This document shows positions 1 to 64,000 of a stretch of DNA of 64,000 nt, in pieces. Position 1 is the first letter of the stretch, and each line of letters opens with the position of its first letter. The notes below the pieces were generated by a model. The model worked only from the letters and a program-made list of their open reading frames with translations. It had not been told where the DNA came from and did not search any database. Origin of the DNA: Clostridia bacterium (GTDB lineage Bacteria; Bacillota; Clostridia; Oscillospirales; Acutalibacteraceae); contig JAFYVE010000053.1 in NCBI GenBank assembly GCA_017549285.1, positions 1 through 64,000 of the forward strand, read 5' to 3'. Position numbers and translations under genes: made by a program.

Positions 1-175
1 GAGCTTCAATAATGCACTCTGTTTTCTGCGGCATAAGGTTGTAATCTTCGTCAATTACCTTGCAGTCGGGAAAACCCTGAAAACGGATTGCATTTTCACC
101 GCAGGCGCTGATTCTTACAAGCTCGCCCTTGCGTGAACATAAAATGGAGTTATCTGTTACTGTGACGTTATTCAT
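1..175 (-). CDS. N-terminus of a GH31-like glycosidase (partial)
   Basis: The gene starts at the ATG at 175 and runs off the left edge, so only 58 residues are visible. They include GELVRISACGENAIRF and NLMPQ, which resemble the N-terminal beta-sandwich of GH31 alpha-glucosidases/alpha-xylosidases (family pattern: G.L.RI...GENA.R, then ..L.PQ). There is no signal peptide, so the enzyme is probably cytoplasmic. A promoter lies at 207-235. The Shine-Dalgarno site is weak (GGATGTG). The family call rests on a short stretch and is tentative; another glycosidase with a similar N-terminal domain is possible. Confidence 0.45.
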   Translation of the reverse strand, partial: MNNVTVTDNSILCSRKGELVRISACGENAIRFQGFPDCKVIDEDYNLMPQKTECIIEA

Positions 176-206
176 AATTTCACATCCGTAGATTTATTAT
201 AAATCC

Positions 207-235
207 ATTTTAGCAGAAAATTATAAAGAGTTCAA
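207..235 (-). promoter_or_regulatory. sigma-A-type promoter for the GH31-like gene
   Basis: Read on the minus strand: -35 TTGAAC (230-235), 17-nt spacer, -10 TAAAAT (207-212), about 30 nt upstream of the start codon at 175. Confidence 0.55.
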
Positions 236-290
236 TAATCAGTCTGCTCTTACAAGACGGTTATTTTGTGTAAATATATTTCATCGCTCA

Positions 291-327
291 TTCATCACTC
301 ATCGACTTTCAATAAATGAGTGATGAA
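291..327. repeat. 12-bp inverted repeat in an intergenic gap
   Basis: Arms TTCATCACTCAT (291-302) and ATGAGTGATGAA (316-327) pair perfectly around a 13-nt loop. A partial third copy (TCATCGCTCATT) precedes the left arm. It lies upstream of the GH31-like gene's promoter and could be an operator or a weak terminator. The rest of 236-435 is AT-rich and shows no gene. Confidence 0.45.
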
Positions 328-435
328 AAAATGAAATTAATTATTATTCTTTTTGCTAAACATCATAATTATATCAAAAGACTTCGCTTTAATTTTTTTA
401 TTTAAGGAGTTACAAGAGGATACAACCGCAAATCG

Positions 436-477
436 GCATAACAAAACAGCACCCTTTCGGGTGCTGTTTTGTTATGC
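436..477. terminator. Bidirectional intrinsic terminator overlapping a stop codon
   Basis: A 19-bp perfect stem with a 4-nt loop. The GC core AGCACCC/GGGTGCT is flanked by A-rich and T-rich arms, so it can act on both strands. It overlaps the stop codon (472-474) of the DUF4038-type gene. Confidence 0.8.
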
Positions 478-2463
478 TTTGGTGATAAGTAATGTCATAT
501 CGGTTGCGGCAGGTTTATTGCCTATATAATATGTACCGTATGAAGATGCGGTGAATGTATATTCTTCTGAGAATTCACCGTTTATCGGGTCAAACCATCT
601 ATATGTGTATTCAGCACCGGGAACAAGATTTCCGACTGTTCCTGTTTTCTGACCACCCATTTTTGAGTTGGGTTTCTGACCGACGGTTTCATCGCTGAAT
701 GAGTAGAAATATATAACTATTTCGCTGTTATCCTTGTTACTTGCATATGTGTAGTAAACATTCAGGCAGGGAGCAAAATATTCTTTGTTGTTGAAACGGG
801 GCACAAGATCGTGCCATGAAGTATTGCTGAAGAATTCCTTCATATATCCTACCTGATATGAGCTTTCATATTCAAGTGAATCAAGCCATGTTGCATTGAT
901 TTTTTCTTCGCTTGTTATAATATCAACACCGTCTGTGCTGTCAGCGTCTTCATTATAAGGATTCAGATAGCTCCATGTATCCTGACCGCCCCAGCCGTAG
1001 CCGTACATACCGTTGAGGAATGCTGTCCAGCCCTGCATTCTTGAACCGAAGTTCTTTGTCCAGAGATAACAGTACTGACCTTCATAATTGATAACGGGTT
1101 TGCCCTTTGAATTGAACCAGAAGTCTTTTTCAATTCTGAAATCGCTCTGCTTTGTTTTATCTGTGTGCCACTGTGCCGCATAGAAATCGTGGGCAGCAAC
1201 ATCACGGAAAACAGAAGTCTTTGCGTTTTTGTTGTATACCTTGCAGTCATCTGTTGCATCTTTTCCGTCACCGTAGGCATTAGTGCCTCCTGCATTTTCC
1301 TGATGTGCAGTTATGGGATGGTCGTATGCATCATATTTTTCAATATATTCTGCAACGAGCTTATAGGGATTATTTATGTAATTCCATTTGCCGTGGTTAT
1401 CCTCAGCCCAATAGAAGTCACGGTCAACTTCCTGTCCGAGAGTCCATACAACGGGATATGCACCGTATCTTGCAACCCAATAACGGGAGACTTTTTCAAG
1501 GTATTCCTTTGCATCATCAGAAAGGTCGTGCATACCGTCTGCAATTACATTTTCGGAATAACCGCCGTTGTTATCAATAAGCACCTGCATATATGCCGGG
1601 AAGAAGAACTGTGCATTTGCGTGAACAAGACCGTTTCGGGCAATTATTGCAAAATTTTCGTCATAGGCTTTAAAGCCTGCAATATCATCCTGAGTTATAC
1701 CGTTTGTTACATCAAATGTTGCGTCAATAGGCTCACTCTGAATTACGGTGAAGCCCTGAGAAACTCTTTTTTCGCAGATTGTTGTTACCATTTCTGCCGT
1801 TTCGCCACCGAGGCTCCAATGTGTATCACCGAGCCAGAAAAACGGTGTGCCGTCTGCATATGTAAGATATTTTTTGCCTGAATCGGCACTTATAAAACCG
1901 TGCTTGTAAATTTCAAGGTCACCGCTGTATTGAGAACAGATAACCTTGCCTGTTCTGCCGTCAAGGGATGTATTTTCTTTGTCTGAACAGACAGTTTTAT
2001 AATACCATTCGCCTGCTTCGGGGCATACAAAACGGACGTTCCATTCATTTCCTCCGTTCCAGAAACCGGGAACGGTGTAAAGTCTGCCGTTACCGTAAAG
2101 AAGAAGGTCAAACTGTACATCATTGAAAGCATTGCTGTATGCTTTTTCGGATTCAAAGGTCAGTTCGGTTGCAACCCATGTTTCGGCATTGACAGTCTGT
2201 TCGGGATTTGTTACAAAATCATCATCTGTATATTCCTGCCATGAAGGTGCTTTCGGCTCTGCCCAGGGAATATCAGCTTCATCTTTTCCGAAAAAGCTGT
2301 TGAAATACTTTGTTAAAAGAATTGTGAGATTTCCGAAGAATTTCTCAATTTCATCTACGATTGAAATGCTTTCGGTACCGTTTTCATCCGAAGCTGAAAC
2401 GGGTACGGCAAAAGCTGAGAAAATCAAGGTCAGACACAAAACTGATGCGATTATTTTTCTCAT
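472..2463 (-). CDS. Secreted DUF5060/DUF4038-type glycoside hydrolase
   Basis: 663-residue exported protein. Layout: signal peptide (residues 1 to about 25, MRKIIASVLCLTL), an amphipathic segment rich in Phe/Leu/Ile (about 34-60), a DUF5060-like beta-sandwich (about 85-180, GFWNGGNEWNVRF), a DUF4038 TIM-barrel core (about 185-540, containing DGTPFFWLGDTHWS, WTLGQEVD and INYEGQY), and a C-terminal beta domain like the putative collagen-binding domain (PF12904-type) that often follows DUF4038. The family acts on plant glycans (apiosidase-like GH140 relatives), but the substrate here cannot be told. GTG at 2472 is in frame, but AAAGGG lies 8 nt before the ATG at 2463, so I use that start. Monocistronic, with its own promoter and terminator. 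Confidence 0.75.
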   Translation of the reverse strand: MRKIIASVLCLTLIFSAFAVPVSASDENGTESISIVDEIEKFFGNLTILLTKYFNSFFGKDEADIPWAEPKAPSWQEYTDDDFVTNPEQTVNAETWVATELTFESEKAYSNAFNDVQFDLLLYGNGRLYTVPGFWNGGNEWNVRFVCPEAGEWYYKTVCSDKENTSLDGRTGKVICSQYSGDLEIYKHGFISADSGKKYLTYADGTPFFWLGDTHWSLGGETAEMVTTICEKRVSQGFTVIQSEPIDATFDVTNGITQDDIAGFKAYDENFAIIARNGLVHANAQFFFPAYMQVLIDNNGGYSENVIADGMHDLSDDAKEYLEKVSRYWVARYGAYPVVWTLGQEVDRDFYWAEDNHGKWNYINNPYKLVAEYIEKYDAYDHPITAHQENAGGTNAYGDGKDATDDCKVYNKNAKTSVFRDVAAHDFYAAQWHTDKTKQSDFRIEKDFWFNSKGKPVINYEGQYCYLWTKNFGSRMQGWTAFLNGMYGYGWGGQDTWSYLNPYNEDADSTDGVDIITSEEKINATWLDSLEYESSYQVGYMKEFFSNTSWHDLVPRFNNKEYFAPCLNVYYTYASNKDNSEIVIYFYSFSDETVGQKPNSKMGGQKTGTVGNLVPGAEYTYRWFDPINGEFSEEYTFTASSYGTYYIGNKPAATDMTLLITKA

Positions 2464-2480
2464 ATTTATCACCCTTTATA

Positions 2481-2509
2481 ATCGTATCATAAATTTTCCG
2501 TTTTGTAAA
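2481..2509 (-). promoter_or_regulatory. sigma-A-type promoter for the DUF4038-type gene
   Basis: Minus strand: -35 TTTACA (2504-2509), 17-nt spacer, -10 TACGAT (2481-2486), followed by the leader and an AAAGGG ribosome binding site. The gap from here to 2725 shows only a small CCCCGG/CCGGGG hairpin. Confidence 0.55.
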
Positions 2510-2725
2510 CATTAAAAACAAAGGCTATTTTGCGTTTGTCTCTTTAATTTAGAAAAAACACATCATAAAAAGCAGAAAGATGAAAAATCTTTTGTTGCTG
2601 TTATAGTTCTGCTTGATGCTGACCTGCTTTTATACTTCTTTTACAAAAACTTGTGTTTGCCCCGGTGTTTTGAGTGAAGCCGGGGAAAATATTATTGAGA
2701 TTTTTGTATGTTGATTCTGAATAAT

Positions 2726-2754
2726 TTGACATTTATATTATAATGTAATATAAT
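2726..2754 (+). promoter_or_regulatory. Consensus sigma-A promoter of the tetR gene
   Basis: -35 TTGACA (2726-2731), exactly 17 nt, -10 TATAAT (2749-2754). Both hexamers are perfect. Confidence 0.85.
2733..2753. promoter_or_regulatory. Probable TetR operator overlapping spacer and -10
   Basis: Perfect inverted repeat: arms TTATATTA (2733-2740) and TAATATAA (2746-2753), 5-nt centre TAATG. It covers most of the promoter spacer and the -10 box of the TetR gene, the usual position for an autorepression operator of this family. Confidence 0.6.
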
Positions 2755-2771
2755 TTCAGCGAGGTGGTATT

Positions 2772-3356
2772 ATGCCTAAAAAGAACACCCGTAACACAAA
2801 AAGTAAGATTGTTTCTGCTGCGTGGAAGCTTTTTTATGATAACGGTTACGAAAACACCACAATTGAAGATATAATTTTTGAGTCGGGTACTTCAAAGGGC
2901 TCATTCTATCATTATTTTGAAAGCAAGGATGCACTTCTGGGCTCTCTTGCATATCTTTTTGATGAAAAATATGAGGAACTTGAGATTGAAATTGATTTTG
3001 AGTCAGACAGTATAGAAAACCTGCTGTTTCTCAACCGTAAACTCTTTGAAATGGTTGAAAACACTGTTGACCTTGAACTGATGAAGCGTCTTTATTCAAC
3101 ACAGCTTATCACAAAGACGGAAAAACAGCTTCTTGATCACAACAGAGTATACTACAGATTACTACGTAAGATTGTTATTGCAGGACAGGAGAAAAACGAA
3201 ATCACAAAACAGATGTCCGTTAACGAGATTGTAAAATACTATGCTTTCTGCGAAAGAGCTATGATTTATGATTGGTGTCTGTGCAACGGTGACTATTCTC
3301 TCAGTGATTCTGCATTAAAAATGATGCCGTTTTTTATGCAAAGAGTCAAAAAATAA
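2772..3356 (+). CDS. TetR/AcrR-family transcriptional regulator
   Basis: 194 residues, normal TetR length. The N-terminal helix-turn-helix (about residues 10-56) carries the family signature around TTIEDIIFESGTSKGSFYHYF. The C-terminal all-helical half (about 60-190) would bind a ligand and dimerise; it holds a Cys pair (DWCLC) that I cannot interpret. AGGTGG precedes the ATG. It has a consensus promoter with an overlapping palindrome, so autorepression is likely. The next gene downstream (symporter) has a separate promoter behind a terminator, and the palindrome is not repeated there, so control of the symporter is only a guess. Confidence 0.85.
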   Translation: MPKKNTRNTKSKIVSAAWKLFYDNGYENTTIEDIIFESGTSKGSFYHYFESKDALLGSLAYLFDEKYEELEIEIDFESDSIENLLFLNRKLFEMVENTVDLELMKRLYSTQLITKTEKQLLDHNRVYYRLLRKIVIAGQEKNEITKQMSVNEIVKYYAFCERAMIYDWCLCNGDYSLSDSALKMMPFFMQRVKK

Positions 3357-3441
3357 AGTTTTTTCTTTGTATTATTTTTAGTATAGAATACGTTCTTGTT
3401 CAGAATCGTCTTATTATAGCCAATATTTAATATAAACAACC

Positions 3442-3472
3442 AAAAAGTACAGACTTGAGTCTGTACTTTTTT
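3442..3472 (+). terminator. Intrinsic terminator after tetR
   Basis: AAAGTACAGAC/GTCTGTACTTT stem with a short TTGA loop, followed by a run of T. Confidence 0.8.
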
Positions 3473-3477
3473 CTGTA

Positions 3478-3506
3478 TTGCATTCTGTTTTTGTTTGTGT
3501 TATACT
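3478..3506 (+). promoter_or_regulatory. sigma-A-type promoter of the symporter gene
   Basis: -35 TTGCAT (3478-3483), 17 nt, -10 TATACT (3501-3506). Confidence 0.55.
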
Positions 3507-3554
3507 TGCGTTCGTATTCGTTAAAAAACATATTTTCAGAAAGGAATGAAAAAA

Positions 3555-5048
3555 ATGAATTTTGAAGTTCTTGCATTCGTACTTTATCTTTTACTTATGC
3601 TCGGTATCGGATTTATTTTCTTTTTCAAAGACAAAAAAAGTAACGGCGGCGCAAAGGATTACTTCCTCGGCGGCAGAAGTATGGGTCCCTATGTTACGGC
3701 AATGAGCGCTCAGGCATCTGATATGTCAGGCTGGCTCCTTATGGGCTTCCCCGGCAGTATTCTCGCTTTCGGTTTCGGCAAAATGTGGATTGGTATCGGT
3801 CTTGCGCTCGGCACAATCCTTAACTGGATACTTGTTGCAAAAAGACTCAGAAGTTTTTCTGCAGCAGCAGGCGACTCAATTACTATTCCCGAATATCTTT
3901 CAAACAGATTTGCAAGCAAAAGCCCCGCATTGAGAATCATCTGTGCTGTTGTTTTTGCAGTATTCTTCACAGTTTATGTTGCATCAAGCTTCAAAGCAGG
4001 CGGCACACTTTTCGCATCTGTTATTCCTTCACTTACACAGGAAACAGCAACACTTATCTTTGGCGCAATCATCATTGCTTACACATTCACAGGCGGTTTC
4101 AAGGCTGTTTGCTGGACAGACTTCTTCCAGGGTCTTATGATGCTCGTTGCAATTATGACAGTACCTGTTGTTATTCTTATGACAAAAGATGTAAACTTTG
4201 CAGTTATCAATGAAGGTTTCATCGGCACAGCAAATGAATTTGTCACAAATCCCTTTGAAGCAGGCTGGCAGGATATCGTTTCAGGTCTTGCATGGGGTCT
4301 CGGTTACTTCGGTATGCCTCACATCCTTGTAAGATTCATGTCAATCAAAAAGGCAAGTCTTATGAAAAAATCAGCAACAGTTGCTATCATCTGGGTTATT
4401 CTTTCACTTGGTGCAGCTATCGTTATTGCATATCTCGGCAGAGCACTTCATCCCGAACTTATCGCAGCAGGCACACAGGAAACAATCTTTATTGTTCTTG
4501 TACGTGAACTCTTCCCCGCATTTGTTGCAGGTATTCTTCTTTCAGCAATTCTTGCAGCTGCTATGAGTACAGCTGACTCACAGCTTCTTGTTGCTTCATC
4601 ATCATTCACAAGTGACATTTATAAGCCCGTTGTAAGAAAGAATGCTTCAGATAAAGAAATTCTCTGGGTAGGAAGAGTTGTTGTTATCGTTCTTGCTGTT
4701 ATCGCATACTTTATCGCAATCAATCCCAACGCAGGTAGCATTATGGGGCTTGTTGAAAACGCATGGGCAGGCTTCGGTGCTGCATTCGGTCCCGTAATCA
4801 TCCTTTCACTCTTCTGGAAGCGCTTTACATATAAGGGTGCTATCGCAGGTATCATCGGCGGTGGCGCAACAGTAATCGTATGGATTGCTCTCGGTCTTTC
4901 AGCCGCAGACAAGACAGGTATTTATGAACTTCTTCCCGGCTTTATCGTTTGTCTTGTTCTTGCAGTTGTTGTTTCACTTATCGACAAAGCTCCCTCAGCA
5001 GAGGTTACAGCTATTTTCGAAAAAGCAACAAGCGGCGCAGAAGAATAA
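3555..5048 (+). CDS. putP: Sodium/proline-type symporter (SSS family)
   Basis: 497-residue integral membrane protein of the sodium:solute symporter family, most like PutP (Na+-coupled proline uptake). It has about 13 hydrophobic segments. PutP-like stretches include DYFLGGRSMGPYVTAMSAQASDMSGW near the N-terminus and the Na+-site-like motif AAAMSTADSQLLVASS at about residues 336-351. ATG at 3546 directly abuts AAGGA, leaving no spacing, so the ATG at 3555 (9-nt spacing) is the better start. It is flanked by its own promoter and terminator. Proline is the default substrate, but other SSS members of similar length move other solutes. Confidence 0.8.
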   Translation: MNFEVLAFVLYLLLMLGIGFIFFFKDKKSNGGAKDYFLGGRSMGPYVTAMSAQASDMSGWLLMGFPGSILAFGFGKMWIGIGLALGTILNWILVAKRLRSFSAAAGDSITIPEYLSNRFASKSPALRIICAVVFAVFFTVYVASSFKAGGTLFASVIPSLTQETATLIFGAIIIAYTFTGGFKAVCWTDFFQGLMMLVAIMTVPVVILMTKDVNFAVINEGFIGTANEFVTNPFEAGWQDIVSGLAWGLGYFGMPHILVRFMSIKKASLMKKSATVAIIWVILSLGAAIVIAYLGRALHPELIAAGTQETIFIVLVRELFPAFVAGILLSAILAAAMSTADSQLLVASSSFTSDIYKPVVRKNASDKEILWVGRVVVIVLAVIAYFIAINPNAGSIMGLVENAWAGFGAAFGPVIILSLFWKRFTYKGAIAGIIGGGATVIVWIALGLSAADKTGIYELLPGFIVCLVLAVVVSLIDKAPSAEVTAIFEKATSGAEE

Positions 5049-5063
5049 TTGAACACAAAAATC

Positions 5064-5094
5064 AACACCGTCTCAGCTGAGGCGGTGTTTTTTT
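5064..5094 (+). terminator. Intrinsic terminator after putP
   Basis: 13-bp stem (AACACCG...CGGTGTT with one G-T pair) followed by at least seven T. It also overlaps the end of the convergent XRE gene. Confidence 0.8.
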
Positions 5095-5410
5095 ATTTCA
5101 ATATATCGGATATTTTAATAAGTTTTGTTTTTTCTTTTTCGGGGAGGTTTCTGTAACTTTCGATGAGATGTTTTTCGTCTGCTGTTAATGTTTCTTCGGA
5201 AATTGTTATCTTGTCTGAAACTCCGGCAATGTAATCAACGGGAACATTATAAAAACGGGAAAGAGATATAGCGAGGTCAAGCGGTAACTCTCTTTCGCCC
5301 GATTCATATCTGCGGTATTGAGTCAACTGCATAAAAAGAATGTCAGCAATTTGTTTTTGTGTCATATCTCTGTCTTCACGCAGATTTCTTATTCTTTCAT
5401 ATTTTCCCAT
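5093..5410 (-). CDS. Small XRE-family (Cro/CI-like) regulator
   Basis: 105 residues. Residues about 4-60 form an XRE helix-turn-helix (IRNLREDRDMTQKQIADIL...YRRYESGERELPLDLAISLSRFYNVPVDYIAG); the C-terminal 35 residues are a short charged helix. GTG at 5419 and ATG at 5413 are in frame; AGAGG sits 8 nt before the ATG at 5410, which I take as the start. The divergent intergenic region carries three near-identical operator-like sites (5443-5512) that overlap the promoter of the LRR gene, so this protein is the likely repressor of that gene and perhaps of itself. Confidence 0.85.
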   Translation of the reverse strand: MGKYERIRNLREDRDMTQKQIADILFMQLTQYRRYESGERELPLDLAISLSRFYNVPVDYIAGVSDKITISEETLTADEKHLIESYRNLPEKEKTKLIKISDILK

Positions 5411-5442
5411 CATTATCACCTCTGATTATAATGTAGCAGAAA

Positions 5443-5512
5443 AACACCGTATGGTGTTGACAAAGTTAATGTATGGTGTTATTATTTAATTATTACAACA
5501 CTGAATGGTGTT
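5443..5512. promoter_or_regulatory. Three-site operator array between xre and LRR gene
   Basis: Site 1 (5443-5458) is a palindrome AACACC-GTAT-GGTGTT. Site 2 (5471-5480) is a half-site GTATGGTGTT. Site 3 (5497-5512) is AACACT-GAAT-GGTGTT, extended by flanking ACA/TGT. Centres are about 22 and 32 bp apart. Sites 1 and 2 overlap the -35 and spacer/-10 of the LRR promoter; site 3 is just downstream of the -10. Confidence 0.7.
5457..5485 (+). promoter_or_regulatory. sigma-A promoter of the LRR gene
   Basis: -35 TTGACA (5457-5462), 17 nt, -10 TATTAT (5480-5485). Transcription would begin near 5492, which rules out the longer open frame that starts at 5473. Confidence 0.7.
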
Positions 5513-5541
5513 GTGATAATTGTGAGAATAGAGGTAATTTT

Positions 5542-7488
5542 ATGAAAATAAAGCTTTTAGCGTTATTCATGTCTGTTGTTATGATTGTTTCTTTCGTGCC
5601 ATTGACGGTAAATGCAAAAGAGGTTTCAACAAGTGGAACTTTAGGCGACAATGTTTTCTACACATATAACAAAACAACAGGTGAAGTTATTATCTTTGGT
5701 GAAGGATCTATGAATGAATATAAATATAGTGATGATTCCCCCTTTTATAGTAGCGATATAAAAAGTGTAATTATAGAAAATGGTGTTACAAATATTTGCG
5801 ATAACGCTTTTAAATTATGTCTTAACCTTGAATATATTGCCATTTCTGATAGTGTTACAAGTATTGGGAAACAAGCATTTTATCATTCAGGTTTAACAAG
5901 TATATCGATTCCAGATAGTGTTATTAGTATAGGAGCATCAGCTTTTTCAGGTTGTGAAAATCTTATATCTATATCAATTCCTAATAGTATTTCAAGTATA
6001 AGTGAGCTTACTTTTAATGGATGTACAAATTTAACAAATATAGTTATACCTGATAGTGTCACAAGTATCGGAGCTAAGGCATTTATGGGGTGTTCTGCTC
6101 TTAAAAATATTACGATTCCAAACAGTATTACAAGAATCGGAGAACAGGCTTTCCTTAGTTGTGAGAAGCTTACAGATATAAATATCCCAAAAAGTGTGGA
6201 GAATATAGATAGCGGAGCTTTTTCACGATGTTCTAGTCTTAAAAATATTGTAATTCCTGATACTATTAAAGTAATTAATACAGATACATTTCTTTATTGT
6301 TCTTCACTTGAAAATGTTTACTATATGGGTATAGAAGAACAATGGAATGAGATTGCTATTTATTCAGGAAATAGATCATTAAATAATGCTAAAATTCATT
6401 ACAATTATCATGTTCATGAATATGAAGCCGTTATAACCGCCCCCACATGCACAGAAGACGGTTACACAACCTACACATGTGAATGTGGTGACAGCTATGT
6501 TGCAGATTATGTTGATTCACTCAGTCACAAATATACATCAGTAGTCACATCACCCGCAACACATACTTCAGAAGGTGTTATGACATTTACATGTGAATGT
6601 GGTGATAAATACACAGAATCAATTGAAAAGATTGCAGAGCATTCACATGAATCAGTAGTAACCGACCCTACTTGCACGGAAGACGGTTATACAACCTACA
6701 CATGCGAATGCGGTGACAGTTATGTTGCAGATTATGTTGATGCAACAGGTCACAATCATACATCAGAAATCACAACACCCGCAACACATCTTGCTGAGGG
6801 TGTGAAGACATTCACTTGCGGATGCGGTGATGAATACACAGAAGTAATCGAAAAGATTGCAGAGCATTCACATGAATCAGTAGTAACCGACCCTACTTGC
6901 ACAGAAGACGGTTATACAACCTACACATGCGAATGTGGTGACAGTTATGTTGCAGATTATGTTGATGCAACAGGTCACAAACATACATCAGAAATCACAA
7001 CACCCGCAACACATATTTCAGAAGGTGTTATGACATTTACTTGTGAGTGTGGTGATACATACACAGAAATAATCGAAAAGACTGCAGAACATACATATAA
7101 AACTGTCGTAACCGCCCCCACATGTACCGAAGATGGCTACACAACATATACATGTGCTTGCGGTGACAGCTATGTTGCGGATTATGTTGATGCTACCGGT
7201 AAACATGCATATAACGCAGTCATAACACTTCCCACATGTACAGAACAAGGCTTCACAACTTATAAATGTGAATGCGGTGACAGTTATGTTGAAGATTATG
7301 TTGATGCAACAGGTCATTTTGACTTTACCAATGATAATAAGTGTGATTTGTGTGATGAGCCCGGAGTATGTTTGTGCAACTGTCACAGCGAAAATTCATT
7401 GATAGCCTTCTTCCAGAAAATTGTAAAATTTCTCAGAACACTTTTCGGTCTGAATTTCTGCAGACAGTGTAAATGTCCGTATGTTTAA
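5542..7488 (+). CDS. Secreted BspA-like leucine-rich-repeat protein with Cys-rich repeats
   Basis: 648 residues. Signal peptide (1 to about 24, ending VNAKE), an N-terminal region, then about seven LRR_5/BspA-like repeats (about 95-265; pattern IPDSVTSIGAKAFMGCSALKNI), then about eight Cys-rich modules (about 290-591; pattern PTCTEDGYTTYTC-CGDSY), and a hydrophobic/basic tail (FFQKIVKFLRTLF, then RQCKCPYV). BspA-like proteins are surface or secreted adhesins; the role here is inferred. The start is set by GAGG (5531-5534) before the ATG at 5542 and by the upstream promoter. The Cys modules recur in the dockerin proteins at 25356 and 32237. Probably repressed by the divergent XRE protein. Confidence 0.8.
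   Translation: MKIKLLALFMSVVMIVSFVPLTVNAKEVSTSGTLGDNVFYTYNKTTGEVIIFGEGSMNEYKYSDDSPFYSSDIKSVIIENGVTNICDNAFKLCLNLEYIAISDSVTSIGKQAFYHSGLTSISIPDSVISIGASAFSGCENLISISIPNSISSISELTFNGCTNLTNIVIPDSVTSIGAKAFMGCSALKNITIPNSITRIGEQAFLSCEKLTDINIPKSVENIDSGAFSRCSSLKNIVIPDTIKVINTDTFLYCSSLENVYYMGIEEQWNEIAIYSGNRSLNNAKIHYNYHVHEYEAVITAPTCTEDGYTTYTCECGDSYVADYVDSLSHKYTSVVTSPATHTSEGVMTFTCECGDKYTESIEKIAEHSHESVVTDPTCTEDGYTTYTCECGDSYVADYVDATGHNHTSEITTPATHLAEGVKTFTCGCGDEYTEVIEKIAEHSHESVVTDPTCTEDGYTTYTCECGDSYVADYVDATGHKHTSEITTPATHISEGVMTFTCECGDTYTEIIEKTAEHTYKTVVTAPTCTEDGYTTYTCACGDSYVADYVDATGKHAYNAVITLPTCTEQGFTTYKCECGDSYVEDYVDATGHFDFTNDNKCDLCDEPGVCLCNCHSENSLIAFFQKIVKFLRTLFGLNFCRQCKCPYV
6418..7315 (+). repeat. 225-bp tandem repeats encoding Cys-rich modules
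   Basis: A 225-bp (75-residue) unit recurs with matching points at 6631, 6856 and 7081. The units starting near 6638 and 6863 are almost identical in DNA, including synonymous positions, which points to recent duplication or gene conversion. Each unit contains two Cys-rich sub-modules. Confidence 0.8.
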
Positions 7489-7498
7489 TTAAAATTTT

Positions 7499-7527
7499 AA
7501 CCACGGTTTTCCGTGGTTATTTTTTTG
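7499..7527 (+). terminator. Intrinsic terminator after the LRR gene
   Basis: AACCACGG-TTTT-CCGTGGTT stem-loop followed by ATTTTTTT. Confidence 0.85.
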
Positions 7528-7549
7528 TCATAAAAATATAAAAACACAC

Positions 7550-7578
7550 TTTACAAAAGTTTAAAAAAACTTTAGAAT
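7550..7578 (+). promoter_or_regulatory. Promoter of the sugar-oxidation operon with internal palindrome
   Basis: -35 TTTACA (7550-7555), 17 nt, -10 TAGAAT (7573-7578). The spacer is almost wholly filled by the inverted repeat AAAGTTT-AAAA-AAACTTT (7556-7573), a candidate operator. No regulator gene is part of the operon. Confidence 0.55.
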
Positions 7579-7607
7579 AAAAGATAATGAAACAAAAGGG
7601 TGATAAT

Positions 7608-8813
7608 ATGAAAACATTCGGTACGTATTTTCAAAATGATAAAGATTTGCCGATAAAATACGGTGAAATCAATCTTATAAATCCTTTAAGACAAAGGCTC
7701 AGAGGGGAGCCTGTACTCCCCGGAATTGAAGCTTATCCCGTTTTTCAGGGCTTCTGCGGAACAGACAACGAGCTTATGAAAATGGGCAGAGAAAATAAAC
7801 TCTCTGCTAAATTCCCCGAGGGTGAGTCAAGACTTATAAACGGTCACGAGGGTGTTGTGTGGGTGCCGTCTGAGAACAGATTTGCAATTGTTCTTATCCG
7901 TGGCGGTGACAGCTGGGACCCCACAAGATACACCGAAGACGAAACATATTTTGAATACGGCTGTGACGGTGCTGACGGGCTTTTCTGTGATAAGAATTAT
8001 TTCAATCCCGATATGCTCCTTCATCTGCCCGAAAAATATAATGGGCTTACAAAATTACCTCTTTCCGTTGCAAAAAGACTCTCTTTCGCAGACCCTTATG
8101 CCTGTGCAGTTTTTCAGCTTGAAAGAATGGAAGACCTGGGTTCTGCTCAGAATTTCCGTGTTGAAATGGCAAAGCACAAATGCGATGAGGAAACTGCAAG
8201 AAAGCTTGCAAGGGAAAATATATTCAAGAAAACGGTTGTTTTCGGTCTTGGTATGACAGGACTTTTTATTGCAGACCAGATAAGAAGAAATTATCCCGAT
8301 GCTGAGATTCTTTTTGTCGGCAGAAGTGACGAAAACTGCAAAAAAGTTCAGTTTTCAAAAGAAATTGCATCTGCTGATTATCTTTCAACTGCAAATCTTA
8401 CCGAAGAAGAAACAGCAAAAGCAATTATTGAAAAGCTCGGTGGCAGAGCCACAATGTTTGTGGGTACCAGCGGAAGTAATGTTGAACACCGTGTTGCGTT
8501 CGAGCATAAAGTCCTCGGCTGTAACGGAATTTACAACAGTTTTTCTCTGGGTCCCGTTGTACAGTATGATACAATGCCTTTCGGCTTTGAAAATCATCTG
8601 ATTTTTGCATCAATCAATTTCCGTCAGGCTCATATGGAAAAGGCAATAGAAATTCTTGTTGACAGCTGTTATGACGAAGTTGTTGAGCTTATTGAAAAAG
8701 AAGAATTTATTAAAGACCCCCTTGATGCTTATGAAAATAAGATTTTTTGCAAGGGTGCACCCCTTAAAACAGCAGTTATATGGAACAAAGATTACATAAA
8801 GGAAGACGAATGA
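7608..8813 (+). CDS. Glucose-dehydrogenase-like MDR oxidoreductase
   Basis: 401-residue medium-chain dehydrogenase resembling archaeal-type glucose 1-dehydrogenase. Visible landmarks: FCGTD (metal-ligand Cys at about residue 50), INGHEGVV (His at about 80), a Rossmann glycine motif in VVFGLGMTGLFIA (about 210-222) and the family-like C-terminal half. The role is NAD(P)-dependent oxidation of an aldose to its lactone in the cytoplasm. In this operon, with a lactonase and hexonate enzymes, it is the natural first step. ATG at 7587 lies upstream of AAAAGGG; the ATG at 7608 has correct spacing (7 nt). The next gene starts one base after its stop. Substrate unproven. Confidence 0.7.
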   Translation: MKTFGTYFQNDKDLPIKYGEINLINPLRQRLRGEPVLPGIEAYPVFQGFCGTDNELMKMGRENKLSAKFPEGESRLINGHEGVVWVPSENRFAIVLIRGGDSWDPTRYTEDETYFEYGCDGADGLFCDKNYFNPDMLLHLPEKYNGLTKLPLSVAKRLSFADPYACAVFQLERMEDLGSAQNFRVEMAKHKCDEETARKLARENIFKKTVVFGLGMTGLFIADQIRRNYPDAEILFVGRSDENCKKVQFSKEIASADYLSTANLTEEETAKAIIEKLGGRATMFVGTSGSNVEHRVAFEHKVLGCNGIYNSFSLGPVVQYDTMPFGFENHLIFASINFRQAHMEKAIEILVDSCYDEVVELIEKEEFIKDPLDAYENKIFCKGAPLKTAVIWNKDYIKEDE

Positions 8814-8814
8814 T

Positions 8815-9834
8815 ATGAAAGCTATTGTTATACCCAATCCCAATGAAATTGAAATAAGAGAAATTCCTATGCCCGAAGTCAGAGAGGGTGAAGCACTCCT
8901 TAAAGTAAGACATGTAGGCATCTGCGGAGCTGACGTTGCATCATTCACGGGCAATCAGCCTTTCACAACTTATCCCCGTATCCCAGGCCACGAATTCTCA
9001 GCTGAAATCGTGACAATCCCCGAAAATGACAAGGGACTCAAAGTCGGTGATATCGTTACCTGCAATCCTTACTTCAACTGCGGTGAATGTTATTCATGCA
9101 AAAGAGGATATGTCAACTGCTGTACTGATAATCAGACTATGGGTGTTCAGCGTGACGGCGCATTCTGTGAATATATTTCAATGCCCGTTGAGAGAATTTA
9201 TGACGGCAGGGGGCTTTCAGCAGAAGAACTTGCACTTATTGAGCCTTTCTCAATTTCACAGCACGCTGTTTCACGCGCAACAATAAAAGAAACCGACAAC
9301 GTGCTTGTTATCGGTGCAGGTCCTATCGGTCTTTTTGCTCTTCTTGCGGCAAAACAGAAGTGTAATAAAATTGTGGTTGCAGATATTCTTGACAATCGTC
9401 TTGCTCTTGCAACAGAATACGGTGCAGATGCAGTTGTAAACACAAAGACACAGTCACTTGAGGAATTTACAAAGGAATTCACAGACGGTAACGGTTTTGA
9501 TGTATGTATTGAGGCTTGCGGTGCTCCCGAAACCTTCTTAGGCTGTATCGAAAACGCTGCTTTTGCCGCAAACATTATTCTTATCGGCAACGGCAAAAGA
9601 GAAACAAACTTTGTTCATTCAATCATTCTCAAAAAAGAACTCAACATCCACGGCAGCAGAAATGCTCTTAAGGATGATTTTATCAATAACATTGACCTTG
9701 TTGCAGAGAAAAAGGCTGACGTGATGAAAATGGTCAGCGGTGTCTATGATATGGAAAACGCTCTTGATGCTTTCAGGGCACTTGCAAACAACGACGGCAC
9801 ACTTGCAAAACTTCTTATTAAAATAGGTGACTGA
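8815..9834 (+). CDS. Zinc-dependent sugar-acid/polyol dehydrogenase (L-galactonate dehydrogenase-like)
   Basis: 339 residues, typical zinc MDR length. Catalytic zinc ligands lie in VGICGAD (Cys about 37) and PGHEF (His about 60). The structural zinc cluster is visible in NCGECYSCKRGYVNCC (about 89-104). Rossmann motif VLVIGAGPIGLFAL at about 163-176. The family includes sorbitol, threonine and L-galactonate-5-dehydrogenases. Its position directly before UxaB suggests that it oxidises an aldonate (for example L-galactonate) to D-tagaturonate. Translationally tight with the gene before it. Confidence 0.75.
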   Translation: MKAIVIPNPNEIEIREIPMPEVREGEALLKVRHVGICGADVASFTGNQPFTTYPRIPGHEFSAEIVTIPENDKGLKVGDIVTCNPYFNCGECYSCKRGYVNCCTDNQTMGVQRDGAFCEYISMPVERIYDGRGLSAEELALIEPFSISQHAVSRATIKETDNVLVIGAGPIGLFALLAAKQKCNKIVVADILDNRLALATEYGADAVVNTKTQSLEEFTKEFTDGNGFDVCIEACGAPETFLGCIENAAFAANIILIGNGKRETNFVHSIILKKELNIHGSRNALKDDFINNIDLVAEKKADVMKMVSGVYDMENALDAFRALANNDGTLAKLLIKIGD

Positions 9835-9835
9835 A

Positions 9836-11149
9836 ATGAAAGAGACAATTATTCAGTTTGGTGAGGGTAATTTCCTCAGGGGATTTTTTGATTATTTCCT
9901 TGACGTGATGAATAAAAACGGACTTTACGACGGAAAAGCTGTTGTAATTCAGCCCAGAGAGGGCGGAAAGTGTGCACTTCTGAATGAACAGGACTGTAAA
10001 TACAATCTTTATTTAAGAGGTATGGTCGCAGGTGAAATAAAACAGGAGCATCATTATATCGAATCCGTTTCAAGAGGAATTGACCCTTATAAAAATTATG
10101 ATGAATACATAGCGTTGGCATATAACCCCGATTTTAAGTTTGTTGTTTCAAACACAACTGAAGCAGGTATTGCTTTTGATGAAAGCTGTTTATTCGATGA
10201 TAAACCCTGTAAAGGTTTTCCTGCAAAGCTTACTCAGCTTCTTTACCGAAGATATGAAAATGGTCTCGACGGCTTTGTTTTTCTGCCTTGTGAACTCATT
10301 GACAACAACGGTGATGAGCTGAAAAAGTGCGTCCTGAAATATGCTGAATTCTGGGGACTTTCAGACGGATTTGTTGATTGGATAAATGAAAAAAATACAT
10401 TCACAAACACTCTTGTTGACCGTATCGTAACGGGTTATCCTGATGACGGAACACAGGAGAAACACCCCGATGATAAATTCCTTGATACGGCAGAGATTTT
10501 TCATCTGTGGGTTATCGAGGGTGACTTCGAAAATGAACTTCCTCTTAAAAAGGCAGGTTTCAATGTTATATGGACAGAAGATGCAAAGCCTTACAAAAAG
10601 ATAAAAGTGAGAATTCTCAACGGTGCACATACTTCACTTGTTGCAGCAGCACTTCTTTCCGGCATTGAAACAGTAGGTGAGGCTATGGCAGACGAAACAA
10701 CGTCAGCATTCCTCAGTAAAGCTATGAATGAAGAAATACTTCCCGTTGTGGGTAAGAATGAAGACAGCCTTTCGTTTGCAGAAAGCGTTTTTGACAGATT
10801 CAGAAATCCCTTTATAAGACATAAATGGCGTGCTATTTCTCTGAATTCTGTCAGTAAGTTTTCAGTGCGTGTTCTTCCGACAATTCTTGAATATAAAGAG
10901 AAATACGGTAAATATCCGAAGTATCTTTCTCTGTCTCTTGCATACCTTATTTATTTTTATAAAAATGATACACCTGATGATAATGCAGATGCAGTTGCTC
11001 TTATGAAAAACGGTTCAATTGTCGACATTCTCGCAAATGTATCATTATGGCAGGCTGATTTATCGGATATGACAGATATTGTTACAGCATACTATGAAAA
11101 AATTTCTCAGCTTGGTGCAAAGGAAACAATGAAATGGATACTTTCATAA
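9836..11149 (+). CDS. uxaB: Tagaturonate reductase / altronate oxidoreductase
   Basis: 437 residues of the mannitol dehydrogenase/UxaB family. The N-terminal Rossmann start IIQFGEGNFLRGFFDYFLD is characteristic of UxaB, as is RILNGAHTSLV in the C-terminal domain. It interconverts D-tagaturonate and D-altronate with NADH. GTG at 9827 is in frame, but AGGTG (9825-9829) serves the ATG at 9836. It overlaps the next gene (uxaA) by 16 bases, so coupled translation is likely. Confidence 0.85.
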   Translation: MKETIIQFGEGNFLRGFFDYFLDVMNKNGLYDGKAVVIQPREGGKCALLNEQDCKYNLYLRGMVAGEIKQEHHYIESVSRGIDPYKNYDEYIALAYNPDFKFVVSNTTEAGIAFDESCLFDDKPCKGFPAKLTQLLYRRYENGLDGFVFLPCELIDNNGDELKKCVLKYAEFWGLSDGFVDWINEKNTFTNTLVDRIVTGYPDDGTQEKHPDDKFLDTAEIFHLWVIEGDFENELPLKKAGFNVIWTEDAKPYKKIKVRILNGAHTSLVAAALLSGIETVGEAMADETTSAFLSKAMNEEILPVVGKNEDSLSFAESVFDRFRNPFIRHKWRAISLNSVSKFSVRVLPTILEYKEKYGKYPKYLSLSLAYLIYFYKNDTPDDNADAVALMKNGSIVDILANVSLWQADLSDMTDIVTAYYEKISQLGAKETMKWILS

Positions 11150-12504
11150 TAAATGAAAAGGACAATGTCTGCGTAAACCTTGAAACGGGGCATAAAATTG
11201 CTCTTACTGATATTGAAAAAGGTGCAGACATCATAAAATACGGTTATCCCATAGGCTTTGCAACCGAAGATATAAAAAAAGGGGATAGTGTTCATTCCCA
11301 CAATATGAAAACAAAGCTTGGTGATATTCTCAGTTATGAATATACACCGCAATTTGAATTTCTTCCCGAAACCGAACCGCGTAAAATCAATGCTTATATC
11401 AGAAAAAACGGTGATATAGGTGTCAGAAATGATATATGGATTGTGCCGACTGTCGGATGTGTCAATCCCATAGCAAAACAGCTCTCTGAAAAAACGGGGG
11501 CAATTTTCTGTTCACATCCTTACGGTTGCAGTCAGCTTGGTGATGATAATAAAATCACTCAGCTTGTTCTCAAAGGGCTTATTCTTCATCCAAATGCAGG
11601 CGGTGTGCTTGTTCTCGGACTCGGCTGTGAAAATAACAATATAGCCGAAATGAAAAAAGTTCTCGGTAACGTTGATGAAGAGAGAATCCGTTTTCTCAAT
11701 ATTCAGGACTGCGAAGATGAAATTGCAGAGGGTATTAAAATAATAAATGAGCTTAAAGAAACAGCATCACATGACAAGCGTGAAAAAGTGTCCGTTTCTG
11801 CTCTGAAAGTCGGGCTTAAATGCGGCGGCTCGGACGGATTTTCGGGTATTACGGCAAATGCCGTTGTCGGCAGAGTGACAAATAAATTCTGCTCTATGGG
11901 CGCTTCTGCCGTGCTTACGGAAGTACCCGAAATGTTCGGTGCCGAGCAGGTTCTTTTTGAAAGATGCATAAATAAAGATGTTTTCAATAAGAGCGTAAAG
12001 ATTATAAATGATTTCAAGCAGTATTTTAAGAATCACGGTCAGCCCGTTTCTGAAAATCCGTCACCGGGTAATAAAGAAGGCGGCATAACCACTCTTGAAG
12101 AGAAATCTCTCGGCTGTGTGCAGAAAGGCGGAACAGCACCCGTTACAGATGTGCTTGATTACGGTGAAACCGTGAAAACGAAAGGTCTTTCCTTGCTCAA
12201 CGGACCGGGTAATGACATTGTTTCCGTCACAAATCTCACAGCGGCAGGGTGTCATATTGTGCTTTTTACAACCGGCAGAGGAACACCCCTCGGGGGAATG
12301 GTTCCCACCGTCAAAATTGCATCAAATGATGTGATTGCAGAAAAGAAAAAGCATTGGATTGATTTTTCTGCTTTTGGAGGCACGGATGAAAAGGCTCAGG
12401 AGCTTTTTGACCTTGTGTGCCGTGTTGCAGACGGTGAACAGACTAAAAATGAGATTCACGGCAACCGTGAAATTGCAATTTTCAAGGACGGGGTGACATT
12501 ATGA
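11134..12504 (+). CDS. uxaA: Altronate dehydratase
   Basis: 456 residues, UxaA/GarD family. An N-terminal SAF-like domain (about 1-75) is followed by the large dehydratase domain with the Cys/Gly-rich stretches TVGCVNPIAKQL, SHPYGCSQLGDD, VLGLGCEN, LKCGGSDGFSG and TTGRGTPLGGMVPTVKI, typical of the Fe2+-dependent enzymes. It dehydrates D-altronate to 2-keto-3-deoxygluconate (KDG). AAGGA lies 9 nt upstream of its ATG, inside uxaB. No KDG kinase or KDPG aldolase is in the operon, so the lower pathway must be elsewhere. Confidence 0.88.
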   Translation: MDTFIINEKDNVCVNLETGHKIALTDIEKGADIIKYGYPIGFATEDIKKGDSVHSHNMKTKLGDILSYEYTPQFEFLPETEPRKINAYIRKNGDIGVRNDIWIVPTVGCVNPIAKQLSEKTGAIFCSHPYGCSQLGDDNKITQLVLKGLILHPNAGGVLVLGLGCENNNIAEMKKVLGNVDEERIRFLNIQDCEDEIAEGIKIINELKETASHDKREKVSVSALKVGLKCGGSDGFSGITANAVVGRVTNKFCSMGASAVLTEVPEMFGAEQVLFERCINKDVFNKSVKIINDFKQYFKNHGQPVSENPSPGNKEGGITTLEEKSLGCVQKGGTAPVTDVLDYGETVKTKGLSLLNGPGNDIVSVTNLTAAGCHIVLFTTGRGTPLGGMVPTVKIASNDVIAEKKKHWIDFSAFGGTDEKAQELFDLVCRVADGEQTKNEIHGNREIAIFKDGVTL

Positions 12505-13376
12505 TAATTGATGCGCACGCACATTTGTGGAAAAAACAGAACGGCATTGTAGGTGGTAAACCCGTTTATAACGTCGGTGGCGGTAAAAGTGATTTCGGCG
12601 GTGAAATCCGTCAGATGATGCCCGCTTATATGACAGACGGTGAAAACAGCGCTGAAAGATTTATTGCAAATATGGACTACGCCCTTGTAAACGGTGCTGT
12701 TATCACTCAGGAGTATATAGACGGTAATCAGGATAAATATCTTCTCGAATGTAAAGAGAAATATGCCGACAGACTCAGAATCTGTGCTTTGTATGAAGAA
12801 AAGCCTCTCGGTGATATGTCTTCTTTTGACGGCATTAAACTTTGTGCAGGAAGACTTCAGGATATAAATCTTCTTAATCATCTGCATCCCTTTGAAGTTG
12901 CCGCAGAAAACGGGAAATTTATTTCAATTGACCTTGCAGACGGTGATGAGCAGACAGAAATGATGAGGAAAATCGCAGAAATGTTTCCCGAACTGAGAAT
13001 TGCAGTCGGTCATTTCGGAATGGTCACAAGAGAGGGTTGGCTCAGTCAGATCAGACTTGCCGAGTATAAAAATGTGTTTATTGAAAGCGGCGGCATTACG
13101 TGGCTTTTCAATTCTGAATTTTATCCGTATCCGTCGGCTGTTGACGCAATCAATGAAGCAGCTTCTTATGTAGGTTTTGATAAGCTTATGTGGGGTAGTG
13201 ACTACCCCCGTACAATGACGGCAATCACTTATAAGATGAGTTATGATTTTATTGAGAAAACCGATAAAATCAGCGAAGCGGACAAGAAAAAATTCCTCTT
13301 TGAAAATGCAGAGAAGTTTTATGGCTTCAATAATCTTCCCACGCTTACAAAAATCAGAAATATGGTCGAAGATTAA
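12501..13376 (+). CDS. Amidohydrolase-family (cog3618) sugar lactonase
   Basis: 291 residues, Amidohydrolase_2 family. Metal-site landmarks: HAH at residues 5-7 (IIDAHAHLW), GHFG at about 171-174, and the terminal Asp motif WGSDYPR at about 232-238. Characterised cog3618 members hydrolyse sugar lactones (L-fucono-, L-galactono- or L-rhamnono-lactones). It starts in an ATGA overlap with uxaA, so it belongs to the operon. It would open the lactone made by the first dehydrogenase. Other amidohydrolase activities cannot be excluded. Confidence 0.75.
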   Translation: MIIDAHAHLWKKQNGIVGGKPVYNVGGGKSDFGGEIRQMMPAYMTDGENSAERFIANMDYALVNGAVITQEYIDGNQDKYLLECKEKYADRLRICALYEEKPLGDMSSFDGIKLCAGRLQDINLLNHLHPFEVAAENGKFISIDLADGDEQTEMMRKIAEMFPELRIAVGHFGMVTREGWLSQIRLAEYKNVFIESGGITWLFNSEFYPYPSAVDAINEAASYVGFDKLMWGSDYPRTMTAITYKMSYDFIEKTDKISEADKKKFLFENAEKFYGFNNLPTLTKIRNMVED

Positions 13377-13394
13377 TTGAAAATTAATTTCATC

Positions 13395-13423
13395 TTGTAA
13401 TATTCGGTTATCCGTGTTAAAAT
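13395..13423 (+). promoter_or_regulatory. Promoter of the GNAT_C gene
   Basis: -35 TTGTAA (13395-13400), 17 nt, -10 TAAAAT (13418-13423). Confidence 0.5.
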
Positions 13424-13456
13424 AATTTATCACTATTTTTTGGCAGAGGTGTTGTT

Positions 13457-14422
13457 ATGAAAAATTACAATCACGCATTACTTGTTATGGAGAAACACGA
13501 CTATCCTGCTGAGGCAAAGGAAGTCATTATCCGTGCAGAAGAAAAAATTCTTGCCGATGAAAAGGCAAACAAAATATATGAATCAATGTACCGAGCTTAC
13601 TGGTTGAAAAACCGTAATTTCGGTGCTTTCGGTGATAAGGTTGAAGCTCTTGCAGAGCTTATAGGTGAACATAAGTATACAGTTAACTTTGTTCTTCTTA
13701 TCAACTGCACAAAGCCCCTTCTTGCAAAGTACAGAAAAGAAAAAGTTGACGAAGAAATTTACTGGAGAAGTATTCTTGATCTTAAGTCTAAACTGATTGA
13801 GTGTAAAGAAAATTATGATATCTGGGGCACATTCGTTGAAGGTTGGTTCAAGGGCTTTTATGAAATGAACCGTTTTGCTCTGGGCAGACTTCAGTTTGAA
13901 AACTCAGATTTCGGATGCGATATGTATATAAAGAACGGTGTAGAGCTTTATGACAGTGAGTATGTTGTAGGTATGCACATTCCTTCAAATCAGGGTCCTC
14001 TTACATATGAAGCAAGACTTGATGCTTACAGAAGGGCACACGCATTCTTCAAAGATAAGTTCAAAGACCCCAGATACGGAGTATTCTGCTGTCATTCATG
14101 GCTTCTTTATCCCGATAATGTCAATATTCTTCCCGAAAAGTCAAATATCGCAGACTTCCTTCTTGATTTTGAACCCCTTGAAATCAAATGGACATATGAT
14201 TTCGGTGACCAGTGGAGAGTTTTCGGTGTGAAGAATGACAGAAAGCCCGTTGAGGAGCTTCCTCAGAACACTAGTATGCAGAGAGCATATGTTGAGTGGT
14301 TCAAAAAAGGCAAAAAGCCCGGTACTGCTTACGGAATTGTTGTTTACGACAGCGAAACAGACACAATTCTCACAAGACAGGACAGAGCTGAATTCATAAA
14401 GACATATTGTTACGAAAAATAA
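13457..14422 (+). CDS. Acyltransferase-domain protein (NAT_N / GNAT_C type)
   Basis: 321 residues. The first half is helical and charged (NAT_N-like). The second half matches the pattern I know for the GNAT-like C-terminal domain: MHIPSNQGPL, then ARLDAYRRAHAFF, CCHSWLL, LPEKSNIADF and a terminal RAYVEWFKKG. The family is predicted to transfer an acyl group, but its substrate is unknown to me. It is cytoplasmic, with no signal peptide. It has its own promoter and CAGAGGTG ribosome site, and a strong terminator follows. No functional link to the operon upstream is apparent. Confidence 0.6.
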   Translation: MKNYNHALLVMEKHDYPAEAKEVIIRAEEKILADEKANKIYESMYRAYWLKNRNFGAFGDKVEALAELIGEHKYTVNFVLLINCTKPLLAKYRKEKVDEEIYWRSILDLKSKLIECKENYDIWGTFVEGWFKGFYEMNRFALGRLQFENSDFGCDMYIKNGVELYDSEYVVGMHIPSNQGPLTYEARLDAYRRAHAFFKDKFKDPRYGVFCCHSWLLYPDNVNILPEKSNIADFLLDFEPLEIKWTYDFGDQWRVFGVKNDRKPVEELPQNTSMQRAYVEWFKKGKKPGTAYGIVVYDSETDTILTRQDRAEFIKTYCYEK

Positions 14423-14427
14423 AATCA

Positions 14428-14457
14428 GGAGCCGTTCATTGAACGGCTCCCTTTTTT
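14428..14457. terminator. Bidirectional terminator between the GNAT_C gene and cotJC
   Basis: GGAGCCGTTC/GAACGGCTCC stem followed by CTTTTTT on the plus strand and by a T-rich stretch on the minus strand. It ends both converging units. Confidence 0.85.
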
Positions 14458-15068
14458 CAGTGATTCTTTTTCATTATATCAAATGAAGGATTATACATAT
14501 AATAGTTCTTGCAGTCGAGGGCATCGGTTGCGAGTCTGAGTCCTTCACCGAAACGCTGATAATGAACAATTTCTCTTTCACGTAAGAATTTTATGGGATC
14601 GATAATATCCGGGTCATCAATCAGACGGAGAATATTGTCATAAGTCACTCTTGCTTTCTGTTCTGCAGCAAGGTCTTCGTGAAGGTCAGCGAGTGCGTCG
14701 CCCTTCGTCTGGATATATGATGCTGTCCACGGCATACCCGAAGCAGCGGCGGCATAGACGCCGTTTGTATGTGTTACAAAATATGCATCAAAGCCCTGTT
14801 TTTTGATTTCTTCGCAAGAGAGATTTCTTGTGAGCTGATAAATCATAGCACCAATCATTTCGAAATGTGCAAGTTCTTCCGTTCCGATGTCGGTCAGAAG
14901 TCCTTTGAGCTCGTCGGAAGGCATTGAATAACGCTGTGAAAGATATCTGAGCGCTGCACCGAGTTCTCCGTCAGGTCCGCCGTACTGATCCATAATGATT
15001 TTTGCATAAGCGGGGTTCGGATTTTTGATTTTTACGGGGTATTGTAATTTCTTCTCATAAGTCCACAT
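14457..15068 (-). CDS. cotJC: Spore coat protein CotJC (manganese-catalase family)
   Basis: 203 residues, normal CotJC length. It is a four-helix ferritin-like protein of the manganese catalase family; carboxylate/His residues are visible in DIGTEELAHFEMIG, LHEDLAAEQKARVTYD and REREIVHYQRFGE. It is made in the mother cell and assembled into the spore coat. It is the last gene of cotJABC, two bases after cotJB. Confidence 0.92.
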   Translation of the reverse strand: MWTYEKKLQYPVKIKNPNPAYAKIIMDQYGGPDGELGAALRYLSQRYSMPSDELKGLLTDIGTEELAHFEMIGAMIYQLTRNLSCEEIKKQGFDAYFVTHTNGVYAAAASGMPWTASYIQTKGDALADLHEDLAAEQKARVTYDNILRLIDDPDIIDPIKFLREREIVHYQRFGEGLRLATDALDCKNYYMYNPSFDIMKKNH

Positions 15069-15070
15069 CG

Positions 15071-15316
15071 TTATTCACCTTTCTCCCAGGGCCAGGGTCC
15101 CTTAACCCAATCACAGCCTTCGCCTGTTTTTGTTGAAAGGGGACCGTATTTCTTTTCGAGCTCTTCTCTGAGCTCTTTTGCTCTTGCAGTATGCTTCTCG
15201 TGCATTCTCTGAGCCGTTTTGTCGCACGGGTGGGTATCAAGATAGAGATGAAGCTCCCATGCGGCAAACTGTTCGGCACTCAGGGCATGCATAAGCTTTG
15301 TTTTTTCATTCAGCAT
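15071..15316 (-). CDS. cotJB: Spore coat protein CotJB
   Basis: 81 residues, matching CotJB (LSAEQFAAWELHLYLDTHP, ending GPWPWEKGE). An in-frame ATG at 15322 lies only 2 nt from the AAGGA site; the ATG at 15316 has 8-nt spacing and is the better start. It overlaps the end of cotJA. It is required with CotJC for assembly into the coat in Bacillus. Confidence 0.9.
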   Translation of the reverse strand: MLNEKTKLMHALSAEQFAAWELHLYLDTHPCDKTAQRMHEKHTARAKELREELEKKYGPLSTKTGEGCDWVKGPWPWEKGE

Positions 15317-15519
15317 ACGCATCTTCCTTTGAAAGGCTTGTCAAGATCGCAGAAAAGAGTTCCTCTGCAAAGAGCCGTTTCAGCGCTGTAATATGACAGG
15401 TCAAGCTGAAAGGGGACATAAGCCATTGTTGTGGTTGTACATTCGGGAAATGCCGTTTTATTGCAGTCTGAAGTTTCTTTTGTACAAGGGCAGGGTTTGT
15501 TTGTGTTGCTGTTATCCAT
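15310..15519 (-). CDS. cotJA: Spore coat associated protein CotJA
   Basis: 69 residues; Cys-rich N-terminus and the CotJA core MAYVPFQ...YSAETALCRGTLFCDLDKPFKG. AAAGGAG gives a strong ribosome site. The 81 bp between its start and the stop of the phage-like gene upstream (15600) hold no hairpin with a T-run. I saw no convincing sigma-E or sigma-K promoter, so co-transcription with the capsid genes is possible. Confidence 0.88.
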   Translation of the reverse strand: MDNSNTNKPCPCTKETSDCNKTAFPECTTTTMAYVPFQLDLSYYSAETALCRGTLFCDLDKPFKGRCVC

Positions 15520-15599
15520 TTTCAGTAGCTCCTTTTATGTATTTGAGGACATACCTCATTACATACTATGCATAGGGGGATACAGTGACACAAAAACTA

Positions 15600-16055
15600 T
15601 CAGTTTGCAGGTAATGCTGCGGGGTAATTTGAACCCTTTATAAGAATATCGCTTGTTGTGAATTTTGCTTTGAGAAAAAGCGAATCGGTGTTTCTGATAT
15701 AAACGGTTTTGTCTGTTGTAACGCCTGAGATTTTAAGAGATGTGTTGAAAAGAAGAAGGTCTGCAATTCTGTCAAGTATTGCGTTGCAGCCCATACCTCC
15801 CATTGTTCTGGGAACGTGGATGCCGACGGTGAATTCAAGCTCAACAAGTCTGTTGTTTGTTGCAATTGTGCTGCCTTCATCAACCGTGTTGTTGAGTACG
15901 GTGAATTTATCCGTTCCGAAAACAATTACGGGCTTTTCAAGAGGCGTTACTTTCAGATTTGAAGGGTACTGTGTGCAGAATGAATAACTTTCAAATTCAT
16001 TCATATCGGAAAACCATTCACATAGTCTGTCGGGTAATGTTGTGATTAAAGACAT
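15600..16055 (-). CDS. Phage head-tail completion-like protein
   Basis: 151 residues, last gene of the capsid cluster. By position and size it corresponds to XkdJ/YqbI of the PBSX family, or a gp10-type tail-completion protein. I see no firm sequence motif; the central part (LVELEFTVGIHVPRTMGGMGC) is beta-rich. AGGAG before the ATG is good. In a complete phage a tail tube or sheath gene would follow; here the spore-coat operon follows instead. Confidence 0.5.
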   Translation of the reverse strand: MSLITTLPDRLCEWFSDMNEFESYSFCTQYPSNLKVTPLEKPVIVFGTDKFTVLNNTVDEGSTIATNNRLVELEFTVGIHVPRTMGGMGCNAILDRIADLLLFNTSLKISGVTTDKTVYIRNTDSLFLKAKFTTSDILIKGSNYPAALPAN

Positions 16056-16065
16056 ATTTTCACTC

Positions 16066-16425
16066 CTATATAAAATGATTATAAGCCGGATATGTATCGG
16101 GAATACGTGCGCGTATGATTGCCCATATAAAATACACCTTATTTTTCAGGTAGATTTTTTCATAACGGTCAATGTGATAATCATTTTCGCCGTCTGATAC
16201 ATATCCGTTTCTGCCTGCCGACCCGAGGTCGAATTCGGGCGGTGCAAGAAAAAGATAACAGCCTGCTTCATTTGTTCCGATATCTGTCGGAATACCTTCG
16301 AGATACAACTTGTTTTTGTATCTCAACGGCTGAATCAGGCATCTGCTTTCGCAGATAAGATTTCCCTTGTTGTCGAAAAGAAATGCCTTTCTTCCGTATT
16401 TATGAAGTGTTTTTGCGGCTTTCAT
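16066..16425 (-). CDS. Phage head-closure-like protein (XkdI-like position)
   Basis: 119 residues. Beta-rich, with a terminal SDGENDYHIDRYEKIYLKNKVYFIWAI that resembles the end of head-closure/stopper proteins (DUF3599-like, XkdI). It lies between two other connector-like genes and is spaced 10 nt from the next. The assignment rests on order and fold impression, not on a firm motif. Confidence 0.5.
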   Translation of the reverse strand: MKAAKTLHKYGRKAFLFDNKGNLICESRCLIQPLRYKNKLYLEGIPTDIGTNEAGCYLFLAPPEFDLGSAGRNGYVSDGENDYHIDRYEKIYLKNKVYFIWAIIRARIPDTYPAYNHFI

Positions 16426-16428
16426 CTG

Positions 16429-16791
16429 TCACACCGTCCTGAAAAGAAATGAGTTGTCCTTAAGCAGAGGTGCGGCATCAACAAGGGCTGTTTCCATCAT
16501 CTGCTGTGCGGCTTTTGCCGTTTTTTCTCCGTCGGAGGTTATTGTTATGTCTCCGGCACGTACAGAGCCGCAGTCGCAGTCGTATGCATTCTTTGCAACA
16601 AGGTATCGGTTATATGCCATAGTTGCGGCAACCGTAACAAGACGGATGTCCGATGCATCAGCATCCGTCCTGATATTTTCCGAAATAACGGCTGCGGCTG
16701 TTTCGCAGTAGGGCATATAAAGAGTCTGCTCATCTTCAAAGCATTCAATGAGCTGACTGAGTCTTACAAAAACAGCCTGAGAGTCAAGCAT
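16429..16791 (-). CDS. Phage head-tail connector-like protein (XkdH/gp6-like)
   Basis: 120 residues, helical, with Ala-rich helices (RLVTVAATMAYNRYLVAKN) as in gp6-type adaptor proteins that bind under the portal. Its start overlaps the stop of the major capsid gene by one base (TGATG), so coupled translation is likely. Confidence 0.55.
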   Translation of the reverse strand: MLDSQAVFVRLSQLIECFEDEQTLYMPYCETAAAVISENIRTDADASDIRLVTVAATMAYNRYLVAKNAYDCDCGSVRAGDITITSDGEKTAKAAQQMMETALVDAAPLLKDNSFLFRTV

Positions 16792-17798
16792 CAGACAGAG
16801 AGCACCTTTGCTGCATCGGGGAAGATTTTTGAAAAACCGGCTGTGCAGGTGATTGCGGCACGTTCAAGCTGTCTGTCAATAAGCTTGTCATATTCTGTTA
16901 CAATACCACCTGCTTCAACGAGTTCAAGTGCACAGGATTTGTCAAGACCGATGATCATATCTGAAGGAACATCTGCTGATTTGATGAGTGATGCACCGAG
17001 AGGTGTGATCATATTACCTGAGCCGTGGAAATTGAGTCCTGCAGCGGCATCTCTGAATTCAGAAAGGCCGAGAAGCTTTTCTGTCATATCCTTTGAAACA
17101 ATCATTGATGAAAGTTCATAGGGTGAGAAAGAGTTCCAGAATTTAATGAGGTCTGAATATGTAAGAGTACCTGCATCTGCAGCATTGATGATTTCAGCAG
17201 CATTGTTGTTGCCGTCACCGCCTATGAGAACATTCACGGCATCTTTAAGCTGACTTCTTGCGATATAAAGACCGATCTGGCGGAGTGTGACGGTGAAAAG
17301 GTCAAGACGCTGGAATCTGATTGCTTCATATGAAGAAACAAGCATTCTGCCTCTCTTGTGAAGTGTGACAAGGTTTTCCTGAGTTCTGATTGTTGTCTGA
17401 GGAATTACTGCACCTTCGGCAACAGTTTTGAGTTCCTTATCGTCTTCTGAAGGTACTGATGTGATTGAACGGTAGTCAAGACCGTTGATGCGTGTCTTTG
17501 ATGCAACGATTTCTGAAAGCACATCTGCTTCTTCCATACCCTGTCTTACTGCTCTTGAAATGTATTCGGGAAAAAGAGCTGCAGAGTCACTTGTCTGGAA
17601 GAATTTATCAACGAAATCAGAACCCTTACCGCTTACCCTGATATCAAATCTCTTGAGCTGACGCTGGAAAGCATCAAGATTTTCAAGGGGAGTACCCTTA
17701 TAATTTTCGCTGGGGTCAAGTTCTTCAAGACAATTTGAAAAACCCTTTGATGATGCATACATACCTTTTTCAAGTTTGATGTTGTTAAAATCTGACAT
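16791..17798 (-). CDS. Major capsid protein (HK97-like fold)
   Basis: 335 residues. A helical N-terminal region (1 to about 60) is followed by a body that resembles phage major capsid proteins (XkdG-type): DFVDKFFQTSDSAALFPEYISRAVRQG, then VAEGAVIPQTTIRT, LHKRGRMLVSSYEAIRF and a C-terminal TCTAGFSKIFPDAAKVLSV. ATG at 17807 is in frame, but AAAGGA fits the ATG at 17798 (8 nt). The reading frame is intact. It would form the icosahedral shell. Confidence 0.8.
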   Translation of the reverse strand: MSDFNNIKLEKGMYASSKGFSNCLEELDPSENYKGTPLENLDAFQRQLKRFDIRVSGKGSDFVDKFFQTSDSAALFPEYISRAVRQGMEEADVLSEIVASKTRINGLDYRSITSVPSEDDKELKTVAEGAVIPQTTIRTQENLVTLHKRGRMLVSSYEAIRFQRLDLFTVTLRQIGLYIARSQLKDAVNVLIGGDGNNNAAEIINAADAGTLTYSDLIKFWNSFSPYELSSMIVSKDMTEKLLGLSEFRDAAAGLNFHGSGNMITPLGASLIKSADVPSDMIIGLDKSCALELVEAGGIVTEYDKLIDRQLERAAITCTAGFSKIFPDAAKVLSV

Positions 17799-17819
17799 TG
17801 TTATCATCCTTTCTTTTTA

Positions 17820-18161
17820 TCAGAGGATAAATCCTGCTTTGTTATTGACTGTATCAACTTCGACAACAAGATATTTTCTGCCGTCTGAATCAACAGTAAC
17901 ACCGCCTTTGCCGTCTGCGGCAAGACCGCAGAAACCGACTGAGGGAGCTGTGCCTGAGAAGTCTGTTTTTACATAGCCTTCAAGCTGAATACCTGCATAA
18001 CCGTCTTTTGTGTTTACTGCAATACCGATAAATTCATCACCTGCTTCACAGGGAGAAACGATGAGATTATCTGCCATTTTTACTGTGTGACCTGTGCAGA
18101 CAAGTCCTGTTGTTCTGAATGTGGCTGTGTTTTCGCCATAACCGTTGATTGAAAAATTCAT
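17820..18161 (-). CDS. Small phage head protein (decoration or head-fibre-like)
   Basis: 113 residues, Gly-rich and beta-rich (TGLVCTGHTVKMADNLIVSPCEAGDEFIGIAVN), reminiscent of DUF2190-type or capsid-decoration proteins. It lies between the protease and the major capsid gene, where a decoration or stabilising protein is common. AAAGGA precedes the ATG. No motif proves the role. Confidence 0.5.
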   Translation of the reverse strand: MNFSINGYGENTATFRTTGLVCTGHTVKMADNLIVSPCEAGDEFIGIAVNTKDGYAGIQLEGYVKTDFSGTAPSVGFCGLAADGKGGVTVDSDGRKYLVVEVDTVNNKAGFIL

Positions 18162-18181
18162 TGTTGATTTCCTTTCTTTTT

Positions 18182-19192
18182 TCAGATTCTGAATTGTGAG
18201 TTATCATAAAAGCTTTTCTGTTTTTCTGAAGAGAGTGCCACGGTGTACACAGCAAGCTTGTCTGCTCTGTCACCGAGTGCCTTGCGGAGCATCAGCACTT
18301 CATCACATGTCAGTTTTCCGAGAATGTCTTTGAGTATTACGGTGTCTGCTTCGGGAAGTGTGAATGCAGAAAGTGAAATAATATCCTTTTCTGCTGTTTC
18401 TCTTGTGCTTCTGCCCGTATCGGCATCTGACTTCAGAGAGTTGAGATAATTGCCGAATGCCTTTATCTGGTCGTGTGTGAGAGTAACGTTACCGCCTGTT
18501 TCATAAGCCGATTTGATGACCTCGTCGGGGTTTGCCGATGTGCAGTTAAAAACTTTTGCACTTTTCTTTTTCATTGACTTTGAAACACCTGCATTTCTCT
18601 GTGCGGGAACAGCCACAAAAGACCATTCATAAGCATCGGTCGGGTCTTCGAGGACGGCGTGGCATATTTTTCCGTCATAGACTTCACCCTGAATGTGGTG
18701 ACAGTCGCTTCTGCGCATATCTGTTCCGCATACGGAACAGATTCTTGTTCTGCAGCTGCAACTGATGCTCACTTCCTTTTTTATGCCTGCGTCAATTTCA
18801 TCGATAAGAGTTCTGTTTTTCTCCGTTCTGAGCATATAGCACCACGCTTTAAGAAAAACATAACTCTCACCCGTGAGGGTTGTTCTTGTGTCATCGGTAC
18901 ACACTTCTGTTCTGTAAATTCTTGCAGTCTGATCTGTACTTTTCATACTGTGATCAAATATGCCCGTTACACCTGTGAACATATCACAGAGTACGTTGAG
19001 TGTATTTACCGAGAATCTCTCATTGTCACGGTCTATGTCGTTATCACAGAGTGTGACGGAAAAAGTGTATATGTTGTCTTTTTCAGGAGGAGTTCTTGTG
19101 AAACGGGCAATAAGGCTGAGATCATTTTCATCGGGTACTCCTGCCTGAATATTGCCCGTAACTGCATTTTTTGTAATTATTTCTGTCTTCAT
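18182..19192 (-). CDS. Prohead protease/scaffold-like protein (XkdF-like)
   Basis: 336 residues. The N-terminal domain shows the prohead-protease pattern: TLCDNDIDRDNERFSVNTL, then GIFDHS (His at about 80) and KKEVSISCSC (Ser at about 145). A Cys/His cluster (about 146-167: CSC, CSVC, then DCHH) looks like a metal-binding ribbon. The C-terminal half (about 210-336) is helical and charged, as a scaffold would be. It starts right at the portal stop with AAAGGA upstream. The protease would mature the capsid; activity is inferred. Confidence 0.65.
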   Translation of the reverse strand: MKTEIITKNAVTGNIQAGVPDENDLSLIARFTRTPPEKDNIYTFSVTLCDNDIDRDNERFSVNTLNVLCDMFTGVTGIFDHSMKSTDQTARIYRTEVCTDDTRTTLTGESYVFLKAWCYMLRTEKNRTLIDEIDAGIKKEVSISCSCRTRICSVCGTDMRRSDCHHIQGEVYDGKICHAVLEDPTDAYEWSFVAVPAQRNAGVSKSMKKKSAKVFNCTSANPDEVIKSAYETGGNVTLTHDQIKAFGNYLNSLKSDADTGRSTRETAEKDIISLSAFTLPEADTVILKDILGKLTCDEVLMLRKALGDRADKLAVYTVALSSEKQKSFYDNSQFRI

Positions 19193-20350
19193 TCAGTTTT
19201 CCTTTCTCAGAATTTCTGTTTCGGCATTGTGCTTTTCAGCCTGTGCTTTGTAAAGCACAGCCTTTGACTGTTCTGTTTCGTCAAGAAGGGAGATTTCATC
19301 CCACACAACGGAACAGTTGTCATTAAGCCCGTTCATTCTCAGATACATTCTGCATATTCTCAGAATAACGGGAGTCAGAATGCGTCGGTAATGCCAGAGT
19401 TCGCTTGTAAGAAGGTCTGTCTGCCTGTTTGCCATTCTTTCGGATGTTGACCAGTTGAGCCCGAGCAGAAACGGAGGCAGACCCGTTTTTGCAACAATCT
19501 GTTCCATAAGCTGTCTTACGGGGATTTCAGAGTCAAGAATCTGATTGTCGGCACCTATTACCTTTATGTCAACATCACCTACTGCGATAAAGTCCTTCAC
19601 TTCATCGGATTTCATCGCTTCACTCCAGCCTGCGGCGATCTGCTTTGCCCTTTCAGCCGCATATGCCTTGTCAATAGCATCATTCTGAGGCTTGTATGTA
19701 ACGGCATATCTCAGATTGCCCATACGTTCCCAGTTGTTTCCCGTTGATTCAAAAATCTGAAGCAGAATACTGCTTACGAAGGGGAGTCCCCTGAGCAGAG
19801 AGTTGCCGTGAAGTGCTCCCGCATCGGGGTCAAGAACACCGAGAAGTATTCTTCCGTCATTTTTAACGGGGATGCATCTGTTATCAGAAACGGTGCTTAT
19901 ATTTATCTGCATCGGGTTTTCTTTGTTACGGCTGAGAATAATATTGTTCAGTTCTCCGTTGAAAAGAGAAAAAGACTGTCTGTCACGGTTCATAACCATT
20001 TCACCTACGGCTGTGCCGTAAGTGAGGAGTTGATCAAGAAACATCATTATGAATGATTCGATTCCTGTCATATTTCCTCCTACGGAAACATTTTCAAGAA
20101 AGCTTTCAAGTGTTTTTTCTGTTTTTTTATCGGGACATTCAACGGAAAATCCGCCTGTAAGTCTTACTATTTTTGAAATTGCTCCGTCAATTACGGGAAC
20201 ACTTTTTCTCAAGCTGTCATAAAGCTGTTTCTGTGCGATGAAACTTTCGGATACGGTTCCTTCATAAGAAAAACCGTTGCTGTAAAGTCTTGGTACACCT
20301 GTGACCGCAACCTCTGAATGAAGTTTGTTTTTCTGTGGAAAAAGTTTCAT
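19193..20350 (-). CDS. Phage portal protein
   Basis: 385 residues, PBSX XkdE-like portal. Landmarks: SVPVIDGAISKIVRLTGG near the N-terminus, the central LLRGLPFVSSILLQIFESTGNNWERMGN, and the portal-type stretch KTGLPPFLLGLNWSTSERMANRQTDLLTSELWHYRR. It would form the dodecameric DNA gate at one capsid vertex and dock the terminase. It starts 4 nt after terL with AAAGGA upstream. The frame is intact. Confidence 0.85.
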   Translation of the reverse strand: MKLFPQKNKLHSEVAVTGVPRLYSNGFSYEGTVSESFIAQKQLYDSLRKSVPVIDGAISKIVRLTGGFSVECPDKKTEKTLESFLENVSVGGNMTGIESFIMMFLDQLLTYGTAVGEMVMNRDRQSFSLFNGELNNIILSRNKENPMQINISTVSDNRCIPVKNDGRILLGVLDPDAGALHGNSLLRGLPFVSSILLQIFESTGNNWERMGNLRYAVTYKPQNDAIDKAYAAERAKQIAAGWSEAMKSDEVKDFIAVGDVDIKVIGADNQILDSEIPVRQLMEQIVAKTGLPPFLLGLNWSTSERMANRQTDLLTSELWHYRRILTPVILRICRMYLRMNGLNDNCSVVWDEISLLDETEQSKAVLYKAQAEKHNAETEILRKEN

Positions 20351-20353
20351 TTT

Positions 20354-21607
20354 TTAATTCCTTTCTGCCGCCAGGACAGCAAATCCGTCATTGTCTGCAC
20401 CGTAAAGTACGGTTGAAACAAAATAACGCATATCATCCATAGCGTGATCGTGTTCTTTTTTAGGAGAATCTTTTGATGATGTGTTGTCCCAACGGTAAAG
20501 CGTGAATTCACGGGTAATGTCTTTACATACGGAACAGATTTTTATTTTTTCACTTCTGAGTGCTTCGGAAACACGTCTTATGCCGTCATTTACATCATTC
20601 TTTGCAGGTATTACGGAAAATTTTCCGTGACGCCGTATGCATTCAATAAAACTTACGGCAGAAGGATCAACTATCACCTTTTCAATTGTTCTGTTTCCTG
20701 CAAGGTCACAGAGCATCTCATAGTATTCTTCATCTGTTTTCATACTGCCTTCACGTTTTGATGACCAGTAACATTCGTCAATTCTGTACCATACTCCGTT
20801 GCTCTGTCCCCATAATCCCATGGAGCAGGGATTCACCGTTCCGTAATCGCACGAAATGAAATATCTGCTGCATAGAGGAATGTCATCCGTTATATTTTTT
20901 CCGTTATCAAAAAACTGATATACAAGTCCTTCTGCGGCAACCCATTTTCCCTCAACAAACCGTTCATAGAAAGCACCCGAATAAAGCGAATGATATCTTT
21001 CAATGATTGCCTGAGATAAAGACGGATTGTCTTCCATAACGAAATGAAGATAAAGACAGTTTTTTTCTTTTGCTTTAAGTATCCATTCGTTATGAAACCA
21101 ATGGTGAGGATTTTCGGGGTTGCAGTTGAACCACAGCTTTGAATCTGCAACAGAGCATCTTGCAACAGCCTGTTCAACAAAAGAACGGGGCATAAGAGCA
21201 ACTTCATCAAGAAGAACACCTCCGAGAGTCAGCCCCTGAATAAGCGATGCCGAGGATTCATCTCTTCCTCCGAAATAATAAAACCTGTTTTTCGTATTGC
21301 CGTATTCAATTTCAACAAGACCTCTTGAAACTTTTTCACGGCAGGTAAAGCCGAGGTCTGAAAGAACGGGCAGTAACGGTGTTATTACATTTCTCCTGAG
21401 TGATGTCACCGTTTTGCCGCATAAGGCAAAAGAGGTGTCATTGAAATTCCCCATTGCCCACGCAACAAAAGAAACTGACATACAGAGTGTTTTTCCGCTT
21501 CTTACGGCTCCGTCGCAGATTATTGCATCATAATGTCTTGAACTGCTGTTTCTGCACCACCACGTGAGCACTTTCAGCTGTTTGGGTGAAAATGTAACGA
21601 AGTTCAA
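20354..21607 (-). CDS. Phage terminase large subunit
   Basis: 417 residues, PBSX-family TerL. ATPase: Walker A GAVRSGKT at about 33-40, Walker B GVLLDEVAL at about 130-138. Nuclease: DYGTVNP (Asp about 253) and VDPSA (Asp about 310), with a late acidic/His stretch HDHAMDDMRY. The start is probably TTG at 21607 in a TTGA overlap with the terS stop; no ATG lies nearby. It would translocate and cut DNA during packaging. All key residues are present, so it may be active. Confidence 0.9.
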   Translation of the reverse strand: MNFVTFSPKQLKVLTWWCRNSSSRHYDAIICDGAVRSGKTLCMSVSFVAWAMGNFNDTSFALCGKTVTSLRRNVITPLLPVLSDLGFTCREKVSRGLVEIEYGNTKNRFYYFGGRDESSASLIQGLTLGGVLLDEVALMPRSFVEQAVARCSVADSKLWFNCNPENPHHWFHNEWILKAKEKNCLYLHFVMEDNPSLSQAIIERYHSLYSGAFYERFVEGKWVAAEGLVYQFFDNGKNITDDIPLCSRYFISCDYGTVNPCSMGLWGQSNGVWYRIDECYWSSKREGSMKTDEEYYEMLCDLAGNRTIEKVIVDPSAVSFIECIRRHGKFSVIPAKNDVNDGIRRVSEALRSEKIKICSVCKDITREFTLYRWDNTSSKDSPKKEHDHAMDDMRYFVSTVLYGADNDGFAVLAAERN

Positions 21608-22083
21608 CCTGCACCACCGCCGTTTAATGCTTTTGCGCTGTTTTCAAGGGCTGTATAAAACGGTTGTGAATTATTATGCTGAGTGTTTCCCGAGAATTCT
21701 CCGAGTTTTTCAAGAGCTTTTATACGGTCAAAGAATTTTATTTCAATTCCTCCGCCTTTGACTCTCTTTATTTCCGATATGTTGAAAAAGTCAAGCGCTT
21801 CTGTGTCAATGTCTTCATAGTTGTCAGAAAGGAGCACTCTGACAGCATCTGCAGACGATGCAAAGGCAAGGCGTCTGAGGCCTGCACGGACTTCTTCATC
21901 GGAAAACGTGTTTTCTTTTTCATACTGCCCGATTGCTTTTCTGATGTCTGTTTTAGCCATCAGTTTTTTCGATGCAATCTCGGGACAGAATGTGTAGCCG
22001 GCTTTGAAAGCGGCTTCCCTTGAATTTCTGCAGGAAGCATAAAGTCTGCAGAAAAGCTCTTCTCTGCCGCTGAGTTTTTTCAT
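21604..22083 (-). CDS. Phage terminase small subunit
   Basis: 159 residues. The N-terminal part (LSGREELFCRLYASCRNSREAAFKAGYTFCPEIASKKLM) is the DNA-binding helix-turn-helix typical of terminase_2-type small subunits. It recognises the packaging site and loads TerL. GTG at 22086 is in frame; AAAGGA lies 7 nt from the ATG at 22083. First gene of the head operon; a hairpin at 22158-22188 lies in its leader. Confidence 0.85.
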   Translation of the reverse strand: MKKLSGREELFCRLYASCRNSREAAFKAGYTFCPEIASKKLMAKTDIRKAIGQYEKENTFSDEEVRAGLRRLAFASSADAVRVLLSDNYEDIDTEALDFFNISEIKRVKGGGIEIKFFDRIKALEKLGEFSGNTQHNNSQPFYTALENSAKALNGGGAG

Positions 22084-22157
22084 CACATCATCCTTTCTTT
22101 TTTTACAGTCTGCTCTTCCTGAGAGAATTTATCTCTCCACCCTTGGTCCTAACTCGC

Positions 22158-22188
22158 AAAAAAAGAAACCGTTTTGGTTTCTTTTTTT
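22158..22188. terminator. Strong symmetric hairpin upstream of terS
   Basis: AAAGAAACC-GTTTT-GGTTTCTTT with T7 on the plus strand and T7 on the minus strand, so it can terminate in both directions. On the minus strand it lies about 75 nt before the terS start, with no gene upstream for it to serve. It is either an attenuator of the capsid operon or a leftover from a lost upstream gene. Confidence 0.75.
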
Positions 22189-22282
22189 GGGTTTTTTTGA
22201 AAATGTTTACAAAAAGTTCATATTTTAAGTTGCTTTTTTGAGGAAAATAATAAAATTTGTTCAAGAAAAACTAAAAAAACTA

Positions 22283-22311
22283 TTGATTTTTATTATAAAA
22301 ATAAATATAAT
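22283..22311 (+). promoter_or_regulatory. Promoter of the YdbC-like gene
   Basis: -35 TTGATT (22283-22288), 17 nt, -10 TATAAT (22306-22311). Confidence 0.65.
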
Positions 22312-22343
22312 AATTATATACAAATTTTTCTGGAGGAATTATC

Positions 22344-22568
22344 ATGCCGGAATTTACTTATGAAATCGTAAAAACATTCGGAGTTATCTCAGAAGGTGCA
22401 GGCGGCTGGGCAAAAGAACTCAACCTTATCAGTTGGAACGGTAAAGAACCCAAATACGATATCCGTGACTGGGGTCCTGACCACGAAAAGATGGGTAAAG
22501 GTGTTACACTTACTGCTGCTGATGCAAAAGCTCTCAAAGAGCTTCTCGGCGATATTGATTTCGAATAA
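22344..22568 (+). CDS. ydbC: YdbC-family PC4-like nucleic-acid-binding protein
   Basis: 74 residues. The sequence FTYEIVKTFGVIS...WAKELNLISWNGKEPKYDIRDW...MGKGVTLT matches the YdbC family, small dimeric homologues of the eukaryotic coactivator PC4 that bind single-stranded DNA/RNA. Full family length. TGGAGGA gives a strong ribosome site. It has its own promoter and is followed by two hairpins. It diverges from the capsid operon, but a functional link is not shown. Confidence 0.85.
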   Translation: MPEFTYEIVKTFGVISEGAGGWAKELNLISWNGKEPKYDIRDWGPDHEKMGKGVTLTAADAKALKELLGDIDFE

Positions 22569-22594
22569 TACAATCAGAAAATACATATTAACCT

Positions 22595-22622
22595 GACACC
22601 ATTGCCGCCGGGTAATGGTGTC
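22595..22622 (+). other. 3' stem-loop after ydbC
   Basis: GACACCATT (22595-22603) pairs with AATGGTGTC (22614-22622) across a GC-rich 10-nt loop. It has no T-run, so it is not itself a terminator; it may stabilise the mRNA end or be part of a small structured RNA together with the terminator that follows. Confidence 0.5.
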
Positions 22623-22627
22623 TTGAG

Positions 22628-22672
22628 CCGAATTTCCGTCTGACAGCTTTCAAACGGAAAATCGGTTTTTTT
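22628..22672 (+). terminator. Intrinsic terminator upstream of the GH31 gene
   Basis: CCGAATTTCCGT (22628-22639) pairs with ACGGAAAATCGG (22654-22665) with one mismatch, followed by T7. Confidence 0.75.
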
Positions 22673-22715
22673 GTTAATATGAAATATTCTGATTAATATA
22701 CTATACAATTGTATA
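22671..22715 (+). promoter_or_regulatory. GH31 promoter and adjacent 14-bp palindrome
   Basis: -35 TTGTTA (22671-22676), 17 nt, -10 TAATAT (22694-22699). A perfect palindrome TATACAATTGTATA lies at 22702-22715 around the expected start site, a likely repressor operator. Confidence 0.5.
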
Positions 22716-22741
22716 TCAGATATATGGTGAGGTGTCTTTTT

Positions 22742-25177
22742 ATGGAACATTTTGCAAAAGCTTTCCGTGATGAAATAAGCGAAAAAACACACGACAGCAA
22801 CATTATTATAAAAAATGATGTCAGAATCAGCGTTCTTACATCAAGACTTATAAGAATAGAAAAGCAGTCTGACGGCAAATTCTGTGATATGCCGACACAG
22901 ACTGTACTTAACAGAAATTTTGACACGCCCTCTTTTGTCATCACTGACAACCGTTCGAGTTTTGCCGTAAAGACAGATGATGTTTCATTTGTTTTTTCTT
23001 CTGATGGTGAGCTTATTCAGGCTGTTATGAAGGATATGGCTGACAATGATTTCAGAAAAGGAAATCTTAAAGGCACCCGCCGTACTCTTGATATGACAAA
23101 GGGCAAAGTGAAAATCGAAGACGGTATTCTTTCCCGTGACGGTGTTGCAATAATGGATGATTCCGATACACTTGTTCTGCTTGAGGACGGAAGTGTTCGT
23201 CCCCGTGATGAGTTTCTTCGCAGAAAAGAAAACGGAAGTGACAAGTATGTTTTTGCATACGGTCACGATTACAAAGGTGCCCTGCGTGATTTCTATTGTC
23301 TGACAGGAAAAACTCCTCTTATTCCCCGTTTTACGCTCGGTAACTGGTGGAGCCGTTACAAAGCTTACACCCAGGAAGAGTATCTCACTCTTATGAACCG
23401 TTTTACGGACTCAGAAATCCCCGTAACTGTCGCAACAATCGATATGGACTGGCATTGGGTTGACATTAAAAAGCAGTTCGGCTCCGATGTCAACGACTAT
23501 ATAAAGCAGAACCGTAAAATTGACGGTATAAAGAACAATATTATGGCTGCCTTCCAGTCATCAGGCTGGACGGGATACAGTTGGAATACAGAACTTTTCC
23601 CTGATTACAAAGGCTTCCTTAAAACTCTTCAGGATAACAACTTCAAAGTGACGGTCAATCTTCATCCCTGTGACGGTGTGCGTTTCTTTGAAGATATGTA
23701 TGAAGAATTTGCAGAATTTATGGGTATTGACCCCAAAACAAAAAAAACAATTGAATTTGATATTTCGGATAAGAAGTTTACTGAAGGTTATTTTAAATTC
23801 CTTCATAATAAATATGAAAATGAAGGCGTTGACTTCTGGTGGATTGACTGGCAGCAGGGAACAGGTTCTGCAATAAAAGGTCTTGACCCTCTCTGGTGGC
23901 TCAATCACTATCACAGTATCGACCTTGCCCGTGACGGTAAAAGACCTCTCATTCTTTCACGTTATGCAGGACCCGGTTCTCACCGTTATCCTCTCGGTTT
24001 CTCCGGTGATACTCTTGTTGTATGGAGCGCTCTTGACTTTCAGCCTTATTTTACTTCAACAGCTTCCAATGCGGGGTATTCGTGGTGGAGTCACGATATA
24101 GGCGGCCATCAGATGGGCAAACGTGATGATGAGCTTTATATCCGTTGGCTTCAGTTCGGCGTTTTCAGTCCAATAAACAGACTTCACTCCACAAGCAACG
24201 AATTTCTCGGTAAGGAGCCGTGGAAATTCAGCAAAGATACAGAGCTGAATGCAACAAAATGGCTCAGATTCAGACACAGACTCATTCCATACATCTATAC
24301 TATGAATATGCTTACTCACCGTGACGGCAGACCTCTTATGGAGCCGATGTATTATGAAAATCCCGAAGATGACGAGGCATACAATGTTCCCAATGAATAC
24401 TGGTTCGGCACAGAGTTCATTGTTTCACCGATAACTGAAAAAATAAACAGAAAAACTCTCACAGCCGCTGCTTCAACGTGGATTCCCGAGGGAAGATACA
24501 CAGATATTTTCACAGGTCTTATATATGAAGGCGGCAGAAAAATCAAAATGTTCCGTGATATTTCATCAATCCCCGTTCTTGCAAAAGAAGGTGCAATCAT
24601 TCCTCTTTCGGTCAATGACAGAACAAACGACTGGAAGAATCCCGAAGATATGGAAATCCTTATTTACAGAGGCAACGGCAAATTCACTCTTTATGAAGAT
24701 GATGGCGAAACAATGAACTATAAGAACGGTGCATTTGCCGAAACACTTTTTGAGGTTGAAGAAGACGGAAATGATGTTGTTTTTACAATCAATCCTGCTT
24801 CGGGTGATATGAGTGTTATTCCTGCAGAACGTAATTACACTCTTTCATTCAGAGATATCACCGATTGTGAAAAGATTTATGCAACTCTTGACGGAAAACG
24901 TGTTTCCGTTGAAAAGAATATTGCAGACGGCACTGTTTATGTCAATATAACAGTTGCTCTCGACAGCAAGTTCAGAGTTATACTCAAAAATATAACAGCA
25001 AAGAAGAATCCTCCGAGAAAAGAGATGCTCACAGACCTTCTTTCCAAGGTTCAAGGCAGTAATAATCTTAAAATGGTGCTTTATTCAGCCTGCCTGAAAA
25101 ATTCATTCAAAGATAATATTCTTCTCGACAATGCTGTTCGTGATTCTATTAAAGAAATAATGCAAATTTCCGAATAA
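22742..25177 (+). CDS. GH31 family alpha-glycosidase
   Basis: 811 residues, cytoplasmic (no signal peptide). A beta-sandwich N-terminus is followed by the GH31 barrel: TPLIPRFTLGNWWSRY, TVATIDMDWHWV, the nucleophile Asp in WWIDWQQG (about residue 368), LSRYAGPGSHRYPLGFSGDT with the acid/base Asp (about 423), and WWSHDIGGHQMG. C-terminal beta domains follow (EDDGETMNY), and then about 60 helical residues not usual in the family. It hydrolyses alpha-linked glucose or xylose units; specificity is unknown. The start is at 22742 because GGTGAGGTG lies just upstream; the longer frame from 22709 has no ribosome site. Monocistronic. Confidence 0.88.
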   Translation: MEHFAKAFRDEISEKTHDSNIIIKNDVRISVLTSRLIRIEKQSDGKFCDMPTQTVLNRNFDTPSFVITDNRSSFAVKTDDVSFVFSSDGELIQAVMKDMADNDFRKGNLKGTRRTLDMTKGKVKIEDGILSRDGVAIMDDSDTLVLLEDGSVRPRDEFLRRKENGSDKYVFAYGHDYKGALRDFYCLTGKTPLIPRFTLGNWWSRYKAYTQEEYLTLMNRFTDSEIPVTVATIDMDWHWVDIKKQFGSDVNDYIKQNRKIDGIKNNIMAAFQSSGWTGYSWNTELFPDYKGFLKTLQDNNFKVTVNLHPCDGVRFFEDMYEEFAEFMGIDPKTKKTIEFDISDKKFTEGYFKFLHNKYENEGVDFWWIDWQQGTGSAIKGLDPLWWLNHYHSIDLARDGKRPLILSRYAGPGSHRYPLGFSGDTLVVWSALDFQPYFTSTASNAGYSWWSHDIGGHQMGKRDDELYIRWLQFGVFSPINRLHSTSNEFLGKEPWKFSKDTELNATKWLRFRHRLIPYIYTMNMLTHRDGRPLMEPMYYENPEDDEAYNVPNEYWFGTEFIVSPITEKINRKTLTAAASTWIPEGRYTDIFTGLIYEGGRKIKMFRDISSIPVLAKEGAIIPLSVNDRTNDWKNPEDMEILIYRGNGKFTLYEDDGETMNYKNGAFAETLFEVEEDGNDVVFTINPASGDMSVIPAERNYTLSFRDITDCEKIYATLDGKRVSVEKNIADGTVYVNITVALDSKFRVILKNITAKKNPPRKEMLTDLLSKVQGSNNLKMVLYSACLKNSFKDNILLDNAVRDSIKEIMQISE

Positions 25178-25185
25178 GAATTGAA

Positions 25186-25212
25186 ATGGGCCAAAAACCG
25201 GCCCATTTTTTA
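25186..25212 (+). terminator. Intrinsic terminator after GH31
   Basis: ATGGGCC-AAAAACC-GGCCCAT stem-loop followed by T-rich sequence. Confidence 0.8.
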
Positions 25213-25273
25213 TTCTATCTGCACAAAAATATTGTAGTACCTTAATTTACAATAGACATAAAATCTTTCATTG

Positions 25274-25328
25274 TTGACTTTTTTCTGTTTCTGAGTTATA
25301 ATACCGATGTATATCATGAAGTGATATA
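25274..25328 (+). promoter_or_regulatory. Promoter and candidate operator of the NAGPA/phosphoesterase gene
   Basis: -35 TTGACT (25274-25279), 17 nt, -10 TATAAT (25297-25302). An inverted repeat TATATCA-TGAAG-TGATATA (25310-25328) follows directly and could bind a repressor or form a leader hairpin. Confidence 0.65.
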
Positions 25329-25355
25329 AAAAAATAAAAGAAAGGAATTACAATT

Positions 25356-28300
25356 ATGAAAACGAAATTGAGACTTAAATCAGGTCTTGCATTACTTCTT
25401 ACATTAGTAATGCTGTTTTCTGTAATGACTCCTATGATGTCTTTCACGGCAACAGCTCTTGAAGTTGATGTTGAGAATATCGGTGCAAACACCAAGCTCA
25501 CATCAAAGACTGATTATGCTGTGGCTCCCGGCATCACAGAATCTCACATCATCACACACAATAAGGATGGTTCAAATCAGGTTCAGTCTTATGCTCTTGA
25601 AATTGATCTGAATAATCCTAACGTAGGTCTTATCGCAGGCTTTAAAAACTACATGAACGATCTTGCATCAACTCCCGAATGGGGTATGCAGACCGTACGT
25701 GATCAGGCAATAGCTGCAGAGGACTATCACAAAACAACACTCAACAAACCCTACTTTGAAGTTGTCGGCGGTATCAACAGTGACTTCTTCGATATGACAA
25801 CAGGCAGACCTCTCGGCTCGCTTGTTATGAACGGTGTTCAGTATCAGGAAACAACAACAGGCTACAACAACTCATATTTTGCTATTCTTGAAGACGGTAC
25901 ACCCGTTATCGGTTCAGGTGAAATTCCTGAAAATGCAAAGGAAGTTATCGGCGGAAGCAACATCCTTGTCAAGGATGGTATTATTGACCCCAATATCAAG
26001 GATAATCCCGACGTATTCCCCAGATCATCAGTCGGTATCACAGCTGACGGCAAGGTTATCCTTGTAACAGCTGACGGACGTCAGGCTCCTTCATCATGCG
26101 GTCAGACATTGGAAGAAAATGCTCAGCAGATGCTTTCTCTCGGTTGTGTGACAGCTATGCAGGTTGACGGCGGCGGTTCTGCAACTCTTGTTTCACAGCG
26201 TGAAGGCGAAACATCTCTTTCAGTAAGAAACAGTCCTTCAGACGGTATCGATAGAATTGTTTCAACATCACTTCTCGTTTATTCAAACGCAACACCCGAC
26301 GGTGTATTCCATCACGCTAATCTTGATCCCGTAAACAAGCTCTACACACCCGGTTCAACTGTAGAATTCTCAGCAACAGCTGTTGACGGTTCAGGTGCAA
26401 CAGCAGAGCTTCCTGCAGAAGGCTTCTTTGCTCTTGCAGATGAAACAGCAGGTATAATTGAACCCACAACAGGTGTATTCACAGCAGCAGCTGACTTCAT
26501 AGGCGACGTTGTTGTCAATTATATGGTCGGTGAAGAAGTCAAGGGTACAACAACAGTCAAAATTGTTATCCCCGACGAACTTCATGTTGCAAACACAGAA
26601 CAGGCAGTAGGCCCCGGTGTCACAACAGACTTTGGTATCGTTGCAAAGTATCAGGACAGAGATGTCAAGATGAAGGCAGGCGATATTGAATGGGCAATCG
26701 CTCCCCAGAATACTTCCGCAACAGAAGAAAATACATGTTACGTTTTAGTCAGAACAGAGAATTTTGATGCTTACAGTGACAAAGCTATATTCGGTAAATA
26801 TCCGAAAACATCCGAATACAAAACTAACTACTATGTAAAGACTCCTGTTGTTATAAGTAAGGACGATGATTATGCAATTATAAAATATATTGCACGTTCT
26901 CCTTCATACCCTGATTGTGACATTGACTCCATTATCAGAGACAATATTGTCGGGGATGCAAATATTCTCGCTTACGGATATGTTCCCGAAACATTATACT
27001 TTGATGCAGGCTTCGCCGGCTCATTCAACGGTCTTACTTTTACAGGCGCTTCCGAAGGCTCTTACAACGCTCGCATTACAGCAAAACTTAAATGCAATGA
27101 CGGAATTGATCCCCTTGAGCTTACAGTATTTATCGGTTCAAAGCAGACTATGATGTATGACTTTGAATATGTAACAGGTGATGAAAATAAGGATGCAGAA
27201 AACTACATCCCCTCATTCACACTTCCCACATACGGTAAACAGTGGCTTACTGATAACGGTGAATCGAACGGAACAATATCAGCTAAGCTTTATGAAGAAG
27301 GCATGCCTCTTTATATGTGGCCTAACGGTGCTATTTCAAATGATACAGTTTCAGCAGAAATCGTTTCTGCGGCAGACGGTGAACCTGTACGTTTCGGTGA
27401 TAAGTCTCTGAGAATTTCATTTGACTTCGCATCATATCAGTCAGGTCAGAACGGTAACTTCTATCTTCGTGTTACTGATCCTCTTTATAAGTTTGAAGGC
27501 ACTCCCACAGCAATGGGTTGTTGGGTATATGCTCCTGAAGGAACAACAGCATATCACCTTTATCTTCAGTGTGCAAGTAATGTTGACCCCATTGCAGGCA
27601 CATACGGTTCAACATCTTACCAGCAGCTTACTTCTCCCGAAGCTATGGGCACAGACAAAGCCGGTATCAGCTGGACAGGCTGGAGATATCTTGAATTTGA
27701 CCTTACAGGTCTGAAAAATTATTCAGGTAAAATCAATGTCGGTGGTTCATACGAGCCTTACGGTATGTATCAGTCAAATGGTGTTTTCTGGATTTCATAC
27801 CAGCCCTCAAATATGGGTGAAAACGTAACAGCCGATACAATTTACGTCGACGATATCACTCTTATCTATGGTGCAAACACATCAGATACACATAATCCTG
27901 TCATCAACTATGTAGGTGACTTTGCCGAACAGATTGTTGACGGTAAAACAGTTTATACTTCAAATAGAAATACATTCAAGGCTCAGTATGCTGACTTCGT
28001 AGATAAGTATATGACAGGTATCGATGATACAGCAACAAAGATGTACATTGACGGCGTTGATGTTACACCTATGTGCTACATCGATGAAGGTAACGACGAA
28101 ATCTATTTCTATGATGCTGTTCTTCCCGACGGTGAACACGTTATCGAAATTGAAGTTGCTGACGTATTCGGCAATAAGACAACAGAAATGAGATACTTCA
28201 CAATCGACAGCGATTCTGAAGATACAGAGGTTGCTTTTGAAGCAGCAAACACTCCTGTTCTCGGTGAAGATTATATCATTGATATCGTTACAAACAATGC

Positions 28301-31300
28301 AGCTGATATTGCATCAGCAGATATTGAAGTAAAGGTTCTTTCATTCTTTACAAGTTACTGGAAAAATGTAACTGTTGTTCCTGCTCCCGGATTCAAACTT
28401 GATGGTGAAGCAGCTTACAATGAAATCAGAGGTACTCTTACATTCAGACTTGTAAAAGATACCGAATCTGCAGTATTCGCATTAAGACAGGACAAACTTG
28501 CTTCTGTTGTAACAAAGGTTCCTGCAGATACACCCGAAAAACTTGAGGTTACTCACAGAATTTCAAAGGGTGCTCTCACTTATGTAAGCGGTCTTTCAGA
28601 AACAATTTCTGCTTTCTCAGGCAAGGTTATTTCTGTTTGTGAAGCTCCTCTTGTTATCAGTGCAGATGCAATGCTTGTTGGCACAGCAGGCGGAAATATT
28701 TATGTGAAAGATTCAGCAGGTAATCCTGTTGAAGGTGCAGAAATTTATGCAGACGGTACTCTTCTCGGCACAACAGATGTTGAAGGTAAGTTCTTTACAG
28801 ATGTATTTGTTGATGCAGTAAAGAACTTCACACTTACAGCAGAAAAGAAGGTTGAAATTACTCCTGCAGACCCCGAAAACGGTGTTGAAGCTGTATATAA
28901 CGTTCTTCGCGCATTCACATATAAATCACAGAGCTATGAATCAAAGGGTGACGAAACAGGTCTTCCCACATACATCAAGTTCAATGCAACAGAAACACCC
29001 TGGAGTGCACAGAGTATTTCATGGATGTCAAATCCCCTCTACACAGCAGACAAGGCAATTGTACGCTATGCAGAAAAGGCAGTTTATGATGCAAACGTTG
29101 CAGAAGGTACAGAAACTGCATTCACAGAATTCACAGGCAAATCATTCCTTGCAGTAACAAATTATACTGTAAGATTCAACAGCGTTGATTTCTCAGGTCT
29201 CAAAGATAATACAGAATATGTATTTATGGTCGGTGACGGCACAAACTGGTCAGAAATCAGAACATTCAAGACAAGCAAAGATAAGACAGCAACAAACTTC
29301 TTCGTTATTGCTGATATCCAGACAACAACAAATGACGAGATAAGCAAGGTAAATGCAGATCTCGGCAACAAGGGTGTCAACTTTGATTTCGGTATCCATA
29401 CAGGTGATATCGTTGATAACGCAGGCGATTACGCTTACTGGGAAGCAGCAGGTGCAGCATTCAGCACAGGTGTTCTCGGTTCAACAGATATCTTCCACAC
29501 TATGGGTAACCACGAATACACAGGTGACTTCTACGGTGCAAATGCATCTCACTATTATGACCTTCCCGGCAGTGATGATGCAGCTCCCGAAGTATATTCA
29601 GTAGAATACGGCAATATCTATATTGCATCAATGGGCTTCCTTAATAATCTTGATAAATACGCAGCAGCTCTTGAATGGATTAAGGAAGATGCAGCAGAGT
29701 CTGATGCAACATGGAAGGTTCTTGCTGTTCATCAGCCTCCTTACTATACAAATCCCGGCGGTGCAACAAAGGGCTACCGTGAACTTGTTACAGAAGCAGC
29801 TGACGAAATGGGTCTTGATTTTGTATTCTCAGGTCACGACCACGCTTATGCAAGAACTCAGCCCATCACAGCAGGTACTCCCGATGCTGAAAACGGCACA
29901 GTTTACTATGTCTGCGGTTCAGTAGGCGGTAAGGGTTACGATTTCACAGAAGAACCCGCACATTACTATGTAAGCCATATGGACTATAAGTCATACAGTT
30001 CAGTTTATCTCAAAGCAAATGTAACTGATACAGAATTCACAGTTGAAGCTTATGCATCAACTCCCGAAGCTCCTGATGTATTCAACTGTATCGATTCATA
30101 CACAGCTACCAAGACAGTTGACTGTACAACAGACGGTCACGACTGGATGCTTGACAACGGCTGGCTCGTATGTTCAGTATGTGGCTTTACAAAGGAAGTT
30201 GCAGATTATACAGGTCTTGTAAAGGATGCTGAAACAGGCAGAAATATGAAGCTTGTTGACGGTGTTCCCGTAACAGGTTGGGTTGAAGATAACGGTGCTA
30301 TCTATTACTTCGACGAAAACGGTGTTGCAGGTGCAGGCGATACAGAAATTGCTACTCCCAACGGAACATTCACATATCCTCTTGATGAAAACGGTAAGCT
30401 TACAAGATTTGCTTTCCTTCTTCCTGACGGAAATCTCAAGACAAACAGCTGGCAGGACGAACGTTACCTCGGTGAAGACGGTCTTGCAGTAACAGGTGAA
30501 TATGAAGTTACTGAAGAAGTCAGAGTCAACATCAATGAAGGTGCTGCAACAGAAGAACGTACTCTTGAATACACATTCGATGATGAAGGTAACCTTATTA
30601 AGGGTGCATTCTACACCGATGATGATTTCAACTACTTCTACTATATTGCAGGTCAGCCCCAGCGTGGATGGATCAATATTGACGGCGACTGGTATTACTT
30701 CGACAGACAGAGAGGCGGCGCTATGGCTCATCTCGGTCTTGACGGTAAGATATCAACTGATAAGGTAAAAGACGGTAAGTATCCCATTGTAAGCTCAGAC
30801 GAGACAGAGCTTCTCTTCACATTTGATGAAGACGGTGTGCTTGTTGAAGGTGCTTTAACAGAAACAGCACAGGGTACAGTTTACTATTGGGCAGATAATG
30901 AAATGGTTACAGGCTGGGTTAAAATCGGTGACGATTTCTATTACTTCAATCCCTACGCTGTAACAGGTGAGCAGACAATCGATAATAAGGTTTACACATT
31001 CACAGAAGAAGGTGTTCTTGCTCTTACAGAAGAAAACTTCCTTTATGATGGTCTTTACTATTACTTCGATGCTGAATCACAGATTTTTGCAAAGCATATC
31101 AAAACTCATGCATACGTTAAGTATGAAATCAAGGGTAAAGAACCCACATGTGAAGATCCCGGTTACACAGCAGGTGAACAGTGCAGAAGCTGTGGTGAAA
31201 AGCTTATTCCCGTCGTAAATCTTCCCAAAAATGGTCATACAGAAGAAATTCTTCCTGCAGTAGAACCCAAGTGTGAAGAAACAGGTCTTACAGAAGGTAA

Positions 31301-32117
31301 GAAGTGTTCAGTATGTGACAAAGTTCTTGAACCTCAGACGGAAGTTCCCAAAAACGGTCACGATTGTGAGGCAGTTGTTACAGAACCCACATGTACAGAA
31401 GGCGGTTACACAACTTATACATGTACGGTCTGCGGTCATTCATACACAGCTGATGAAACACCTGAAGCAGGTCATGACTATGTTGCAGTTCTCACAGAAC
31501 CCACATGTACAGCAGACGGTCTGAGAGTATACACATGTGCAGTCTGCGGTGACACTTATGATGAAGTTGTTGAAGCAACAGGTCATAACGGTGTATGGGA
31601 AACAGAAACAGAACCCGATATCGGTGTTGAAGGTGTCAAGTATCTCATCTGTACAGAATGTGGTGAGATTCTCGATGAAGAAAAGATTCCTGCTCTTGAG
31701 GAAGAATCTTCAGAAGAAATCGAAGTTCCTGAAACAACTACTAAGGAAGAAACAACTACAAAGAAGCCTGAAACAACTACTAAGGAAGAAACAACTACCA
31801 AGAAGCCCGAAACAACTACTAAGAAACCTGAAACAACCACTAAGAAGCCCGAAACTACTACCAAGAAGCCTGAAACAACAACAAAACCTCCCGTTAAGGT
31901 TAAGCTTGGTGATACAAACGGCGATGGTAAGATTTCAGCTCAGGACGCAAGACGTGCTCTTCGTATTGCTGCAAAACTCGAACCCAATGCAACAAACAAC
32001 CAGATTATTGCTGCAGACGTTGTCGCAGACGGCAAGATTACAGCTAAGGATGCAAGACTTATTCTCAGAGTTTCCGCACATCTTCAGCCTGAATCAGATT
32101 TCGGTAAAAAAGCATAA
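25356..32117 (+). CDS. Giant secreted NAGPA + metallophosphoesterase protein with dockerin
   Basis: 2253 residues. Signal peptide (1 to about 34). NAGPA/DUF2233 phosphodiester glycosidase domain (about 60-310; GGINSDFFDMTTG, MQVDGGGSATLV). Ig-like and jelly-roll-like modules (about 325-945). A beta-rich region that could be cohesin-like (about 957-1100). Purple-acid-phosphatase-type Fn3 (about 1200-1308). Calcineurin-like phosphoesterase (about 1313-1560; GDIVDN, GNHEY, GHDHAYAR). Wall-binding-like repeats (about 1635-1915; GWVEDNGAIYYFDENG). Cys-rich repeats (about 1922-2112). TTTKKPE linker (about 2125-2178). Type I dockerin (about 2182-2248). The two catalytic domains suggest removal of a phosphate-linked sugar and then of the phosphate. 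Strong AAAGGA site; own promoter and terminator. Substrate unknown. Confidence 0.8.
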   Translation: MKTKLRLKSGLALLLTLVMLFSVMTPMMSFTATALEVDVENIGANTKLTSKTDYAVAPGITESHIITHNKDGSNQVQSYALEIDLNNPNVGLIAGFKNYMNDLASTPEWGMQTVRDQAIAAEDYHKTTLNKPYFEVVGGINSDFFDMTTGRPLGSLVMNGVQYQETTTGYNNSYFAILEDGTPVIGSGEIPENAKEVIGGSNILVKDGIIDPNIKDNPDVFPRSSVGITADGKVILVTADGRQAPSSCGQTLEENAQQMLSLGCVTAMQVDGGGSATLVSQREGETSLSVRNSPSDGIDRIVSTSLLVYSNATPDGVFHHANLDPVNKLYTPGSTVEFSATAVDGSGATAELPAEGFFALADETAGIIEPTTGVFTAAADFIGDVVVNYMVGEEVKGTTTVKIVIPDELHVANTEQAVGPGVTTDFGIVAKYQDRDVKMKAGDIEWAIAPQNTSATEENTCYVLVRTENFDAYSDKAIFGKYPKTSEYKTNYYVKTPVVISKDDDYAIIKYIARSPSYPDCDIDSIIRDNIVGDANILAYGYVPETLYFDAGFAGSFNGLTFTGASEGSYNARITAKLKCNDGIDPLELTVFIGSKQTMMYDFEYVTGDENKDAENYIPSFTLPTYGKQWLTDNGESNGTISAKLYEEGMPLYMWPNGAISNDTVSAEIVSAADGEPVRFGDKSLRISFDFASYQSGQNGNFYLRVTDPLYKFEGTPTAMGCWVYAPEGTTAYHLYLQCASNVDPIAGTYGSTSYQQLTSPEAMGTDKAGISWTGWRYLEFDLTGLKNYSGKINVGGSYEPYGMYQSNGVFWISYQPSNMGENVTADTIYVDDITLIYGANTSDTHNPVINYVGDFAEQIVDGKTVYTSNRNTFKAQYADFVDKYMTGIDDTATKMYIDGVDVTPMCYIDEGNDEIYFYDAVLPDGEHVIEIEVADVFGNKTTEMRYFTIDSDSEDTEVAFEAANTPVLGEDYIIDIVTNNAADIASADIEVKVLSFFTSYWKNVTVVPAPGFKLDGEAAYNEIRGTLTFRLVKDTESAVFALRQDKLASVVTKVPADTPEKLEVTHRISKGALTYVSGLSETISAFSGKVISVCEAPLVISADAMLVGTAGGNIYVKDSAGNPVEGAEIYADGTLLGTTDVEGKFFTDVFVDAVKNFTLTAEKKVEITPADPENGVEAVYNVLRAFTYKSQSYESKGDETGLPTYIKFNATETPWSAQSISWMSNPLYTADKAIVRYAEKAVYDANVAEGTETAFTEFTGKSFLAVTNYTVRFNSVDFSGLKDNTEYVFMVGDGTNWSEIRTFKTSKDKTATNFFVIADIQTTTNDEISKVNADLGNKGVNFDFGIHTGDIVDNAGDYAYWEAAGAAFSTGVLGSTDIFHTMGNHEYTGDFYGANASHYYDLPGSDDAAPEVYSVEYGNIYIASMGFLNNLDKYAAALEWIKEDAAESDATWKVLAVHQPPYYTNPGGATKGYRELVTEAADEMGLDFVFSGHDHAYARTQPITAGTPDAENGTVYYVCGSVGGKGYDFTEEPAHYYVSHMDYKSYSSVYLKANVTDTEFTVEAYASTPEAPDVFNCIDSYTATKTVDCTTDGHDWMLDNGWLVCSVCGFTKEVADYTGLVKDAETGRNMKLVDGVPVTGWVEDNGAIYYFDENGVAGAGDTEIATPNGTFTYPLDENGKLTRFAFLLPDGNLKTNSWQDERYLGEDGLAVTGEYEVTEEVRVNINEGAATEERTLEYTFDDEGNLIKGAFYTDDDFNYFYYIAGQPQRGWINIDGDWYYFDRQRGGAMAHLGLDGKISTDKVKDGKYPIVSSDETELLFTFDEDGVLVEGALTETAQGTVYYWADNEMVTGWVKIGDDFYYFNPYAVTGEQTIDNKVYTFTEEGVLALTEENFLYDGLYYYFDAESQIFAKHIKTHAYVKYEIKGKEPTCEDPGYTAGEQCRSCGEKLIPVVNLPKNGHTEEILPAVEPKCEETGLTEGKKCSVCDKVLEPQTEVPKNGHDCEAVVTEPTCTEGGYTTYTCTVCGHSYTADETPEAGHDYVAVLTEPTCTADGLRVYTCAVCGDTYDEVVEATGHNGVWETETEPDIGVEGVKYLICTECGEILDEEKIPALEEESSEEIEVPETTTKEETTTKKPETTTKEETTTKKPETTTKKPETTTKKPETTTKKPETTTKPPVKVKLGDTNGDGKISAQDARRALRIAAKLEPNATNNQIIAADVVADGKITAKDARLILRVSAHLQPESDFGKKA
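31720..31890 (+). repeat. Thr/Lys/Pro/Glu linker repeats
   Basis: Short tandem units encoding ETTTKKP and ETTTKEE (about ten copies) between the Cys-rich region and the dockerin. Low-complexity, probably an extended or glycosylated linker. Confidence 0.8.
31900..32100 (+). other. Type I dockerin domain (protein region)
   Basis: Two duplicated segments: GDTNGDGKISAQDARRAL and ADVVADGKITAKDARLIL. The first has the full Ca2+ loop (D-x-N-x-D-G-x-I-x-x-x-D). The second lacks the position-3 ligand (Val). It would anchor the enzyme to a cohesin scaffold; no cohesin gene is obvious in the window. Confidence 0.85.
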
Positions 32118-32133
32118 ATTCCAATAAAATTTT

Positions 32134-32162
32134 CGGAGCAGTTTATCTGCTCCGATTTTTTT
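32134..32162 (+). terminator. Intrinsic terminator
   Basis: CGGAGCAG-TTTAT-CTGCTCCG stem-loop followed by ATTTTTTT. Confidence 0.88.
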
Positions 32163-32165
32163 ACA

Positions 32166-32194
32166 TTGACAATCTTTTCTGTTTTTTGTATAAT
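32166..32194 (+). promoter_or_regulatory. Consensus promoter of the cotH pair
   Basis: -35 TTGACA (32166-32171), 17 nt, -10 TATAAT (32189-32194). Both hexamers are perfect. It lies right after the terminator, so the cotH genes are transcribed separately from the giant protein. Confidence 0.85.
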
Positions 32195-32236
32195 TAAAAT
32201 AATAATAAATTTTTTTGTAATTAGGGAGGAATAAAA

Positions 32237-34630
32237 ATGAAAAAATCAATAAGAATTATGATTTGTGTTATTGTGATGTTTGTTGCTATGCTTATAACAG
32301 CAAATGCGCAGGAAACACAGAATATATATACTTTATCGGTTGCTGAAAATGCAGAAACAAGAATAAATGTGCAGTCAGTTTCAGGAAAAACATATTTATT
32401 CCTGCCAACATCTGCAGACCTTACAAAGCTTGTGCTTTATTCAGACGGTGAAAGTACGGAATATACTTTATCTGCAGATAAAACGGTGACATCCGTATTC
32501 GGAAAAGAAACCGATATCCTTTCCCTTTTTAATGATGTTGAAAACACTAAGGGTGAATATAAACTGACTCTTTCAACAGGTGAAGTATCAACCGAAATAA
32601 TCATTATGAAATCGGCAAACATAAAAACATTGTTTGTTGTAAGTGAAGACCCCGTAAACAAGGGCAGAGAGTGGATTGATACATCAAAATCAAATAAAAC
32701 AGAAGGTAAAATGGTGTTTGTTGACGTTGACGGAAGTGTTATCAATGCCGATAAAATGACAGAAATCAAGGCAAGAGGTAACTCAACATTCACAGATTTT
32801 AAGAAAAAAGCTTATCAGATAAAAATTAAGAACAAATTCAATATGACAGGTGACGAAAGTAACGCACAGAAGAAATGGGTTCTTCTTGCAAATGCAGCTG
32901 ATGTCACACTTGTTCACAATTCACTTGTAACAACCCTTGCAAAAGACCTTAATCTGCCTTATACAATTGATAACACCCCCGTTGATCTGTATTATGACGG
33001 TGAATACAGAGGTTCTTATCTTCTTACCGATAAGGTTGAAGTCGGAAAAGCAAATATAGACATTCAGGATCTTGACAGTGTTATAGAGGAAGAAAATGAA
33101 GGCACAGAGGCTTATGAAAATCCTCAGGTTGTTGTAAAAACAACCGAAAGTAAGGGTGAAATAACTGCAAAAGCAGACAGCAAGGGCTCATATAAATATG
33201 TCGACGGATTAAAAGAGCCTGCACTCCCTGAAGGTGCAAAACATCACGCATTTCTTATCGAACTTGAATTCATTTACAGATATGCAGATGAACAGTCGGG
33301 CTTTGTGACCTCAAGAGGACAGGCGGTTGTAACAAAAAATCCCGAATACCTTACAAAGGATACGGGAGCATTTATAAGTCAGTTCTATCAGGATTTTGAA
33401 GATGCCGTTTTCAGTCCCGACGGTTTTAACGCAAAAACAGGCAAGTATTATTATGAATACTGTGACCTTGAATCACTTGTAAAAATCTATCTTATCAACG
33501 AATATACAAAGAATTACGACAGCTACCGTTCATCAGCATTCTTCTATCTTCCCGAAGATGAAGATATAATGTATGCAGGCCCTATCTGGGATTATGACCT
33601 TTCATTCACAACAGGTTATGACTATAACAGCCAGATAGCAGGTAATCCCGAAAACTTCTGGGCAGCAACAAAGTATCTTGCAGGTACACTTATTACAATA
33701 GAAAGTTTCCGTGAAGCAGTAAAGGAATATCTTGATAAGGATAACGGCGAGTTCTATAAAGCCGCATCCAATATGCTCGGTACTGACGGGAACATAATGA
33801 AATATTCACAGCAAATGTATGCTTCACAGAAAATGAACTACAAGCTGTGGACAATGACAGATAAAACAGCAGCTTTCCGTTGCGGTGATAAGGAAACATA
33901 CGATAACGCAGTTGATTTCCTGCTTGATTTTGCAACAAAGCGTCTTGAATGGCTCTCAGAAACAACTTCAGAGTGGGATGGTGAAAATTATTCTGCACCG
34001 CTTGACCCTACTAACTGGAGTGCAGAAAGAAGATATCATGAGCCGGTCATCATAAAAAAAATTGAACCCACCTGCACAGAAACAGGTATGACACAGGGTG
34101 TTGTATGTAAGGCAGGCTGCGGAAAGGTGCTTGTAAAAAGACAGGTAATTCCCGCAAACGGACACGATTATGTTGCAATTGAAACTATTGCACCTACGTG
34201 TTCATCGGAAGGCTTAATGACATACACCTGTTCAACCTGCGGTTACACTTATACTGAAGTTGTTGAAAAAATACAGCACGACCTTATTCTCATAGAAGAA
34301 TCATCAGATGATGCAGGAATTGAAGGTATAAAACATTATGTATGTACCGTGTGCGGTAAGGTCTTTACCGAAGATGAGCTTACAACACAGCCACCTGTTG
34401 TTCAGGTGAAGTACGGTGATGTTAATCTTGACGGTAAGATTACAGCCAAGGATTCAAGACTTGCTCTGCGTATTGCGGCAAAACTTGAACCCACAGCAAC
34501 CGAAGAACAGATTACAGCGGCAGATGTTATCACAGACGGTAAGGTTACAGCAAAAGATGCAAGACTGATTTTAAGGGTTTCCGCACATCTTCAGCCTGAA
34601 ACGGATTTAGGTAAAAATAAAACTGATTAA
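32237..34630 (+). CDS. Secreted CotH-family protein kinase-like protein with dockerin
   Basis: 797 residues. Signal peptide (1 to about 24, ending ANAQ). N-terminal beta domain (to about 130). CotH domain (about 140-590) with KARGNSTFTDFKKKAYQIK (about 173-192), DGEYRGSYLLTDKVEVG and GPIWDYDLSF (about 448-457; the acidic DYD fits metal binding in the kinase-like fold). Two Cys-rich modules (about 608-715). Type I dockerin (about 724-791; GDVNLDGKITAKD, then a second loop with Ile at position 3). CotH of Bacillus is a Ser kinase that phosphorylates coat proteins; dockerin-bearing CotH proteins occur in ruminococci. Strong AGGGAGGA site; it is followed by a second CotH gene with no terminator between. 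Confidence 0.82.
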   Translation: MKKSIRIMICVIVMFVAMLITANAQETQNIYTLSVAENAETRINVQSVSGKTYLFLPTSADLTKLVLYSDGESTEYTLSADKTVTSVFGKETDILSLFNDVENTKGEYKLTLSTGEVSTEIIIMKSANIKTLFVVSEDPVNKGREWIDTSKSNKTEGKMVFVDVDGSVINADKMTEIKARGNSTFTDFKKKAYQIKIKNKFNMTGDESNAQKKWVLLANAADVTLVHNSLVTTLAKDLNLPYTIDNTPVDLYYDGEYRGSYLLTDKVEVGKANIDIQDLDSVIEEENEGTEAYENPQVVVKTTESKGEITAKADSKGSYKYVDGLKEPALPEGAKHHAFLIELEFIYRYADEQSGFVTSRGQAVVTKNPEYLTKDTGAFISQFYQDFEDAVFSPDGFNAKTGKYYYEYCDLESLVKIYLINEYTKNYDSYRSSAFFYLPEDEDIMYAGPIWDYDLSFTTGYDYNSQIAGNPENFWAATKYLAGTLITIESFREAVKEYLDKDNGEFYKAASNMLGTDGNIMKYSQQMYASQKMNYKLWTMTDKTAAFRCGDKETYDNAVDFLLDFATKRLEWLSETTSEWDGENYSAPLDPTNWSAERRYHEPVIIKKIEPTCTETGMTQGVVCKAGCGKVLVKRQVIPANGHDYVAIETIAPTCSSEGLMTYTCSTCGYTYTEVVEKIQHDLILIEESSDDAGIEGIKHYVCTVCGKVFTEDELTTQPPVVQVKYGDVNLDGKITAKDSRLALRIAAKLEPTATEEQITAADVITDGKVTAKDARLILRVSAHLQPETDLGKNKTD

Positions 34631-34688
34631 TGGGTAAACCATAAATTTGTTATTTAAATGCAAAAAAAACAGAAAAGGAGAATTGAAA

Positions 34689-36578
34689 ATGAAGATCAAT
34701 TCAAAAAAATTATTTGCAGCAATCCTCTTTACACTTCTTTTTGCTGTATGCTTCTCTGTAGTATCATTTGCCGCAACAAATGATATACCTGTTTCAATTA
34801 CCTATAAGGTAAATGCAGATGATGCAAAGACAACAGTTTCAGTACAGAAATCAGTTGACGGCAAGAACTATCTCTTACTTCCTTCTTCTGCAGATTTTTC
34901 ACAGTTCGTTCTGTATTTTGATTCAGAACCCCTTACGGTCGGTGATGCAACAATTACAAGCGGTGAAGCATTTGACCTTACTGCAGTTGCAACAGAGAAA
35001 AACGGTGAATATACACTCGATTTCGGTGACGGAAAAACTCTCACAGTTATGAAATCAGCAAATGTGCGTTCACTTTTCTATGTCAGTGACGATCCCGTAA
35101 ATGCAGGCAGAAAATGGGTTGACAAAGACAAGAGTAACAAAGCTGAAGGTGAAATTTCACTTGTAGGCACAGACGGTGAAGTTGATTACACCGATAAGGT
35201 AACAGAAATCAAGGGCAGAGGCAACTCAACATTCTATGAATATTCAAAGAAGCCCTATCAGATTAAGCTCAAGAACAAGACAGCTCTTATTGAAGGCTCA
35301 TCAGACAAATCAAAGAAGTGGGTTCTTCTTGCTGATGCGGCTGACTATACACTTATCCACAATTCCGTTACTTTTGCACTTGCACAGAAGCTCGGAATGG
35401 AATATACAAACGATTATGAAGCAGTTGATTTCTATTTTGACGGAGAATACAGAGGTCATTACCTCATCACAGAAAAGGTAGAAGTTGCATCAAACAATGT
35501 TGATATTGATGATCTTGACGGTCTTATTGAAGACCTCAATGCAGGTGCTGATGCATATGAAAACCCTGTTGTTGTTCACAAAACAACTGCAAGTAAGGGT
35601 GTAACAGATGCCACAACAGATGCCAAGGGCTCATATAAGTATGTTCAGGGTCTCAAAGAACCTGCACTTCCCGAAGGCTGCAATCATCACGCATATCTTC
35701 TTGAGCTTGAATTTGCAAAGAGATATCCCGATGAACTCACAGGCTTTGTAACAAACCTTTCACAGCGTGTTGTAACAAAGAATCCCGAATACCTTACAAA
35801 GGAAACAGGCGCATATATTGCTGCATTCTGGCAGGAGTTTGAAGATGCTGTTTACAGCAAAGACGGTTACAACACAAAGACAGGAAAGTATTATTATGAA
35901 TACTGTGACCTTGATTCACTTGTAAACCTCTATCTTATTAACGAACTCGGTAAGAACTATGATTCATTTGCTTCTTCAGCATTCTTCTATCTTCCCGAAG
36001 ATTCAGATATTATGTATGCAGGTCCCGTCTGGGACTATGACCTCTGCTACGGTACAGGTCATAAAGACAGAAGTGTGGTAGGCAAGCCCGAATACTTCTT
36101 CGCAGCAACAAGATATCTTATCAACGGTCTTGTGAAGGTCGAAAGCTTCAGAAATGCAGTCAAGGCAACTCTTGACCCCAAGACAGGTGAATTCTATCTT
36201 GCAACAAAGAGCCTTCTCGGTCCCGACGGTGAAATTTACAAGCAGGCTGAACTTGTTTCAGCATCACAGAAGATGAACTATAAAATCTGGGATATCTATG
36301 CCGATGATTATTACTATTATAACTTTGAAGATGACGGATTCAGAATTGTTGTAAAAGACGGCAAAGAAGAAAACTATGAAAATTCAGTTGAATTCTTCGA
36401 ATATTTCACAAGCACAAGACTTGACTGGCTTTCAAAAACAGTAAGCACATGGAACGGCAGTAACTATACTCTTCCTCTTGATCCCAAACCTGAAGAGCCC
36501 AAAGAACTTTCATTCTTTGAAAAGATTATGGCGTTCTTCCAGTCAATTATCGATTGGTTTATGAATCTCTTCAAATAA
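34689..36578 (+). CDS. Second secreted CotH-family protein
   Basis: 629 residues, a close paralogue of the gene before it. Signal peptide (MKINSKKLFAAILFTLLFAVCF...SFA), N-terminal beta domain, CotH domain (about 140-590) with KGRGNSTFYEYSKKPYQIK, FDGEYRGHYLITEKVEVA and GPVWDYDL (about 448). It lacks the Cys-rich modules and dockerin and instead ends in an amphipathic helix (FFEKIMAFFQSIIDWFMNLFK), perhaps a membrane or surface anchor. ATG at 34647 is in frame but has no signal peptide after it; AAAGGAG precedes the ATG at 34689. The 58-bp gap to the first cotH has no terminator, so they form one operon. One kinase would be scaffold-bound, the other perhaps cell-bound. Confidence 0.8.
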   Translation: MKINSKKLFAAILFTLLFAVCFSVVSFAATNDIPVSITYKVNADDAKTTVSVQKSVDGKNYLLLPSSADFSQFVLYFDSEPLTVGDATITSGEAFDLTAVATEKNGEYTLDFGDGKTLTVMKSANVRSLFYVSDDPVNAGRKWVDKDKSNKAEGEISLVGTDGEVDYTDKVTEIKGRGNSTFYEYSKKPYQIKLKNKTALIEGSSDKSKKWVLLADAADYTLIHNSVTFALAQKLGMEYTNDYEAVDFYFDGEYRGHYLITEKVEVASNNVDIDDLDGLIEDLNAGADAYENPVVVHKTTASKGVTDATTDAKGSYKYVQGLKEPALPEGCNHHAYLLELEFAKRYPDELTGFVTNLSQRVVTKNPEYLTKETGAYIAAFWQEFEDAVYSKDGYNTKTGKYYYEYCDLDSLVNLYLINELGKNYDSFASSAFFYLPEDSDIMYAGPVWDYDLCYGTGHKDRSVVGKPEYFFAATRYLINGLVKVESFRNAVKATLDPKTGEFYLATKSLLGPDGEIYKQAELVSASQKMNYKIWDIYADDYYYYNFEDDGFRIVVKDGKEENYENSVEFFEYFTSTRLDWLSKTVSTWNGSNYTLPLDPKPEEPKELSFFEKIMAFFQSIIDWFMNLFK

Positions 36579-36582
36579 AGAA

Positions 36583-36610
36583 AAATCTCCCGATAAGGGA
36601 GATTTTTTTT
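36583..36610 (+). terminator. Intrinsic terminator after the cotH pair
   Basis: AATCTCCC-GATAA-GGGAGATT stem-loop followed by T8. Confidence 0.85.
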
Positions 36611-36617
36611 GTGTATT

Positions 36618-37223
36618 TTATTTTATATAAGTTCTGACTCTCAGCTCAATATCGTTTTCTTCACAGAGCTTTCTGCATTTTTCAATTTCATCTTCGCCTA
36701 TGGTGTCAACTACACTCATTTTTACAGACGGAATGTATTTCTGTGCATCTTTTGTGAATTTAATCATTGCATCAAATGATTTTAGACCGAAAGACGGATG
36801 AACAATGCTGTCATATTTTTCGGCATCCGAAGCGTTGAGGCTGATTGAAACAGCATCAATAAGACCTTCCATTTTTGCCGCAGAGTTTTCTGTTTTGTTT
36901 ATAAGGTCAGAAAGTCCGTTAGTGTTGAGTCTTATTTTTACATTTTTAGTTTCTTTTATATATTTTGCTGTGCTGAGAAGTTTTTTAAGAGCACATGTGG
37001 GTTCACCGTATCCGCAGAAAACAACATCGCTGTAACCGGTGAAATCAAAGTTGTCAATTGCATCTTTTATTTCATCATATGACGGCTCGTGGTCAAGCCA
37101 CAGGCTTCCCATATCACCCAGACCGTCCGTATTGTTTCTTACGCAGAATTCGCATCTGCACGGACAGACATTTGTGATATTGAGATATATTTTGTTTCCG
37201 TAAGTATAAACGATATTGTTCAT
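36618..37223 (-). CDS. Radical SAM protein (TatD-linked type)
   Basis: 201 residues. The [4Fe-4S]/SAM motif is CPCRCEFC (CxxxCxxC, about residues 20-27), followed by VVFCGYGEPT, VKIRLNTNGL and DAVSISLNA. This pattern fits the family annotated as TatD-associated radical SAM protein (TIGR04038-like). The reaction is unknown. AAGGAA sits 6 nt before the ATG at 37223, which also avoids a long overlap with the upstream gene. It lies 11 bp downstream of an ECF S-component gene, probably co-transcribed. No tatD is in the window. Confidence 0.75.
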   Translation of the reverse strand: MNNIVYTYGNKIYLNITNVCPCRCEFCVRNNTDGLGDMGSLWLDHEPSYDEIKDAIDNFDFTGYSDVVFCGYGEPTCALKKLLSTAKYIKETKNVKIRLNTNGLSDLINKTENSAAKMEGLIDAVSISLNASDAEKYDSIVHPSFGLKSFDAMIKFTKDAQKYIPSVKMSVVDTIGEDEIEKCRKLCEENDIELRVRTYIK

Positions 37224-37233
37224 AAAATGTTCC

Positions 37234-37743
37234 TTAATTGAATTTCTGTGATAATTTTGATTTAAGCCCTGCTTTATCTGCCGCAGCACCGATTATGTAG
37301 AAAACAATAATACTTGCAACAGCCTGTGCAACATTCCATACTATGCCCGGAACTGCACCTGCAACACCATAAAGAATTGCGTCTGCAATAAAATATAAGC
37401 CCGGTGTTATGATAAGACCGGCAAGAGGAGCGAGAGCGTTACGTTTTGTGAGGATTTTTGAGTCTTTTGATGAAAACGAAATTGTAAGAAGTGCTTTTAC
37501 AACAAAAGTAAAAGGTGCATATGATGCATAACCTGCAAAAACATCTGCAAGTAAACCGCCGATTGCACTTGCTGCCATAGCATAGGGAAGGGGAAGGAAA
37601 GATGCCGCAAGATATATCATTGCATCACCCGTATGTACATATCCTCCGCCCGGAATAGGGATTTTAGGGAAGAATGTAAGCCCTGTTATAAGCGCAGCAA
37701 ACATTGCCGCTGTTACGATTTTTAAAAGTTTTTTGTTTTTCAT
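37234..37743 (-). CDS. ECF-transporter substrate-binding (S) component
   Basis: 169 residues, about five to six membrane segments. An AAMFAALITGLTFFPKIPIP start and HTGDAMIYLAASFLPLPYAMAASAIGGLLADVF match the ECF S-component pattern (DUF1393/TIGR04002-like). It would bind a vitamin-like solute and use a shared EcfAAT module encoded elsewhere. CAGGAGG precedes the start. It lies between ppa and the radical SAM gene on the same strand; the substrate cannot be read from sequence. Confidence 0.75.
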   Translation of the reverse strand: MKNKKLLKIVTAAMFAALITGLTFFPKIPIPGGGYVHTGDAMIYLAASFLPLPYAMAASAIGGLLADVFAGYASYAPFTFVVKALLTISFSSKDSKILTKRNALAPLAGLIITPGLYFIADAILYGVAGAVPGIVWNVAQAVASIIVFYIIGAAADKAGLKSKLSQKFN

Positions 37744-37764
37744 CAGTTTGCCTCCTGAAAAATA

Positions 37765-38307
37765 TTATTTTTCTTCGGCACCGAAGAGGTTGTTGTAGTT
37801 TTCGATGCACGAAGTAATTATTTCAATTGCTTCATTTGCATCCGCAACATCGTCAACGACAGTTTCCTTGTGTTCGAGTGATTTGTAAACTTTGAAGAAG
37901 TGTGACATTTCATCGTAAACGTGTTTGGGAAGAGCAAAAATGCTTCTGTAAACGTTGTATGTAGGATCACCGAAAGGTACGGCTATAATCTTTTCGTCGC
38001 CTCTGCCGTTGTCCATCATCTTGATTACACCGATGGGATAGCATCTTACAAGAGTAAGAGGGTCAAGAGGTTCAGAACAAAGAACGAGAACATCAAGAGG
38101 GTCAAGGTCGTCACCGTATGTTCTGGGAATAAAACCGTAGTTTGCGGGATAATGTGTGGAGGTGTGAAGAATTCTGTCAAGCATGATAAGACCTGTTTCT
38201 TTATCAAGCTCATATTTTTTCTTGCTTCCTTTGGGAATTTCAATTACAGCCATGAAGTCATGCGGATTGATTCTTTCAGGAGCTATTGAATGCCATATAT
38301 TATCCAT
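37765..38307 (-). CDS. ppa: Inorganic pyrophosphatase (family I)
   Basis: 180 residues, normal length. Signature [10 protein letters not shown] (about 66-75) plus [10 protein letters not shown] and substrate-loop Lys/Arg residues near the N-terminus ([11 protein letters not shown]). It hydrolyses PPi to phosphate in the cytoplasm with Mg2+. CGGAGG ribosome site. First gene of a likely ppa - ECF S - radical SAM unit (21-bp gap to the next gene). Confidence 0.92.
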
Positions 38308-38339
38308 AATTCTACCTCCGATGATGAATAAGTATATTA

Positions 38340-38368
38340 ATTTTACACCTTAAACGGAAAAAAATCAA
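38340..38368 (-). promoter_or_regulatory. Promoter of ppa
   Basis: Minus strand: -35 TTGATT (38363-38368), 17 nt, -10 TAAAAT (38340-38345). Confidence 0.6.
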
Positions 38369-38434
38369 TACAAAAGTATACCTATTAAATATATTGTATA
38401 ATAAATTTTTTCATTAATATTATATAAGTTAAAT

Positions 38435-38460
38435 GGGTACATGTCATAAAGACTGTACCC
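38435..38460 (-). terminator. Hairpin at the end of the gerA operon
   Basis: GGGTACA/TGTACCC stem (with inner GTC/GAC) immediately after the gerAC stop; the sequence beyond it on the minus strand is AT-rich but not a pure T-run, so strength is uncertain. Confidence 0.5.
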
Positions 38461-39591
38461 TTAACGCATTGTCATCTGACCGATTCTTCCCGCATCAACC
38501 GTGACCCGGACTTTATAATCAATTGAAGATAATAAATCATCCGAATTTATTTTATCATTGAATTCAGGATATTTCTGTGCAATTCTTGTCCTGAATCTGA
38601 AAATATCGCATTTCTCTTTTTTCAGTACTCTGTCAAGAACACCTGCCATACGTTTTGCAATCTGCTCAGCAGCAGCTGTTTCTGTCTGTTTCAGGTCATT
38701 CTGAGAAAATGAATCAAAACTATCAGCTCCGAATTCAATAACATCAACTTTGCAATTAACTTCAATGAGAAAAAACGGGGTTTCATTTTCAATTGAAAGC
38801 GTTGTTTTTGTTTTTGATTCAATAATATCAAATCCTACGGTAGTGCTGTTTATATCAGTGCTCAGCGAACCGGTTTTTACTTCATTCATAATGAACAGAT
38901 AGGCTTGTGTTTCTTCAGCTGAAAGATTCAGAGGATCCGTTCTTTTTGAACACGCTCTTGTCCCCGTGATTTTAATTGTTTTGCCGTCGGGTATTCTGTC
39001 TTCGGTTATTTCAAGAAGAGGCAGAGTGAAACACGATGTTGATTCAAGCGTCAGATTTACCGTATTGTAAAGCTCTGTGTTGACAGATAATGAGTTATCG
39101 TGGCACAATTCAATTTCCGATTCAATCAGTTTTGCGGGGACTTCACTTCCGACTTCTGTTGTAAGAATATCTGATGCTTTTCCCTCTGCGGCGGCAATAA
39201 AAACATCGGGACGGGAAGTGTATTCACGAACAAAGAAGTTGAGTGCTTTTATCATTCTTTCTCCCGTGACGGTTGAACCAAGTATAATCATTCTGTTCTG
39301 GCTGTAAAGAGGATATTTGCCCGTGTTTTCACAAAGACTGCTTATAGCTTCTGCGATTGTTTTTCCTTTTACGGTGTAATTCGTGACGGGTGATGAGCTT
39401 TTTCCTTGTTCAGGGTCGCTGTTGCCTGTTTCAAGCACCTGAACAGTCAGTTCATAAAGGTCATTTTCCGTATCATAGTCAATTCCTATGCCTTCAATTA
39501 CAAGTCTGTACCTGATTTCCGTATTCTGAGGTATGCACGAAGTGAGAAAAATGAGTGATGTCAGTATAACTGCAAGTATTACTTTCTTCAT
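38461..39591 (-). CDS. gerAC: Germination receptor C subunit (Ger(x)C lipoprotein)
   Basis: 376 residues. Lipoprotein signal with lipobox LTSC (Cys about 19), then the Ger(x)C pattern (YRLVIEGIGIDYDTENDLYELTVQVLET; YPLYSQNRMIILG; FVREYTSRPDVFIA). It is anchored on the spore inner membrane and needed for nutrient-triggered germination. Its start overlaps the B-subunit stop by 4 bp, and AAGGAG precedes it. Last gene of the A-B-C operon. Confidence 0.9.
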   Translation of the reverse strand: MKKVILAVILTSLIFLTSCIPQNTEIRYRLVIEGIGIDYDTENDLYELTVQVLETGNSDPEQGKSSSPVTNYTVKGKTIAEAISSLCENTGKYPLYSQNRMIILGSTVTGERMIKALNFFVREYTSRPDVFIAAAEGKASDILTTEVGSEVPAKLIESEIELCHDNSLSVNTELYNTVNLTLESTSCFTLPLLEITEDRIPDGKTIKITGTRACSKRTDPLNLSAEETQAYLFIMNEVKTGSLSTDINSTTVGFDIIESKTKTTLSIENETPFFLIEVNCKVDVIEFGADSFDSFSQNDLKQTETAAAEQIAKRMAGVLDRVLKKEKCDIFRFRTRIAQKYPEFNDKINSDDLLSSIDYKVRVTVDAGRIGQMTMR

Positions 39592-40667
39592 TCTTTTTTT
39601 CTCCTTTTTATTCTTTCATAAAGCATTGTAACGGACGGTATGACACAGACCCCTGTTATGAAAAGTATCGGATGAACAGGGGAGCGTATAAGTGAAATAA
39701 AGCCCGAAATGTTGTTTATCAAAGGGATTGAACCGAAAAATATTACGGCACAGCTGATTGCTGTAAAGAGAAGTCGTTTCTGCTTCCCGAAAAGAGATGA
39801 AAACAGCATTTCCGAAACAAAAATTATAACTGCAATTTTGAGTGCGGCACAAAGAAGCCATATGCAGGTGATAATAGCATCAAGTCTTTCAATAAAACCT
39901 GCTTCGGCAAGAACAGATAATGAATACATACTGAACAGCTGTGTTCCGCCGAATCTTCCTAGAACACCTGCAAGTACAATTTCCGTTATCAGTATCAGAA
40001 TTGTCACGGCTGATATCCATAAATAAATATGCCTGCCTTTAAGTTTTTTTACATATGGCGTAAGAAGAATGATAAATGCAAGTTCCCCCGTTCTTGATGC
40101 AGAATAAAAACCCGACGAAATGATATCGGTTAACTTATCTGTAAACGGATGTGTAAAGTTGAGTAAATCAAAATCATCAGATTGTGTTGTAAAAACAAAA
40201 ATCAATGCAAAAAGCACGGGTATGAGAATGATTACCGATGAACGCCCTGCCGATTCAATGCCTTTTAATGCAATATATGACGATGCCGCAAGCATAATAA
40301 AGATGAAGAAACCCATATTGGTGTCGGGAAACATAACGGAGCCTGTAAAAATTCCGAAACGTACAGCAGTTATTGTGCCGAAGTACAAAGCTTCAATAAG
40401 GTAAAAAACGCAAATGATTTTTGAAAAGCTTTCTGATAAACAGGAAGCTCTTTTTATTATTCCCGACTCGTTATCACGCTTTAAAAACAGAACAACGGGA
40501 ACTGCAGAAAGAAAAAGAAACAGTCCCGTAAAAGCAGATGCAATTACTTCATCCGTTGTTGAAAGTTCTTTGTTTATTCCCGCAATATAAGTCACCATTG
40601 CGAAAACTCTGCTTAAAAAAAGTAAAGTGAAAAACTGAAAAGGAGTTATTTTTTTATTCAGTTCCAT
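39588..40667 (-). CDS. gerAB: Germination receptor B subunit (GerAB-type permease)
   Basis: 359 residues with about ten membrane segments, typical of the endospore germination permease family (APC superfamily). The N-terminus KITPFQFFTLLFLSRVF is family-like. It probably forms the germinant-binding subunit; the ligand is unknown. It overlaps the A subunit by 14 bp and the C subunit by 4 bp. Confidence 0.88.
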   Translation of the reverse strand: MELNKKITPFQFFTLLFLSRVFAMVTYIAGINKELSTTDEVIASAFTGLFLFLSAVPVVLFLKRDNESGIIKRASCLSESFSKIICVFYLIEALYFGTITAVRFGIFTGSVMFPDTNMGFFIFIMLAASSYIALKGIESAGRSSVIILIPVLFALIFVFTTQSDDFDLLNFTHPFTDKLTDIISSGFYSASRTGELAFIILLTPYVKKLKGRHIYLWISAVTILILITEIVLAGVLGRFGGTQLFSMYSLSVLAEAGFIERLDAIITCIWLLCAALKIAVIIFVSEMLFSSLFGKQKRLLFTAISCAVIFFGSIPLINNISGFISLIRSPVHPILFITGVCVIPSVTMLYERIKRRKKE

Positions 40668-42189
40668 CGGTGTGAGTCCCCCTGAGTTTCTGAATCTGAA
40701 TAAACCGTTTTCCTACCTTTTTCCAACCTGCAAAAATGAAAGAATCTCTCAGGGCATATCCGTCAAGAGGAGAAAACGGAGAAGTGAAAGGTACACCAAA
40801 AGAATTCATTGAACACAGGTCGGCTGCAATTATCGTAAAACCGAGCATTATGCCGTAAAGTCCCATCGTGCCGCCCAGAACAATAAAAATGAATCTCAGA
40901 ACGGCGGAAGGCTCGTGTAAAGGAGGCAGAACAGCCGAACAGATTGCAGTAATTGCCACTATTATGAGCATAGGTGCACTTATAAGTCCTGCCGAAACAG
41001 CGGCGTCACCTATAACAAGAGCACCTACAATGCTTACCGTATGGCCTACGGGTTTCGGCATTCTGAGTCCGGCTTCTCTTACAATTTCATATATAAAATG
41101 AATGATTGCAGATTCAATTATAAGCGGGAACGGAGTGTTCTGAAGTGAAGACACTATATCTGCAATAATTTCGGAAGGGAAAATTTCCTGATGAAATGTG
41201 CCTACAGCCACATAAGTTCCGGGAAGAAATACTGCAAGGAAAAAACAGATAAGTTTTAAAAAACGTGTGACAGCCGCATAATAAGGTCTGTTCAGATAGT
41301 CGTCAAGCGAATGGAAATTCTCAATAAAAAGATGCGGAACAATCAATGCATAAGGTGTTCCGTCAACAATAATTCCCACACGTCCTTCACTGAGCTTTGC
41401 GGCAAAAACATCGGGTCTTTCTGTTGTGCCGACCGTTGTGAAGAATGAGAGCCGTTTCTCTTCAAGAAAGGGTCTGAGCGCTCCTGCTCCCGGCACAATG
41501 TCAAAATCGGCATTTTTCAGCCTGTCCGTAACATTGTTTACTATAACGGGATCTGCTCTTTCTGCGTGGTAACAGATACATACCTGAGTGTTACTTGTTT
41601 TTCCCACACTTAATGTTTCAAAACGTATATATGGACTTTTAAGACGCCTTCTGACAAGAGTGACATTGTCTTTATACATATCAACAAAGCCTTCTCTTGA
41701 CCCGTTTTCCTGAGATTCCGATTCGGGAGGCTCAACACTTCTTTTAACATATCCCTGAACGCTGTAAGCACGGCATACGGTGACTTCGTCAACAAAAAGA
41801 ACAACAAAACCCGAGAGGATAAATTCAATTGCATTATCAATTGTTATGGCTTCCTTTGAATCGCATTCACTTGCCCTGCTTCTGCATATATGCTCATATA
41901 ATTCTTTGGGGTCGCCGCAGGGATAGTGAAGATTCAGAATCGGCTCAACTACGGACTGTGATGCGTGAAGCCCATTATACATTCCGTCAAGCGCTACAAA
42001 TGCTATGTTTACTCCGTTTACCTGAGTTTCTTTTATTATAAGGTCAAAGCTTTTGCCGAATTTCTGCTGTAATACAAAAATATTTTCTGAAAGCTTTTTG
42101 TTTATACCCTGAGGGACCTGTGTTGTATTGTCTTTTTGTGTAACAGGTTCCGAAAGCCGTTTTTCTGATTTTTTCCGTTTGTTAAACAT
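40654..42189 (-). CDS. gerAA: Germination receptor A subunit (GerAA)
   Basis: 511 residues. A large hydrophilic N-terminal region (about 1-300) with family motifs (EGRVGIIVDGTPYALIVPHLF; FHSLDDYLNRPYYA) is followed by about five membrane helices (about 310-480; FPLIIESAIIHFIYEIVREAGLRMPKPVGHTVSIVGALVIGDAAV). AGGTGG precedes the start. First gene of the operon. Forespore (sigma-G) control would be expected, but I could not define its own promoter. Confidence 0.9.
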   Translation of the reverse strand: MFNKRKKSEKRLSEPVTQKDNTTQVPQGINKKLSENIFVLQQKFGKSFDLIIKETQVNGVNIAFVALDGMYNGLHASQSVVEPILNLHYPCGDPKELYEHICRSRASECDSKEAITIDNAIEFILSGFVVLFVDEVTVCRAYSVQGYVKRSVEPPESESQENGSREGFVDMYKDNVTLVRRRLKSPYIRFETLSVGKTSNTQVCICYHAERADPVIVNNVTDRLKNADFDIVPGAGALRPFLEEKRLSFFTTVGTTERPDVFAAKLSEGRVGIIVDGTPYALIVPHLFIENFHSLDDYLNRPYYAAVTRFLKLICFFLAVFLPGTYVAVGTFHQEIFPSEIIADIVSSLQNTPFPLIIESAIIHFIYEIVREAGLRMPKPVGHTVSIVGALVIGDAAVSAGLISAPMLIIVAITAICSAVLPPLHEPSAVLRFIFIVLGGTMGLYGIMLGFTIIAADLCSMNSFGVPFTSPFSPLDGYALRDSFIFAGWKKVGKRFIQIQKLRGTHTDGTE

Positions 42190-42224
42190 ATTACCACCTG
42201 ATAATGTTATATCCTTTTTGAGCC

Positions 42225-42255
42225 TGAATATACCGACGGAAAATACAGATACTTA
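42225..42255 (+). promoter_or_regulatory. Possible sigma-G/F-like promoter of the YetF gene
   Basis: TGAATA (42225-42230), 17 nt, GATACTTA (from 42248), close to the forespore consensus TGAATA / CATACTA. It lies in the 72-bp gap between gerAA and the YetF gene. Weak evidence; no sigma-A alternative is clear. Confidence 0.3.
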
Positions 42256-42261
42256 CAAACG

Positions 42262-42963
42262 GTGATTATTTTGATTATAATAATAGCAAAAACTGCATTT
42301 CTCTATTTTTTTATGATTTTCGTAATGCGTCTTATGGGGAAAAGACAGATAGGACAGCTGCAACCGGGTGAGCTTGTTATAACAATAATGATATCTGAAA
42401 TAGCAACAATGCCTCTTGAAAATGACGAGGTTTCACTATTGAATGCCGTTATACCCATAACTGTTCTTGTAATCCTTGAGATTATTGTTTCATTTGTTTC
42501 GCTTAAAATAATAAGACTCAGAGAAATTTTTCAGGGGCATTCGGTTGTTGTGATAAGAAACGGTATTCCCGATAAAAAGGAGCTTAAAAAACTCCGTTAT
42601 TCAATGGATGACCTTCTTGAATCATTAAGACAGAAGGATGTTTTTGATATAAGCGATGTTCAGTATGCTATTGTTGAAACAGACGGCTCAGTGAGTGTGC
42701 TTCTGAAACCCGAAAAAAGAAATGCCACGGTTTCCGATGTGGGTGCTGAGCCTGATACAAACGGGTTGCCTATGACACTTATATCAGACGGCAGAGTATT
42801 GACGGGACAGATTGAGAAAAGCCCGTTTGACGAGGAAGAAATAAAAAAACTGCTCAGAAGAAAACATCTTGACAGAAAAGATGTGATGCTTCTGACAGTT
42901 GATAATGCAGGAAATATAAATCTTATAAAAAACAAAAAAAAGAAAAGTCCTCACCTTAAGTGA
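42262..42963 (+). CDS. YetF-family (DUF421) membrane protein
   Basis: 233 residues. Three N-terminal membrane helices (about 1-80) with the family hallmark FVMRLMGKRQIGQLQPGELVITIMISEIATMPLEN, then a soluble DUF421 domain (GHSVVVIRNGIP...LRYSMDDLLESLRQKDVFDISDVQYAIVETDGSVSVLLKPE). Function is not well defined; relatives occur in spore membranes of Bacillus. The start is uncertain: GTG at 42262 or TTG at 42271, the latter having GGTGA 5 nt upstream. It diverges from gerA, which hints at a spore role. Confidence 0.8.
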   Translation: MIILIIIIAKTAFLYFFMIFVMRLMGKRQIGQLQPGELVITIMISEIATMPLENDEVSLLNAVIPITVLVILEIIVSFVSLKIIRLREIFQGHSVVVIRNGIPDKKELKKLRYSMDDLLESLRQKDVFDISDVQYAIVETDGSVSVLLKPEKRNATVSDVGAEPDTNGLPMTLISDGRVLTGQIEKSPFDEEEIKKLLRRKHLDRKDVMLLTVDNAGNINLIKNKKKKSPHLK

Positions 42964-42970
42964 GGACTTT
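42944..42970 (-). terminator. Terminator of the rplU-prp-rpmA operon
   Basis: AAAGTCCTCA/TGAGGACTTT stem, followed on the minus strand by TTCTTTTTTTT. It lies inside the last codons of the convergent YetF gene. Confidence 0.75.
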
Positions 42971-42983
42971 ATGGAATAAAATC

Positions 42984-43262
42984 TTAGTTTTCGTAAACGC
43001 TGACCTTTTTGCGGTCTTTGCCCATTCTCTCAAACTTAACAGTACCGTTAACAAGAGCGAAGAGTGTATCGTCAGAACCCTTACCAACGTTGTTGCCGGG
43101 GTGGATCTTTGTGCCTCTCTGACGAACAAGGATTGTTCCTGCGTTAACAGCCTGGCCGTCTGCACGCTTTACGCCGAGTCTCTTTGATTCTGAATCACGG
43201 CCGTTACGGGTTGAACCCATACCTTTTTTATGCGCAAAAAGCTGAATGTTTAACTTGAGCAT
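42984..43262 (-). CDS. rpmA: Ribosomal protein L27
   Basis: 92 residues. N-terminal extension MLKLNIQLF precedes the mature start [24 protein letters not shown]; in Firmicutes the protease Prp removes such an extension after the Phe. The rest is canonical L27 ([19 protein letters not shown]). It supports tRNA placement at the peptidyl-transferase centre. Third gene of the operon, directly after prp. Confidence 0.96.
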
Positions 43263-43265
43263 AGC

Positions 43266-43568
43266 TTATACCTCCGTAATTATTTTGATAAAGTCGGGAT
43301 AGTCCTTTGAAAGCTCTGAAATATGAAGTTCCAGACCTCTGAGAATATCCTTTGCGGCTTCGTTGCCGCTGCAGAGCGTTACTTTCATATATCCGTCCCT
43401 GACAGATGCTTCAACTTTTTCACCGAGGATTTCGGTTATCGTGTTCACCGCCATATATGCTGCCGATGAAACTGCGGCACAGACAATGTCCTGCCCCGAT
43501 TCTGCCGAACCTGAATGACCGTTGATGGTAAAACTGCCTTTCGGGATATTAAACTTAGCTCTGATCAT
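43266..43568 (-). CDS. prp: Ribosomal-processing cysteine protease Prp
   Basis: 100 residues. Catalytic His in INGHSGSAESGQDIVCAAVSS (His about 18) and Cys about 30. It cleaves the L27 N-terminal extension; the conserved gene order rplU-prp-rpmA supports this. Its start abuts the rplU stop. Confidence 0.93.
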   Translation of the reverse strand: MIRAKFNIPKGSFTINGHSGSAESGQDIVCAAVSSAAYMAVNTITEILGEKVEASVRDGYMKVTLCSGNEAAKDILRGLELHISELSKDYPDFIKIITEV

Positions 43569-43879
43569 TAAGCGTTGATTGAAGCAACTTCAATCTTTGT
43601 GTAGGGCTGTCTGTGGCCCATCTTGCGCTTTTCGTTCTTCTTTGCTTTGTAAGTAGCAACTGTGATCTTCTTGCCCTTGCCGTTCTTAACAGCCTTAGCA
43701 ACAACAGTAGCACCTGCAACATAGGGAGCGCCGACTTTGATGCCGTCATCTGCACCTACAGCAATAACCTTATCAAAAACTACTTCGCTGTCAGCTTCAA
43801 CGTCAAGCTTTTCGATGAAGACGATTGAGCCTTCTTCTACTTTGTACTGCTTGCCGCCTGTTTCGATAATTGCGTACAT
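43568..43879 (-). CDS. rplU: Ribosomal protein L21
   Basis: 103 residues, canonical ([38 protein letters not shown]). It binds 23S rRNA in the large subunit. First gene of the operon; its mRNA leader carries a conserved-looking structure that may serve autoregulation. Confidence 0.96.
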
Positions 43880-43966
43880 CAGATTTACCTTCCTTATAAA
43901 GTCTCGCTACGACGGGCGGGTAAAACCACTTGCGGGGCATAAAAACCCCTGCCTGCCATATGCGGC
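43880..43966 (-). ncRNA. Ribosomal L21 leader (5' UTR structure)
   Basis: Between the promoter and rplU the minus strand holds GC-rich paired elements (GGCAGGCAGGGG with CCCCGC; GGTTTTACCC; GCGAGAC) of the kind found in the L21 leader element of Firmicutes. It is expected to bind L21 and regulate the operon. Identified by position and composition only; a covariance search would be needed to confirm. Confidence 0.55.
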
Positions 43967-43972
43967 GAAGAA

Positions 43973-44001
43973 ATTATAACATTATTATGAGATGTTGTCA
44001 A
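43973..44001 (-). promoter_or_regulatory. Consensus promoter of the L21 operon
   Basis: Minus strand: -35 TTGACA (43996-44001), 17 nt, -10 TATAAT (43973-43978), both perfect. Confidence 0.88.
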
Positions 44002-44116
44002 CCGGAAATTCTCTGTTTTGCTCAGTTTTAAGCCATTTTTGTATAACTGTATAAATCATAAGTCGTGATTGAGCCTTCAGTTATTAAAAATACAGGCAAA
44101 CAGACAGTTTTATGAA

Positions 44117-44149
44117 ATTAAAAGACTGTCTTATCTGAGTAAGACAGCC
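44117..44149 (-). terminator. Intrinsic terminator after GH3
   Basis: GGCTGTCTTA/TAAGACAGTC stem-loop followed by TTTTAATTT on the minus strand. Confidence 0.78.
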
Positions 44150-44156
44150 TTTGTTT

Positions 44157-46643
44157 TTATTCTCTGTTGAGATTTTTGAGTGCATTTACGCCTGTAAGTA
44201 CACCGTTTCCGAGAACTTTAAGGAGTGCACCGGGCTTTTCATTCATAAGTGCAACAAGAGCATCGCCGAGACCTTCCGTTACAACACCGTTTGCCATCGC
44301 AACAAGTGTTCTTATGGGAGTTTCCATAGCACCGGAATAAATCATTTCTGAATTACCGATGTTTATATTGAGATTTGCACTTATAACATTGATAAGTGAC
44401 TCAATGATGTCACCCCATTTTGTGCCCTTTGCGTCACCGAGACAGTTGTTCCATGTGAACGGTTTTTCGGGCTTTCTGACATCAAGCTTCCTGCCGAGAA
44501 CTTTCTCAAAGTCGGCTCTGTTGAGCTTTGTTACATCAGCATCTTTGTAAAATGCTGTGATTTCTTCGGAATATGGATTTTCATGTATGCCGAAACCGGA
44601 AAGTGTAACGTCAGCTTCAAGTCTTGTATCCTTAACAGAAGCACCTGCTCTGATTACATACTTGCCGTCATCACATACGAAATCTTTTTCGTTTACGTTG
44701 TAGTAAGCAAATGCACGTTTGTCAAGATGAACAGTCACAAGCTTGCTTTCACCCGCTTTAAGGCTGACTTTTGCGAAACCTTTAAGCTCGATATCGCTTC
44801 TGAAAACAGTCTTTTCTGTAGGTGAAACGTAAATCTGAACAACTTCTTCACCATCAACATCACCTGTGTTCTTCACTTCAAGAGTAACTATGATGTCTTC
44901 TGTGTCAGGAGTGATTTTTGTTTTGCTCAGCTGCATATTGCTGAACCTGAATGTTGTATATGAAAGACCGTGACCGAACGGGAAAAGAACTTCCTTCTTT
45001 GCTGTTTCATAGTAACGGTAGCCCACATAGATACCTTCTCTGTATTCAACCGTATCATATGTGCCGGGGAATGTAAGATAAGAGGGCGTATCGCTGAGCT
45101 TTACGGGGAATGTTTCGGGAAGTCTGCCCGAGGGGTTTGCAATACCGAAAAGAATTTCTGTTTCAGCTTCGCCTACAGCTTCACCTGCAAGATATGCTTC
45201 AAGAACACCGTCAACCTTGTCTATCCAGGGCATTTCAACGGGAGCACCGTTATGAAGCACAACAACAATGTTCTTCTGAACTTCTGCAATCTTTTCGATA
45301 AGATAATTCTGGCATTCGGGGAGCTTCATATCTTTTCTGTCAAATGCTTCAGATTCGATTGATTCGGGAAGACCTGCGAAAATAACTGCGATATCAGCTT
45401 CAGAAGCTGTCTTTACTGCTTCTGCAACAAGAGCTTTGTCAACTGACTTGTCATCTGTTCCGAAGCCTTTTGCATATGCAACATCAGCAATCGGCTGTGT
45501 GCTTGAAAGGGCATCTGTTACCTTATATGAATTGATATGTGAACTGCCGCCGCCCTGATATCTGGGTTTTATTGCATATTCACCGATGAATGCGATTTTC
45601 TTTGATTTGTCAAGAGGAAGAATATTGTTTTCATTTTTGAGAAGAACCATTGTCTTGAGAGCTGTTTCTTTTGCGATTGCGTGATGTTTCTCACGGTCAA
45701 ATTCACAGTCAAGTCTGTTCTGAGTCCACTTGAATGCAAGGTTTACAATTCTTCTGCAAGCCTTGTTGAGAACATCTTCACTCAGTGTACCGTCTTCAAT
45801 TGCAGCTTTGATTTTTTTTGCGCTGAGTCCGAATGTGCCTGGCATTTCAAGGTCAAGACCTGATTTGAGTCCTTCAACTCTGTCCCTTACTGCACCCCAG
45901 TCTGAAACAACAAGACCCTTGAAGCCCCATTCATCACGGAGAATTTCATTCATAAGCTTGTTGCTTTCGGAAACCTGTTCACCGTTTACTCTGTTGTATG
46001 AACACATAACTGTCCACGGCTGAGCTTCTTTTACTGCTGTTTCAAAACCTGCAAGATAAATTTCACGCAGAGTTCTTTCATCAAGCTCACTTGAAACTGT
46101 GAAACGTCTCTTTTCCTGATTGTTTACTGCGAAATGTTTGAGTGATGTACCTGTATTCTTTGACTGCACACCGTTGATATATGCGGCTGACATCTTACCT
46201 GCGAGGTATGGGTCTTCCGAGAAATATTCAAAGTTTCTGCCGCACAGAGGTGAACGTTTTATATTGATTGCAGGACCGAGGATTGTTGAAACATTTTCAG
46301 CCTGACACTCTTCGCCGAGAGTTTCACCTGTTTTTTTCATAAGCTCTGTGTCAAATGATGCTGCAAGACCTGCCGCAGAGGGGAAGCATATTGCAACAAT
46401 ACTGTCGTTGATGCCGAGGTTGTCTGCCGCATCGTCCTGTTTTCTGAGTCCGTGAGGACCGTCGCTGACCATAACTGAAGGAACTTTTACGGGTGACTCT
46501 TTGATTTCAACCGTGTGCCAGAAGTCTTTACCCGAAACAAGGGCAATTTTTTCATCAAGAGTAAGTCCCGAAACAACATCGTCAAGAGAAACTCTTCTTA
46601 CGTTGTCCTGAACTTCTTCTTTTGCTTTCTTTTTTCCTAACAT
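44157..46643 (-). CDS. GH3 family beta-glycosidase with C-terminal extension
   Basis: 828 residues, no signal peptide (Lys-rich N-terminus). GH3 N-domain with KRSPLCGRNFEYFSEDPYLAG, SLKHFAVNNQEKRR and the nucleophile Asp in VVSDWGA (about 249); then the GH3 C-domain and an Fn3-like domain ending about 690 (VTLEVKNTGDVDGEEVVQIYVSP). The last about 130 residues (KPFTWNNCLGDAKGTKWG, then a Gly/Val-rich helical stretch) are an addition seen in some gut GH3 enzymes. Probably a cytoplasmic beta-glucosidase or -xylosidase. AAAGGAG start; 14 bp downstream of the DUF4015 gene, so co-transcribed. Confidence 0.88.
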   Translation of the reverse strand: MLGKKKAKEEVQDNVRRVSLDDVVSGLTLDEKIALVSGKDFWHTVEIKESPVKVPSVMVSDGPHGLRKQDDAADNLGINDSIVAICFPSAAGLAASFDTELMKKTGETLGEECQAENVSTILGPAINIKRSPLCGRNFEYFSEDPYLAGKMSAAYINGVQSKNTGTSLKHFAVNNQEKRRFTVSSELDERTLREIYLAGFETAVKEAQPWTVMCSYNRVNGEQVSESNKLMNEILRDEWGFKGLVVSDWGAVRDRVEGLKSGLDLEMPGTFGLSAKKIKAAIEDGTLSEDVLNKACRRIVNLAFKWTQNRLDCEFDREKHHAIAKETALKTMVLLKNENNILPLDKSKKIAFIGEYAIKPRYQGGGSSHINSYKVTDALSSTQPIADVAYAKGFGTDDKSVDKALVAEAVKTASEADIAVIFAGLPESIESEAFDRKDMKLPECQNYLIEKIAEVQKNIVVVLHNGAPVEMPWIDKVDGVLEAYLAGEAVGEAETEILFGIANPSGRLPETFPVKLSDTPSYLTFPGTYDTVEYREGIYVGYRYYETAKKEVLFPFGHGLSYTTFRFSNMQLSKTKITPDTEDIIVTLEVKNTGDVDGEEVVQIYVSPTEKTVFRSDIELKGFAKVSLKAGESKLVTVHLDKRAFAYYNVNEKDFVCDDGKYVIRAGASVKDTRLEADVTLSGFGIHENPYSEEITAFYKDADVTKLNRADFEKVLGRKLDVRKPEKPFTWNNCLGDAKGTKWGDIIESLINVISANLNINIGNSEMIYSGAMETPIRTLVAMANGVVTEGLGDALVALMNEKPGALLKVLGNGVLTGVNALKNLNRE

Positions 46644-46657
46644 TTGGTGTCGCTCCT

Positions 46658-47941
46658 TTATTTATTGAGTATTCTGTAATCCATATTTATGTTGTATAAC
46701 ATATAGGAATTTCCTCCTGATGCCGAAACAGCATTTATCTGCACAAGAGTGCTGTCTGATGTTTCAAGTATCGGGAAAACGCTTATGTTGTTCACTTCTT
46801 CACTTTCAGCGAGAAGTGCTGTTATACTGCTGATATACTGTGTAATGAACTCATTTGGTGAAACCGACGGTTTTTTATACTGCATATTATCAAGAATCGT
46901 GTTGTCAGGCATAAGTGAAAGTCTTGCATCGGGCATAATGAAATCACAACCCGAAAAAGCAGCCGAGGGGAGCTTTTTCTCTGAAATTGAAGTGATGATT
47001 ACGTCTGAAGGTACGGTTATGCCTGTTACACAGTTGATGTAGGTACTGTTGAGAGTGTTGATGAATGAAATCATCTGCTCATTTACTGTTTTTTCAGCTC
47101 CGTATGCACCGCTGAAAACTGCATTGTCCGTTTCTGCGGCTGTGGGAAGTACTGCATGGTCAAAAATAATTCCGTCAACATTCATTTCAGCAACGTCTGT
47201 TATTACCGTACGCAGATAATACATAATTTCATTTGAAAACGGGTCAAGCCATGCGTGTGAATCGGCTCCCGTGTTATACCAGAGAGTTTTCACCTGATCG
47301 GAACTGCCCGATTCCGGTGTTACCATAACGTATGCAGCATTATCCTGATTGTTTCTTGCATATATATCGTCTGCAAAGCAGGACATCTTTGCAAATACGT
47401 CAATGTCTGCATCCCTGAACTGCTTTACGATTGAAGCGGCATTGTCAGATGCTTTGAAAAGTGCATCATTTGAAACACCGATTGAGGGCTTGAAATAAAA
47501 GTTGCCTTCCGCATCCTTGAAATCAATTACTACGGTATCAACCCCCGACATTCTTAATTCACTTATAAGCTTTTCAGCACTTGAATGTGAAAGAATATCA
47601 CCTGTAAGAAAAACTGCATTGTAGCCGGGGAGAATATGTGATGCCTGAATATCGTCCTGATTTTCTGTGTTGTTTTTCTTTATCGGAAGATGCGAAATTG
47701 CAAAACCGAGCATCATAACAATATATGTGACAGCAAAAACGCAGGCAAAAAGAGCAATAAGCCTCCTGTTAAGGGAAGCCTTCTTTGCAGGTGAATTGCG
47801 TATGAACTCGTTGTCACGGAAACCTTCGCTATCAGTTACCGAAGGAAAATCCTTGGAAAATCTGTAAAAACTTTTGGTGTGTGACGGAGCGGCAATTTTT
47901 TTATTCTTTTTTCTGTCTGATTTTATTTTCAGTTTTGCCAT
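46658..47941 (-). CDS. Membrane-anchored DUF4015 (putative glycoside hydrolase) protein
   Basis: 427 residues. A basic cytoplasmic N-terminus (about 1-58), one membrane helix (about 60-82, LIALFACVFAVTYIVMMLGFAI), then an extracellular TIM-barrel-like domain of the DUF4015 putative glycosyl hydrolase family (AVFLTGDILSH; VDTVVIDFKDAEGNFYF; WLDPFSNEIMYYL; VDGIIFDHAVLP). Catalysis is unproven. ATG at 47953 is in frame; GGTG lies 7 nt before the ATG at 47941, which I prefer. First gene of a two-gene unit with GH3. Confidence 0.68.
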   Translation of the reverse strand: MAKLKIKSDRKKNKKIAAPSHTKSFYRFSKDFPSVTDSEGFRDNEFIRNSPAKKASLNRRLIALFACVFAVTYIVMMLGFAISHLPIKKNNTENQDDIQASHILPGYNAVFLTGDILSHSSAEKLISELRMSGVDTVVIDFKDAEGNFYFKPSIGVSNDALFKASDNAASIVKQFRDADIDVFAKMSCFADDIYARNNQDNAAYVMVTPESGSSDQVKTLWYNTGADSHAWLDPFSNEIMYYLRTVITDVAEMNVDGIIFDHAVLPTAAETDNAVFSGAYGAEKTVNEQMISFINTLNSTYINCVTGITVPSDVIITSISEKKLPSAAFSGCDFIMPDARLSLMPDNTILDNMQYKKPSVSPNEFITQYISSITALLAESEEVNNISVFPILETSDSTLVQINAVSASGGNSYMLYNINMDYRILNK

Positions 47942-47972
47942 CTGTAGCACCATTTTTATAAATATTTATATT

Positions 47973-48001
47973 ATTTTACTATATTCAAGGCGTCATTACA
48001 A
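47973..48001 (-). promoter_or_regulatory. Promoter of the DUF4015-GH3 unit
   Basis: Minus strand: -35 TTGTAA (47996-48001), 17 nt, -10 TAAAAT (47973-47978). Confidence 0.5.
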
Positions 48002-48050
48002 GTATTTTTAAAAAATCAATAATTTTATTAAGAAAAAATTTAAAAAATTA

Positions 48051-48107
48051 AAACAAATGTTTGCTTTTTCTGAAAATATATGTTATACTGTCTATGAACA
48101 AAAGTTC
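48051..48107 (+). promoter_or_regulatory. lexA promoter with two SOS-box-like sites
   Basis: -35 TTGCTT (48061-48066), 17 nt, -10 TATACT (48084-48089). A full Gram-positive SOS box GAACAAAAGTTC (48096-48107) lies just after the -10, and a related site AAACAAATGTTT (48051-48062) touches the -35. This is the classic autoregulatory arrangement. Confidence 0.78.
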
Positions 48108-48134
48108 ACCCCACTATTTCAGGAGGATTTTTTT

Positions 48135-48731
48135 ATGAAAGAACTCAATCCGACTCAGAAGAAAATATATGAATTTCTTGCCGAGCGTTCTCAGAACGGT
48201 GTTCCGCCTTCAGTCCGTGAAATATGTTCAGCTGTAGGGCTTAAATCAACATCATCCGTTCAGGCAAATCTTATAGCCCTTGAAAGAGCGGGATATATTG
48301 AACGTGGCGACCCTAAACTCAAAAGGTCAATCCGTGTTCTCGGTCCTGAGGCAGATAACACAACAAAAGTCCCTCTTGTAGGTACTGTTACTGCAGGTAT
48401 GCCCATTCTTGCAGTTGAACAGATTGAAGGGTACATATCATATTCAGGTCCCGCATCAAAGGATAAACCTCTTTTTGCCCTTCACATAAGAGGTGAAAGT
48501 ATGATCAACGCAGGTATTCTTGACGGTGATATTGTTATTGTTGAAAAGACACCTGTTGCCGAAAACGGTGAAATCGTTGTAGCTCTTATTGAAGACGAAG
48601 CAACCGTAAAAACTTTCTATAAAGAAAACGGTCATTTCCGTCTTCAGCCCGAAAATGATACAATGGATCCTATCATTGTCGATGAAGTTATTATTCTCGG
48701 TAAAGTCAAGGCTCTCACAAGATATTTTTAA
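48135..48731 (+). CDS. lexA: LexA SOS repressor
   Basis: 198 residues. N-terminal winged helix (about 1-70, GVPPSVREICSAVGLKSTSSVQANLIALERAGYIERG). Self-cleavage site Ala-Gly in GTVTAGMP. Catalytic Ser in RGESM and Lys in EATVKTFYK. RecA-stimulated cleavage would derepress SOS genes. The longer frame from 48057 lies upstream of the promoter's start site; AGGAGG before the ATG at 48135 fixes the start. No recA or other SOS gene is adjacent. Confidence 0.95.
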   Translation: MKELNPTQKKIYEFLAERSQNGVPPSVREICSAVGLKSTSSVQANLIALERAGYIERGDPKLKRSIRVLGPEADNTTKVPLVGTVTAGMPILAVEQIEGYISYSGPASKDKPLFALHIRGESMINAGILDGDIVIVEKTPVAENGEIVVALIEDEATVKTFYKENGHFRLQPENDTMDPIIVDEVIILGKVKALTRYF

Positions 48732-48750
48732 ATTCAGATAAAAAAGAAAA

Positions 48751-48783
48751 TCACCGATGCCGTAAGGTATCGGTGATTGTTGT
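48751..48783. terminator. Bidirectional terminator between lexA and the lipase gene
   Basis: ATCACCGATGCC-GTAA-GGTATCGGTGAT stem-loop; T-rich on both sides (TGTTGTT on plus, TTTTCTTTTTT on minus). Confidence 0.82.
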
Positions 48784-48792
48784 TATAAATGA

Positions 48793-50082
48793 TTACTGGT
48801 GTCTGACAACTGTTTCCGCCATTGTGAAGTAGAAATCTTCAAAGCTTGTGGGATAATCTTTTGTACCGCTGAAATCGAAGTGGTCAAAGCCTTCCATAAT
48901 GTCCATATAGTACCAGTTACCTTTTTCGATTTCACCGCCGTTGGCAAGTGTTTCAGAATATGAGAATGAGTTCTCAGCATCGTCTGTGGGATAAAGTGCA
49001 CTTGCAAGGGGCACGATACCGTCGTTGATTGCCCAGTTTTTGTCGAGAGTAATTCCATCAACTGTTTTGCCCTCAAGGGTGCCGATATAGATTGATGAGG
49101 GGATAAACATTGCAAACATTGTTGAAATGGGAACTTCCGTGCCGACAGCTGTTGTGTTTGATGCTCTGCCTGTGTATGAATAGTAAGTGGTTGAAGGCAC
49201 AAGTTCAATTTTTTCGTTGAGCTCAGCCGCACCTCTGAGAGTCATATCGTAACCGCAATGGTCTTTTGATGCAACTATATTTTTAACTGCATCAGGGCTG
49301 AATTTTGCTCTCTTTTCATTCTGCTTGGGAGTAAGACCGAAGTGACCGAACTGAAGACGCCACATCATAACTTCATCACCGATAAGGCAACCTGCGATGT
49401 TTGCAAAAGTGAAAATCATTGTCATAAGCGGGTCTGAATCTGCAATAAGATTTGCAATTGGTGAACCGTTGTTAACGCTTGAAAGAAGAATACATGCATT
49501 GATGCATTCATCGTGACCGCCTGTGAAAAGGGGAGAAGTGTCTTCACCCGTTGCGGCAATTTCAGCTTCATCACCATATGCAAGAAGTGAAGTGAAAAGA
49601 CGTACTGCAGGACCGCCGAAACTGTGACCTACAAGGTTAATCTTGCTTTCGACATCCCATACTTCGTCCATAAGCTGATTGCCTTCATATGAATAACCGA
49701 ATCTGTCGTGATTGTGAGCCTTTGAATGAGCTTCGCCGTAGTCAACAACAGTACCTGTAAGCTGTGCATAAAGTTCACAGGCTCTGTCCCATGCGCTGTT
49801 GAAAGGACCTACGGAAGCAGCATATGATTCAATACCTGCATCGTTGAAAATCTTTATAAGATCTGTGCCGTCACCGCTTGCACCGCCCCAGTTGGGCCAT
49901 GTTTCGTTGAACTTGTTGTATGAACCCCAGCCGCCCATACCGTGAACAAACACATAAGGATAACTGCCGTCAATTTCATAAGTTTTGCCGTCTGCTGATG
50001 TGTAGTTCTCTGCAGAAACCGGAATAATGCACACAGAAAGGAGCATTGTAAGAGCTAAAATTACGGATAATATTTTTTTCAT
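48793..50082 (-). CDS. Secreted lipase-like alpha/beta hydrolase
   Basis: 429 residues. Signal peptide (1 to about 25, MKKILSVILALTMLLSVCIIPVSAE). Lipase core starting YPYVFVHGMGGWG (oxyanion region) with nucleophile Ser in NLVGHSFGGPAVR (about 153), and later Asp/His candidates (NDGIVPLASALYP; DHFDFSG). The overall pattern resembles staphylococcal/Geobacillus-type lipases, including a possible Asp/His zinc site. GGAGGAATTG before the ATG at 50082 decides against the longer frame. Monocistronic; probable role is extracellular ester or lipid hydrolysis. Confidence 0.75.
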   Translation of the reverse strand: MKKILSVILALTMLLSVCIIPVSAENYTSADGKTYEIDGSYPYVFVHGMGGWGSYNKFNETWPNWGGASGDGTDLIKIFNDAGIESYAASVGPFNSAWDRACELYAQLTGTVVDYGEAHSKAHNHDRFGYSYEGNQLMDEVWDVESKINLVGHSFGGPAVRLFTSLLAYGDEAEIAATGEDTSPLFTGGHDECINACILLSSVNNGSPIANLIADSDPLMTMIFTFANIAGCLIGDEVMMWRLQFGHFGLTPKQNEKRAKFSPDAVKNIVASKDHCGYDMTLRGAAELNEKIELVPSTTYYSYTGRASNTTAVGTEVPISTMFAMFIPSSIYIGTLEGKTVDGITLDKNWAINDGIVPLASALYPTDDAENSFSYSETLANGGEIEKGNWYYMDIMEGFDHFDFSGTKDYPTSFEDFYFTMAETVVRHQ

Positions 50083-50187
50083 ATCAATTCCTCCGTTGAT
50101 ATAGTTTACTATTGATATTGTAAAATAAGAATTATACAACAGTATCACTATATTATTAATAATTTTTTAACATTTTTGTTCTATTGC

Positions 50188-50215
50188 TTGACTAAAAGTT
50201 TATATGTGGTAAAAT
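50188..50215 (+). promoter_or_regulatory. Promoter of the PHP gene
   Basis: -35 TTGACT (50188-50193), 16 nt, -10 TAAAAT (50210-50215). Confidence 0.55.
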
Positions 50216-50250
50216 GGTATACGGAATAATTTGAATTGTGAGGTATTTTT

Positions 50251-51564
50251 ATGAGCAACTCAGATGTAAAATACACAATAAAAAACCCTTATGCGGAAGT
50301 TGCATCTCTTATGGGTAACGAAGAAAATCATTATAAGACAAATCTTCATACTCACTCAACATACAGCGATGCAAACGAAACAATGACAAAAATGATTGAA
50401 GCATATTATGATTATGACTTCGATATTCTTGCTTTTGCAGAACACGGCATTCACGGTAAAGAGTGGGATCAGGAGCCTTCTATTATTCCCCTTTACACAT
50501 TCCAGAATCTCTGGCACGGAAAGAGAGTTCATCCCACAACAGAGGAATATCACGCATTCCTTGACGGTACATATAAGACAGAAAAGAACGAAAGAACAAA
50601 AAAGAGAGGTCTTATGTGCGTACCCGATGCGATTGAAGCAAATATGCTGACACTTATGAAAAATCACGTCAACGGTTATTTCACAGACGACTCATGTGAA
50701 GGCATCTGCGGTAAGGAAAACGATTTTGAAGAACCTATCAGAAAAATCGAAAAAAGCGGCGGACTTTCACATATCAATCATCCCACAGACTGGATCGGTG
50801 CGGGGAAAAAACCTGAACTTGCAAGAAAACCTGAAATTGTAAAGTTCTTTGCAGACCTTCTCAGAAGATATAAGTCATGTATGGGTATTGAAGTTCTCAA
50901 TATGTATGACAGACCCAACAGAAGTGACAGAATTCTCTGGGATGAGCTTCTTAAAGTTCTTATTCCCGAAGGTGAAAGAAATGTATGGGGCTTCGGCAAC
51001 AGCGACGCTCATCAGGGCGATCAGGCTGATACAGCTTTCATGGATTTCATTCTTCCCGAATATTCACTCGCAAATCTCCGTAAGGCTATGGAAAACGGTA
51101 ATTTCTTTGCAATGGCAAGATATGCAAAGAATGAACTCGGTGAAGATTTCGTAGGCAAGGGAATTCTTCCCCGTTTCACAAAGATTGAAGTTGACGATGA
51201 AAACGATACAATTACCGTTGCAGGTAACAACTGTAAGGCAATTGATTTTATTGCAGACGGCAAGGTTATAAAGACAGTTGAAGCCCCTGAAAACGGAAAT
51301 ATGGAGCTTACAATCACACTTGCAGAACACAGCGATGACATCAGCTGTTATGTAAGAGCCCAGCTCAGAGGCGAAGGCGGTATCTGTATGTCACAGCCTT
51401 TCATCTGCGACGATGGTGATATGCAGAGATTCAGAAGCAAGGATATTGCCCTTAAACAGTATAAGGGTATTGAGCTTCTCAAAAAGAAATTTGTTGATAC
51501 AAGACTCGGTGTTCTTGCAAATAAGTTAATCATCAAGAAACAGTATAACAATCATTATTTTTGA
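50251..51564 (+). CDS. PHP-domain metal-dependent hydrolase
   Basis: 437 residues, cytoplasmic. PHP metal-site motifs: TNLHTHSTYSDA (about 31-42), FAEHGIHG, GGLSHINHP and GNSDAH near residue 252. The last about 130 residues form a beta domain (FTKIEVDDENDTITVAGNNCKAIDFIADGKV) seen in related PHP proteins. PHP proteins hydrolyse phosphoesters; the substrate here is unknown. Own promoter, GAGG ribosome site and terminator. Confidence 0.75.
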   Translation: MSNSDVKYTIKNPYAEVASLMGNEENHYKTNLHTHSTYSDANETMTKMIEAYYDYDFDILAFAEHGIHGKEWDQEPSIIPLYTFQNLWHGKRVHPTTEEYHAFLDGTYKTEKNERTKKRGLMCVPDAIEANMLTLMKNHVNGYFTDDSCEGICGKENDFEEPIRKIEKSGGLSHINHPTDWIGAGKKPELARKPEIVKFFADLLRRYKSCMGIEVLNMYDRPNRSDRILWDELLKVLIPEGERNVWGFGNSDAHQGDQADTAFMDFILPEYSLANLRKAMENGNFFAMARYAKNELGEDFVGKGILPRFTKIEVDDENDTITVAGNNCKAIDFIADGKVIKTVEAPENGNMELTITLAEHSDDISCYVRAQLRGEGGICMSQPFICDDGDMQRFRSKDIALKQYKGIELLKKKFVDTRLGVLANKLIIKKQYNNHYF

Positions 51565-51578
51565 TTTTAAATAAAGAA

Positions 51579-51613
51579 AAAACTCAGGGATGTAATTCAC
51601 ATTCCTGAGTTTT
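51579..51613. terminator. Terminator between converging genes
   Basis: AAAACTCAGG/CCTGAGTTTT outer stem with an inner ATGT/ACAT stem; serves the PHP gene and perhaps the minus-strand zinc-ribbon gene. Confidence 0.7.
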
Positions 51614-51620
51614 CTGTTAT

Positions 51621-52265
51621 TTATAAAACAACTTCAAATATTGCTTTTTTGTCAGACCATGCATTGACTTCATATTCAACTTCTATGTTTTCCGCATTTT
51701 CGGGAACTTCAAAGTATATATAGCCTGATGTGGTTCTTCCTGTTGAAAGCATTTCAAGTAACGGAAGCTGATCATCGGCATAAAAATAGTCTTCTGCTGC
51801 CTGATTATCTGCATAACAATCGAAAGAATTAATGTATGCATCGGTATCACCTTCGTTTACAAAGTCAAACTTAAGTCTGATAATTTTGTTTCCGTCTTTG
51901 GGACCGAAATACTGATCATAACCGTTCCATTCTTCTGCTGAAACATAAGTAATCTTCAGCTTGCCGTCATAGACAGAATCACCGGGAACAAAATTTGTCT
52001 TTACTGTTGTTGTTTCAGGTGCAGTTGTTGTTTCGTCTGACTGCACAACGCTGTCATTGTTTGCAGGAGTATCTGAATCATCACTTCCGCCTCCGCTGAC
52101 GGCACTGATTAATGCAATTGCAACAATAACAATCAATACCCAGAACCACCATTTTTTTGTAACGGGCTTTTTCTGTTTTGCAGTTTTCTGTGATAAGTTT
52201 GCACCGCAGTCGGGACAGAACTGTACTCCTTCTGCGATTTCTTTTTTACAATTTGGACATAACAT
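51621..52265 (-). CDS. Zinc-ribbon membrane protein with extracellular DUF4352/5067-like domain
   Basis: 214 residues. N-terminal zinc ribbon CPNC...CPDCG (about 3-21), a membrane helix (about 39-58, WWFWVLIVIVAIALISAV), a Thr-rich linker (about 75-90) and an extracellular beta domain (LKITYVSAEEWNGYDQYF...NKIIRLKFDFVNEGDTDAYINSFDCYAD) like DUF4352/DUF5067. Probably senses or binds something at the cell surface; function unknown. Its promoter lies inside the operator pair recognised, I infer, by the divergent XRE protein. Confidence 0.7.
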   Translation of the reverse strand: MLCPNCKKEIAEGVQFCPDCGANLSQKTAKQKKPVTKKWWFWVLIVIVAIALISAVSGGGSDDSDTPANNDSVVQSDETTTAPETTTVKTNFVPGDSVYDGKLKITYVSAEEWNGYDQYFGPKDGNKIIRLKFDFVNEGDTDAYINSFDCYADNQAAEDYFYADDQLPLLEMLSTGRTTSGYIYFEVPENAENIEVEYEVNAWSDKKAIFEVVL

Positions 52266-52319
52266 AAATAATCCTCCTTTTTTTATTCTGAATGTGTTTT
52301 CAGAACTGATTGTATGTAT

Positions 52320-52365
52320 ATCTTACTGCAATTTGCGGTAAAAGTCAATACCGCATTTTGCAGTA
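52320..52365 (-). promoter_or_regulatory. Zinc-ribbon gene promoter with paired XRE operators
   Basis: Minus strand: -35 TTGACT (52343-52348), 17 nt, -10 TAAGAT (52320-52325). Site A (52324-52340) TACTGCA-ATT-TGCGGTA fills the spacer. Site B (52349-52365) TACCGCA-TTT-TGCAGTA abuts the -35. The two 17-bp sites share the pattern TACYGCA-N3-TGCRGTA, with centres 25 bp apart. Confidence 0.68.
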
Positions 52366-52390
52366 TTTATACTGAATACGGTGATTATTT

Positions 52391-52603
52391 ATGTATAAGC
52401 ATATCCGTGATTTAAGAGAAGACAACGATATTACACAAAGCACAATGGCAAAGTATCTTAATTGTTCACAACAGGTTTACAGCAATTATGAGCTGGGGCA
52501 GAGAGATATACCAACAGATGTGCTTATTAAACTTGCAGATTATTACAGTGTTTCAACCGATTATCTTTTAGGACTCACCGAGAAAAAAGAACGGAATATT
52601 TGA
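52391..52603 (+). CDS. Minimal XRE-family regulator
   Basis: 70 residues, essentially only the helix-turn-helix domain (HIRDLREDNDITQSTMAKYLNCSQQVYSNYELGQRDIPTDVLIKLADYYSVSTDYLLGL). It diverges from the zinc-ribbon membrane protein; the 125-bp gap carries two matching palindromes. Likely represses the neighbour and possibly itself. Similar in layout to the XRE/LRR pair at 5093-7488. Confidence 0.85.
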   Translation: MYKHIRDLREDNDITQSTMAKYLNCSQQVYSNYELGQRDIPTDVLIKLADYYSVSTDYLLGLTEKKERNI

Positions 52604-52614
52604 TTGTTTTTCTA

Positions 52615-52643
52615 TTGTAAAAATTGCATCGTCGTATTATAAT
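52615..52643 (+). promoter_or_regulatory. Promoter of the oxidoreductase gene
   Basis: -35 TTGTAA (52615-52620), 17 nt, -10 TATAAT (52638-52643). Confidence 0.65.
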
Positions 52644-52678
52644 AAAACAGTATTCCAAAACGGAAAGGAACATTTATT

Positions 52679-53773
52679 ATGAGTGAAAAAATTATAAAAG
52701 TCGGTGTTGTAGGACTCGGCAGAGGTACAGCAATTGCAAGATGCCTCAAAGGTGTAAAAAATGCAAAGCTTATTGCATGCTGTGACCATAATCCCGCAAC
52801 TCTCAAAAAGGGTTATGATGAACTTTCTGAAGTTCTTGAAGATAAAGATATTATTCAGTTCAGTGATTATGATGAAATGCTCAAACTCGATATTGATGCA
52901 GTCATCGTTGCAACTGAAGCTGTTTATCACGTACCCATCGTTACAAAAGCTATGAATGCAGGCAAGCACGTTCTCAGCGAAATTCCTGCTGTAAACTCTC
53001 TTGAAGAGGCAAAACAGCTCAAGGAACTCGTGAATTCACATCCCGAACTTATCTATATGGCGGCTGAAAACTGCTGTTACTGGGCATTTATTCAGACATG
53101 GAGAAAAATGCACAAGGACGGTCTTTTTGGTGAAATCGCATATGCAGAGGCCGAGTATCTTCACGCACTCGATCCCGATGAATTTGCTCCCGATTACTAT
53201 CCCGAAGGTCATTGGAGAACTTATCAGCCTGCAATACATTACCTTACTCACGAGCTCGGCCCCCTTCTTTATGTTATGGATGATAAGTGTGTGAGCGTAA
53301 GCTGTATGGAAGCGGATGTTCATTATGACCCCTACACACCCGAAAGAAAAGAAACAGGTGTCGCTCTTTTCAAAACAGCAAAAGGTGCTGTTATCCGTCT
53401 TCTTGTTTCATTCGGTGCATACACAAGTTATGACCACAATTACAGAATCTGCGGTACAAGAGGAACAATTGAAACAGACAGAAGATGTGTTGTTGATAAT
53501 GCTCATTCACTTGCAAGTCTTTACAGCGTTCCCGGCACATTCTCAGCAAATTCAAAAATAGATATTCCCGTTACAACTGCATATGAAGGTGAAGATAACA
53601 GTGGTCACGGCGGTGCAGACGGCAAGATGGTAAAGGATTTCATTTCCTGTGTTGCCGAAAACAGAAAGCCCGACCTTGACGTTGATTTTGCAATCCAGAT
53701 GTCAATTCCCGGTATTCTTGCTCATCAGTCAGCAGTTCAGGGCGGTATGCCCGTAGAGATTCCTCAGTTCTGA
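52679..53773 (+). CDS. Gfo/Idh/MocA-family oxidoreductase
   Basis: 364 residues. N-terminal Rossmann fold (VGVVGLGRGTAIARCLK, about 8-24), the family motif GKHVLSEIPAVNS (about 99-111, where the usual EKP is EIP), and the C-terminal alpha/beta domain (HYLTHELGPLLYVM; GTRGTIETD). The family oxidises or reduces sugars and inositols with NAD(P), some members being glycosidases. Substrate unknown. GGAAAGGAA ribosome site; 22-bp gap to the membrane protein gene, so an operon. Confidence 0.85.
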   Translation: MSEKIIKVGVVGLGRGTAIARCLKGVKNAKLIACCDHNPATLKKGYDELSEVLEDKDIIQFSDYDEMLKLDIDAVIVATEAVYHVPIVTKAMNAGKHVLSEIPAVNSLEEAKQLKELVNSHPELIYMAAENCCYWAFIQTWRKMHKDGLFGEIAYAEAEYLHALDPDEFAPDYYPEGHWRTYQPAIHYLTHELGPLLYVMDDKCVSVSCMEADVHYDPYTPERKETGVALFKTAKGAVIRLLVSFGAYTSYDHNYRICGTRGTIETDRRCVVDNAHSLASLYSVPGTFSANSKIDIPVTTAYEGEDNSGHGGADGKMVKDFISCVAENRKPDLDVDFAIQMSIPGILAHQSAVQGGMPVEIPQF

Positions 53774-53795
53774 TTTTAACAGGGGAGAGGTTGAA

Positions 53796-55160
53796 ATGGA
53801 AAAGGTAAAGCAGAAAAATACACTTAAAAATGTTGTTGCCGTGCTCATCGGTGCATTGCTTATGGGCTTTTTATGGAGAGTCAGGGGTGACACGGGCTGG
53901 GGATCCTCATGGGGGCTTCTCAATGCAGGTTTTGTGTTCACAATGTTTATTGTTCTTGTAAACGGTGAAAGAAAAAAGCTTGATATGAGCTGGCTTGCTA
54001 TTACATCACTCTCATTCATGCTGACAGTTCCTGCGTGGGGAACACTTCTGAATCAGATAACGGGTGTTCTTCACAGACCAACTGATTTCGGTGTTGTGAA
54101 TGAAAATGTATATGTTTCCGTGTGGTCTGCAGTTCTTATTATGCTCAGTCTCGGCTTCGGTCTTGCAACTGTTTTCGGCATTATGCTCGGCAGAGGTTAT
54201 TCGGACAAACAATGGAAAGTAAAAGATTTCATTATTCTTATTGCTGTTTTTTACATAACAGACCTTGTCACAAAAGCAACTGTTTCACATTTTATACTTA
54301 ATCTGATTCAGCCCGAAGCTGTTGACCTTTTCAGTAAAGGTCTTGCGGCAGAAGGAATTGAGGGTGACGTATGGAAGGTCTATCTTCAGCATTTTGATAA
54401 CGTTTCGTGGGGCAAGAAATTTGAAGGCGGAAGAAACTATTTTTCAACAATTCAGGTCATTTCATCCGTTTTCCGTTCAGCGGCTTCACTGCTTGCAACA
54501 AGATTTATCATTAAAGATAAGATAAGTGCAAAAGTCGGATTTATTGTTTCATCAGCTTTTGCATTTTCAATCACAGTTTCAGACCTTTTCTTCTATTTCG
54601 GCAACGGCGGTTACCATATGCAGGGTGAATCTGCATTTACGGATTTCATTTATCCATGGAGCTGTTGGGAATACTTCACGGGCTTTATTGCAGGCGCAAT
54701 CATAACCGCATTCATTCTTTCTATGAAGAAAACAGACGATGTTCCCGAACTTGCATTTTCAAAAGTGCCCGAAAAACCGACTTCAATACTTCAGTTTGTT
54801 CTCGGGTTCGTATTTATGATTGGTGTCAGCATTGTAAGGCCTGTTCTTGAAAGATATGGTGATTCCCCTTATCAGATTATCGCAACGGTAATTGCAGTTG
54901 TTGTTGCAATCGCTTTTGTAGTGCTTCTTAATGTGAAATTCGGTTTCAATGCTCAGAAAATCAGCGTTTCAAAGCTTTACGGCATATTGCTTCCGATATT
55001 TGTTGCATATATCTGCATTGTTTATTTCTTTATCGGTGCAGAGAATGAAATAAACATTCATTCAATCGGCAGTTTTCACAACATACTCATCGTGATTTCG
55101 GCAGTTACGGTTGCGGCAAGTTCAGTTTTGTTTAACGGGAATAGCAAACAAACCGATTGA
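53796..55160 (+). CDS. Unrecognised polytopic membrane protein
   Basis: 454 residues with about ten to twelve hydrophobic segments. I do not recognise the family. Notable: a conserved-looking first loop FLWRVRGDTGWGSSWGLLNAG, a long loop rich in charge and aromatics (about 180-215, VWKVYLQHFDNVSWGKKFEGGRNYFST) and EYFTGFIAGAIITAF. GGGGAGAG precedes the ATG. Its position between an oxidoreductase and an aldolase/lyase suggests transport or a membrane role for the same substrate, but this is inference. Confidence 0.6.
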   Translation: MEKVKQKNTLKNVVAVLIGALLMGFLWRVRGDTGWGSSWGLLNAGFVFTMFIVLVNGERKKLDMSWLAITSLSFMLTVPAWGTLLNQITGVLHRPTDFGVVNENVYVSVWSAVLIMLSLGFGLATVFGIMLGRGYSDKQWKVKDFIILIAVFYITDLVTKATVSHFILNLIQPEAVDLFSKGLAAEGIEGDVWKVYLQHFDNVSWGKKFEGGRNYFSTIQVISSVFRSAASLLATRFIIKDKISAKVGFIVSSAFAFSITVSDLFFYFGNGGYHMQGESAFTDFIYPWSCWEYFTGFIAGAIITAFILSMKKTDDVPELAFSKVPEKPTSILQFVLGFVFMIGVSIVRPVLERYGDSPYQIIATVIAVVVAIAFVVLLNVKFGFNAQKISVSKLYGILLPIFVAYICIVYFFIGAENEINIHSIGSFHNILIVISAVTVAASSVLFNGNSKQTD

Positions 55161-55185
55161 CAAACGAAAACCATTGGAGTATAAT
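55157..55185 (+). promoter_or_regulatory. Consensus promoter of the DapA-like gene
   Basis: -35 TTGACA (55157-55162), 17 nt, -10 TATAAT (55180-55185), both perfect; the -35 overlaps the stop of the membrane protein gene. The lyase gene can therefore be expressed without the two genes upstream. Confidence 0.82.
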
Positions 55186-55224
55186 CATTGCGTAAAATTT
55201 TTATCCCGAAAGGATATGGTATAA

Positions 55225-56133
55225 ATGGCAAAGCCACTCAGAGAAAACCCCACAGGTATTTTTTCACTTATGCTCACTCCCTATAATGAGGATAAGACAG
55301 TTGACTGGGCTACATATGAAGAATACTGCGACTGGCAGGTAGAACAGGGTGTTGAACACCTTTTCGCAGTCTGCGGCAGCTCAGAAATGACAGCACTCAC
55401 ACTTGATGAAAGACTCAAACTCGCAACTCTTACAGCAAAGCACAAGGGTGACACAACAATCGTTGCAACTGCAAACGTTGAACCCTCCTGGTTTGCTCAG
55501 GTTGAAGAAGTTAAGAAGATGTCACAGACAGGTGTTGACGGTATCGTTTTCACAACAAAGGGCTTCGGCGGTGAATTCAACGAAGACAGACTTGTAAACT
55601 ATATCGGTGAACTCAGTCAGTATACAGACCTTCCCGTATTTATGTACGAATTTCCCGGTTTCCAGCCTCACCTCATTTCAGGTAAGGTATACGGCAGACT
55701 CGTAAGAGAATGCGGTATTATGGGTATCAAGGATACAACCTGCACAATGGAAGGTATCGGCGCTAAGATTGAAGAAAAAGGCGAATCATGTCTTATTCAG
55801 GCAAATATGCCCTTCCTTTTCGATGCATATAAAGCAGGTGCAAGAGGCGTTATGGCTACTCCCACAGCTTGCGGCGGTGCATTCTTCCAGAGATTCCACG
55901 AAGCATTTGTAAGTGGTGATATGGCTCTCGCAGAACAGAGATTCAACGAAATCACTCTTCTTGACTGTGCTATCGATTCAGGTTTCAATAACTCAGCTAA
56001 GTATCTTGTTCAGCTTCAGGGCGTCAAGAACTTCAGACCCATCAACAGAACAGCAGCTCCTCTTTCAAGTGCAAGACTCCGTTCACTTGAGTCATTCCAC
56101 AGCTGGTGTGTTGCAAACGGTCTTATGAAATAA
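55225..56133 (+). CDS. DHDPS/NAL-superfamily aldolase or dehydratase
   Basis: 302 residues, a TIM barrel of the dihydrodipicolinate synthase/N-acetylneuraminate lyase superfamily. Substrate-loop motif GSSEMTAL (about 51-58), catalytic Tyr in FMYEFPG (about 137), Schiff-base Lys in GIKDTT (about 168). The GSSE instead of GTTGE argues against true DapA; 2-keto-3-deoxy acid aldolase, sialate lyase or a dehydratase is more likely. It could act on KDG made by the uxaA pathway, but nothing in the sequence proves this. AAAGGA ribosome site. Confidence 0.75.
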   Translation: MAKPLRENPTGIFSLMLTPYNEDKTVDWATYEEYCDWQVEQGVEHLFAVCGSSEMTALTLDERLKLATLTAKHKGDTTIVATANVEPSWFAQVEEVKKMSQTGVDGIVFTTKGFGGEFNEDRLVNYIGELSQYTDLPVFMYEFPGFQPHLISGKVYGRLVRECGIMGIKDTTCTMEGIGAKIEEKGESCLIQANMPFLFDAYKAGARGVMATPTACGGAFFQRFHEAFVSGDMALAEQRFNEITLLDCAIDSGFNNSAKYLVQLQGVKNFRPINRTAAPLSSARLRSLESFHSWCVANGLMK

Positions 56134-56191
56134 AAGCCTTTGCTGAGGACAGTTTATAAAACAGTTGTTAAATATAGTATTGCAGAAAAAT

Positions 56192-56230
56192 AACCAAGAG
56201 AGATTAACATCTTTCTTGGTTTTTCTTTTT
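56192..56230 (+). terminator. Intrinsic terminator after the DapA-like gene
   Basis: AACCAAGA/TCTTGGTT stem with inner AGA/TCT pairing, followed by TTTCTTTTTT. The remaining 175 bp to the next gene show nothing else. Confidence 0.75.
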
Positions 56231-56404
56231 TATATTTAAATTTGGCTCATTCACCTGATGAGAGTTTTTTTTCATCATTTACAATAAGGTGTAAAATGCT
56301 GAAGTATTTGTCTCTGCGATAGAAAGCTTAATATTGTGCTTTGTAAGAGTATTCATCAAAAAACATAAAAGGCAACGATTTGCGAATAAAATTTTTATTA
56401 ACCA

Positions 56405-57988
56405 TTATTCTGCATTACAGACATTTGTAAATTGATTTCCCCCTTTTACCAATGTAAATATGGTAGATACTTTATCGTTGGACACCATATTGTTACCCAT
56501 CATTCCAGCCATATTATCAGGATGAGTTATATTTTCCGCTCCGTCGGGCATCTCATGTCTTTCTCCATTTGGCATTTCTGGCCTTTCACTGGTCGGCATT
56601 CGCGGTGGTTCGCCATCGGGTCTTGTCATATTTTCTGGCATTTCGGGTGGATTTTCTATATTTTCAGGTGGTTGAGGTCTTTCACCATTCATATTTTCAG
56701 GTGGTTGCTGTGTGTCACCCATAGGTTTTTCGCCTTGCATATTGCCTGTTGAATATGCGGAAAGCTGAGTATCATCTTGCCAGAAAGTGTAGTCGCCTGC
56801 TACAAGCTCATCACCTGCAACTAAAAGATATGCAAAATCATTGGTAGGGGAATATTTACCGATTACTTTGTTTTCTGCATTTTTAAGTGTATAAATGCTG
56901 TTACCTGTCTGACGGGCAGCAAAACTAAATATAGCATAAGTCTGCTCACCACCAACAATTCTGTCAAGCATATTGCCCGATGCAATTACATTGCCACCGT
57001 TGATGTATATGCCTGAATCAGAGTCGATACCTGCATCACCACTTGTTGCGCAAGCTTGTGCTACAACTGTCCCGCCATTGATTACAAGCCAACCATTTGA
57101 GTCAATTCCGTCACCCTCACCGGTTGTTCCATCACAGAGAATATTCAATGTGCCACCATTTACGGTAGTAACAGAAACATTGTCTTCATTTGTGTTTATA
57201 CCATCATTACCTGATGTTATGTTAATGTTGCCACCATTGATTGTAAGATGCAACTCGCTGTCAAGACCTTCATTTTCAGCTTTGATATTGAGAATGCCAT
57301 CACCTATATCTCCACCGTTTATATTCATCGTTTTCTTGGAATAGAATGCTGCATCGTATTTATGAAGTTTTTTGCTGTCAATAACCTCTGTACCATCTTC
57401 GTTAAGCTCATAAGATTTGTAAATCTCAGCAACATATGAGCCATTGATATTATTTTCAGAACCATCGGCAACAATAATATTTGCACCGGCTGCTGATGTA
57501 TCAACATCCTTTGTTGCATTTTCTTCATCAGCTACGCTACATTCATAAACATTATAAAAAATAACCGCAGGTGCAACTGTGCAGGTAATATCAACTCCAT
57601 TGAGAATAAGAGTTACAACTGCTTCAGGATTTTTTTCTGCATCTTCACCAAGGTCAACTGCAATTTGTCCTGCTGTAAGCTTGCCGCTTAATACGTATCT
57701 GCCCGGTTTTGAAATATGTACAACCGTATGAGCATCGGCTTCGCTTTGTTCATGTTCGTCTTCTTTTGTGCCTTCACCATAAGTAAAATCCTGACCTGCA
57801 AGGAAAAAGACAATATCATTTGCAGAATAAACTGCTTGGGCGTTGTCGTTGGTTATTGCTTTGCCGTCAACTGTGATTTTTTCATCCGAAAGGTTGATTT
57901 TTACACCATCAATTTTCTGTTCCGTTGGTGTACTGCACCCTGTCAGTAACAAAACCATAATGATAAAACACACTAAAATTTTTTTCAT
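56405..57988 (-). CDS. Cthe_2159-like carbohydrate-binding lipoprotein
   Basis: 527 residues. Lipoprotein signal with LLLTGC (Cys about 18). Beta-helix body with repeated INGG turns (MNINGGDIGDGILNIKAENEGLD; LTINGGNINITSGNDGINTNEDN; LVINGGTVVAQACATSGDAGIDSDSG), matching the cellulose/acidic-sugar-binding Cthe_2159 family (PF14262). The last about 120 residues are Pro/Met/Glu/Asn-rich repeats (PPENMNGERPQPPENIENPPEMPENM). Start at 57988, where GGAAGG lies upstream; the frame from 58006 has no ribosome site. Surface-anchored; binding of polysaccharide is inferred. Confidence 0.78.
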   Translation of the reverse strand: MKKILVCFIIMVLLLTGCSTPTEQKIDGVKINLSDEKITVDGKAITNDNAQAVYSANDIVFFLAGQDFTYGEGTKEDEHEQSEADAHTVVHISKPGRYVLSGKLTAGQIAVDLGEDAEKNPEAVVTLILNGVDITCTVAPAVIFYNVYECSVADEENATKDVDTSAAGANIIVADGSENNINGSYVAEIYKSYELNEDGTEVIDSKKLHKYDAAFYSKKTMNINGGDIGDGILNIKAENEGLDSELHLTINGGNINITSGNDGINTNEDNVSVTTVNGGTLNILCDGTTGEGDGIDSNGWLVINGGTVVAQACATSGDAGIDSDSGIYINGGNVIASGNMLDRIVGGEQTYAIFSFAARQTGNSIYTLKNAENKVIGKYSPTNDFAYLLVAGDELVAGDYTFWQDDTQLSAYSTGNMQGEKPMGDTQQPPENMNGERPQPPENIENPPEMPENMTRPDGEPPRMPTSERPEMPNGERHEMPDGAENITHPDNMAGMMGNNMVSNDKVSTIFTLVKGGNQFTNVCNAE

Positions 57989-58199
57989 TGTATCAAGACC
58001 TTCCATTTTTTTATATATAATATTGCATAATAATTAAACAAACCTTGATTATTAAAAGCAATTTTTGTAGTTAATGATAATAACTTCTGCAAATCATTAG
58101 CATTTTATCAGAGCTGTGTACTGCTGAGTAAACGGATTTTAGGTTTTTTTCTTTGTAATACTTCTTTCATTTTTTACAGTTGTTTTGTGAATTTCATAT

Positions 58200-58228
58200 T
58201 TGACATTTTTCGGATATAGTAGTATCAT
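58200..58228 (+). promoter_or_regulatory. Promoter of the prfA operon
   Basis: -35 TTGACA (58200-58205), 17 nt, -10 TATCAT (58223-58228). Confidence 0.7.
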
Positions 58229-58263
58229 ATAATATAGAAAAATATGTTTTGCGGAGATAAAAT

Positions 58264-59337
58264 ATGCTCAATAAACTTGCAGTTGTAGAAAAAAGATATG
58301 AAGAAGTGAACGCATTACTCTGCTCGGGCGATGTGGCTTCCGATATGCAGAAATATACGGCTCTTATGAAAGAATTGAAACAGCTGACTCCCACAGTTGA
58401 AAAGTACAGGGAATACAAGGCTGCTGAAAGTGCTTTCAATGAGGCTAAAATGATGCTTGATGAAGGCGGACTCGACAAAGATTTCAGAGAAATGGTTGAG
58501 GAAGAATACAAACAGGCAAAGGAAGATATGGAAACTTTTACCGAGGAGCTTAAAATACTTCTTCTGCCCCGTGACCCCAATGATGACAGAAATGTTATTG
58601 TTGAAATCCGTGGCGGTGCAGGCGGTGAAGAAAGTGCACTTTTTGCCTACGACCTTTACAGAATGTATTCAATGTATGCCGAAACAAAAGGCTTTAAAAT
58701 TGAAGTGCTTAATCTCAACGAAACAGAGCTCGGCGGTATCAAGGAAATCAGCTTTATGATAAACGGTGAGGGTGCTTATTCAAGATTCAAGTTTGAAAGC
58801 GGTGTTCACCGTGTTCAGCGTGTTCCCGAAACAGAATCGGGAGGCAGAATCCACACTTCAACGGTAACCGTTGCCGTTCTTCCCGAAGCTGAAGAGGTTG
58901 AATTTGAGCTCAACGAAGCTGACCTTATCTATGAAACATACCGTGCAAGCGGTGCGGGTGGTCAGAAAGTCAACAAGACATCATCAGCTGTGCGTGTAAT
59001 TCACGTTCCCACGGGTACTGTTGTTGAGTGTCAGGTTGAACGAAGCCAGTATCAGAATAAAGACAGAGCAACAGAACTTCTCCGTGCAAGACTTTATAAT
59101 GAAGAATGCAGAAAACAGCAGGAATCAATTGACGGTGCAAGACGTTCACAGGTCGGCACGGGCGACAGAAGTGAAAAAATCAGAACCTATAACTTCCCTC
59201 AGAGCAGAGTTTCAGACCACAGAATAGGTCTTACACTCTACAAACTCGATGCAATTCTCAACGGTGACCTCGATGAAGTTATCGATGCGCTCATTACTGC
59301 AGATACAGCAGAAAAGATGAAGAACGAAACAACATGA
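58264..59337 (+). CDS. prfA: Peptide chain release factor 1
   Basis: 357 residues, normal length. The anticodon-like PxT motif is in VPETESGGRIHTST; the catalytic GGQ is in ASGAGGQKVNKTSSAVR (about 227-243). It releases peptides at UAA/UAG. GCGGAG ribosome site. It overlaps the next gene by 4 bp. Confidence 0.96.
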   Translation: MLNKLAVVEKRYEEVNALLCSGDVASDMQKYTALMKELKQLTPTVEKYREYKAAESAFNEAKMMLDEGGLDKDFREMVEEEYKQAKEDMETFTEELKILLLPRDPNDDRNVIVEIRGGAGGEESALFAYDLYRMYSMYAETKGFKIEVLNLNETELGGIKEISFMINGEGAYSRFKFESGVHRVQRVPETESGGRIHTSTVTVAVLPEAEEVEFELNEADLIYETYRASGAGGQKVNKTSSAVRVIHVPTGTVVECQVERSQYQNKDRATELLRARLYNEECRKQQESIDGARRSQVGTGDRSEKIRTYNFPQSRVSDHRIGLTLYKLDAILNGDLDEVIDALITADTAEKMKNETT

Positions 59338-60953
59338 GAAACACTCTTAAATTAAAGACTTTTGATGTAAATAACGATATTGAAGATATAAAGACTGCCG
59401 CAAAAATTCTCAGAAACGGCGGTATTGTTGCCATCCCCACAGAAACCGTTTACGGTCTTGCTGCCGATGCTTTCAGCGGTGAAGCCGTTAAGAAAATCTT
59501 TGAAGCAAAAGGCAGACCGCAGGACAACCCTCTGATTGTCCATATTTCGGATTTCAGTCAGATTTACTCTATCGCAAGGGAAGTGCCTGAAAGTGCAAAA
59601 AAACTTGCCGATAAATTCTGGCCGGGACCTCTTACGATTATTCTGCCGAAAAGACCTGAAGTCCCCGACGAAACAAGCGGCGGACTTGATACCGTTGCTG
59701 TCAGAATGCCTTCACATAAAATCGCAAATAAAATAATTGAATTATCCTGTCCTCTTGCGGCACCTTCTGCCAATATTTCTGGCTTCCCCAGTCCCACAAG
59801 CTTTGAACACGTTGAAGCTGATATGACGGGCAGAGCAGATGCAATCTGTGACGGCGGTGACTGCGATGTCGGTGTTGAATCAACAGTTATCACTCTTGCA
59901 ACGAAAGTTCCGATGTTGCTCAGACCCGGCGGAGTTACTCTCGAACAGCTGAAAAGTGTTCTCGGTGAAGTCGATGTTGCTCAGGCTGTTCTCAACCCTA
60001 TGGGCAAGGATGAAAAAGCCGAGTCACCGGGTATGAAATACAAGCATTATTCTCCTGATGCTCAGATTCAGATTGTAAGAGGCAATCTTACTGAATTTAT
60101 TGAATATGTGAATAAATCCGACTGTGATGGCGTATTGTGTTTTGAAGGGGAGGAAAATAACTTCCCCGATAAAAAAGTTGTCACTTTCGGAACAGAAAAT
60201 GACTCACTTTCTCAGGCACAGCGTCTTTTTGATGCCCTCCGTGAGCTTGACGAAAAGGGCGCAAAAAATGTATTTTCCCGTTCACCTTCAACTCAGGGCG
60301 TGGGACTTGCCGTTTGTAATCGTCTATACCGTGCCGCTGCGTTCAGATTTGTTGACGGCGTAAAAAGACCAATCGTAGGTCTTACAGGACCAACGGGAGC
60401 AGGAAAAGGCTATGTTTCACAGTATCTTGAGTCACTCGGATGCTACATTTGCGATACGGACAAAATTGCAAGGGAGCTGACGGAAGAAAATTCACCGTTT
60501 CTCGGAATACTTGCAAAGAATTTCGGTGAAGATATAGTCAATGACGGTGTTCTTGACAGAAAACTGCTTGCATCAAGGGCTTTTGCATCAAAAGAAAAGC
60601 AGGAGCTTCTCAATTCACTTATGCATCCCGAAATAATTGCAATTGCAAACGAAAGATGTCGTCATGCACTTTATAACGGTGCTGTTGCATCCGTTATTGA
60701 TGCCCCTCTTCTCTTTGAAGCTGAAGGTGACAAGGTCTGCGATACGGTAATAAGTGTTGTGGCTCCCAAAGAAATCCGTCTTGAAAGAATAATGAAACGT
60801 GATTCTATAACTGAAGAGCAGGCGTTAAGCCGAATGAATGTACAGCATGAAGATTCTTTCTATACTGAAAAGTCCGACTTTACCGTTGTCAATGACGGTA
60901 AAACCGACATAAAAGAATCACTTTCAGACTTTGTGAATAAATACTTAAGGTGA
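59334..60953 (+). CDS. TsaC/Sua5 - CoaE fusion protein
   Basis: 539 residues joining two enzymes in one frame. Residues 1 to about 340: L-threonylcarbamoyladenylate synthase of the Sua5 type (GGIVAIPTETVYGLAADA; KGRPQDNPLIVHI; CPLAAPSANISG; SPGMKYKHYSP at the YrdC-Sua5 linker; C-terminal Sua5 domain). Residues about 345-539: dephospho-CoA kinase (Walker A GPTGAGKG at about 351-358, CDTDKIARELT, VIDAPLLFEA). It would supply threonylcarbamoyl-AMP for tRNA t6A and carry out the last CoA step. No stop or frameshift separates the halves. prfA-tsaC adjacency is common; the CoaE fusion is not one I know. Confidence 0.88.
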   Translation: MRNTLKLKTFDVNNDIEDIKTAAKILRNGGIVAIPTETVYGLAADAFSGEAVKKIFEAKGRPQDNPLIVHISDFSQIYSIAREVPESAKKLADKFWPGPLTIILPKRPEVPDETSGGLDTVAVRMPSHKIANKIIELSCPLAAPSANISGFPSPTSFEHVEADMTGRADAICDGGDCDVGVESTVITLATKVPMLLRPGGVTLEQLKSVLGEVDVAQAVLNPMGKDEKAESPGMKYKHYSPDAQIQIVRGNLTEFIEYVNKSDCDGVLCFEGEENNFPDKKVVTFGTENDSLSQAQRLFDALRELDEKGAKNVFSRSPSTQGVGLAVCNRLYRAAAFRFVDGVKRPIVGLTGPTGAGKGYVSQYLESLGCYICDTDKIARELTEENSPFLGILAKNFGEDIVNDGVLDRKLLASRAFASKEKQELLNSLMHPEIIAIANERCRHALYNGAVASVIDAPLLFEAEGDKVCDTVISVVAPKEIRLERIMKRDSITEEQALSRMNVQHEDSFYTEKSDFTVVNDGKTDIKESLSDFVNKYLR

Positions 60954-60957
60954 TGTG

Positions 60958-61527
60958 ATGGCAAAATATAAGAAAAAATGTTCATCTTTCATTATTTTTC
61001 TGCTTGTGTGCATCATTGTAGCTTTAAGCGGAAAAATAGTTTACGAAACAGCACTTGAATTTCTTTATCCGAAGAAATATACTGAATATGTGGAGCAATA
61101 TGCCGAAGAATACGGCATTGATGAAACGCTGATTTATGCCGTTATCCGTACCGAAAGCGGATTTGACCCGAATGCAATATCTGAAGCCGACGCAATAGGA
61201 CTTATGCAGATGACAGAGGAAACATTCGACTGGCTGACAATGAAAACGGGTGAAGATTATGAATTCAATGACCTGTTTACACCTGAAATTTCAATAAAGT
61301 ACGGCACATATTTTCTCTCAGTACTGCAGAATGAATATGCAATAACCGAAACAGTTATTGCGGCATATCACGCAGGTATGGGCAATGTGTCATCGTGGCT
61401 CAGTAACCCCGAATATTCAGATGACGGACAGAATTTAAAAAATATTCCCATTTCAGACACGGCACATTATGTGAATAAAGTGATGTCTGCAATGGATAAC
61501 TATTATAAAGTTTACACGGAGGAATAA
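60958..61527 (+). CDS. Membrane-anchored lytic transglycosylase (SLT)
   Basis: 189 residues. Single N-terminal membrane anchor (about 8-30), then a Slt70-type domain (about 50-185): catalytic Glu in IRTESGFDPNAIS (about 65), AIGLMQMT, and AYHAGMGNV. It cleaves murein glycan strands. GTG at 60955 is in frame; AAGG at 60947-60950 fits the ATG at 60958. In an operon with the fusion gene (4-bp gap) and the aminopeptidase (4-bp gap). Confidence 0.88.
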   Translation: MAKYKKKCSSFIIFLLVCIIVALSGKIVYETALEFLYPKKYTEYVEQYAEEYGIDETLIYAVIRTESGFDPNAISEADAIGLMQMTEETFDWLTMKTGEDYEFNDLFTPEISIKYGTYFLSVLQNEYAITETVIAAYHAGMGNVSSWLSNPEYSDDGQNLKNIPISDTAHYVNKVMSAMDNYYKVYTEE

Positions 61528-61531
61528 AAAA

Positions 61532-62929
61532 ATGGAAAAAACAAAAATTGATGAAATGAAAGAAAAACTCTTTTACAATCCCAAGCACGCATCAACGATA
61601 ATCAGCGAAAGTGAAGTTGAAGTTGCAGACGGATTCTGTGAAGGTTACAAGGAATTTCTTGATAACGGAAAAACAGAAAGAGAAGCTGCTGCTGAAATTA
61701 TCGCACTCGCAAAGGCAAACGGTTTTTCAGAGTTTATCCCCGGTGAAAAATATACAGCAGGTGAAAAGGTTTATTACAACAACAGAAACAAGTCTGTTAT
61801 TCTCTGTGTAATCGGTAAGAGAAGCATCATTGACGGTGTAAAGATTGCCGCCGCACATATTGATTCACCCAGAGTTGACCTCAAGCCCAATCCTCTTTAT
61901 GAAGACTGTGATATGGCTCTTTTCAAGACTCATTACTATGGCGGAATCAAAAAATATCAGTGGACAGCAATTCCCCTTTCACTTCACGGTGCAGTTGTGC
62001 TTAAAGACGGCTCAACCATCAATGTATGTGTCGGTGAAGCAGAAGATGACCCGAAATTTGTTATAACAGACCTTCTTCCCCATCTTGGCGGTGAACAGAA
62101 TAAGAGAACACTCAGAGAGGGTATCAGAGGCGAGGAGCTTAATGTTCTTGTGGGTTCACGTCCTTTCAAGAATGAAGAATGTGCAGAGGCAGTAAAACTC
62201 AACATTCTCAGCATCCTTTATGAAAAGTACGGCTTCACAGAAGCTGATTTCCTTTCAGCTGAATTTGAAGCAGTACCTGCATTCAAGGCATGCGATATCG
62301 GTTTTGACAGAAGTATGATCGGTTCTTACGGTCACGATGACAGAGTATGCGCTTATCCTGCAGTTATGGCGGCTCTTGATGCTGAAAATCCCGATTACAC
62401 AATCATGTCAGTTCTTACTGATAAGGAAGAAACAGGCAGTGACGGTAACACAGGTCTCAATTCATCATATATGGCATATTTCATCAACTATCTTGCTGCT
62501 ATGGAAGGCTATGACGGATATGAAGTTATCCGCAAGTCAGAATGTCTTTCTGCAGACGTTACAGCGGCATTTGACCCCACATTCCCCGATGTTATGGAGA
62601 GAAGAAATTCAGCATTCATCAACAAGGGTGTTGCAGTTATGAAGTATACAGGCTCAGGCGGTAAGGGCGGAACATCAGATGCATCTGCAGAGTTCATGGG
62701 CAAGGTCCGTGCTATGCTTGACAACGCAGGTGTTGTATGGCAGGTAGGCGAGCTCGGTAAGGTTGATGCAGGCGGTGGCGGAACAGTTGCAAAATATGTT
62801 GCAAACCTCGATATTGATGTTGTTGATATCGGTGTTCCCGTTCTTTCAATGCACGCTCCCTTTGAAACTGTCTCAAAACTTGATGTCTATATGGCATATA
62901 AGGCATTTTCTGAATTCTTTAAACAGTAA
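61532..62929 (+). CDS. apeA: M18 family aminopeptidase
   Basis: 465 residues, normal length for M18. Zinc-site motifs: AAAHIDSPRVDLKP (His about 109), LTDKEETGSDGNTG (Glu pair about 297-298), ADVTAAFDP and SMHAPFETVSKLDVY (His about 440). It removes N-terminal acidic or neutral residues from peptides in the cytoplasm. CGGAGGA ribosome site. Last gene of the prfA operon. Confidence 0.9.
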   Translation: MEKTKIDEMKEKLFYNPKHASTIISESEVEVADGFCEGYKEFLDNGKTEREAAAEIIALAKANGFSEFIPGEKYTAGEKVYYNNRNKSVILCVIGKRSIIDGVKIAAAHIDSPRVDLKPNPLYEDCDMALFKTHYYGGIKKYQWTAIPLSLHGAVVLKDGSTINVCVGEAEDDPKFVITDLLPHLGGEQNKRTLREGIRGEELNVLVGSRPFKNEECAEAVKLNILSILYEKYGFTEADFLSAEFEAVPAFKACDIGFDRSMIGSYGHDDRVCAYPAVMAALDAENPDYTIMSVLTDKEETGSDGNTGLNSSYMAYFINYLAAMEGYDGYEVIRKSECLSADVTAAFDPTFPDVMERRNSAFINKGVAVMKYTGSGGKGGTSDASAEFMGKVRAMLDNAGVVWQVGELGKVDAGGGGTVAKYVANLDIDVVDIGVPVLSMHAPFETVSKLDVYMAYKAFSEFFKQ

Positions 62930-62938
62930 ATCTATAGC

Positions 62939-62970
62939 AAAAGGACCCGGAATTTCCGGATCCTTTTTTG
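62939..62970 (+). terminator. Intrinsic terminator after apeA
   Basis: AAAAGGACCCGG-AATTT-CCGGATCCTTTT stem-loop with one mismatch and a T-run. Confidence 0.82.
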
Positions 62971-63004
62971 TATGCCTTGTATGAGTTTGGAAAAAATAAA
63001 CATC

Positions 63005-63035
63005 GGGCGGTGGTTCCCCACCGCCCTGTTTTTTT
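63005..63035. terminator. Second, bidirectional terminator
   Basis: GGGCGGTGG-TTCC-CCACCGCCC perfect stem followed by TGTTTTTTT on plus and by a T-rich stretch on minus. It backs up the apeA terminator and probably ends the minus-strand gene at 63073. Confidence 0.8.
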
Positions 63036-63072
63036 GCTTTAATTGTCAATCACAGAACAGTCCCATGGTTGG

Positions 63073-63942
63073 TTATAGAGCAGTCCTCTGATTGGTTTCT
63101 GTTGGATTGTTTGCTTCTACAATAGGTGAAAAAGTAACCCCACCAACGAGTTTGTGTTTTTTTAGTAGTTGATAGAAACGTTGAGAAATAATATACAGCG
63201 GATATGCAATACCTTCTCCAAAAATTCGCTCTGTTACATATAAATCACTATGTGTTTGAATTTTATCAAAATCTAAATGCAACTGATATGCGTTGTCAAT
63301 AAAATATTGTTCTTTACCGCAAATTTCGCAAACTTGTCGTTTTTCTCCATATCCGAAAACTATACATTGATTATTTAATTTGTTTTTTGATGACATCTGG
63401 TATATATGTTTACTAAAATCTCTATTTTTAAGAATAACATTTTTAAAATCAATTCCTGTAAGAGAATTAGAGTTTGCTAACTCATATACTCTATAATCCG
63501 TAAAGATTTCAGAGAATCCGGTAGATTCTGCCCAGAATGCTGTCTGAGAATTTGAAGATGGTTCTTTTTTAATAACAAACAATTCTTTCTGCTCTTCATG
63601 CTTACTTATAATTTCGCCTGATGAGTTTGTCCATTTGCATGTATACTCATAGGCATCATCATTCAATATGTCAATGCATTGTTTTTTAGGGGTCATTACT
63701 AATAGTTTTGCATTTGATAATTCGGATGCGGAAAACTCTGCAATCATTATTGGGCTGTTAACATTCATTTTTTGAAGCTCTTCAAAATAGTAATTTAAAT
63801 TCTCTGTTGTACTCCAAAGATTAAAAATAACTAAAGGTAAAAAAGAGTCTTCACCGCTAACTTTGTAAGAAATATTATTTTTATTTAAAAAATCAACTAA
63901 TTCAGATTCACATTTATCACAGAAATAATATCTATATCGCAT
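63073..63942 (-). CDS. Unknown AT-rich protein, immunity-protein-like
   Basis: 289 residues. I cannot assign it firmly. Features: an N-terminal CDKC pair, a central CEICG pair (about 198-202) and a C-terminal stretch SDLYVTERIFGEGIAYPLYIISQRFYQLLKKHKLVGGVTFSPI that resembles the end of immunity proteins of contact-dependent toxin systems (double-CXXC or Imm11/DUF1629 type). The gene is visibly more AT-rich than its neighbours and uses rarer codons, suggesting transfer. GAGGA precedes the ATG. A gene end lies 11 bp upstream on the same strand, which could be the cognate toxin, but only its tail is visible. Confidence 0.45.
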   Translation of the reverse strand: MRYRYYFCDKCESELVDFLNKNNISYKVSGEDSFLPLVIFNLWSTTENLNYYFEELQKMNVNSPIMIAEFSASELSNAKLLVMTPKKQCIDILNDDAYEYTCKWTNSSGEIISKHEEQKELFVIKKEPSSNSQTAFWAESTGFSEIFTDYRVYELANSNSLTGIDFKNVILKNRDFSKHIYQMSSKNKLNNQCIVFGYGEKRQVCEICGKEQYFIDNAYQLHLDFDKIQTHSDLYVTERIFGEGIAYPLYIISQRFYQLLKKHKLVGGVTFSPIVEANNPTETNQRTAL

Positions 63943-63953
63943 TCAGAATTCCT

Positions 63954-64000
63954 CTATCTTTTGTTTTTAAGAATTGTATAAAGAACTGAACCAAAAAGTT
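63954..64000 (-). CDS. C-terminal end of an upstream gene (partial)
   Basis: An open frame enters from the right edge and ends at TAG 63954-63956; the visible residues LFGSVLYTILKNKR look like a hydrophobic helix with a basic tail. Its stop lies 11 bp before the next ATG, with the ribosome site in between, as in an operon. The two other frames also stay open for some distance, so the frame choice is uncertain. Confidence 0.3.
   Translation of the reverse strand, partial: LFGSVLYTILKNKR

Follow-up and report, generated by a model that had tools for sequence, protein, structure and literature searches.

A tailless phage-head operon inherited in gut bacteria suggests a DNA-packaging particle akin to gene transfer agents

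What keeps a set of phage head genes whole in the chromosome of a gut bacterium when no tail is encoded beside it? The window, i.e. the whole 64,000-nucleotide stretch that was analysed, carries amid host genes nine consecutive, tightly packed open reading frames (ORFs) on the minus strand from 15600 to 22086, as the original prediction had described. Neighbouring genes overlap by 1-4 bases or are separated by 0-20 bases. The block comprises the small and large terminases (TerS and TerL), a portal, a protease-like protein, a decoration protein, the capsid, and three neck proteins:

21604..22086, minus strand: TerS, small terminase, 160 aa (PF03592 8e-13, phrog_51 7e-14); start codon GTG, with ATG at 22083 as an alternative start
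20354..21607, minus strand: TerL, large terminase, ATPase motor and nuclease, 417 aa (PF03237 7e-13, PF17289, phrog_2 4e-44)
19193..20350, minus strand: portal, 385 aa (phrog_30703 4e-120)
18182..19192, minus strand: protease-like protein with a Cys/His cluster, 336 aa (phrog_16951 1e-94, a family of unknown function)
17820..18161, minus strand: capsid decoration protein, 113 aa (phrog_4588 4e-23)
16791..17807, minus strand: major capsid protein, 338 aa (PF25209 1e-18, phrog_3922 6e-106)
16429..16791, minus strand: h7, putative neck/connector protein, 120 aa, without a family match, assigned by its place
16066..16425, minus strand: h8, putative neck/connector protein, 119 aa, without a family match, assigned by its place
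15600..16055, minus strand: h9, putative neck/connector protein, 151 aa, assigned by its place and alignable with h9-fibre fusion proteins of other loci

No convincing match for h7, h8 or h9 was found in Pfam or PHROGs (the best being h9 to phrog_25177, 0.004), and the three are counted as members of the block because they are conserved. Profiles of h7 and h8 match in 92/107 and 87/107 loci, respectively, and that of the decoration protein in 58/107. Mean identity of the major capsid protein across the genus is 82%. Among 39 flanking ORFs scanned (29 by Pfam and 10 others by PHROGs, a subset of the ORFs of the window) there is no tail, lysis, integration or replication gene, in agreement with the prediction. 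None of the sheath, tube, tape measure and baseplate of a complete contractile prophage is present at the window locus. The base composition of the block shows no break against its flanks, and an Rfam search over 13000-26000 returned no RNA family.

A decaying prophage in which head genes persist by chance would account for the lack of a tail gene at the locus and of tail, lysis and replication types among the flanking ORFs scanned. It would also suit the genus members G008, which has no portal match, and G010, which keeps only a broken TerS-TerL-portal set whose portal contains stops. Such a remnant is nevertheless unlikely. All nine genes occur in the same order in seven other species of the genus, so that the block is not confined to one strain; it is complete in 8/11 genus genomes, and 72/72 head genes across the eight species carrying it are in order and near full length. 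In neutral simulations at 5% divergence all nine genes stayed open in 0/300 runs, so the nine open genes are not a product of chance. Genuine decay, as in G010, looks different, and the same head-gene order holds across many genera. No full prophage was seen at this site in relatives: beyond h9 there is no tail gene in 7/7 block-bearing genus genomes readable there, the contig of G004 stopping at that point. The block had been expected to lie between ydbC and cotJ in several species; the ydbC side is common to 6/7 other species, and the cotJ side to 0/6 with that flank readable.

Beyond the genus, a related portal occurs once per genome in 176/300 sampled genomes of the family (150/229 genomes of good quality; 80/135 genera). 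Across the order it was found in 70/394 genomes, 35 of these in five other families. In the class sample strong matches are limited to 8/391 genomes, all inside the order, with weak short matches in four further genomes. The tree of the head genes follows that of rpoB: for 27 genomes 13/24 splits are common to both (shuffled mean 0.17, maximum 2), and the distances correlate with a Mantel r of 0.815, or 0.607 when each genus is represented once (n=20), 0/9999 permutations being as high in either case. Within the genus alone (n=8) the correlation is not significant (1257/9999 permutations). Single genes carry less of this signal, TerL alone having 7/24 splits in common with rpoB and the capsid alone 9/24, with a weak one-per-genus correlation (496/9999). 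Median dN/dS, over the 12-27 of 28 pairs with computable dS, is 0.077 for TerL, the lowest of the nine, 0.10 for the capsid and 0.15-0.30 for the other head genes, all far below 1, against 0.059 for rpoB. The block is vertically inherited and under long-term purifying selection, and the predicted retention by selection is borne out. Complete phages were considered as a recent source and rejected: of 329 IMG/VR relatives the best 80 are on contigs no longer than 30.8 kb, and the same short cluster is seen in the 26 of these 80 that have more than 9 kb of sequence.

Capsid-forming PICIs carry their own head and packaging genes without a tail and are mobile, with an integrase and regulators. A tail-borrowing satellite had been proposed for the window; such a satellite, or a domesticated relative of these islands, would make its own heads and use the tails of a helper phage. 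The head-only gene set is the one known from these islands, and h7-h9 could serve as an interface for a foreign tail. This reading is improbable. Unlike in PICIs, integrase, phage-type regulator and replication gene are absent among the flanking ORFs scanned, inheritance is vertical, and the neighbourhood on the ydbC side is conserved in the genus. Baseplate_J is absent from 10/11 genus genomes and the PF10145 tape measure from 7/8 of those tested, so by these two markers there is no tailed prophage as a resident tail donor in 7/8 species. Many relatives, moreover, have baseplate genes of their own.

Tail, baseplate and lysis genes could instead reside elsewhere in the genome, as in the two-locus gene transfer agent (GTA) of Faecalibacterium prausnitzii, FpGTA, where ~125 kb separates operons I and II in one strain (PMC12946183). 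For the window such a split GTA is quite improbable, given that baseplate and fibre profiles, which were built from this element and may miss distant types, find nothing in its own genome (88% complete) or in 9/10 other genus genomes, all drafts (83-99% completeness for members with the block). G001, of the same genus, has distant Baseplate_J copies and no fibre. A second locus that is very divergent or was left unbinned may still exist.

The packaging motor is complete in its motor residues. TerL of the window is 50% identical over 401 residues to the solved terminase of phage D6E (5oe8), and D6E residues R44, E143 and R158 (described in PMC5727402) correspond to window R36, E135 and R150, by our own mapping with an offset of 3 between the numbering of the paper and that of the PDB chain. 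All three are invariant in 21/21 sequences, and the motor and nuclease residues are kept as predicted. A protein compartment, or a capsid with non-DNA cargo, would explain head genes retained without a tail and is very improbable, as TerS, TerL and portal are all retained and none of the nine genes is under stronger constraint than TerL, whose ATPase and nuclease residues are kept.

TerS of the window keeps an N-terminal HTH and therefore gives no ground for assuming random packaging. The HTH is missing from 29/32 short TerS of relatives; 12/69 long TerS are also without an HTH match, two of them in the genus of the window (L033 and L038), and over-long start calls are probably behind these. 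For the predicted maturation protease, an ORF is present at the expected position, with its only convincing match to phrog_16951. The PF04586 phage protease family has no match in the genome, and no Pfam family is common to the members (five families each matched 1/25). Residues H81, S142, C145, C152, C155, C164 and H166 are invariant in 25/25 aligned sequences; from its place and the invariant H81 and S142, the product of 18182-19192 may well act as a protease. PDB sequence searches returned nothing convincing for the protease-like and h9-fibre profiles and no match for the portal profile or the window capsid. A distant phage contig (L003) carries homologues of the portal, protease-like, decoration, capsid and tube proteins together with a tape measure.

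Upstream of TerS lie two candidate control features:

22205..22220, minus strand: candidate control element TGAAC-N4-TGTAAAC, in the same orientation in all eight genus species with the full block
22151..22193, minus strand: hairpin with a U run, between this element and TerS (fold z-score -3.0)

The element has no mismatch in four of those eight species and 1-3 in the other four, and occurs at up to two mismatches at three further loci (L041, L060 and L063). Within the window, 22205..22220 is its sole match at up to two mismatches; a looser form of the pattern gives 6 matches vs 2.6 expected. Reading the motif as a LexA/SOS box was rejected: it is without the right half, and GAAC-N4-GTTC (at most one mismatch) occurs 30 times in the window vs 27.2 in shuffles. 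The hairpin is possibly a leader terminator in this one window.

Relatives of the block differ in what follows the head genes. Many have a baseplate of the contractile type and no tape measure, and others are without a baseplate; in the genus of the window there is neither baseplate nor fibre. Of 142 clusters, 10 have sheath-like ORFs (two confirmed by Pfam) and none has a credible tape-measure-sized ORF. At 22 loci h9 is fused in frame to a tail-fibre domain, though at two of these (L093 and L115) less than 3.5 kb lies beyond the capsid gene and tail genes may lie further on; the h9 of the window ends at the fusion point, and the fibre-domain profiles match both ways. Of the 107 loci examined for tail state, 11 pieces do not include capsid or portal, and another 11 are cut too short for a classification. 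Being tail-less is a stable trait of clades (on a tree of 83, the 78 loci counted show 5 changes) and occurs in several separate ones. Lineages range from a sheathed tail to a baseplate only, then to a neck that carries a fused fibre domain, and finally to a bare head. Two isolate genomes were observed with head, baseplate and fibre genes, that of Anaerotruncus massiliensis AT3 having them together and that of Faecalispora jeddahensis JCD on separate contigs.

The block is thus probably a domesticated, vertically inherited phage-head operon for a DNA-packaging particle, GTA-like and secondarily tailless. The GTA-like particle was among the original proposals, and the recurrence of the block, the single portal per genome, the dN/dS values and the tree congruence support it; it accounts for the data better than a satellite, a compartment or simple decay. 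The ancestor would have been a contractile-tailed phage, of which no tape-measure-sized gene remains in the clusters examined across the order; the baseplate would then have been lost in parts of the family, and h9, the last of the neck genes, would have become fused to a fibre domain in some lineages. The direction of change is presumably loss. The products would most likely form a small capsid with portal and neck, which the TerS-TerL motor would fill with DNA, probably of the host. Particles that form, package host DNA and benefit the cells are predicted; the gain could come from lysis, with kin taking up what is released, or from action inside the producing cell. A faecal record deposited as phage, MT835508, is host chromosome with a head operon and is only suggestive of host-DNA packaging.

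As expected of a GTA, the locus is a phage-derived structural cluster, and the flanking ORFs scanned include no replication or integration gene. By baseplate and fibre profiles the 88% complete genome has no device of the kind with which a GTA delivers DNA, and it is not evident how a particle lacking a tail would deliver it. A TerS devoid of a DNA-binding domain, another GTA feature, is not what the window encodes. Tentatively, the bare head itself may be what is selected in bacteria of this order, i.e. capsids filled with chromosome pieces and without an injection device; at the same tentative level, it could be a DNA capsule freed by lysis or acting in the producer and not an injecting GTA. 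If the packaging reading is true, a large order of gut bacteria inherits GTA-like DNA packaging as a trait, which is then not a peculiarity of Faecalibacterium. This could also explain, at the level of genes, part of the packaging of host DNA in short fragments that is reported from human faeces (PMC12946183). The series of heads with a baseplate, heads with a fusion and bare heads makes it testable what use a DNA-filled capsid has once it cannot inject.

GTAs are already known from a few other bacteria, and the present data show an intact tailless head operon passed down in gut bacteria. PBSX of Bacillus subtilis is a defective phage that packages host DNA and, unlike the window element, has lysis genes as well as a full contractile tail and its tape measure. 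The PBSX-like order claimed for the block fits the relatives better, through their baseplate genes, which presumably follow the XkdP-XkdU order of PBSX. Phage D6E (GU568037), despite its TerL, differs in being a complete phage of 49 kb that encodes a tape measure, a baseplate, a holin and a lysin. RcGTA derives from another phage lineage and, in contrast to the window element, has a tail. RcGTA-type elements of Alphaproteobacteria resemble the block in vertical inheritance and a structural cluster, and the portions of PMC6854486 and PMC11841831 consulted describe packaging that does not favour their own genes; they are widespread in their clade (57.5% of 1423 genomes; PMC11841831). The RcGTA TerS is described as without an HTH (PMC6854486), like part of the relatives and unlike the window TerS.

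The closest parallel is FpGTA, published in January 2026 (Borodovich et al. 2026, PMC12946183), whose host belongs to the same NCBI family (Oscillospiraceae) as one isolate with this element. As far as the consulted portions of that paper go, both have a compact TerS-TerL-portal-capsid operon and no replication genes, and FpGTA TerS is without an obvious DNA-binding domain, as are most short TerS of the relatives. FpGTA particles are without a visible tail and hold short packaged fragments. FpGTA differs in a reported scaffold protein and in a second locus, operon II, which encodes lysis functions (holin and endolysin) besides baseplate and fibre and is present in 5/12 strains, whereas this element's baseplate and fibre genes were not found in the genus of the window. 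The FpGTA features reported in those portions do not include an order-wide distribution, a reduction of the tail or a fusion of h9 with a fibre domain. The best reading, drawn from the described features, is that the window element may work like FpGTA.

Nine consecutive ORFs, all on the minus strand and all open, fill positions 15600-22086 of the window, in agreement with the original prediction of an intact run of head genes. TerS, TerL, the portal, the major capsid protein and the decoration protein are clearly identified by profile scans. One further gene, located between those for the portal and the decoration protein, has its match in a PHROG (phage protein family) of unknown function; it is termed protease-like because of its place and because H81 and S142 are invariant in 25 of 25 relatives, and support was sought from both a solved structure and a shared Pfam family and found in neither. 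The last three genes (h7, h8 and h9) gave no convincing family match in the profile scans. Around the block lie host genes for sugar metabolism, the cotJ spore-coat operon, ydbC (PC4) and glycosidases, with CotH and GerA-type germination genes also near. A 2253-aa protein (window 25356-32117) combines a phosphodiester glycosidase, a metallophosphatase, choline-binding repeats and a dockerin, and is adjoined by a CotH-dockerin protein. A PHROG scan of ten further window ORFs gave no match of tail, lysis, integration or replication type. A LexA/UmuD-like repressor match at 48057-48731 is probably the host's LexA, and a release-factor-like gene and its neighbour at 58264-60953 match PHROGs of unknown function (phrog_19918, 2e-141; phrog_27533, 3e-92).

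As judged from sequence, the DNA-packing motor of the block is complete. The window TerL shares 50% identity with the phage D6E large terminase, a protein of solved structure in which R44 is described as the P-loop arginine, E143 as the catalytic glutamate and R158 as the trans-acting arginine finger (PMC5727402). By our own mapping (offset of 3 between the numbering of the paper and that of the PDB chain) their counterparts are R36, E135 and R150, all invariant in 21 of 21 sequences. Likewise invariant in the 21 are D254, D314 and D391, which we take to be the nuclease aspartates, in line with the retention of Walker and nuclease residues first noted.

The block is not the remnant of one strain. 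A portal search of 60 related genomes found 27 matches, comprising 10 of 11 in the genus (the window's own genome included), 16 of 26 in the rest of the family and 1 of 23 in other families. Two of the ten portal-positive genus members (G002 and G010) are divergent; the seven other non-divergent genomes each carry all nine genes in the same order. Among these seven, ydbC adjoins TerS in six and a glycoside hydrolase family 31 gene lies beyond ydbC in three, while the cotJ side is common to none of the six with a readable other flank (the contig of G004 ends there); of the proposed location between ydbC and cotJ, only the ydbC side thus holds. At greater depth, a portal profile matched 176 of 300 family genomes (80 of 135 genera), each listed genome giving one match. 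Across the order, presumably Oscillospirales of GTDB, it matched 70 of 394 genomes, half of them (35) in the family and the other 35 spread over five other families.

Portal-positive genomes in the five other families of the order
f14: 20
f26: 11
f15: 2
f7: 1
f2: 1

Across the class, 8 of 391 genomes matched strongly, every one inside the order, and four further genomes weakly, over 58-84 residues only. Among named genomes, a TerL scan yielded at least 576 relatives; the best 80 of these, which were kept, are mostly uncultured Clostridia MAGs and include Anaerotruncus massiliensis AT3 and Faecalispora jeddahensis JCD.

The block is inherited and under selection. A head tree (TerL, portal, capsid and protease-like protein; 27 genomes) has 13 of 24 splits in common with the rpoB tree of the same genomes, shuffled trees having a mean of 0.17 and a maximum of 2; TerL alone shares 7 and capsid alone 9. 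Path distances in the two trees correlate (r 0.815, 0 of 9999 permutations as high), also with one genome per genus (n=20, r 0.607, 0 of 9999). For capsid alone, one per genus, the correlation is weak (496 of 9999 permutations), and inside the genus only (n=8) the head-rpoB correlation is not significant. Among 28 genus pairs, with dS computable in 12-27 of them and high, median dN/dS is 0.077 for TerL, 0.10 for capsid, 0.15 for portal, 0.16 for the protease-like gene, 0.18 for TerS, 0.20 for h9, 0.24 for h7, 0.27 for h8 and 0.30 for the decoration gene, compared with 0.059 for rpoB; the measurement supports the selection originally suggested. Nor are the stops and partial genes of a decaying prophage seen: across eight genus species 72 of 72 ORFs are near full length, length being the informative part as the calling method itself yields open ORFs. 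When neutral drift of the window's genes was simulated to 5% divergence, 0 of 300 runs kept all nine open. Real decay looks different, as in G010, where TerS and TerL remain beside a portal interrupted by stops and no capsid gene was found within the 20 kb read.

The window's genus carries only the head, as far as draft genomes tell. In the window's own draft genome neither the Baseplate_J nor the fibre profile gives a match. Within the genus Baseplate_J occurs in G001 alone of 11 genomes, in distant copies, fibre in 0 of 11, and the tape-measure family in G001 alone of eight tested. A satellite borrowing tails, one of the roles first proposed, finds little support here, since seven of the eight genomes show no resident tail donor by the Baseplate_J and tape-measure markers.

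Tails among relatives were surveyed in 107 loci (the window, 26 relatives and 80 named, these being the best 80 of at least 576), of which 85 were classifiable. In 36 of them a baseplate set follows the head genes, as a rule a tube-like protein, LysM protein, hub, spike-like protein, gp25-like wedge, Baseplate_J, Gp48 and fibre protein; 5 have the hub only, 22 have h9 joined in frame with a fibre domain, and in these no tail gene was seen, and 22 are head only. Whole-genome counts agree with these classes: of the 176 portal-positive genomes, Baseplate_J is strong in 99, weaker only in 7 and absent at 1e-15 in 70. Separate-fibre-gene profiles match the C-terminal part of 18 of 18 fused proteins tested, and the converse search 12 of 12. 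The fused protein is possibly a receptor-binding neck on a tailless capsid. Fused loci include L044, L047, L048, L060, L066, L068 and 16 others, with no tail gene between or after. On a tree of 83 loci (L059 and L119, repeats of genomes already included, were left off), only five changes between tail-less and baseplate states occur over the 78 loci counted, hub-only loci being left out; all 14 loci of the window's clade are fused or head-only. The f26 cluster (L185 and L192), with head genes, two tail-like genes (P-like, 112 aa, and hub) and then other genes, is a different reduced form.

A tape measure was sought in 142 clusters among same-strand ORFs of at least 250 residues left unexplained by profiles. 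Only 12 were found. Ten, none within the 107 loci, are sheath-like by place and RPGV start, two of these, in other families, being Pfam-confirmed.

Sheath and sheath-like ORFs
L189:14336-15382, sheath by Pfam (1e-13)
L191:14209-15264, sheath by Pfam (9e-8)
L187, L190, L216, L226, L232, L233, L240, L280, sheath-like by place and sequence start

A 520-aa frame in L187 overlaps the sheath there and is probably spurious, and the twelfth is a 251-aa ORF in L280; no credible tape measure is therefore left in the 142 clusters. A sheath without a tape measure in one cluster would be a contractile tail with length set some other way. L003, a more distant phage contig, carries homologues of the portal, protease-like, decoration, capsid and tube proteins together with a tape measure, which makes a tailed phage the probable ancestor. 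An old domestication, with differing degrees of tail reduction by clade, is well supported.

The 101 complete TerS genes divide into 32 of fewer than 140 residues and 69 long ones. An N-terminal HTH was not found in 29 of the 32 short proteins, nor in the DNA just upstream, and is present in 57 of the 69 long; Baseplate_J occurs in 21 of 32 short-TerS loci versus 13 of 69 long-TerS loci. TerS of about 105-112 residues lacking the DNA-binding domain is seen in L054, L086, L087, L088, L094, L099 and others. Loss of the HTH domain is a proposed trait of TerS of the gene transfer agent (GTA) type (PMC6854486) and is noted for FpGTA, the GTA of Faecalibacterium prausnitzii (PMC12946183). The window TerS retains the HTH, and packaging may therefore still have a preferred site. 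Before TerS lies a candidate control region.

Window 22151-22220: TGAAC-N4-TGTAAAC motif, then a terminator-like hairpin with a U run

All eight species with the full block have the motif upstream of their operon and in the same orientation, exact in four and with 1-3 mismatches in the other four; it recurs, at one or two mismatches, in three further loci.

The best reading of the genes is that the block would specify a DNA-packaging, GTA-like particle; a bare head, filled with DNA, may in some way benefit its makers. A faecal record deposited as 'Bacteriophage sp.', MT835508.1 (L154), appears to be host chromosome in which a head operon lies close to genes for ribosomal proteins (these recognised by eye), and would be telling if derived from purified particles. 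MT835769.1 (L156), another such deposit, carries the operon too. The closest described system is FpGTA, and a literature search, with bioRxiv preprints outside its scope, turned up no further publication about GTAs in these families. FpGTA is described (Nature Communications, January 2026) as having a compact head operon, 40-nm particles with no visible tails and about 9 kb of DNA; 5 of 12 strains have, besides, baseplate and lysis genes at a second locus (PMC12946183). Compared by description, the block would, on paper, work like FpGTA.
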